Shown here: positions 1-33,860 of the stretch, in pieces
Layout of the letters: every line of letters begins with the position of its first letter
Numbering within the stretch: position 1 is the stretch's first letter
NCBI GenBank assembly: GCA_013204405.1
Contig: JABMNX010000033.1
Span: 1-33,860 of the forward strand
Reading direction: 5' to 3'
Length of the DNA stretch: 33,860 nt
From: Candidatus Kaiserbacteria bacterium
GTDB lineage: Bacteria > Patescibacteriota > Minisyncoccia > Phycocordibacterales > JABMNX01
Program-made: the position numbers and the translations under genes
The notes under the pieces: model-generated
Seen by the model: the letters and a program-made list of their open reading frames with translations, nothing else
The model's database searches: none
Told to the model about the DNA's origin: nothing

Positions 1-1
1 A

Positions 2-376
2 TATAGAAGTTCGTGTTACTACGAAATAAGCGCGTGGTGGAGTGCTGTGTTTAATAGAGATTATGAAAAGATAGGTGCTTTATGCGAAGAAGTTACCAAC
101 GAGGAACAACAAGAAGCGTGCTATATGGGGTTTGGTGGAGTAGCTCCTCCTTCGGCAAATTATGATGTTGATAAAACAATACACCTGTGTGAAAAAATGC
201 CAAGCTTCGATGGAGAGCTTCTGTGTCGAGCGGGGGCATCTTGGGTTTATTTTTCTATTCCAGAAAAAAGGTCACAAGCGACTCTTTTCTGTGAAGGCCT
301 CACGGAAGAGAATTCAAAGTATTGTGTACAAAAGTCAGATATTTTGGGTACTGGTGAAATTAATCTCGACATATGA
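2..376 (+). CDS. HGxGHG-family Cys-rich protein, 5'-truncated C-terminal part
   Basis: Frame is open from base 2 (YRSSCYYEISAWWSAVFNRDYEK...). Cys spacing (CEEVTNEEQQEACYMGFGG, LCEKMPSFDGELLCRAG) matches the C-terminal parts of the following paralogs. Overlaps the start of the next gene. Confidence 0.6.
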   Translation, partial: YRSSCYYEISAWWSAVFNRDYEKIGALCEEVTNEEQQEACYMGFGGVAPPSANYDVDKTIHLCEKMPSFDGELLCRAGASWVYFSIPEKRSQATLFCEGLTEENSKYCVQKSDILGTGEINLDI

Positions 377-1887
377 TACGTACAGTTCTAAAACACCCAT
401 TTTTTTATATTGTAGTTCTATTTATTATTGCTACTGGCTTAAGTACATTTGGTCACTCACTTTCTTCAGGCGGGTTTAATAAAAATCATACCCCAGAGTC
501 TTTTTCAGTTGAATTAAGGGATGGTGGTTTTTATCCATCTGAGCTTACAATTAAAGTTGGTGATAGTATTACATTTACCACAATAAGGGACAAAAACTTT
601 TGGCCAGCAAGTGACCCACATCCCACGCATGAATTCTTAGGGGGATTTGATCCTGCTAGGTCATTAGCTGCAGAAGAGGCTTGGACATATACATTTAATT
701 ATTCTGGTGTGTGGAGGTACCATGACCACCTCAATGTTTCTTTCCGGGGTAACGTAACGGTACTGGAACCATCTTCAAAGGTTTTTTTAAAAAGTACTTC
801 AAGTAAAGAAGAGTGCGATGGTCTGTGTTTTGATGAACGTATACGCGAAACTGTACGAAAAGAAGGAGTAGATGCTGCTTACGCTCTTTTCCAAGATGCG
901 TTTGTAGCAGGAACATTACCTCGAAGCTGTCATTGGACCGCTCACCAAATAGGGGAAGAAGCATACCAATTATTTAAAGATGGAAAGGAATTTCCTATAA
1001 CGGAGGCTACCTCACACTGTGGTTACGGTTTCTACCACGGGTTTTTAGAGGGGTTACTTCGTGAAAATCCAGATATTGAATATGCACTATCTTTTTGCAA
1101 GGAAGTAGAAGCACAGCTTGGTGATATGGGATTACAAAACTGTTACCATGGTATCGGACATGGGTTCACAGAAGATCCTCCGGACCCAGAGGTGTGGGGA
1201 GATTTTGAAGCGATGATTAAGCCAGGTATCAAAGTATGTGAGTTTCTTTTTGGAAAAGATTCCTTTCGCAACCTGAATTTATGTCTTACTGGTGTATTTA
1301 CTGTCCCTGCAGGATTTTCCGCCGATGGAGAATTTGGTTTATCTATTAATATTGACGACCCGTTTGCATTCTGTCGTACGCAACCGTATCGATACCACAA
1401 AGCATGTTATGGTGAGATTACCCCGAAGCTCGATGTAATACTTGATTGGGATCTTTCTGGTTTACCTAAATATCTCGATAACATAACCGACGATAAGACC
1501 AAGCGTTTAGTAGTATGGGTATTACCATCTGTGATGATGGCACGAGATATATTAAAAGATAATCATGATGACTATATAGTTGGTTGTCGTGAAAACTTTG
1601 AAGGAAGACTACAATATGTTTGCCTCGCGGGGACAGTGTTTGGTTTTTTCTCCCATGGAATACCAGGAGAAGAGTACCGTAAAGTACTTGAGTTTTGTGA
1701 ATCAGAAGCATTTCTTGGGAACGAGCGTGAGCTTTGTTATAGTGAGGCTCTGAGGCAAATGCGGGTGCAATATACACTTGAAAAAGTGATTAATATATGT
1801 GAACTTGTACCAGAGGCTTACAAGCCTCACTGTACGGAGACTTTACACACTCCACCGTATGACGACCCTTTGTTTGATAATATCTAA
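373..1887 (+). CDS. Membrane-anchored cupredoxin-like domain fused to HGxGHG-family Cys/His-rich domain
   Basis: N-terminal TM, then a plastocyanin-like segment (GGFYPSELTIKVGDSITFT...HPTHEFLGGFDP...GVWRYHDHLNVSFRGNVTVLEP), then SCHWTAHQIG, HCGYGFYHGFLEG, NCYHGIGHGF. Confidence 0.75.
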   Translation: MIRTVLKHPFFYIVVLFIIATGLSTFGHSLSSGGFNKNHTPESFSVELRDGGFYPSELTIKVGDSITFTTIRDKNFWPASDPHPTHEFLGGFDPARSLAAEEAWTYTFNYSGVWRYHDHLNVSFRGNVTVLEPSSKVFLKSTSSKEECDGLCFDERIRETVRKEGVDAAYALFQDAFVAGTLPRSCHWTAHQIGEEAYQLFKDGKEFPITEATSHCGYGFYHGFLEGLLRENPDIEYALSFCKEVEAQLGDMGLQNCYHGIGHGFTEDPPDPEVWGDFEAMIKPGIKVCEFLFGKDSFRNLNLCLTGVFTVPAGFSADGEFGLSINIDDPFAFCRTQPYRYHKACYGEITPKLDVILDWDLSGLPKYLDNITDDKTKRLVVWVLPSVMMARDILKDNHDDYIVGCRENFEGRLQYVCLAGTVFGFFSHGIPGEEYRKVLEFCESEAFLGNERELCYSEALRQMRVQYTLEKVINICELVPEAYKPHCTETLHTPPYDDPLFDNI

Positions 1888-1905
1888 GAAACCAGCACAT
1901 AACAT

Positions 1906-3408
1906 ATGGATTTTATAACAAAAAAAATAAATGTATCAAAAGCGGTTGTCGCACTTCTTTTAATAAGTATTGTAATTATTGGTTATGTACTTTATTTAAA
2001 TTCAAAAAAAGAAGGAACTCACTCTGGCGTCATTAAAGAGAATACTATTAATTTAAGTGATGAAGGCTTTTATCCACAAGAACTCACTGTATCAAAAGGC
2101 ACGACAGTCACATTTACTAATACACGCGACCATTATTTTTGGCCTGCATCAAACCTTCATCCAACACACGGTATTTACTCAGAATTTGACCCTAAAAAAC
2201 CAATTAGTCCTACAAATAGTTGGAGTTTTACTTTTATGAATGTTGGAGAGTGGGAGTTTCACGACCATCTTGCACCATATTTTACAGGGATCATAACGGT
2301 GGTGGATGGAGAAGAAACATTGGCTCAAGATAGATGTAAAGATAATAGGGGCTCTACCGAATGTTGGCAGAAACCACTTCTAAAAGCACTTGAAGAAGAC
2401 GGGCTCGAAGCCTCGCTAGATTTACTTAAGGAACTGTATAGTGATGAACCAGACTTTGATGACAACTGTCACTCAGTCACCCATAACATTGGCATTGCTG
2501 CGTACAAGAACTTTCTCAAAGACAAAGATTCTATTCTTACTCCCAAAGCTGCATATTGCGCAAGTGGATTCTATCATGGGTTTATGGAAGCGTTCTTAAG
2601 TGTCACGAGAGATGTAGAAGCAGCTCGAGAATTCTGTTTATATGTAGAGGAAAAGTTATCGGACAAATCTCCAGATGCAGGGTTTCAATGTTTCCATGGC
2701 ATAGGTCACGGGCTTATGGACTTGGCTGTCTTTACTAGTTTTGCTGACGGAGTGACTAAGGTTGATGAACACAGTTTAACAAAACCAGCCCTTGAGATGT
2801 GTGAGGTTGCTTCTGTACGTGAAGAAGAGCTCTACCGATGTACATCAGCAGTGTTTAATAGTATTGCTAACTATTATTACGAAAATGAATATGGCTTAGA
2901 GGCAGACATAAGTGATCCGCTTTGGCTTTGCAGAGAACAACCTGAAAAATATAAACAGAGCTGTTATGGTAATATGAACAGCACCCTCTCGTACGTTGCT
3001 GATAGAGATTTTTCTAGAGCCTCCTCTTTTGTAGAGAAGATGGAGGATACACAGTATGCACCAGAGACAATGCGATATCTCTCATTGACAGTTTCACTAA
3101 GTGTAAAAAATGAAGACGATGCACGTAAGGTCGTTTCTGTATGTAGGGGGTTGCGGGAATCCTTGCAAGAACCCTGCCTTTCGGGTATTGCGCACGGATT
3201 TCTTGAGCACGGCACTCCAGGTCTCGAATACCAAGATGCAATACGTTTTTGTTCATACCCCATCTTTACAGATAAAGAGAGTAGCATATGTCTCACCGCA
3301 GCTTTATCAAACCTTAGTGTGTGGTATGGGGAAGATAAGGTTAATATGATATGTAGCAATATAGAGGAAAGATATAAAAAATATTGTCGTTATACGTATG
3401 CAAATTAA
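1906..3408 (+). CDS. Membrane-anchored cupredoxin-like domain fused to HGxGHG-family Cys/His-rich domain (paralog)
   Basis: Same architecture: EGFYPQELTVSKGTTVTFTNTRDHYFWPASNLHPTHG...GEWEFHDHLAPYFTGIITVV, then NCHSVTHNIG, CASGFYHGFMEA, QCFHGIGHGLMD. Confidence 0.75.
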   Translation: MDFITKKINVSKAVVALLLISIVIIGYVLYLNSKKEGTHSGVIKENTINLSDEGFYPQELTVSKGTTVTFTNTRDHYFWPASNLHPTHGIYSEFDPKKPISPTNSWSFTFMNVGEWEFHDHLAPYFTGIITVVDGEETLAQDRCKDNRGSTECWQKPLLKALEEDGLEASLDLLKELYSDEPDFDDNCHSVTHNIGIAAYKNFLKDKDSILTPKAAYCASGFYHGFMEAFLSVTRDVEAAREFCLYVEEKLSDKSPDAGFQCFHGIGHGLMDLAVFTSFADGVTKVDEHSLTKPALEMCEVASVREEELYRCTSAVFNSIANYYYENEYGLEADISDPLWLCREQPEKYKQSCYGNMNSTLSYVADRDFSRASSFVEKMEDTQYAPETMRYLSLTVSLSVKNEDDARKVVSVCRGLRESLQEPCLSGIAHGFLEHGTPGLEYQDAIRFCSYPIFTDKESSICLTAALSNLSVWYGEDKVNMICSNIEERYKKYCRYTYAN

Positions 3409-4612
3409 GAACTTAAAATTTGGAAAGGAATCTATTTTTGTACTTCTGCTTTTACTCTTTATAGGAACTTTGTTGACTGTAGAAGAACCATTATTAGATC
3501 AAAACAAGGACCTGTTAATGGAATACAGTACTTCAATTCTTGAAATATGCGCTCAAGATGAGTACCGTCCCACATGTTACGACAGGGAGATTCCAAAACT
3601 TATGGATCAAGGTTTATCAATGGAGGAAGCATTTGATGTGACACGGTTTATTCAAGACAAGGACGAGGTGTATTTTTATTGTCACGTACTTGGTCATTAC
3701 TTAAGCGGGAAAGAAACCGCAAAAGACCCGTCAAAATGGAAGGATGTGATAATCCGTGTACCAAGTGGTGTATGTTCAAACGGAGGTATCCACGGTGCAT
3801 TTCAAGAACGTTTTCGTAGTGAATCGTTACCTGATGCAGATGTGGACGACCTAAAGCCTATTTTGGCAGATATATGTAGAAAGAGGGATGATTGGGACCC
3901 AACTCCTATGGAACAGGCAACGTGCACACATGCTATAGGGCATTTAACAATGTATGTTACAGATGCTGATATAGATAAATCAATCAAGCTATGTGACGAA
4001 GTGTCTATCAACGAAAGGGGCAGAGACTTTACACAGCTTTGCTACGACGGAGCATTTATGCAAATTTTTCAACCTCTTGACCCCGAAGACTTTGGACTTG
4101 TTGAGGACATACAGCCAACAAAAGAAGAACTCCATTCTTTCTGCTGGTCTTTTGAGGGTAGAAAACGGAGCTCATGCTGGAGCGAGGGGTGGCCCCTTGT
4201 TTCCGAGGAGATTAAAGAACCTGAAGGGGTTGTCGCGCACTGTTCACAAATGAGCAAAAATTTGCAAGAGGAAAACCGTTGTTACAGCGCTTTATTTTAT
4301 GTGCTTGGTGCTCAGTTCGGTTTTGATAAAGCGCGCGTTATAGATTTCTGTTCTCGTTTCCTAGAAGAAAGAAAGGGTCAGTGCTTTGCGAATGGAGCAT
4401 CGAGAATGATTGAGATTGATTGGAGTTATATAAATAAGGCGGTCAGTATTTGTACTGCGGCTGAAGAAAAGGGAGTAGGTGATGCTTGCTATGACGAACT
4501 TCTACTCTACTCAAGCTATAATTTCATAGTTGGTTCGGAATCTTTTCTTCAACTATGTGATGGGATGCCTGATCCATGGAGAAAGCAGTGTTTAGCACAA
4601 GATAGTCGATAG
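3398..4612 (+). CDS. HGxGHG-family membrane-anchored protein, divergent (no cupredoxin domain)
   Basis: N-terminal TM; YFYCHVLGHYLSG, VCSNGGIHGAFQERF, ATCTHAIGHLT. Overlaps the preceding ORF by 11 nt. Confidence 0.65.
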   Translation: MQIKNLKFGKESIFVLLLLLFIGTLLTVEEPLLDQNKDLLMEYSTSILEICAQDEYRPTCYDREIPKLMDQGLSMEEAFDVTRFIQDKDEVYFYCHVLGHYLSGKETAKDPSKWKDVIIRVPSGVCSNGGIHGAFQERFRSESLPDADVDDLKPILADICRKRDDWDPTPMEQATCTHAIGHLTMYVTDADIDKSIKLCDEVSINERGRDFTQLCYDGAFMQIFQPLDPEDFGLVEDIQPTKEELHSFCWSFEGRKRSSCWSEGWPLVSEEIKEPEGVVAHCSQMSKNLQEENRCYSALFYVLGAQFGFDKARVIDFCSRFLEERKGQCFANGASRMIEIDWSYINKAVSICTAAEEKGVGDACYDELLLYSSYNFIVGSESFLQLCDGMPDPWRKQCLAQDSR

Positions 4613-4643
4613 AGATATTTAAACACGTAAGATCGCTAATAAT

Positions 4644-5699
4644 GTGAATGGAATATTTAAGAGTATAGCTATAGGTATCTCCATAATATTTATTATTGTA
4701 GGATATTATGTTGTATCTACAATAGGAACAAATGAGTACAATATTCCGAGATTTGTTAAATATAAACTACAGTCTTGCAACGAGTTGGTTAGTTTAGAAA
4801 AAGATAAGTGTGTTCAAGATATCGCAGATAGAATATTGTATAAAGACGGTATCCTTTCTGCTTTTGAGTTTCTTAAAACTGCGTTTCAATACGAAAAATT
4901 TACAGCGCGTGGGTGTTTTTGGGATACAGGAGTTTTAGCTCAGTATAAAGAAGAGCTACTCAAAGAGACTACGGTAGGGGAAGTTGGATTTGAAAAAGTA
5001 TTACCAAGGGCTGTATACAACTGTTATTTTTTAATAGGAAAAATAGTAGCTGCGGAACCTCTTCTGGGGTCTAGTCCTCAAGGTATTGAAAAAATACTAG
5101 AGAATACGTTACCTCTTTGCGCTCTTATTTCGAAAGAAATACGAGAACAAAATGAGTGTGAAGAAGGTGTGTATAGTTTAGCAATAGAGCATATGGGTGA
5201 AAATAATATTCAGGACGATTTATTCTCTCTCTGTAGAAGTCAGCCTGATCAATACAAGCCTCAATGTTTTTACGAATTTGCAAGAACTGCTGATATTAAG
5301 AAGGGAGATTTTTTTAGAATGCACAGCGTTATTATGCAGGCACCTACAGAGTCTCTCAGAGAATCAGTAACAAAAGCTATAGTATCAACAGGTACGAGAG
5401 GAGAAGTAAGGAGCGATAATTTTGAAAAAACTGTGAATGGATGTCGTAGTTTTCAGACTCAAGGAGTCAGAGAGGCTTGTGTAAGAGCTCTTGTTGTGGG
5501 AGTCTGGGAAGCAAGTGATATTGGGGAGGAATACCAACAAGGGGACATATTCTGCTCAAATAATTTTTTGACGCAGGTGGAGAAGCAGAGCTGTTATAAG
5601 ACTCTTTTTGGTGAGCTTTCAGTTATTTACAGTATCCCTAAAATGCAGAAAGTGTGCAATAAATTTTCACAGGAATATCAGCACATATGCGTTCTATAA
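4644..5699 (+). CDS. Degenerate HGxGHG-family paralog that has lost most conserved His
   Basis: N-terminal TM. CVRALVVGVWEASDIGEEY aligns with CLSGIAHGFLEHGTPGLEY of the 1906-3408 paralog; Cys spacing is retained (CRSQPDQYKPQCF). Confidence 0.55.
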   Translation: MNGIFKSIAIGISIIFIIVGYYVVSTIGTNEYNIPRFVKYKLQSCNELVSLEKDKCVQDIADRILYKDGILSAFEFLKTAFQYEKFTARGCFWDTGVLAQYKEELLKETTVGEVGFEKVLPRAVYNCYFLIGKIVAAEPLLGSSPQGIEKILENTLPLCALISKEIREQNECEEGVYSLAIEHMGENNIQDDLFSLCRSQPDQYKPQCFYEFARTADIKKGDFFRMHSVIMQAPTESLRESVTKAIVSTGTRGEVRSDNFEKTVNGCRSFQTQGVREACVRALVVGVWEASDIGEEYQQGDIFCSNNFLTQVEKQSCYKTLFGELSVIYSIPKMQKVCNKFSQEYQHICVL

Positions 5700-6748
5700 A
5701 AAGATATATGATAAATTTAAAAAACAAAGAAGGTATAGTACTGTTACTTGTCAGTATAATAATTATATTTTTTTTATTTATTGTAAACTCTCCTCAAGAT
5801 TTTAAACTAGACACTAGCATTAGTGATTATTCAAAACTAGAGTCTACTTTTGAAAAACGAATGGAAGATGTTGGTGGTAAAAAACTTTTTGAAGAAATAA
5901 TTTTCTTTGCAGAACTTCTTGATCCAAGTATCAAACATCTTTACGGACACATATTTGGTAAAGTGCTTTATGAAAAGGAAGGACTCGGTTCTTTTTTAAT
6001 ATGTGACTCACGCCTACAACAAGGGTGTATCCATGAATTTATTGGTAATGCTATAGTTGATTTAGGTATTGAATCAGTGACTATCTTAAATGACACATGT
6101 TTAGGGTTACAGGGAAGACAAGAGGTTCAAGCTTGTCAGCATGGAATAGGGCATGGGCTTGTGTCTCACTTTGGATATTCAGAATCCGATCTTTTGCGCG
6201 CATTGAGTGTGTGTAGAACACTCCCCACTCATGATAGTGGCCAAATGTTCGGTTGTTACGGAGGGGTTTTTATGGAACATAATGTTAAGACAATGCTTGC
6301 TGAGGAAACAGACATCCGTCACTCAGAAGATCTTTTTGAGCCATGCCGCTCTTTAGATGATGTTTACAAATCAGCGTGTTCATTTTGGCAACCGCAGTGG
6401 TGGAGACAAGAACATTTGAGTCACTTAGACCCATTGAGTGCCTATGCCCGTATGGGTTCTTACTGCTCTGATCTCAGCAAGGAACCACATCTCATTAATG
6501 TATGCTTTTTAGGTATGGGTAATCTTTTACCTATAGATGCTAACTTAGACTCAGCGCTTGCGGTTCGTATGTGCGACGCGGGTTCAGATGTCTTTGATTA
6601 TAGAATGAGTTGTAGGAAACGTGCTGGAAGAGATTTTAGTGAAGAAAGGCATACTTCAAAACTAGAGTTAGTTTGTGCAGAAATGAGTGATACAGACTAC
6701 AGACGTTGCGTTTCTTGGCTTGAGGGCAGTGTTAATGATGCGAATTAA
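5687..6748 (+). CDS. HGxGHG-family membrane-anchored protein
   Basis: TM; HLYGHIFGKVLYEKEG, GCIHEFIGNA, ACQHGIGHGLVSHFGYSE, GCYGGVFMEHN, FWQPQWWRQ. Confidence 0.7.
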   Translation: MRSIKRYMINLKNKEGIVLLLVSIIIIFFLFIVNSPQDFKLDTSISDYSKLESTFEKRMEDVGGKKLFEEIIFFAELLDPSIKHLYGHIFGKVLYEKEGLGSFLICDSRLQQGCIHEFIGNAIVDLGIESVTILNDTCLGLQGRQEVQACQHGIGHGLVSHFGYSESDLLRALSVCRTLPTHDSGQMFGCYGGVFMEHNVKTMLAEETDIRHSEDLFEPCRSLDDVYKSACSFWQPQWWRQEHLSHLDPLSAYARMGSYCSDLSKEPHLINVCFLGMGNLLPIDANLDSALAVRMCDAGSDVFDYRMSCRKRAGRDFSEERHTSKLELVCAEMSDTDYRRCVSWLEGSVNDAN

Positions 6749-6753
6749 AAAAT

Positions 6754-7803
6754 ATGAAAGAATTTTTAAATAAAAAGAGAGTAGTTATCGCAATGTGTAT
6801 AACAGCATTTTTCTTTTCATTAGTTTTTTTTGCTGGTTTTATTGATACTAGTTACGGTACAGATAGTATGGAAAATAAGACGCAGTCTGAAATCGAGTCG
6901 TATTGGCGTGCAAGTGTTAGTAATGTTGGTGGAGATGAGGCATACAAGAAATTTTCAAATATAGTGACTTTACTGGATATTGATACTCAGCATCGCTATG
7001 CACATATCTTTGGTGGGGTGCTGTATGAGGAAGAAGGAATAAATTCTTTTTCTGTCTGTGATTCAAATTTTTTGTATGGCTGTGTGCATGAATTTGTTGG
7101 AGAGGCTTTATTTGATTCAGGTGTTCAGATTTCAGATGACTTAAATTTTAACTGCATTGAGAAACTAGGAGAAAGTTCTCGTTTTTGTCAGCACGGGATA
7201 GGGCATGGTCTCATAGCGTACTTTGGATACTCTGAAGAATCTCTTAAGCAAGCACTTAACATCTGTGCACAATTGCCGACATTAGACGGAAACAAAATTG
7301 GAGGTTGTTATGGAGGGGTTTTTATGGAATATAATTTACAAAGTATGTTAGCTGACGATGGCAGTGTTCGTATTTCAGAAAATTATCTTGAGCCGTGCGC
7401 TAGTATAGATGATGAATACATGTCTTCTTGTATATACTGGCAGCCTCAGTGGTGGAGAAACGGCCCATTGAGCAGTTTTGGAACTGATGGTGAGGTGTTT
7501 AAAGAAATGGGAAAATACTGTTATGAAATTACAACCAAACGAAATTTAATTGATATTTGCTTCCAGGGTATAGGAAATATTATTGCTCCTGGGGTTGATT
7601 TTGATACAGATTTATCTATACATATGTGTAAAGAGGCAACCAGTTCAGAGAGAGATAATACTATCTGTCGTATTGCAGCAGCCAAACGAACTGTGGATGG
7701 CCCAGGTGCACAAGTAGCAAATCAAATATGTGTTGGTTTACTGGAGTATGATTTTAAGGATTGCTTTTCACAAGTAGAAATAAATAGTAATAATAAGAAC
7801 TAG
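6754..7803 (+). CDS. HGxGHG-family membrane-anchored protein
   Basis: TM; HRYAHIFGGVLYEEEG, GCVHEFVGEA, FCQHGIGHGLIAYFGYSE, GCYGGVFMEYN, YWQPQWWRN. Close paralog of the neighbours. Confidence 0.7.
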   Translation: MKEFLNKKRVVIAMCITAFFFSLVFFAGFIDTSYGTDSMENKTQSEIESYWRASVSNVGGDEAYKKFSNIVTLLDIDTQHRYAHIFGGVLYEEEGINSFSVCDSNFLYGCVHEFVGEALFDSGVQISDDLNFNCIEKLGESSRFCQHGIGHGLIAYFGYSEESLKQALNICAQLPTLDGNKIGGCYGGVFMEYNLQSMLADDGSVRISENYLEPCASIDDEYMSSCIYWQPQWWRNGPLSSFGTDGEVFKEMGKYCYEITTKRNLIDICFQGIGNIIAPGVDFDTDLSIHMCKEATSSERDNTICRIAAAKRTVDGPGAQVANQICVGLLEYDFKDCFSQVEINSNNKN

Positions 7804-7804
7804 T

Positions 7805-8842
7805 ATGAATAAAAATATAGACACATCATATTTTTTTGTTTTACTTTTACTGTTTGTTGGTTTGTTTGCAGTGGGGTATATATATAATATTCAAAATACC
7901 GAGCGAGACAAAGAAACATTATTGTTTTCAGAGTTTCATTGGGAAGAACGTGTCACAACCGTTGGTCCAGATAGGGCATATGATGAACTTATACAGTCAG
8001 CAAAAAATCTTCCTTTGGGAAAACAGCACGAACTAGTTCATGTGTTTGGAGCAGCACTATATAATGGGAAAGATTTAAATCTTCTTCTTGTATGTGATGA
8101 ACAGTTTTTGTATGGGTGCTTTCATGAATTTATTGGCAGTACTATTGCTGAACATGGTCTCCATGTTATAGAAGAGATAGATGCTATATGTAGTAAAGCG
8201 GAAGGTGGTAACAAAACTGTATGCCATCACGGAGTTGGGCACGGTATTCAAACCTATTTGGGCTATAAAGAAGAAGACTTAGTTTCTGCGTTGAAGGTCT
8301 GTGATGGTTTTCCTTTAAGTGACCCAATAGGCGGGTGTTACGGAGGGGTTTTTATGGAATATAACTTACGTACCATGCTGGGAGGTGACGATGAGATACG
8401 TTCGTTGACGGAGAATATATTATCTCCCTGTGACCATATTGAAGAGAAGTATCAAGCGTCATGTATGTTCAGGCTGCCACAATGGTGGAGACATCACCTA
8501 TCCGAGAATGTTTCTAAGGAAATAACATCACAGTTGGGTGAAATGTGCTCTACGGCGATTTTACCCAATATGGTGTCACCATGTTTTCAAGGTATAGGAA
8601 ATATTGTTGCGGTAAATGTTAATTTTGATATGGCTCAAATAATTCCCCTATGTGATGCTAGTACGTCAGATTTAGATTACACAGTAGCATGTAGAATACA
8701 GGCTCTTGTCACCAAAGGTTTTGCCAGTGGAATTTCTGTTCAAGATACTTCTAGGGTATGTCGGGCACTGCCTTTAGAAAACAAAAAAACCTGCGAGACG
8801 CAGGTTAACATAGTTGTCACTAGTTTAAAAGACCCTAAGTAA
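7805..8842 (+). CDS. HGxGHG-family membrane-anchored protein
   Basis: TM; HELVHVFGAALYNGKD, GCFHEFIGST, VCHHGVGHGIQTYLGYKEE, GCYGGVFMEYN, LPQWWRH. Confidence 0.7.
   Translation: MNKNIDTSYFFVLLLLFVGLFAVGYIYNIQNTERDKETLLFSEFHWEERVTTVGPDRAYDELIQSAKNLPLGKQHELVHVFGAALYNGKDLNLLLVCDEQFLYGCFHEFIGSTIAEHGLHVIEEIDAICSKAEGGNKTVCHHGVGHGIQTYLGYKEEDLVSALKVCDGFPLSDPIGGCYGGVFMEYNLRTMLGGDDEIRSLTENILSPCDHIEEKYQASCMFRLPQWWRHHLSENVSKEITSQLGEMCSTAILPNMVSPCFQGIGNIVAVNVNFDMAQIIPLCDASTSDLDYTVACRIQALVTKGFASGISVQDTSRVCRALPLENKKTCETQVNIVVTSLKDPK
8783..8806 (-). terminator. Rho-independent terminator for the minus strand, embedded in the 3' end of the plus-strand CDS
   Basis: AACCTGCG-AGA-CGCAGGTT, a perfect 8-bp stem. 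On the minus strand it is followed by TTTTTTTGTTTT. It lies just downstream of the minus-strand small ORF 8862-9083. Confidence 0.7.
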
Positions 8843-8861
8843 CCGACTGTTTCTGTGTGTT

Positions 8862-9083
8862 TTAAAAAAAACCACCGCACCCTACAAAATATACATTATC
8901 TTTTGCTGCTTCATCTGATACTGATACTTCTGAAGTACATTGTTTAGATGCCACTGTATTACTAGAAAGTCCTAATAGTGTATTAGGGGAATTTTTCACA
9001 AAAACAATAATGGCAACAGTAGTTATGACTACCGTAACGATAATCGCAGTTATAAGCTGTTTTGCTGAGTAACTAGTATTCAT
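8862..9083 (-). CDS. Small single-pass membrane protein with C-terminal FVGCGGFF tail
   Basis: MNTSYSAKQLITAIIVTVVITTVAIIVFVKNS...NVYFVGCGGFF. Extended -10 TGCTACAAT directly upstream and intrinsic terminator downstream. Shares its C-terminal tail with 16464-16682. Confidence 0.65.
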   Translation of the reverse strand: MNTSYSAKQLITAIIVTVVITTVAIIVFVKNSPNTLLGLSSNTVASKQCTSEVSVSDEAAKDNVYFVGCGGFF

Positions 9084-9131
9084 AAACATATTGTAGCATA
9101 TAAAATATTAAAATAGTAAATTATCCACATA

Positions 9132-10718
9132 TTAACGTTTAAATCTGTCATTAAATAGCTCTGGTGTCATAATAAGGTTAACACGCAATCCTGAGTCATT
9201 AATGAACTTAGGCAACTCCTGCGGTGGTATTTTGTGAATAAGGTCATTGTTATAGCTCCGTAGATAGAATTTCTCTAAAGAAACATTCTCTCTTTTTTGT
9301 GTTAATAAAATGGGGGCTTCTACTATAGTTTCGTTCGAGAGAAAGAAAAGGGTGCTAATGTATGAGCGCGTTAAGAAAAGCGCAGTGAGGGGGATTTCTT
9401 GATGTCGGGATACGTTAATGGTAGCAAGTGTCATGTCATCAATATTTCCAATAATATATTCAATCCATGCGCCCTTGCTCTTCCAAAGGGTGTTAAATGA
9501 ATAAAGTCGAGATAATTTTTCTTTCCCTAGATTTTGTATTAACGCATGCTCTTCATATGTTTCTAACAATAACTGCACATCTTTCATAAATGCAGTAATT
9601 TTATATGATTGTAATATAGGGTGTGACAAACGTATCTTCTGTTCTAGATTTTTAAGTTTAGTAAACACAACATCTTCGTCAGAAACTATATCAAATATTG
9701 GATGAGTAATTATTTCATTTTGTATGTAATAAGATGAGAGCGTTAATCCTATATCGTGTCCAAAGTCCGGACACAAATAAGGGTTCAGGGGTTGATATTG
9801 GTATCCAATACCAGCTTCACGTAGTGTTTCGTAGTACGCACCTTCTATAGTTCTAAGGTCGTAGAACAAGAGGTCATTGACTGGAGTTATTCTTATAATA
9901 TCTGAATTACTTATACGAGACGTGCTCCACCAAAACATCATAACTGGCGGTGCAGTAAAATAACGACACGCCCCGTTACCTAACTGTACAGCAGGGAGAT
10001 CATCAATAGATTCTGTGGTTTTAGATATAGCTGGGCGGGCATATTCTCGTATCATTGCCTCTGTAAGAATATCTTTATTTCGGACTAAAATGTTTTTCGG
10101 AGTGTTTGTTCCATTTTCTTGACGTTCATATTCTATCTCTATATCGGTTACCTTGGTGGTACATACTTTACGTAATCCAAAGAGGCATCTAAACCGGTTT
10201 TTTTCTTCCAATCTCCGTCGCTCTACATTTTGCAGTGCAAGGTTAAGTTGTGATGCATAAAAATTTACATCCGTGTATCCATTCAAAAAAGCTGTTTGGT
10301 TTTTATCAAACGTATTAAGGATATGTATTATATTTTTTATATCACGTGTATATGCTGTAATAGTTTTACGTAAATTAATGTGATATGTAATGGCAGTTAC
10401 TAAAGATGGTGATGTGAGAAACGTAAGGCGAGACCCTTCTGTGCTAGAGATAGTGCTTAGAAAACGTATTGGGTACAGACCCTTTAAGGTATATTTTTGG
10501 GAATCAGTAGGTAGATAGTTGGCGGATAAATGAATACTACGCGTTAAGTTTTCAACAGCATACTTTAGTGCAACTGGGTCAGTTCCTTCAAACGCAAATA
10601 GTGGAGTATCTCTATGGGACTCATAATATCCTTGTAGAGCCGCGCGAGATGGAGTATGTAACCCAAAGAGTATGAGTGTAGTGAGTAAAATGATAAGCGA
10701 TGTAGCTGTAGGTCGCAT
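9132..10718 (-). CDS. Family W secreted/membrane protein of unknown function
   Basis: N-terminal signal/TM; TPLFAFEGTDP, CRYFTAPPVMMFWWSTSRISNSD, LNPYLCPDFGHD, LTRSYISTLFFLSNETI. Clear paralog of 20313-21893. Confidence 0.7.
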   Translation of the reverse strand: MRPTATSLIILLTTLILFGLHTPSRAALQGYYESHRDTPLFAFEGTDPVALKYAVENLTRSIHLSANYLPTDSQKYTLKGLYPIRFLSTISSTEGSRLTFLTSPSLVTAITYHINLRKTITAYTRDIKNIIHILNTFDKNQTAFLNGYTDVNFYASQLNLALQNVERRRLEEKNRFRCLFGLRKVCTTKVTDIEIEYERQENGTNTPKNILVRNKDILTEAMIREYARPAISKTTESIDDLPAVQLGNGACRYFTAPPVMMFWWSTSRISNSDIIRITPVNDLLFYDLRTIEGAYYETLREAGIGYQYQPLNPYLCPDFGHDIGLTLSSYYIQNEIITHPIFDIVSDEDVVFTKLKNLEQKIRLSHPILQSYKITAFMKDVQLLLETYEEHALIQNLGKEKLSRLYSFNTLWKSKGAWIEYIIGNIDDMTLATINVSRHQEIPLTALFLTRSYISTLFFLSNETIVEAPILLTQKRENVSLEKFYLRSYNNDLIHKIPPQELPKFINDSGLRVNLIMTPELFNDRFKR

Positions 10719-10774
10719 AATATACGCATAGTATCACAGATTTGATACACACTCTGGGCATGTTTTTACCAAAA

Positions 10775-10801
10775 TTGACGGTTTAATTATTGTGGTATTA
10801 T
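10775..10801 (+). promoter_or_regulatory. Sigma70-like promoter, nearly leaderless
   Basis: TTGACG (10775-10780), 15-nt spacer, TATTAT (10796-10801), ATG at 10811. Confidence 0.35.
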
Positions 10802-10810
10802 GCGTGTACC

Positions 10811-11962
10811 ATGAAGAATCTTAGGTTATATAGTAGAAAAATCCTGATAGGGATTTTACTATGTTGCTGTGTGATATTGTTTTTCAGTATCTTACTTTTT
10901 AGTGATAGAAATGACACTTCTGCTGATGAAGATATAGCTCATCAAGCCCAGTTTCTCTTAAAGCTCTCTGATGTTGATGCGGAGATATATTGGAGTGCGC
11001 GCATAGCAGAGGTTGGAGACAATGAAGCGTATAGGGAATTTGTAGATATTGAAACATACATGCCGGATGGTTCTGAACATAAACGAGCCCATATGTTTGG
11101 AGGAGCTCTCTATCAGCAAAGAGGAATCGATTCATTTACCGTATGTGATTCATCTTTTCATTACGGATGCTTTCATGAATTTATCGGCCGAGCTGTATTT
11201 GAGTACGGTAAAGACATACTCGAAGTAGCAAGTAGTAAATGTGTCGATGCTCTTGGTACAGAAGGAGTGTTGTGTCAGCATGGTGTTGGGCACAGCGCAT
11301 TGGCATATTATGGATATACACAAGAAGATCTTAAGCGTGCCCTAAACACATGCAGAAGTCTTGATGAAGATGGTGGTAATGATCCAATACGAGGATGTGA
11401 AGGTGGGGCATATATGGAGTTTAATATGCGGACTATGCTTGATGAAGAGGATGAAGTAAGACCATATGGTGACCAATTTTTACCATGCACGAATGTTTCG
11501 GAGAGCTATCACTTGGGATGTATATTTTGGCAAACACAGTGGTGGCAGGAAATATTTATGAGAGATAGTGCACACAAATACTCATCAAGTATATATACTC
11601 AAATGGGAGAAAATTGTAGAGAATTCACAAAAGATTCTTCGTTGCTACAAGCCTGCTTTGCAGGTATCGGTAACTTTGGTGCTGGTGGTGTTGATTATGT
11701 GATACCAAGCATTGTGAGTCTGTGTGATAGTGCTGCTGATAACCAAGAGCATAGTTTGTTTTGTCGACTGCGTGCGTTAAAGAAGACACCTGCGCAGAAG
11801 TTAGATACGCAAACACCGCTTGAAATATGTACTGGGCTTAGCGGGAATATTAAAAAATACTGCAGCGCTTTTACCCGTAACGAATCCGATACTCACTTCA
11901 CCACAGACGAGGGTGTTCGTGTTGATATGTCAGAACTTTTATACTTTAGGTCATTACGATAA
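10811..11962 (+). CDS. HGxGHG-family membrane-anchored protein (isolated paralog)
   Basis: From ATG 10811: MKNLRLYSRKILIGILLCCCVILFF TM; HKRAHMFGGALYQQRG, GCFHEFIGRA, LCQHGVGHSALAYYGYTQE, GCEGGAYMEFN, FWQTQWWQE. Confidence 0.7.
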   Translation: MKNLRLYSRKILIGILLCCCVILFFSILLFSDRNDTSADEDIAHQAQFLLKLSDVDAEIYWSARIAEVGDNEAYREFVDIETYMPDGSEHKRAHMFGGALYQQRGIDSFTVCDSSFHYGCFHEFIGRAVFEYGKDILEVASSKCVDALGTEGVLCQHGVGHSALAYYGYTQEDLKRALNTCRSLDEDGGNDPIRGCEGGAYMEFNMRTMLDEEDEVRPYGDQFLPCTNVSESYHLGCIFWQTQWWQEIFMRDSAHKYSSSIYTQMGENCREFTKDSSLLQACFAGIGNFGAGGVDYVIPSIVSLCDSAADNQEHSLFCRLRALKKTPAQKLDTQTPLEICTGLSGNIKKYCSAFTRNESDTHFTTDEGVRVDMSELLYFRSLR

Positions 11963-11979
11963 GATATATATTACTTTTT

Positions 11980-12804
11980 ATGCAAAAAATTATTAGATTA
12001 CAAAACCTTCTTACATTTGTTACAGAAAGCTCACATTCAAGTTTTTATAAGAAGCATTTTGGTACCTCAATGAATCATAAGGAAGTACGTACATATGAAG
12101 ATTTAGCACTTCTTCCAAGTATCTCTAAAAATGACTTGTTACAGACTCCACTTAGTGACCGATTATATATACCAACGGGGAGGGGATTGGTGAAAGTGGT
12201 TGATTCAGGGACACATTCTTTTCTTATAAAACGTGTATTGTCTGAGTTGCGGGAAGAACAGTTTGGCAATCTCGGAGAGCGTCCCACAGTCTTGTTTAGC
12301 AATGGGCACGAATCACTAGAAAAAAGCCTATGGTGTTATGAGCAAAATACTCTCCCGATGATTGGTGAGTCGACCAATATTCCTATTACTGAATATTTCG
12401 TTCATCGTTATGAGAGTGACTCATTTTTAGGAGATATAAAAACACTTGAGTCTATTTTTGAACAAAGTAAAGACGCCTTTCTTCCTGGAAGCCAATTTAC
12501 ATTATGCGAGGGTGGATTTGATCTTGTGCGGATAAAGAAACATGTTCCACTTGATTCTACTACCTTAATTCTTTCGTTTCCTGAAGTAGGAGCATGTGCT
12601 CACTCCTGTCCATATCATCTAAAAAATAATCGGTTAGTTTTTCATCCAGATAAGAATAGTATTATCGAACATGATACTAACCTTACGGTTACAAAATTAA
12701 TAGCAATGCCGACGCCAATAATTCGTTACATAACAGATGTACCTTCAAAAACAGAAGAGTATTCATGTGACTGTAAGGAAGAGGTAAGTTTTTCTCTTAC
12801 ATAA
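11980..12804 (+). CDS. PaaK-like pseudo-enzyme (lacks P-loop and C-terminal domain)
   Basis: N-terminus (SSHSSFYKKHFGT...LLPSISKNDLLQTPLSDRLYIP) aligns with the PaaK-like 17637 gene. The SGTSG loop is absent (DSGTHSFLI); IIRYITDVPS is in place of IRYRTGD. Confidence 0.5.
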   Translation: MQKIIRLQNLLTFVTESSHSSFYKKHFGTSMNHKEVRTYEDLALLPSISKNDLLQTPLSDRLYIPTGRGLVKVVDSGTHSFLIKRVLSELREEQFGNLGERPTVLFSNGHESLEKSLWCYEQNTLPMIGESTNIPITEYFVHRYESDSFLGDIKTLESIFEQSKDAFLPGSQFTLCEGGFDLVRIKKHVPLDSTTLILSFPEVGACAHSCPYHLKNNRLVFHPDKNSIIEHDTNLTVTKLIAMPTPIIRYITDVPSKTEEYSCDCKEEVSFSLT

Positions 12805-12821
12805 TCTAGTAACCTAATTAT

Positions 12822-13944
12822 ATGACCGACAAAGAAAAATTAGACAGTTACGGACTTAAGCCTCTTGAGGACATGAAAAAGAGTGGTTGTTCTAAGGACT
12901 ACATGATAAGAGTCTCTTCTGGTACTTCTGGAAAGAAACCAGTTTTTATGATACAGAACAAGAGTCGTGATCTAGGGAAGGAGCCACTATTTTCAAATCA
13001 ATTTAAAGATGTCCGACGTATTGTTTTTTTTGGCGGTATGCTCAATGCACGGCTTTCATCCGCCGCACGATTCCTTTTTTATCTAGGTGAAGATGAGTAC
13101 ACAATACTTGCTGTCGATAACGTCGACATGAATAGTAGTCTTGAGGGTTTGTTTCGTGATTTTAAACCAGAGGGATTTATTGGGTTCCCTTCGTTTATTG
13201 CGAGAGCACTTTCTTTTGTTAACGATAAGCGTGTACTTGAACACGTGAAAGCGGTACGTTTTTCTGGTGAGATGATTAGTGATGCGCAAAAGGAATTATT
13301 TCACGATAAAATTCCTCAGGCTACATTAGAAAATATCTATGCCTCAGCAGAGGTGGGGTATATGTCAGGGGTATCGTGTAGTCATTTAAAGGAAAGTCAG
13401 TACCATCCGTACGAACGAGTAAACATAGAAATAATAAACCAAGATGAAGACGGGGTAGGTGATTTGGTGGTTTCGTATAATCTGAGTCCTTCCATTTATA
13501 TTAATCAATATGTAACAGGGGACACAGCACGTTTTTTGAAATCTCCTTGTGTGTGGAGACACCATAACATTTGAATTACTTGGACGGAGGGATTTTGATT
13601 TTATTAAATTTCTTGGCACTACACTGAGACAGGAGGAGTTTGAAAGGGTAGCAACTGAATTAGAGGAATATATTGTTGATTTTCGTGGAGAAGTTCGTGA
13701 GGTTAAAGAAGCAGATGAGCTTAAGGGAGAAATTACATTAAAAATAGTAGGGACTCCTAAGTTACAAAAAATGAAGAATCCAGAAGGGTTTATATCTAAT
13801 GAAATCTCTCAAAGACTTTTTGTGACGTCTAGTAAGACCATAGAAGATATGGTTTCAAAAGAAATTTATTTACCATTAAAAATTCAATTTGTAGATAATT
13901 TTGAGTACCAGAACAAACCAATTAAACTAAAACGAACACTTTAA
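12822..13944 (+). pseudogene. PaaK-like adenylate-forming enzyme split by a frameshift in a (TG)4 repeat (12822-13574 and 13549-13944)
   Basis: The first ORF has SSGTSGKKPVF, YASAEVGYMSG and YVTGDTARFLKSPCV; the second continues CGDTITFELLGRRDFDFIKFLG. One more TG unit at 13548-13555 gives SPCVCGDTITFELLGR, as in sister proteins. Confidence 0.6.
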
Positions 13945-13962
13945 ACACGCGTTTGTACAGTG

Positions 13963-13968
13963 TATAAT
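13963..13968 (+). promoter_or_regulatory. Candidate -10 box TATAAT upstream of the transporter gene
   Basis: TATAAT 25 nt before ATG 13994; the -35 is not clear. Confidence 0.3.
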
Positions 13969-13993
13969 AAACCGAATTCATCTAATATAAACC

Positions 13994-15087
13994 ATGTTTC
14001 TTATGAAGTTTCTCAAAAAATTATTTAGCCACGAAAAAGATGTAGACAACATTAGTGACTATTCCAACTGGAGAGTTGGGTTAAGTTGTGCTGCAAGTTG
14101 GAGTTGGGGGGGGTTAGCATAGCAGTCGGCATAGCCATTATGCACTCAAAAGGCGTATTGGCTTTTCTTGTGTGGACATTTGGAAATATATTAGCCCTTC
14201 CTTTGTTTGGATTAGTTTTAAGATATTTACCGGCGAGTAGAGGATGGTTAAAATTTACACCACTGTTCTTTATATTTCTTTATGTTGAGTATTTTGCAAT
14301 AACTTTAAACTTACAAGCTATTAAGAGCGCTCTAGGAGGCGGGATTGATATATCCAGCTTTGTATTTGTAAAAGGTGATTTGATTACCCCTATAGTAATT
14401 ATCACTGGATTAGCTATTGTATTTTTTATTAATAAGTACGGACTCAAAGGAAGTATGTTAACAGACATAGGACAATATGCAGTGCAGTTAGTGGGTGTTG
14501 TTACCCTTGCTGGTGCTGGATATCTTTTAGGGGAAAGAATGGACCTTTTATGGTTGACACCAGATGGAAGGGATTGGTTACTTTTTGGTTTCTTAGGGAT
14601 TATTACCGGAGCTCTAGGTACAGGGCATCAGTGGCAGAGATTTTCAGCGTTTGAAGGAAGAGATGTCCTTAGAATAGGGCTCTGGGGTGGCTTGTTCTTT
14701 GGTATATATATGTTTTTTGTATATCTATCTGGTTTATTTTTCACGCAAAATATAATTCTTGGTGTAATATTTCTCATAATAATCCTAAGTGTTGCAACAA
14801 GTACTATAGACAGCGCTGTTGCTGGATTACAATTCATCGCAAGAAAGTTTAAACTAGACCCAAGAGCAGGGTCTCTCGTTGCTATTATCGCTGTTATGGT
14901 TTGGCCGTTTTTATCAGAAAAAGGACTTACTAATTTGTGGGGGATTATGGTACAGGTTCGGTACCCTACTGTTTTAATCGCTGTTGGTTTAACGGCGATG
15001 TATCATATATTTAAACCAAATTCTAAAATAAGAACTCAGGCAACTGGGGTCCTTCAGAAATATTTAATTATGTTTAAAGGAGAGTAA
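13994..15087 (+). pseudogene. Polytopic transporter resembling the SSS/LeuT fold, frameshifted at a G8 tract near its start
   Basis: ATG 13994 frame reads MFLMKFLKKLFSHEKDVDNISDYSNWRVGLSCAASWSWGGLA*. The rest (VSIAVGIAIMHSKG...GHQWQRFSAFEGRD...LSVATSTIDSAVAGLQFIARKF) is in another frame after G8 (14106-14113); the track calls it from 14086. Confidence 0.5.
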
Positions 15088-15089
15088 CA

Positions 15090-16415
15090 ATGAGTGATAT
15101 CGGTTTAATTAATTTTATAAGTACCGTAAAGAAAGACCCTCTTTTTGCTGCAGAGGGTCTTGATTTAGATAATGCCCGGAAAGCATTACTAGGATTAGGA
15201 AATTCAGTTGATGAACTTGAAGAAGCCTGGGGTGGGATAATTTCAAAACTATTTTTTATAAAACACCCTCCAAGAGAGTCTCTACATCCAATAGAGTTTT
15301 TAGAGAATTTTATTGAAAGTGAGTACGCTAGGCGAGTGTTTTTGAAAAGCGGAAGTAAAGAAGATGCTGATGCACTCCTAAATCAATGGAGAGAAACACA
15401 AAAATCTTATACAAAAAACCTTTTTTCTTATAAGAAGGCATTATTGGAAATACTAAAGATAGAAGAAATAGACCCTAATGCAAAGATTGATTACTTTAGT
15501 CTCGTTGGTTCTATTGGTGAGTTACTCAGCTGGGTTGATAGGTTATTAGAGAATGCTGAAGAGTTAGACTCGGAAATTAAGAAATTGGGGGGTATATTAA
15601 AAGGCGAAGAACAAATCTTCCGAAAGAGTAACGATAACAGGGATAAGTTAATTATTGAGAAGGCTGACCTACCAAAACTTCCTCAAATAGACTCCAATCT
15701 AGAGGAATTGGTCAGAGTGGCGACTATATATACTGAAAAGAAAAAAGCCTTTGGGCCTATTGTGTACTGGTTGGGCCATTTTAATGAAGGTAAAATAACT
15801 CCACATCGTTTTCTTGTCTACATAGGAACCAGTAAACACACCAACTGCAAGATGGTCACTATTCTACTTGCTGATGATATGTATTTTTTGAACCTTAAGC
15901 GTGATCACTTTATGGACTTATCAATATATGAGCCAGTAATGAAGAAGGGACTTAATTACTGGTACCAACCTGCTGCGGCAATTTATAATACATTAGATGC
16001 ATCTTACTGGGCCGATATTGTTACGATTGCAGACATTAAAGACAGAAAATTTATAAATGAAGAACAGGTGCTACAACAACGGTCGAGTTTGTTAGATTTG
16101 CTAATTGGTGCCGGAGTTTCTGCTGGGGTCACATTTACTAAACTTATTAAGATAGTTTCGCATCATAAAGAATCGGCAAAGCTTAGTTACTTGTATGCAG
16201 CGCGAGCATATCCAACGCTCTACTTTCTTTCATTCAACCAGAGTGTCTGGAGGATTGAGGAAAGTCCTTATTTATTTGGAACGCGTTTTGCAAAAGAATC
16301 ACATTATGAGAGTTATACTGACCTTAAAGACAAGGTTCCATTTGATGTTCTTAGAGACATTGTGGAAACTTCAGTTATGCGTACTGAATATTTTAAGAAA
16401 AAACTTGGAGTCTAA
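15090..16415 (+). CDS. Family W-related protein, apparently without a signal/TM
   Basis: KKDPLFAAEGLDLDNARKAL, HPIEFLENF and ARAYPTLYFLSFNQSVW correspond to TPLFAFEGTDP / FPIEFLETL / TRSYISTLFFLSNETIV of the 526-528 aa paralogs. Confidence 0.55.
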   Translation: MSDIGLINFISTVKKDPLFAAEGLDLDNARKALLGLGNSVDELEEAWGGIISKLFFIKHPPRESLHPIEFLENFIESEYARRVFLKSGSKEDADALLNQWRETQKSYTKNLFSYKKALLEILKIEEIDPNAKIDYFSLVGSIGELLSWVDRLLENAEELDSEIKKLGGILKGEEQIFRKSNDNRDKLIIEKADLPKLPQIDSNLEELVRVATIYTEKKKAFGPIVYWLGHFNEGKITPHRFLVYIGTSKHTNCKMVTILLADDMYFLNLKRDHFMDLSIYEPVMKKGLNYWYQPAAAIYNTLDASYWADIVTIADIKDRKFINEEQVLQQRSSLLDLLIGAGVSAGVTFTKLIKIVSHHKESAKLSYLYAARAYPTLYFLSFNQSVWRIEESPYLFGTRFAKESHYESYTDLKDKVPFDVLRDIVETSVMRTEYFKKKLGV

Positions 16416-16463
16416 ATAATTTGTTTAATTCCTAGTCTAGAGGGTTTAGATTTTATGGTCTTT

Positions 16464-16682
16464 TTATTCTAAGAAACCACCACATCCAACAAAAAGGTGG
16501 ATATTTGGGTTTTTCCTAGGTTGATTTTTGTCCAGACTAGAATTACCACTGCTTTTTTTCTTGGTAACAATGGTTTTTACGAGTGTAGTTACTTGAATTG
16601 TTAGTTTGTATAAAAAGAGGAGTAGGGTAGCAATCCAAACAGCACCCATTGAGGCAATTGTTATATTTCGTGATTTCCTCAT
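16464..16682 (-). CDS. Small single-pass membrane protein with C-terminal FVGCGGFLE tail
   Basis: MRKSRNITIASMGAVWIATLLLFLYKLTIQV...NPNIHLFVGCGGFLE, in frame from ATG 16682. Extended -10 TGCTATACT 10 nt upstream. Tail identical to that of 8862-9083. Confidence 0.6.
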   Translation of the reverse strand: MRKSRNITIASMGAVWIATLLLFLYKLTIQVTTLVKTIVTKKKSSGNSSLDKNQPRKNPNIHLFVGCGGFLE

Positions 16683-16760
16683 AATTATAGATAGTATAGC
16701 AAAGGAATTTTGTAACAAAAAACTATCTGGTGGAAAAAGAAAATCTCTCTCAAAATCACT

Positions 16761-16789
16761 TTGACCGTCATTATGCTAGACTATATAAT
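16761..16789 (+). promoter_or_regulatory. Near-consensus sigma70-type promoter, nearly leaderless
   Basis: TTGACC (16761-16766), 17-nt spacer, TATAAT (16784-16789), ATG at 16796. Confidence 0.6.
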
Positions 16790-16795
16790 ACACAC

Positions 16796-17647
16796 ATGAA
16801 AATCTCCGACACAGTAAAAGAACAACTCGCCTCGGTTTTAGAACACATAAATGATAACGAATACTGTAATTTGTATAAGTATGTGCCGAGTATAAAAAAG
16901 GAAGAAATAGGGACGGTTTTTAACACAATTCCTGCTATTACGAAAGAGGTTTTACGTTCCCACTCTGGGAATCTTTCTCATTATCCAGAAAGTAAGGTTC
17001 GTTATTTGTCTTCTGAGTTTGACCCAGAGTATGCCAACCGATTATTCCTTTTTCCACAACTGTTAGATGCTCCATGGATGTTATTAAATGAACTACTTAA
17101 AAAAAGAGATGCGGTCGTTGCTATTCTCTCAATTCCACTATTCTGGCAGGTTGGTCCTTTTTTTTATAACACATGTAAAAAGAATGGTGTTCCTATGTCA
17201 GTAATTTCTCCTCGTAATCTTCCACTCGCACGTCAAGTAATAAAAGAAGTCGAAGCACAAGCAGTAACAGGAACCCCTGAAGCTGCAGACAGTTTGTACG
17301 GGTTACTATCTGAAGAAAATATTGGAAACCAGATACATACATGGCATCTTATAGTTCCTTTTGGTGAGAATCCTGAAATCCCAATACTTCCAGGAAATGT
17401 GCTTATTGAGTACCATGTATTTCCTGGGGTACCTATAGGGCATACATCTCCGGAGTTATTAAGAGAAAATCCTTACAGTTTTATCCCTTCACCAGAGTAC
17501 TTTTTTGAGATTGATAATGGCACGTGTTTTATAACAAGCCTTGAATCTCATGCATTACCTTTTATACGGTTAGAAATAGGAAGAAATGCGGAAAAGATAA
17601 CACGTGAAGGAAAAGAGATTGTTTCAATAAAAGAATATGTCTCCTGA
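16796..17647 (+). CDS. PaaK-like pseudo-enzyme (no P-loop, no YRTGD)
   Basis: Paralog of 26408-27268: HYPESKVRYLSSEFD, VPMSVISPRNLPL, EYHVFPGVPIGHT, FLPSPEYFFE-type motif (FIPSPEYFFE). IRLEIGRNAEK replaces IRYRTGDxA. Start chosen after the promoter; the ORF track starts at 16730. Confidence 0.55.
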   Translation: MKISDTVKEQLASVLEHINDNEYCNLYKYVPSIKKEEIGTVFNTIPAITKEVLRSHSGNLSHYPESKVRYLSSEFDPEYANRLFLFPQLLDAPWMLLNELLKKRDAVVAILSIPLFWQVGPFFYNTCKKNGVPMSVISPRNLPLARQVIKEVEAQAVTGTPEAADSLYGLLSEENIGNQIHTWHLIVPFGENPEIPILPGNVLIEYHVFPGVPIGHTSPELLRENPYSFIPSPEYFFEIDNGTCFITSLESHALPFIRLEIGRNAEKITREGKEIVSIKEYVS

Positions 17648-18923
17648 GAAACAAAAAAAAGCAGCTATTGATGTCTTAAAAAAAGTACTTGTAAGTGAAC
17701 ATAGTGGCTTTTATAGAGAAAAATATAGTGCTCACATAGATACGGTGGATGCGATTATCAAAGGAAGTGAAGAGTGGGAAGCACTACCGTTTCTTACTCG
17801 TGATGACATACAAAATTCTTTATACAGTGACCGTCTCTACATACCGTTTAATGACGTTAGACTTGTGCGTGCCACGTCAGGGACCTCTGGCCTTGGTATT
17901 CTTACTATTCCAAGAGTACGACTCCATCCAGCTCCACTATTCGACAAACAATATCTTCAGCCTGATTCAATCAAACGTGCTGTAACATTTAGTGGAGCAC
18001 ATTGCGTCTACGCCGATAACTTTAGGAAGAGGTTCAATCTTGATTCTATTTATCTTGACCCAGGAGATGTGAACATTTCGTCCCGTCTTTTTAGTATTTA
18101 TAAACCTGATATTTTGTTTGGATTTCCATATGCAGTGGCATCACTTTTGCCGCATATTAATGATAAAGAATTATTAAAATCAGTCAAAGTGGTATCTCTT
18201 TTCGGAGAATGGTGTTCAGAGCTTCAGTGGAAAAATTTTGAAAAGCATTTCCCCAACGCTTTGATAATTTCAGAGTATGCAAGTGTTGAGAGTCAGTCCA
18301 CGTTGTGTGGACCGTGTTCTGAAATTATTAAAAATAAAGAACGGTTTGTACACCCATTCCCAGATAGTGTATATGCTGAGCTGATAGATCCAGCCACTAA
18401 TTCAGTTATCACAGAGGAAGGAGTGTCAGGCGAACTGGTTGTCACTGTGTTGCGTAACCCTGCTTTTCCGCTTATTCGGTATAAAACAGGTGACTCCGCT
18501 CGTATAATCCGGTCTTCGTGTTCTTGTGGTATAGGTACTTCTGTATAATCTTTGATTTCACTATGCTGTCAGGGTGAAAAACCTCTGAATATTTTACATT
18601 AAACTCTACTCCAGTGATATATTGCTGATGCTCTACAAGAACGCGATCTATTTCTGCAAGATTAATTTCTCCTTTTGGAATACGTAAACGGTCAATTGAA
18701 ATCCTGCCGTCGATGGAGTATAATAGAGCTCTCTTGGAATAAAGAAATGATAAATGCCCAAGAAATAGCGGGGTCGATAGCGCAGGTGCTTCGAGTGGCA
18801 CCAAGCTATACATATGCACAAGGGGTTATGGATGGAATATATGAACCGCTTACTGTTGAGTACCGTGAGCCAAGTAAAGCTATAGAAAAGAACTTAAGAA
18901 TCACTCATACTATTAAACAGTAG
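17637..18923 (+). pseudogene. PaaK-like adenylate-forming enzyme (type A) disrupted by an internal 175-bp inversion
   Basis: 17637-18548 has RATSGTSGLGILTIPR, IRYKTGDSARIIRSSCSCGIGTSV then stop. The minus strand encodes YSIDGRISIDRLRIPKGEINLAEIDRVL...; the plus strand resumes IELSWNKEMINAQ...APSYTYAQGVMDGIYEPL. Flipping 18546-18720 restores one 428-aa ORF collinear with 25123-26421. Confidence 0.85.
18546..18720. other. Inverted segment inside a PaaK-like gene
   Basis: Both ends lie in TATA (18544-18547 and 18719-18722). The inverted state has GTATAAT at both junctions. Re-inversion is in frame on both sides. Confidence 0.85.
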
Positions 18924-18948
18924 TAGAGTTGTCTAATAAAGTATAATT

Positions 18949-20274
18949 ATGTTTCTGTCCTCATTCCACAAAATAAAACTTGAAGAAGTTTTAAAATCAG
19001 TTCTTGAAAACAAACACTCATCTTTCTATGCAGACCGTTTTTTAGACAGAGCAATACGTCAACCATTAACATTTAAGTCATGGGGGAACATCCCTTTTGC
19101 AACTCGAGCCGAGATTACAGCTACACCATTTTGGGAACGAGTATTTGTCCCACGAGCCGAAGTTCCTGTAATTCGACATACATACGGAACAAGCGGAAAG
19201 AGAATCTTAATAACTCCGCGTTCAAGTTACGGTGATTATCAGGAGCCATATATAAACACTGGTATGAGTCGACTCATGTGTTTTTTTGCATCTGGTCATA
19301 ATGAATGCCCACGTGAAAGTATAGACATCCAGGTATGGTTTGGTGATGTTGGTAATCTTGAGATGTCAGCAAAAATTGCAGCAGAAGGAAGAGTTGATAG
19401 TCTATCCATTACACCATATACCGCACTTAATTTTGCTAAAGAACTTGAGAAGTACGATGCGGTGAAAAATATCAAGACAGTAATGCTTATTGGGGAACGA
19501 TGCTCTCCACTACAGCTTAAAAGAATTAATAGTCTATATCCAGACGCAGATGTATATGGAGTCTTTGCAAGTTCGGAGACACGAGAGGTAGTAGCACTTC
19601 CTTGTGTACATACTCGAAAATCTGCACCACTTGTACTTGAGCAGGTAAAGGAAATGTACTGTGAAATTATTGATCCAAACACAGGATCAGTCATTAATGA
19701 ATACGATGTGGTTGGAGAGTTGGTGATTACCACTTTAACTCTTGGGATACCATTTCCACTTATACGGTACCGCACAGGAGACATTGCTAAATATACAAAA
19801 CGTTCATGTTTGTGCGAGGAGGGAGGTCGTGGGTTTGAGGTTCTTGGAAGATCGACAGTTTTTCCCGTGAGGATGGCTAAAGGAGAATTAACAATAGATG
19901 CGGTGGAGAAGGCATTAAATGAGATACCAGATATTAATCCTAGATATTTTGAGGCACATTACTTTGAGATTGATAATAAGGATAAAAGGGTGCTACCTTG
20001 TATTCGAATGGTGTTAGTAACAGGTTCTGAAGACGAATCTAAAAATAAAGAATTAGCACAACAGATAGAACTTAAACTTTTTGTGTTTCCAACGTACACA
20101 TACGCACAAGGAGTGGAAGATGGAATCTATTTACCCATTGAAGTTTCATGCATACGCTCTGTTCCCGAAAGTTCTCCAGGAAAGCAGAGACCATCGGTCG
20201 TTGTGCGCCACATTTCCGGATCTCAATCAAATGAAGGGTATTATACTTCGGTGAGCGAAACCCGGTCATTGTAG
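18949..20274 (+). CDS. PaaK-like adenylate-forming enzyme (type B)
   Basis: RHTYGTSGKRILITPR, VYGVFASSETREVVALPC, LIRYRTGDIAKYTKRSCLCEEGGRGFEVLGR, FPTYTYAQGVEDGIYLPIEV. Confidence 0.75.
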   Translation: MFLSSFHKIKLEEVLKSVLENKHSSFYADRFLDRAIRQPLTFKSWGNIPFATRAEITATPFWERVFVPRAEVPVIRHTYGTSGKRILITPRSSYGDYQEPYINTGMSRLMCFFASGHNECPRESIDIQVWFGDVGNLEMSAKIAAEGRVDSLSITPYTALNFAKELEKYDAVKNIKTVMLIGERCSPLQLKRINSLYPDADVYGVFASSETREVVALPCVHTRKSAPLVLEQVKEMYCEIIDPNTGSVINEYDVVGELVITTLTLGIPFPLIRYRTGDIAKYTKRSCLCEEGGRGFEVLGRSTVFPVRMAKGELTIDAVEKALNEIPDINPRYFEAHYFEIDNKDKRVLPCIRMVLVTGSEDESKNKELAQQIELKLFVFPTYTYAQGVEDGIYLPIEVSCIRSVPESSPGKQRPSVVVRHISGSQSNEGYYTSVSETRSL

Positions 20275-20312
20275 GGTGTATGAGTAAGTAGTCTAAGATA
20301 GTGTTATTAAAA

Positions 20313-21893
20313 TTATTCACTTAAATAGAACTCTGGTGACATTATTAAATTAACCTTTAATCTAGTATCACTGATAAACTCGGCAGCATCTTGTGGCGGT
20401 ATTTGTGAAATGAGATCATCGTTGTAACTTCGGAAGTGAAAATTTTTAATAGGAGCAAGTCCCCTTTTTTCAGTTAACAAGAGTGGAAAGTCTACGATAG
20501 TTTCATTTGATAGAAAGAAAAGAGTGTCAATGTATGAACGTGTTAAAAAAAGTGCATAGAGTGGTATTTCTTGTTTTCGTGATACATTCACTGCAGTAAG
20601 TCCCATGTCGTCGATATTGCCAATAAGATGTTCTGACCATGCACTTTTTCCTTTCCATACTGTAACAAGGGAGAAGAGTCTATCCACGTTCTTGTTTCCA
20701 AATGTTAGTGTGAGGGTGTCAGGATTAGATGTCTCTAAGAGTAATTTCACTTTTTCTATAAAACCTTCAACTATTCTTGTGTCTAAGAATGATGTAGATG
20801 AAATAATATTTTTTTCTAGTGATGCTAGTTCTGTAAGAAGAATATCAGTGTCTTTAGCTGCCACACTAAAAAGTGGAGAATGCATTAAATCATTTTGTAT
20901 GTAGTGTGAAGTGAGCACTAAACTAGCGTCATGCCCAAAATCTGGGCATAGGTATGGATTAAGTGGTTGGTGTTGATATTTTAGACCTGATTTATTGAGC
21001 GTTTCGTAATAATTACCATTAGCTTCTGATAAATCATTAAATAGTAGGTCATTAATTGGGTTTATTCGAATAGTTTCAGAGTCGCTTATGCGGGACGAAC
21101 TCCACCAGAACATTATGGCAGGAATATCATTTGAGTAACGACAAATGCCGTCATTAAGAAATATTGTTGGCAAACTGCCTATAGATTTAGTTGTTTTAGA
21201 AAAAGCGGTGAATTTATTTACCACAGATTGAGCTATAATATTCTTATTTTGCGACAGTATCTCTCTTGGGGTACTTTCTTTATCTTCCACATGTATTTTA
21301 TCTGTTGGTATATCTTTTGGTTCAATTCGACAAGAAGATGATATTTTTAATAAACATTTAAATCGTCTTTTCTCCTCCTCTCCGCGCTTATTTGCCATCT
21401 GGATAGCCAACTTTAATTGTGTAGAGTAAAAATTTACATTAGTTGAGCCGTTAAGAAAGAATAGATCATGATTATCTAACGAGTCTAATACATAGACCAT
21501 ATCTTGTGCATTCTTTTTGTATATATATATGGTTTTAAGTAAACTGAAGTGGTATTTTTTAGCTTCTATGAGTGACGGTTTTGTTGAAAGCTGGACACGT
21601 AACATCTCGGTCATTGGCAAAGTTTCAAGAAACTCAATAGGGAACAATATTTTTCGTGTATATTGCTTTGTTTCTTCTGGAAAATATGAAATCGATAAAG
21701 AAAGACTTTTTTTAAGGTTTTTTATTGAATGTTCAAGCTCACTGGGGTCACTTCCTTCAAATGCAAACAAAGGTTTTGCTTGGTGTTGTGATATGTAATA
21801 TTCCAGCTCAGTGGAGCCCGGACCTTTATTTTCAAGTGCAAACAGAGATAGTATAAGCACAGTGAGTAGCAAAATTACTGTAGAGAGCCTCAT
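20313..21893 (-). CDS. Family W secreted/membrane protein of unknown function
   Basis: N-terminal TM; KPLFAFEGSDPSELEHSIKNLKKS, CRYSNDIPAIMFWWSSSRISDSETIRINPINDLLF, LNPYLCPDFGHDASL. Strong paralog of 9132-10718. Confidence 0.7.
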   Translation of the reverse strand: MRLSTVILLLTVLILSLFALENKGPGSTELEYYISQHQAKPLFAFEGSDPSELEHSIKNLKKSLSLSISYFPEETKQYTRKILFPIEFLETLPMTEMLRVQLSTKPSLIEAKKYHFSLLKTIYIYKKNAQDMVYVLDSLDNHDLFFLNGSTNVNFYSTQLKLAIQMANKRGEEEKRRFKCLLKISSSCRIEPKDIPTDKIHVEDKESTPREILSQNKNIIAQSVVNKFTAFSKTTKSIGSLPTIFLNDGICRYSNDIPAIMFWWSSSRISDSETIRINPINDLLFNDLSEANGNYYETLNKSGLKYQHQPLNPYLCPDFGHDASLVLTSHYIQNDLMHSPLFSVAAKDTDILLTELASLEKNIISSTSFLDTRIVEGFIEKVKLLLETSNPDTLTLTFGNKNVDRLFSLVTVWKGKSAWSEHLIGNIDDMGLTAVNVSRKQEIPLYALFLTRSYIDTLFFLSNETIVDFPLLLTEKRGLAPIKNFHFRSYNDDLISQIPPQDAAEFISDTRLKVNLIMSPEFYLSE

Positions 21894-21895
21894 GG

Positions 21896-21910
21896 ATGGT
21901 ATCGTACCAT
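21896..21910. repeat. Short inverted repeat just upstream of the 21893 start codon
   Basis: ATGGTA-TCG-TACCAT. Confidence 0.4.
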
Positions 21911-22083
21911 ATCTTTATTGTAGTTTCAGCACAAGCTTTATTTTACATATGTTTATACTCACCAACCTTTAAACTTATGCAAACCTAAAAGAAGTGGTAT
22001 TATCTTATGAAAGTGACAATGCTGTAATATACAAAGTGTGTACATATTTGTAACTGTGTTTATAAAAAAAGTATCTTTATTGT

Positions 22084-23529
22084 ATGTATAAAAATATTAA
22101 AGTAGTAAATGTTGGTTATTTAATTCTTATTGTACTAGGTGTGTTGTTGGTATTTTCTACTGTTTTTTCTGGGAAGAACAGAGGGGATGGAACTCAATAC
22201 CTTTCTGAAAATGATCTAAGTTGTGAAGGTTGTAACGTGCTAGTTATAGGGTTTGATGCACTACAGGCAAATCATGTGAGTCACCTTGGATACAAAAAGA
22301 TAACAACTCCTACGTTGGACACGTTAGCATCTAATGGAGTAAGTTTTTCTCGTAATTTTAGTGTTGCTTCTTGGACAGTCCCATCTTTTATGTCTTATTT
22401 TACTTCATTGTATCCGTCTGAGCACGGGGTGGTTAATAAGTTTGTAACATTCACTGAGAATGAAAAAGTTATATCAAACCTCAAAAAGATTTCTCCTCAA
22501 GTTTTAACACTAGCAGATGCATTCAAAAGTGCTGGCTACATAACAGGAGGCTTTACAGGGGACGCTGGTGTTAATAGTATTTTTGGGTATGGGCAAGGTT
22601 TTGATACATACACGGATGAGACGACATTTGGCTCTATTGAAGGAAGTGCAAGTCACGCCCTTTCATGGCTTGATGAACATCAAGGGGAAAAATTCTTTAT
22701 GTTTCTACACGGGTATGATGCACACGGGCAATTTAGTGGCGTAGGTCCTGACTACAAACCAACTTTCGCCCATGGAGCTGATGAACAGTATGAAATTACC
22801 CCAGAGCGACAAAGGGAACTTAGGGAAAAGGGTCTTAGTGACGGTGATTTGTTGCTAGATAAGGGAGAGGTCAGTGCGTGGAATGCTTGGTACGACAGTA
22901 AGATATTTGATGCAGATGCACGGATTGGGGTATTTTTATCAGAACTTGAAAAACGTAACTTACTTGAATCATTGGTGGTGGTTGTAATTTCAGACCATGG
23001 GACTGAAATATATGAGCACAGGCGCTTTGATCATGGATATAGCTTGTACAATGAGCTTATACGTGTCCCTCTTGTTATATCAGTTCCTAACCAAGAGAAT
23101 TCATTTATATCTGATGTTCAGGTCCGTTCCATTGATCTCGCCCCAACACTTTTTGACATCACAGGCATTACTATTAATGATGATTGGAAGAATCAGATTC
23201 GTGGCTCAAGCCTTGTCCCAGTACTGACCGGAGAAGAAAAAAATAACCGTCCCGTATTTTCTTCAACTGATTATAGAAATTATACTCATAAGCGTTCTTA
23301 TATAGATGATGGTAGTTGGAAACTTATTTACACGCTTGAGACAGGTGAATCAGAACTCTACAATCTTAAAGATGATTTAAGTGAGTACAAAGATCTTGCT
23401 ACAATATTTCCAGATCGGGTTGAGAATATGAAGAATATTTTATTTGAACAGCTCCTACGTACAGGAGAGAATGTTGATGGAAAATGGGAGATAGGGTGCC
23501 TCCCTGTTTATAATGATCAGTGTATTTAA
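22084..23529 (+). CDS. Membrane-anchored sulfatase / alkaline phosphatase superfamily protein
   Basis: NVLVIGFDALQANHVSHLGYKKITTPTLDTLASNGVSFSRNFSVASWTVPSFMSYFTSLYPSEHGV; VVVISDHGTEIYEHRRFDHGYSLYNELIRVPLVI; SIDLAPTLFDITGI. Confidence 0.85.
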   Translation: MYKNIKVVNVGYLILIVLGVLLVFSTVFSGKNRGDGTQYLSENDLSCEGCNVLVIGFDALQANHVSHLGYKKITTPTLDTLASNGVSFSRNFSVASWTVPSFMSYFTSLYPSEHGVVNKFVTFTENEKVISNLKKISPQVLTLADAFKSAGYITGGFTGDAGVNSIFGYGQGFDTYTDETTFGSIEGSASHALSWLDEHQGEKFFMFLHGYDAHGQFSGVGPDYKPTFAHGADEQYEITPERQRELREKGLSDGDLLLDKGEVSAWNAWYDSKIFDADARIGVFLSELEKRNLLESLVVVVISDHGTEIYEHRRFDHGYSLYNELIRVPLVISVPNQENSFISDVQVRSIDLAPTLFDITGITINDDWKNQIRGSSLVPVLTGEEKNNRPVFSSTDYRNYTHKRSYIDDGSWKLIYTLETGESELYNLKDDLSEYKDLATIFPDRVENMKNILFEQLLRTGENVDGKWEIGCLPVYNDQCI

Positions 23530-23543
23530 GTAATAGAGATATT

Positions 23544-25133
23544 TTAGAAATACGGCTGGATGGTACCTTCTATAACAGGTTCACTGTTCCTTGTTTGTTG
23601 AGTTTTTTCCCACCAAATATCAAGCTTATTTTTTAACTCTTTAGCAACCTCTTCTTCTTTGTTATACACATTACGTAGCTCATTTGGGTCTTCCTTAAGA
23701 TTGTAGAGCTCATACAAATCTCTAATCGTATCGCGCTGTGTGATAAGATTCCACCAACCATATTGTGCTTCCTGTAGTCTTGCCTTTCTCCAGATAAGCT
23801 TCCATTCTTTCGTTCGAATCGCTACATCAAATATTGCATCTTTCTTATCAAGCTCATCAAAAGATGTCAGAGAGTCTTGTATTTTTTGATATACACTTTC
23901 TTCATTCTGAATAAATCCATTACTCGTTTGAATTGCATGTTCCCACAGTGGCACACGTACTGAAAAAGTTTCATTGCGGATACTAGAAGTAGATTTTTCA
24001 ATAAGTGGACGTAGGCTTATTCCTTCAGCTTGATTTAAAGGGGGTTCTTGTATGTAGTCAAGAATTGTAGGAAGAACATCGAAGGAATTAACCAATGAGT
24101 CTATCCGTTGCGGTTTTTCTCCTGGGATATAAATAATGAGTGGTGTGTGTATAGTGGCGTCATATATGTCGTAATGGGCATAGTAACCATGCTCTCCCAT
24201 TTCCTCACCGTGTTCTGAATGAAGTATTACAATAGTATTTTCTGCAATAACACTTCTTTTGAATGCTTTAAAAAACTTACCCAAAAATTCATCTGTGGCA
24301 CGTATATTGCTGAGATACCCCTCTTTTATATATCTACTGTCTTCATCGGTTAGTGGAGTTATTGTTGTACCAAGTTCATCAAGGGACCATATATTTCCTT
24401 CATATATAGTCCTTAAATGATCCCACCAATCTAGTTTATTTTCATCTTTTAGTGGGCCATTGTATTCTTGTTGATATGAAAATGGATAACGTCCATATGG
24501 CCAGTGAGCTGTGCCGAGAGTTAACCAGAGAAAGAATTTATCATCTGGGGGATTTTTAATCCAAGAAAGGGGATTGTTCGATAGAGCCCTACCAGACCTA
24601 AAATAAGTACGAGACTCGATTGGTGGCACCTGGAATTCTTTATAATATTCGTCAAAGCCCCTGCTAAAGCTTTCACGAAGTGCATATGAAAAGTCAAAAA
24701 ATTCGGGAGAGGAACCCATTGCCACAGTGTAATATCCACTTGACTGTAATACTTGCGCCAGAGTAATAAACTTATTATTTAAGACAGAATCAAATCGGAC
24801 TACACCACTGTTTAGGGGCGAGAGTGATGTGTGCAGGGACATTTCAGTTATTGGAGTTAAATACGATGGAGTGATGTAGTCTTCAAACACAATTGATTTC
24901 TCAGCCCAGCTATCTATTGAAGGAGTGGGGCTTTCTATTATGTTTTCATTGTACGTGCCAACATAATTCGAACCTAAGCTGTCAATAGAGATAAGAATTA
25001 TATTGCATTTTTTTTCACACGGGAGTTTGTTAATTGTCGCAAGAAAGTGTAAAGAAAAAAAACACGCGAGTAGAAAACTAAGCACGCATAGTTTATAGAT
25101 AACTTTTACTGATTGAGGATTTCTACTTATCAT
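23544..25133 (-). CDS. Membrane-anchored sulfatase / alkaline phosphatase superfamily protein
   Basis: NIILISIDSLGSNYVGTYNENIIESPTPSIDSWAEKSIVFEDYITPSYLTPITEMSLHTSLSPLNSGV; TIVILHSEHGEEMGEHGYYAHYDIYDATIHTPLIIYIPG; NSFDVLPTILDYI. Probable start ATG 25133 overlaps the stop of the PaaK-like gene. Confidence 0.85.
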   Translation of the reverse strand: MISRNPQSVKVIYKLCVLSFLLACFFSLHFLATINKLPCEKKCNIILISIDSLGSNYVGTYNENIIESPTPSIDSWAEKSIVFEDYITPSYLTPITEMSLHTSLSPLNSGVVRFDSVLNNKFITLAQVLQSSGYYTVAMGSSPEFFDFSYALRESFSRGFDEYYKEFQVPPIESRTYFRSGRALSNNPLSWIKNPPDDKFFLWLTLGTAHWPYGRYPFSYQQEYNGPLKDENKLDWWDHLRTIYEGNIWSLDELGTTITPLTDEDSRYIKEGYLSNIRATDEFLGKFFKAFKRSVIAENTIVILHSEHGEEMGEHGYYAHYDIYDATIHTPLIIYIPGEKPQRIDSLVNSFDVLPTILDYIQEPPLNQAEGISLRPLIEKSTSSIRNETFSVRVPLWEHAIQTSNGFIQNEESVYQKIQDSLTSFDELDKKDAIFDVAIRTKEWKLIWRKARLQEAQYGWWNLITQRDTIRDLYELYNLKEDPNELRNVYNKEEEVAKELKNKLDIWWEKTQQTRNSEPVIEGTIQPYF

Positions 25134-26421
25134 CTCGAAATATCTTTTTCTTTTTACCAGTAGAGGCTTTAGTATGAACCAGTGGCACAATTTCAAGAGA
25201 CATATATATATTTTCTTCGACTCCATCTGCATAAACACGGTCTGGAGCAATACGTAGAGATTTTGATAGAGCCTCTTTTAAAGTGCTTGTGCTTTTATCT
25301 GGAGAAATAAGAGAAAGATGTATTGATATCTGTGGTTTAAACACACCGTCTTCATCTACAATTTCTTTGTAATGGACCTCAAAGTCTCCACTATTTAGAT
25401 AATCACTATGTAGTGAAATAACTCGATCAACCTCTGATAAGTTAAGTTCTCCTTTTCTAAAACGTAGACGGTCTATATCTAACCTACCGTCAATTGAGAG
25501 GACTGGTGTTGTTATTCCACATTCACATTCATGACGGATTATTTGTGCTAAATCTCCTGTTCGATATCGTATAAGTGGGAAAGCAACAGGGCGGATTGTT
25601 GTTATTACTAGCTCTCCACCGACTCCATTTTCTTTAATAATTTCTTCAGATATTGGGTTAATAATTTCTGTATACACATATTCAGGGACAGGGTGTACGT
25701 ATTGTTTGTGTTCATTAATTGCAATACTGCATGGGACTGCCACAGATGTTTGTGACTCAATACTCGCGTACTCGGAAACTATTTTTGCGTTTGGGAATAA
25801 CCTTTGGAATTCATTCCACTGGAATTGAGAACACCATTCACCAAATACTTGTATTGCTTTTACTTTCTTTCGGACGTTTGTCGGTAGATTTTCTGACAAA
25901 GCTCCAAGAGCATACACGGGCCCTGCAAGCATGTCTGGCATGTAAAGCGTAATGAGGTGTGCCGCTAATGGAATATCACCAGGGTCAACGTTTATTGAAT
26001 CGATTCCTGCTAGTCTTCGAAACGATGGACTATAATAAAATTGAGCACCGCTAAATGTAGCAAGGCGGTGTACATTAAGAGAAACAAACAACCTATAGTT
26101 TAAAGGCAGTTTATTTCCTTCATGGGACATTGTGCGTGGTACTGGGAGAATACCTGCTCCTGATGTTCCAGAAGTGGGTCGGATTATCTCTACATCTTTT
26201 TCGTCAACATATAAGCGTTCGTGCATCGGAAATTTTTGTATCTCCCCACGTGATAAAAATGGTATGTCCTCCCACGCAGTTTCGTCTCCTTCAAGAAATG
26301 ATTGCACAGATGTTTCTCCGAAGTATTTTTCTCGGTAGAAGTTGCTCTTGGAGCTTTTTGTTACTTCTTTTAGCACTGTAGCTAGTGCCGAGTATGGAAA
26401 ATTCAAATTATTCATGTCCAA
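25123..26421 (-). CDS. PaaK-like adenylate-forming enzyme (type A, intact)
   Basis: RPTSGTSGAGILPVPR, VSEYASIESQTSVAVPC, LIRYRTGDLAQIIRHECECGITTPVLSIDGRLDIDRLRFRKGELNLSEVDRV. Confidence 0.75.
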   Translation of the reverse strand: MDMNNLNFPYSALATVLKEVTKSSKSNFYREKYFGETSVQSFLEGDETAWEDIPFLSRGEIQKFPMHERLYVDEKDVEIIRPTSGTSGAGILPVPRTMSHEGNKLPLNYRLFVSLNVHRLATFSGAQFYYSPSFRRLAGIDSINVDPGDIPLAAHLITLYMPDMLAGPVYALGALSENLPTNVRKKVKAIQVFGEWCSQFQWNEFQRLFPNAKIVSEYASIESQTSVAVPCSIAINEHKQYVHPVPEYVYTEIINPISEEIIKENGVGGELVITTIRPVAFPLIRYRTGDLAQIIRHECECGITTPVLSIDGRLDIDRLRFRKGELNLSEVDRVISLHSDYLNSGDFEVHYKEIVDEDGVFKPQISIHLSLISPDKSTSTLKEALSKSLRIAPDRVYADGVEENIYMSLEIVPLVHTKASTGKKKKIFRDDK

Positions 26422-27268
26422 TTGTTATATGTCCATCTTGGTCTACAGAGGTATTTGTAGAGATAGCAAAACGAATAAGCGGTATTGTATGGCACTTAAG
26501 ACTAGTTATGTAGCAACAGTCGTTAATAACTTCAAAGAAATATTCTGGAGAAGGTAGAAAACTTAAAGAATCCTGTTTTGATGAAGGGTTTGTGTACCCG
26601 ATTGGTATTCCTGGGAAAAGATGGTACTCAATAGATGTGTCGCCACTGAGTTGTGGTATAGTCACTTTTTTATTAAGTGGAGCAACGATGTGCCACAACC
26701 GCACTTGTTCCTGTAAACCTTCAGATTTTAAGATATTAAATACATCTTCTGCGACATCTGATGTCGCAACAACCATTTGCGCTTCCGTTTCTTTGATTAA
26801 TTGCGTAATCAGTGGTGGGTTGCGTGGGGAAAGTACTGATACTGGTACATTCTTTTTCCTACATGTTTTGTAGAACATTGGACCAAGTTGCCATGAGAGC
26901 GGTACGGTCATTATAGCAACTCGTGGTGTGTACGCTGCAACTTCATCGGCAACTGTGTCCCATTCCGCATCTATGTTTTGAGCGTATAAAAATAAGTCCT
27001 TCCAATTATCTAAATCAAATTCAGATACAAGATATCGAATATCTTTTTCTGGGTAGTGAATTAACTTTTCTTTATGCTTAATTAATTCAGTAGCAGACAC
27101 CGTTGGTATTTTTTGTAACTCCTCAAGAAACGTTTCTTGAGAGCCCGAAACTATCGGTAAGTCCGCGTACAGGTCGCTTAAAGTGTTCTCTCGGGCGAAA
27201 TCTAAAACCGTGTGGATATCGTGTATGATTTCTTTACTGATAGGTGTGTGCCAATCTTTTGTGCTCAT
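26408..27268 (-). CDS. PaaK-like pseudo-enzyme (no P-loop, no YRTGD)
   Basis: Paralog of 16796-17647: HYPEKDIRYLVSEFD, VPVSVLSPRNPPLI, EYHLFPGIPIGYT, FLPSPEYFFEV. IRFAISTNTSVD replaces IRYRTGD. Confidence 0.6.
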   Translation of the reverse strand: MSTKDWHTPISKEIIHDIHTVLDFARENTLSDLYADLPIVSGSQETFLEELQKIPTVSATELIKHKEKLIHYPEKDIRYLVSEFDLDNWKDLFLYAQNIDAEWDTVADEVAAYTPRVAIMTVPLSWQLGPMFYKTCRKKNVPVSVLSPRNPPLITQLIKETEAQMVVATSDVAEDVFNILKSEGLQEQVRLWHIVAPLNKKVTIPQLSGDTSIEYHLFPGIPIGYTNPSSKQDSLSFLPSPEYFFEVINDCCYITSLKCHTIPLIRFAISTNTSVDQDGHITIGHE

Positions 27269-27269
27269 A

Positions 27270-28574
27270 TTATTTGTTTAGGTGGTGAAATAAACGCACT
27301 TTTTTCTCTGCTTTGGTTGGTGTAGGTTCGGTTAGTATGTCAATTATCATTGGGAGAAAGAAGTTTCTTTTTACTCCGTCAGCATACGTGACATGGCTGT
27401 TTATGTAAATGTGCTCGGATAAACACTTGGCTATAGTGCTTAAACGTACGTTCTTAGAGACTGGCCTGACACGTATCTTTAAATAAGGACGGGCTATACT
27501 GTCTGGATTTTCATCCGCATTTCCTTCAAAATAATGGGCTTCAAAGTCATTTTCTATATATGTACTACATGCAGCGACCCCTTCTTCTATCCAGAGAATC
27601 GAAAATTCTCCACTCATAAAACGTATTCTGTCAGCAACAGTTCTCCCAACCATCTCAAAGAGAGGACCACGTCCACATGGACAGTGGTCTTTTTCAATAA
27701 GAAACAAATCTCCAGTACGATATCTAATGAGAGGGAATGGTTGTTCTGTGGTGCGCGATGATACTACTAGCTCAGCTGGTTCATGTGGATCTTTTTGTTT
27801 TCCTGTATCAGGGTCTATAAATTCACTAAGGAACTTTTTGTCATCAATATGGAACGATATTAGATTATGTTCTTTAGCGTATGAACATGAGATTCCAAAG
27901 ATTCCAGCAACTTCAGATGAAGAATAGTTCTGGAAGATAAGAGGATTTTTATATAATGCCTTAATGCTATCTCGTTGAGCACGGGAACACCTGTCCCCGT
28001 ACATCTCCACTGTCTTTATTTCTTCAAGGTATCCTTCATTCCTTAAATACGGTGCGAGTTGGATTACGAGGTGAGGGAATGCCGAAATACTTTCAGCCTT
28101 AAATAAAAAAATCATACGTGCTGCATACTTAAAATCATCAACCGTTTCTGGATAGGACATATTCATGAGTATCGCACCCGCGTTTCTTCTGCTTAATTCT
28201 GACATGTACCACGCACTCATAAAAGATACTTGTCTTTTGATTCCAGCCTTACTTGGTGCGTCCCCATAATTTCCTGCAGTACGACGTGGAGCAATAATTG
28301 GTTTCTTAGAAGATGTTGAGCTTGTGGAACGGATAGCTTCTACTTCGGTTTGTGGAATAAATGTTCTATTCCACACAGACACAGCTGTCATTTCCTCTCT
28401 GTTTAGAAAGGGTAGAGTACGCCAACTCAATATGCTGTCGGGAAATGTATTGTTGGTAGTGCTTTGTGCTAAGTGGTTACGATAAAAATCTGAGTACTCA
28501 CTCTGTAAAACATGTTTTAAGACATTTTGTAGCTCGTCGAGGACAGGTTCGGTGTCAGTTGGTATAGTCAACAT
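27270..28574 (-). CDS. PaaK-like adenylate-forming enzyme (type B, altered P-loop)
   Basis: RSTSSTSSKKPIIAPRR, IFQNYSSSEVAGIFGISC, LIRYRTGDLFLIEKDHCPCGRGPLFEMVGR. Confidence 0.7.
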   Translation of the reverse strand: MLTIPTDTEPVLDELQNVLKHVLQSEYSDFYRNHLAQSTTNNTFPDSILSWRTLPFLNREEMTAVSVWNRTFIPQTEVEAIRSTSSTSSKKPIIAPRRTAGNYGDAPSKAGIKRQVSFMSAWYMSELSRRNAGAILMNMSYPETVDDFKYAARMIFLFKAESISAFPHLVIQLAPYLRNEGYLEEIKTVEMYGDRCSRAQRDSIKALYKNPLIFQNYSSSEVAGIFGISCSYAKEHNLISFHIDDKKFLSEFIDPDTGKQKDPHEPAELVVSSRTTEQPFPLIRYRTGDLFLIEKDHCPCGRGPLFEMVGRTVADRIRFMSGEFSILWIEEGVAACSTYIENDFEAHYFEGNADENPDSIARPYLKIRVRPVSKNVRLSTIAKCLSEHIYINSHVTYADGVKRNFFLPMIIDILTEPTPTKAEKKVRLFHHLNK

Positions 28575-28627
28575 AAAGATGTGGCACTTTAAGGAAAGTG
28601 ATAATACAATGTATTATAGCTTCTATT

Positions 28628-28644
28628 CACTTAAATTTTAAGTG
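28628..28644. promoter_or_regulatory. Palindrome in the divergent intergenic region, candidate operator
   Basis: CACTTAAA-T-TTTAAGTG, perfect 8-bp arms between divergent genes 27270-28574(-) and 28678-29961(+). Confidence 0.4.
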
Positions 28645-28677
28645 TAGATATTATAAAGAGATTTTTGACTATTGACG

Positions 28678-29961
28678 ATGGATATAATAAAAAACAAATC
28701 AAGAATAGCTGTGTGGTATAGAGATTTCTTTCACATAAACGAGGTAGAAAAATCTGAAACACTTAAGATTGTGGCATGGGCGCTCTTGTTGGGGTGGTTT
28801 CTCGAATTTTCTACGTGGTTTAAATTTTCAGATTTTACTATTAATGCTGTCGAGGAGGGTAGACAGCTGTGTTGGCCATTCTTTCAAAGTTGTGGAGATT
28901 GGTACTTTTTGACACTAGAACCTATTGGGAACACTCACGTGCTTATGTACGGTATTTTGTTTGGACTTCTTATTACCACCGCATACACATTAATACGTGG
29001 TATGTACACCAGGGCACACGTTCTCTTTTTATGTCTCTTCTTGTGGGAAATGACAGTACTACTTATGTCTATGCGACTAGCCGTGAACTATTGGTATTTT
29101 CACGTGTTTTATGTAGCACTATTCCTTTTTCCAGTAGGAAAATTAATGTTCTTACGACTAGGTGCGGTGTTTTTATATTTTTTTTCTGGGATTCTAAAAC
29201 TTGATGATGGTTGGTTAACTGGAAGTTATTTTAAGGCACTTTCTGAAGGCCTTTACTTTATACCTGATACATTAATCCCAGTTGCCACAAATGCTGTTAT
29301 TTTTATCGAGATAGTGCTTGTTTGGTTCTTGTTGAGCAGTAAAAGAGGATTCCGTATGCCGGTGCTTGTTATATTGTTCATCTTCCATGTGTACTCTGTA
29401 TTGTTCGTTGGGTATACATACCCGACCATTGCGTTATCAATGGTGCTTGTACTCTTCCTGTCCAACGAAGGTTATGTGTCCTTAATGCAAACATTCAAGA
29501 AGAGTGTTACCGGAATAGGTATATTCACTTTCTTTATAATTGTACACTTTATCCCATACACAATTCCTGGAGATTCGCGCATAACAGGGGAAGGGAATAA
29601 GTTTGGGATGTATATGTTTGATGCAAATTACCAATGTAATTCAAAAGCAATTTTTCATCAAAAAGATGGACAGGTTACCGAGAGAGAATCCAAGTCTTTT
29701 TTCGCAATACAACGTTGTGACCCATACTCTCACCTCTTCTATCTTAAAAATCTCTGCAGTATAGATAGTGATATTGAAAGAGTGGAATGGGCGTTTGATA
29801 TTTCAGTTAATGGTAGTCCACTACAACGAATTGTTGATGAGGAAAATGCTTGTAATCTCTCATACAGGACACTTTCTCATAATGAGTGGATTAAAATTCC
29901 TGGAGTAGACGAAGTGTCAGTAATTGGACCAGTAAGTAAAAATAGCTATCGTCCTATCTAG
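28678..29961 (+). CDS. Polytopic membrane protein, HTTM (VKGC-like membrane domain)-like
   Basis: Multiple TM segments; FFSGILKLDDGWLTGSYFKAL resembles the K...W..G region of HTTM proteins. Soluble C-terminal tail with several Cys. Confidence 0.4.
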   Translation: MDIIKNKSRIAVWYRDFFHINEVEKSETLKIVAWALLLGWFLEFSTWFKFSDFTINAVEEGRQLCWPFFQSCGDWYFLTLEPIGNTHVLMYGILFGLLITTAYTLIRGMYTRAHVLFLCLFLWEMTVLLMSMRLAVNYWYFHVFYVALFLFPVGKLMFLRLGAVFLYFFSGILKLDDGWLTGSYFKALSEGLYFIPDTLIPVATNAVIFIEIVLVWFLLSSKRGFRMPVLVILFIFHVYSVLFVGYTYPTIALSMVLVLFLSNEGYVSLMQTFKKSVTGIGIFTFFIIVHFIPYTIPGDSRITGEGNKFGMYMFDANYQCNSKAIFHQKDGQVTERESKSFFAIQRCDPYSHLFYLKNLCSIDSDIERVEWAFDISVNGSPLQRIVDEENACNLSYRTLSHNEWIKIPGVDEVSVIGPVSKNSYRPI

Positions 29962-29982
29962 ATTTCGTATTTCGTCCATTTT

Positions 29983-30750
29983 CTATATCTTAGGATAAGG
30001 GTCTCCAAGAGTGATAAGTGTTGCAGTAAGGCGGTCGTTCGATACATCGTATGTGATATATACCGCCTGTCCTTCTCTGATTGAGTTTAAGTTACTTGAT
30101 ACAGAAGCACTTTGTGAGTACACTATCCCGTCCTCTTGTAAGAAAACATTTTTCCCCACATGTGTATCTTCATTAAAATATATCCTTACTTTCTGTGTTT
30201 CACTTTGTGCATAGCCAGGCCTATAGACTAAAATAAAATATCTAGCCTCTTTATTAATAGAGTAGATAGTCCCCTTTATTTTACTATTAGAACTATTGGT
30301 AGCGGTAACATACTCACTATCACCAGTTCCTTGTGGGTAGCTTATATCCCTGACATTTATCTTTTTTATACCATCATCACCAACAATATCCACATGGTCT
30401 CCGGGTCGCATATCTGTGTATGTACCACCGGAAGTATTCCACCATGAGTACGATATGTTATCTTCAGCCTTATAAAACCTCTCTTTAAAATTTGTCGAGT
30501 CGTTAAAATAAACATCGACTTTATTAATTGAGCTTAGTCCATATTCGTCAGGGTAATTTAACGTTAATATTTTTTTATCGAAGTTGATTGAATCGATAGT
30601 GCCTCGCACACGTTTAGATGTTTCTAGTCGAATCTTTTCTATAGTTAATGGGATAATTTCCTGAGTGACATCTTGGTGAGTGGGTAAAGTAACTGACCCT
30701 AGAGTGATCCCTAGTGCAAAACCTATAAACATAATTACAATTTTTTTCAT
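29983..30750 (-). CDS. Secreted/anchored protein with two copies of a beta-type domain
   Basis: N-terminal signal. The two repeats are RGTIDSINFDKKILTLNYP...KVDVYFNDSTNF and KGTIYSINKEARYFILVYRPGY...KVRIYFNEDTHV. Confidence 0.55.
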   Translation of the reverse strand: MKKIVIMFIGFALGITLGSVTLPTHQDVTQEIIPLTIEKIRLETSKRVRGTIDSINFDKKILTLNYPDEYGLSSINKVDVYFNDSTNFKERFYKAEDNISYSWWNTSGGTYTDMRPGDHVDIVGDDGIKKINVRDISYPQGTGDSEYVTATNSSNSKIKGTIYSINKEARYFILVYRPGYAQSETQKVRIYFNEDTHVGKNVFLQEDGIVYSQSASVSSNLNSIREGQAVYITYDVSNDRLTATLITLGDPYPKI

Positions 30751-30764
30751 AAGCTATAAATTAC

Positions 30765-31232
30765 TTAGTTCTGGACATGTTCTCCTAAAATGTTCTCAAA
30801 CCGTAAATAAATTGCCACGAATTTATCATTCTCGACTTTATATTTTAAATATATCTTTGAACCCACTGGTATGTCAGTTATTGACTTCATCTGTATGTAG
30901 CTACTATTATATTCTACTCCCCAATTTCTCAAGAACCCTACCTCATCAACGATAGTTTCTTTGTTAAAGTTGATTCTTATTTTGTAGATATCATCGGTAT
31001 ATCCAGTAGTGTGGGAGATAATAAGAAAGTTATTTATTATATCTAATGAGTCGACCGTTCCTTTTAGTTCTAATACACTCGTTCCTTGAGTGCTGGCAGG
31101 GGTCTTACTGCTTGTCATATAAAAAAATAATACGTAGCCAAACAGAAATGGTACAGTAAAGGCTAGTACCCCTAGAGCAATTTTTTTCCACACAGTAGTA
31201 CTTATTTCTATATTATAATCGGAGTCCTCCAT
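30765..31232 (-). CDS. Single-pass membrane protein with one copy of the same beta-type domain
   Basis: TM, then LKGTVDSLDIINNFLIISHTTGYTDDIYKIRINFNKETIV...VGSKIYLKYKVENDKFVAIYL, matching the domain in 29983-30750. Confidence 0.55.
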   Translation of the reverse strand: MEDSDYNIEISTTVWKKIALGVLAFTVPFLFGYVLFFYMTSSKTPASTQGTSVLELKGTVDSLDIINNFLIISHTTGYTDDIYKIRINFNKETIVDEVGFLRNWGVEYNSSYIQMKSITDIPVGSKIYLKYKVENDKFVAIYLRFENILGEHVQN

Positions 31233-31264
31233 AACGTTTCTTTATTGTATACCACAATAGTAAG

Positions 31265-31275
31265 TATGCTAAAAT
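31265..31275 (+). promoter_or_regulatory. Extended -10 element
   Basis: TATGCTAAAAT upstream of 31316; similar to TATGCTACAAT on the minus strand at 9090-9100. Confidence 0.35.
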
Positions 31276-31315
31276 AAAGTACTTGATAATCTTTTAACAA
31301 TCAGTATTCAGCCTT

Positions 31316-33277
31316 ATGGAGCATGAGATACGTCACAAACACACACCGGGTGTAGCCAGCAATGTGAGCTTTATTTTTTTATGTTTGATGGCATTTTTGT
31401 TGCCCATTTTTACATTACCCTGGTTAGGCATATCGATTGACACAGCAAAAAATTTCGCTTTTGTCTTTTCTGTAATAGCCCTGGTGGTTGTATCTTTAGT
31501 TTTTGGTTTCAGATATAGAAAAGATATTTTGATACCAGGAGGAGTACTATTTTTGACATGGGTACTCACCATAAGCACTCTTGTTGTGTCGACTATGTTA
31601 TCTTCAGTTCCAACAGTTTCATTAACGGGACTGGGGTACGAGGCTGGAACCACAACGGTACTTGTTTTGTTTTTTGTTCTTCTTTTAATTTCCTCAATTA
31701 TCTTACAGAAAAAGGGAAGACTCCTTATTCTTTACATGTTAATAGTCACTTCTTCATTTATTGTATTTTTATTTGAATTAATAAATATACTAGGAGGTGG
31801 TTCTTTATTATCAGAAACAGAGACCTTGATAGGGAACTCATTCAATCTGGCGATTTTTGCTGGGTTTGTTGTGGTACTTACCCTTACGATTGTCACGAAC
31901 CCATTGTTTGGTAAAATACTACGTCTTTTTTCTTCGGCTGTGCTTGCTCTTGCGCTTATTATACTTGCCTTACTTTCGTTCAAATTAACTTGGGTTACCG
32001 TAGCTGTTTTTTCTTTTATCGCTCTTTTTTCACATAAATTTATAGTATTAAGTTCTACTAAAACAAGTGTTATAGGGAGTCTTTCAAAAACCGCAACTCT
32101 TGTATTGGTGATTGCAGTTTTTTTTATTAGCTTTGGTGGGACAGTTACTAACATCACGAGTAAGGTCTTTAATATTTCACCAGTAACAGACATACGACCG
32201 ACGTGGGTTCAGACATATACCATCTTAAGTAATACATCTATCAAGGACACAAAAAGCTCTTTATTTGGAAGTGGGCCAAACACTTTTTCTTATCAGTGGG
32301 ATAGGTATAAACCCATATCTAGTAACAGTAGTCCTTTTTGGAGAGTTACCCCCGAGATGGGCTGGGGGTTCTTACCAACACTTGTTGTGACTACTGGGTT
32401 ACTTGGCATATTTGTTTTAGCAACTTTCATATACGTATTGTTTTCCAATGGACTACGCACACTTTTTGTTCAGATGCGCAACAATGAGGATTCATATTTT
32501 CTAGCATCAGCCATATTATGTTCACTTTATGGGTGGTTGTGGGCTCTGTTGTACCCAATTAATGTCGTTATACTTATGCTTATTGCAGTCACTAACGGTG
32601 GGTTACTCGCATTACTTATACAAAGAAATAAGATACCAACTTTTCCACTGGGGAGGATATTTGAATTTAGGAGACTGTTTATGATGTTTGTGGTAGTTTC
32701 TGTTTTGTGTGGTGTGTGGGGGCTGTACAAAGTTGCTAATAGGTTTGTTTCAATTGTATATTATGAAAAGACACTTGTATCTGCAAATCAAGCTGGAGGG
32801 GTTTCAAATGCAGAGAAATACGCACTAAAAGCACTGGAGTATTCTAACCAAGCTTCTTTTTACCGGACTCTATCTGAAATACAACAAGAACAAATGAGGG
32901 TGTTACTTTCTCAAAGGGGAGAACTTTCTTCTAAAGAACTACAGAAGAATTTCGAAGAACTTGAACTCAAGTCAAGGGAGAATGCTCGTAGGGCAACACA
33001 GCTAGATAAGGAGAATTACTTAAATTGGGTTGTGTTCGGGAACCACTACTTTAATTTAGTGTATTTTTCTATTCCTGAAGCTCACACTGAGGGGGATTTA
33101 AATTATGAAATAGCTGCAAAACTAAATCCAAACAATCCAGTTATTCCATTTCTCCGTGCACGTTTGGCACTTTCTGGAAAAGATATACCCAAAGCAGTCT
33201 CTTTTCTAGAGAGGGCAGTCTTATTAAAACCGGATTATGTTGAGGCTCGTACACTTCTCTCCCAACTTAGAACGTAG
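31316..33277 (+). CDS. O-antigen ligase/polymerase (Wzy/WaaL)-like polytopic protein with C-terminal TPR-like region
   Basis: About 10-12 hydrophobic segments, then FLRARLALSGKDIPKAVSFLERAVLLKPDYVEARTLLSQLRT. Confidence 0.6.
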   Translation: MEHEIRHKHTPGVASNVSFIFLCLMAFLLPIFTLPWLGISIDTAKNFAFVFSVIALVVVSLVFGFRYRKDILIPGGVLFLTWVLTISTLVVSTMLSSVPTVSLTGLGYEAGTTTVLVLFFVLLLISSIILQKKGRLLILYMLIVTSSFIVFLFELINILGGGSLLSETETLIGNSFNLAIFAGFVVVLTLTIVTNPLFGKILRLFSSAVLALALIILALLSFKLTWVTVAVFSFIALFSHKFIVLSSTKTSVIGSLSKTATLVLVIAVFFISFGGTVTNITSKVFNISPVTDIRPTWVQTYTILSNTSIKDTKSSLFGSGPNTFSYQWDRYKPISSNSSPFWRVTPEMGWGFLPTLVVTTGLLGIFVLATFIYVLFSNGLRTLFVQMRNNEDSYFLASAILCSLYGWLWALLYPINVVILMLIAVTNGGLLALLIQRNKIPTFPLGRIFEFRRLFMMFVVVSVLCGVWGLYKVANRFVSIVYYEKTLVSANQAGGVSNAEKYALKALEYSNQASFYRTLSEIQQEQMRVLLSQRGELSSKELQKNFEELELKSRENARRATQLDKENYLNWVVFGNHYFNLVYFSIPEAHTEGDLNYEIAAKLNPNNPVIPFLRARLALSGKDIPKAVSFLERAVLLKPDYVEARTLLSQLRT

Positions 33278-33330
33278 CTAGATACTAGCAGTATTACATT
33301 TGAAAATAGTGTACAGTAAATGTAAACAAT

Positions 33331-33704
33331 ATGAATAAAATAAATAAAAAGACCGTTATTAAAAAAGAAATCAAAAAAAGAAGGTAAAAAAACCTTCTGA
33401 CTTATCACCATTTCCAAAATCAACATATGAGCGAAATGCCATAATCTACAAAACACTCAGTAACCCAAAGCGATTAGAGATTTTAAATACCATCAAGAAT
33501 AGGGAATTAACAGCTGGAGAACTTATGGAGGTGCTCCAAGTTCGTAAAGCAAACCTATCACAACATCTAACTATTCTTCGTAATCATCGTTTGGTAAAAA
33601 CTCGACGACAAGGAACAAACATCTACTACAGTATCATGGACCCACGTATAGTTGAGCCCTGTAAAATTTTACACGAGTTTTGGGGAGGAAAATCTAAAAG
33701 TTAG
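33331..33704 (+). pseudogene. ArsR-like winged-helix regulator, frameshifted near its N-terminus (absent from the ORF track)
   Basis: ATG 33331 opens MNKINKKTVIKKEIKKRR*. The other frame gives KKVKKPSDLSPFPKSTYERNAIIYKTLSNPKRLEILNTIKNRELTAGELMEVLQVRKANLSQHLTILRNHRLVKTRRQGTNIYYSIMDPRIVEPCKILHEFWGGKSKS*. Confidence 0.65.
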
Positions 33705-33749
33705 AACCTATTCAGAAATTTGTCAGTTAAGGTCTAAATGTAATTGTTA

Positions 33750-33771
33750 TCAACAAAATATGCTTTGTTGA
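33750..33771. repeat. Inverted repeat/hairpin downstream of the ArsR-like gene
   Basis: TCAACAAA-ATATGC-TTTGTTGA, perfect 8-bp arms, no clear U-tract. Confidence 0.5.
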
Positions 33772-33791
33772 AGGGAGTCTTGTTGATATAA

Positions 33792-33821
33792 TAGTTTCAT
33801 AGGTTCGCAACTATGAAACTA
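33792..33821. promoter_or_regulatory. Inverted repeat overlapping the start codon of a truncated downstream gene
   Basis: TAGTTTCATA-N10-TATGAAACTA; the right arm contains the ATG at 33813. Confidence 0.45.
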
Positions 33822-33860
33822 ATAGAAGAACAAAGTGAAGTAAAAATAAGCAGAAGACAT
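33813..33860 (+). CDS. Start of a CDS running off the window
   Basis: ATG AAA CTA ATA GAA GAA CAA... open to the end (MKLIEEQSEVKISRRH). Confidence 0.3.
   Translation, partial: MKLIEEQSEVKISRRH

What the first reader, a model, noticed from the sequence alone, without database searches (positions are those of the whole stretch)
18546..18720. Exact 175-bp inversion inside a PaaK-like gene; flipping it restores the ORF
Seen: the 17637 ORF stops right after CSCGIGTSV. The next ~170 bp encode the continuation (YSIDGRISIDRLRIPKGEINLAEIDRVL...VKSKII) on the opposite strand, then the plus strand resumes (IELSWNKEMINAQ...TYAQGVMDGIYEPL). Inverting 18546-18720 gives ...GIGTSV-YSIDGR...VKSKI-I-IELSW... 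in frame at both joins. The total of 428 aa is collinear with the intact paralog 25123-26421. The breakpoints sit in TATA at both ends; in the restored state they are the palindromes GTATAC and ATTATAAT. Inference: an invertible on/off switch, or a microhomology-mediated inversion or assembly flip. No recombinase is visible in the window.
Basis: seen in the sequence. Interest (0 to 1): 0.85.

Follow-up and report, generated by a model that had tools for sequence, protein, structure and literature searches.

The report
Small inversion breaks a ligase gene
In the assembled genome of an uncultured, probably ultra-small bacterium, about 175 letters inside an enzyme gene lie back to front and cut the enzyme short; the sequence fits a recent one-off mutation (or an assembly fault) better than a built-in genetic switch, because the repeats and the neighbouring enzyme that such switches use are missing.

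Summary
Inverting about 175 bp (18546-18720) turns a 303-aa truncated ORF into a 428-aa PaaK-family acyl-adenylate/CoA ligase. It is collinear without gaps at either join with an intact, syntenic orthologue in another genome (G048, 50% identity) and with the paralogue at 25123-26421. The inverted part is as conserved (55%) as its flanks (51% and 46%), so the inversion is young. The switch reading is not supported: no inverted repeat beyond 4 bp, no dyad sites, no recombinase on this complete 33.9-kb contig (one large serine and two tyrosine recombinases lie on other contigs), and no second orientation in any data I could reach. Best explanation: a recent, non-programmed microinversion that removes the hinge and C-terminal domain. 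The main rival is a local assembly error in this 53-contig draft. One unforeseen feature: the found orientation creates a near-consensus sigma-70 promoter (TTGAAA-N17-TATAAT, 11/12) facing the next gene. About 0.15% of random inversions do so, or 1% of TATA-to-TATA ones; this is post hoc. Reads would decide.

The parts
17637..18548 (+). Truncated PaaK-family acyl-adenylate/CoA ligase gene (303 aa): N-terminal adenylate-forming domain, ends just after CSCGIGTSV
   Evidence: ORF list; Pfam AMP-binding PF00501, below cut-off; profile of its family hits PaaK structures 4r1l and 2y27; intact orthologue G048:C3
18546..18720 (-). Inverted segment, 58 codons of the same gene read on the minus strand (hinge motif SIDGR..IDRLRIPKGEINLAEID and start of the C-terminal domain); ends uncertain by up to about 9 bp
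18721..18923 (+). Remaining 3' part of the broken gene (67 codons plus stop), still open in the original frame
18544..18548 (.). Left junction, 4-bp TATA microhomology (GTA|TAATC as found; GTA|TACTC restored)
18718..18722 (.). Right junction, same TATA microhomology (AGTA|TAATAG as found; ATTA|TAATAG restored)
18696..18724 (+). Promoter-like sequence TTGAAA-N17-TATAAT (11/12) that exists only in the found orientation; points at the intact PaaK-like gene 18949-20274
16730..17647 (+). Upstream partner gene in the same operon, PaaK-like N-domain-only protein; conserved next to the intact orthologue in G048
   Evidence: G048 L050:11962-12795, 50%; hhalign to the PaaK-like family, probability 96.6
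18949..20274 (+). Downstream intact PaaK-like gene (441 aa)
25123..26421 (-). Intact paralogue, 44% identical to the restored protein; AlphaFold model is PaaK-like

Best explanation
A recent, accidental microinversion of about 175 bp (roughly 171-193 bp) has disabled a PaaK-family acyl-adenylate-forming ligase in the sampled lineage. Inferred mechanism: microhomology-scale template switching or break-induced copying during replication or repair, in which the polymerase jumps at a TATA tetramer to the other strand, copies the intervening segment backwards and returns at the partner TATA, leaving a balanced inversion. Shown: the segment is inverted, balanced and young, and the break falls in the linker between the N-terminal adenylation domain and the hinge/C-terminal domain. 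Inferred: the truncated 303-aa product, lacking the hinge and C-domain, is inactive as a ligase; other PaaK-like copies remain; the event was not recombinase-driven. The downstream gene may be served by a promoter created at the right junction.
For: The restored ORF is collinear and ungapped at both joins with the orthologue and paralogue. The G048 operon (16730-like gene followed by an intact 17637-like gene) shows that the intact state is ancestral. Conservation inside equals that outside, and there is no stop in the 125 restored codons downstream of the left break; absence of stops gives d < 0.21 substitutions per site (95%) since the break. Only 4 bp of flanking homology and no other inverted-repeat or dyad signal. 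No recombinase on the contig; the genome's large serine recombinase (C37) and two tyrosine recombinases (C32, C43) are unlinked. In an intragenic strand-flip scan of about 176 kb of the genome, the higher-scoring candidates I opened were ordinary opposite-strand genes, so no second such flip was found. Balanced microinversions with inverted repeats of only 3-8 nt are documented in primates, with template-switch and MMBIR models (PMC8755829).
Against: The primate microinversions are 17-33 nt, much shorter than this one, and that paper doubts double template switching at 3-4 nt repeats. The 4-bp homology is barely more than chance. No reads or second strain were available, so an assembly fault cannot be ruled out. 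Two other frame-breaking spots lie 4-5 kb upstream, which could mean an unreliable or decaying stretch.
Confidence: 0.57

Rival explanations
1. Local assembly error: the real genome carries the intact 428-aa gene and the contig flips the segment.
For: The source is a 53-contig draft. Local assembly errors are common in uncurated metagenome assemblies, suspected to be prominent with IDBA-UD; 13 were reported in one 1.13-Mb CPR genome before curation (PMC7111523). The coding content is perfectly preserved, as expected if the gene is really intact. Two further frame breaks at simple repeats lie nearby.
Against: A de Bruijn assembler should not be misled by a 4-bp repeat; both junctions need supporting k-mers (general knowledge). 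Scaffolding or gap-filling errors normally leave Ns, duplicated k-mers or lost bases, whereas this inversion is balanced and the sampled contigs have no N.
Confidence: 0.25
2. Programmed intragenic inverton (on/off phase switch) flipped by a site-specific recombinase in trans.
For: Clean flip at a domain boundary; both orientations plausible; one large serine and two tyrosine recombinases are encoded elsewhere in the genome. Recombinases need not be linked to their sites (PMC5903667).
Against: Invertons are bounded by inverted repeats of about 10-40 nt (PMC11892184; PMC5903667). Here there are 4 bp, with background similarity over +-20 bp and no dyad symmetry. No second orientation observed.
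Confidence: 0.08
3. Adaptive promoter capture: the inversion was kept because it replaces the 3' part of the ligase gene by a new promoter that drives the downstream ligase 18949.
For: The right junction of the found state creates TTGAAA-N17-TATAAT. In this genome matches of 11/12 or better are intergenic in 8 of 10 cases, against 12% intergenic DNA; only 0.15% of random inversions, and 1% of inversions between TATA pairs, create one. A match of the same strength stands just before the likely start of the operon's first gene (16761-16789).
Against: Found after the fact; TATAAT already exists at the right end in the restored state. No expression data; the promoter-like site ends 225 bp before the gene.
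Confidence: 0.1

Closest known systems
Microinversions with short flanking inverted repeats (human-chimpanzee set, Potapova et al. 2022, PMC8755829; short-range template switching)
   Same: Balanced, sequence-preserving small inversion bordered by a few complementary bases; no recombinase
   Different: This one is about 175 bp (theirs 17-33 nt), lies in a bacterial gene and truncates it; the original state is known only from a distant orthologue and a paralogue
Intragenic invertons (Chanin et al. 2024, cited in PMC11868660; the paper itself was not held)
   Same: A small inversion wholly inside a coding sequence that truncates or restores a protein
   Different: No 10-40 nt inverted repeats, no evidence of both orientations, no assigned recombinase
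PaaK family phenylacetate-CoA-ligase-like adenylate-forming enzymes (PDB 4r1l, 2y27, 9s3l)
   Same: Sequence profile and fold match over nearly the whole length
   Different: Substrate unknown; only 16-20% identical in structure alignments; this copy is truncated before the hinge

Membership tests
Inverton (site-specific phase-variable inversion) | Flanking inverted repeats of about 10-40 nt | tested here: not met
   4 bp; +-20 bp similarity 12/40, background 10.5 +- 2.8
Inverton (site-specific phase-variable inversion) | Both orientations present in the population | not testable with these tools
   No reads, no second strain; no viral contig encodes a relative, and the genome collections gave only distant homologues
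Inverton (site-specific phase-variable inversion) | A serine or tyrosine recombinase acting on the site | tested here: inconclusive
   None on the contig; a large serine recombinase on C37 and tyrosine recombinases on C32 and C43
Large serine integrase attB x attP inversion | Quasi-palindromic attachment sites of about 40-50 bp around the crossover | tested here: not met
   Dyad matches over +-20 bp 7 and 6, background 5.2 +- 2.0
Microhomology-associated microinversion | Balanced inversion without loss or gain | tested here: met
   Ungapped collinearity at both junctions with L008 and the paralogue; base-level exactness needs a close relative
Microhomology-associated microinversion | Short inverted repeats at the breakpoints | tested here: inconclusive
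   4-bp TATA fits one of six near-equal solutions; P = 0.13 after choice
PaaK-like adenylate-forming ligase (restored gene) | Sequence and fold match to PaaK structures over both domains | tested here: met
   Profile of close homologues vs 4r1l E = 1e-55; paralogue model vs 2y27 E = 4e-23

The most novel reading that the evidence does not exclude
A recombinase-independent (or minimal-site) intragenic switch in an ultra-small bacterium: one orientation makes a full ligase, the other makes an N-domain-only protein like its natural operon partner and at the same time creates a consensus promoter for the next ligase, so that the flip exchanges which ligase is expressed.
Probability: 0.06. Interest if true: 0.75.

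Novelty: new member of a known kind. Interest (0 to 1): 0.33.

Why it matters
If real, it is a cleanly readable bacterial microinversion at gene scale with almost no flanking homology, a mutation class that gene callers report only as a truncated gene. It shows that a truncated ORF followed by an antisense continuation can be diagnosed by flipping. If both orientations coexist, it would extend intragenic phase variation to ends far shorter than the inverted repeats of about 10 nt or more by which invertible segments are recognised now.

Tried and rejected
Inverted repeats or att-like dyads at the ends: none above background. Recombinase beside the segment: none. Orthologues in the genus and family: no orthologue in the two same-genus or three same-family genomes held (G002 has only distant PaaK-like hits), so orientation in close relatives could not be tested. 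My first genome scan for other flips was dominated by ordinary antisense reading of real genes; the stricter scan still listed four candidates above this one. I opened the three best: the L049 pair is RNase-like, rpsP-like and TrmD-like neighbours and the L039 one is a uracil-DNA-glycosylase-like neighbour (names from my own reading of the sequences), so they were rejected; the fourth, in L046, was not opened. Terminator-like hairpin at 18569-18588: within chance. Fold of the truncated protein: not run, the paralogue was folded instead.

Full report
What was checked. The window is the whole of contig C30 (33,860 bp) of a 595-kb, 53-contig draft genome, 93% complete, of a size typical of ultra-small (CPR/Patescibacteria-like) bacteria; the assignment to that group is my inference from genome size. 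The gene at 17637 stops at 18546-18548 after CSCGIGTSV. Inverting 18546-18720 yields a single 428-codon frame ending at the stop at 18921.

Is it real in the sequence? Yes. The restored protein aligns without gaps at either junction to the intact orthologue in G048 (C3:12791-14002, 50.6% identity, E = 1e-138) and to the intact paralogue 25123-26421 (44%). In G048 the upstream partner gene (50% to 16730-17647) directly precedes the intact gene, and sulfatase genes (61% and 35%) lie next to the pair, so this is a conserved operon. Identity to the G048 protein is 51% before, 55% inside and 46% after the inverted stretch. The segment has coding character only when inverted (score +10.6, median for real genes 10.4; found orientation -11.6 or lower). 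The 125 restored codons downstream of the left break contain no stop, which bounds neutral divergence since the event at about 0.2 substitutions per site.

How exact? Less than claimed. Five breakpoint pairs are identical by TATA slippage, and five other products, with ends up to 9 bp further out, fit the homologues about equally well, one of them slightly better. The TATA solution is the only one with 4 bp of homology, but a 4-bp match somewhere among nearby in-frame choices is expected 13% of the time.

What protein is it? A profile of the close homologues matches PaaK-family structures (4r1l 1e-55; 2y27 9e-46), and the AlphaFold model of the paralogue (pLDDT 83) matches 2y27 and 4r1l at E of about 1e-23. 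The break falls between the YKTGD motif with its CxCG and the SIDGR..D hinge motif, that is, between the large N-terminal domain and the hinge plus C-terminal domain (paralogue residues 307/308, at the start of the strand at 307-313). From general knowledge of adenylate-forming enzymes, loss of the hinge and C-domain should abolish CoA-thioester formation. The operon partner 16730 and its homologue 26408 are themselves PaaK-like proteins that end near this point (hhalign probability 96.6), so a stable N-domain-only product is conceivable.

Mechanism. Evidence for a programmed switch is missing: published invertons have inverted repeats of 10-40 nt, here there are 4; there is no linked recombinase; the genome's serine and tyrosine recombinases are on contigs C37, C32 and C43. 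A balanced microinversion by template switching or microhomology-mediated break-induced replication is the closest described process (PMC8755829), though those examples are shorter. In a scan of about 176 kb of the same genome I found no second convincing case; of four higher-scoring candidates I opened the best three, and they are ordinary opposite-strand genes. An assembly fault is the main rival: local errors are common in uncurated metagenome assemblies (PMC7111523), but a balanced flip at a 4-bp repeat with no Ns is not what assemblers usually produce (inference).

An unforeseen feature. The right junction as found makes TTGAAA-N17-TATAAT (18696-18724), 11 of 12 to the sigma-70 consensus; in the restored state the -10 is there but not the -35. 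In this genome matches of 11 or 12 are rare (10 in 176 kb) and mostly intergenic (8 of 10, this one counted, against 12% of the DNA), so such a match means something here. Random inversions produce one in 0.15% of cases, TATA-TATA inversions in 1%. It may let the downstream ligase gene be transcribed on its own. This is post hoc and untested.

Verdict. Observation confirmed; on/off switch not supported; most likely a recent accidental microinversion that truncates a PaaK-like ligase (0.57), with assembly error at 0.25. Reads across the four junctions would settle it.

Noticed in passing
window 12822-13944, break at 13549-13574: A second PaaK-like gene is split by a frame change in a TGTGTGTG run exactly at its CxCG codons; the two halves align to restored residues 76-295 and 297-426 of the inverted gene. 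Two broken PaaK-like genes on one contig suggest decay, slippage or consensus errors.
   Followed up: partly
window 13994-15087, tract at 14106-14113: A run of eight G, the only G/C run of 8 or more in 176 kb sampled, sits where a transporter-like reading frame (13994-14122, then 14086-15087) changes frame; it could be a slippage-type phase-variable tract or an indel error. No homologue in 197 genomes of the order or in the PDB.
   Followed up: partly
window 16730-17647, 26408-27268, 11980-12804: Short PaaK-like proteins that lack the C-terminal domain are encoded next to full-length PaaK-like genes, as natural pairs (also in G048); relation shown for 16730 and 26408 by profile comparison and for 11980 by blastp. 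A two-component ligase is possible.
   Followed up: partly
window 373-8842 and 10814-11962: An array of large, mutually related proteins (22-39% identical in pairs; the first with a weak cupredoxin-like match) with no Pfam family for most; the array recurs in G048 beside the same ligases.
   Followed up: no
window 22084-23529 and 23544-25250: Two sulfatase-family genes next to the ligase pairs; conserved in G048 (61% and 35%) in the same neighbourhood.
   Followed up: no
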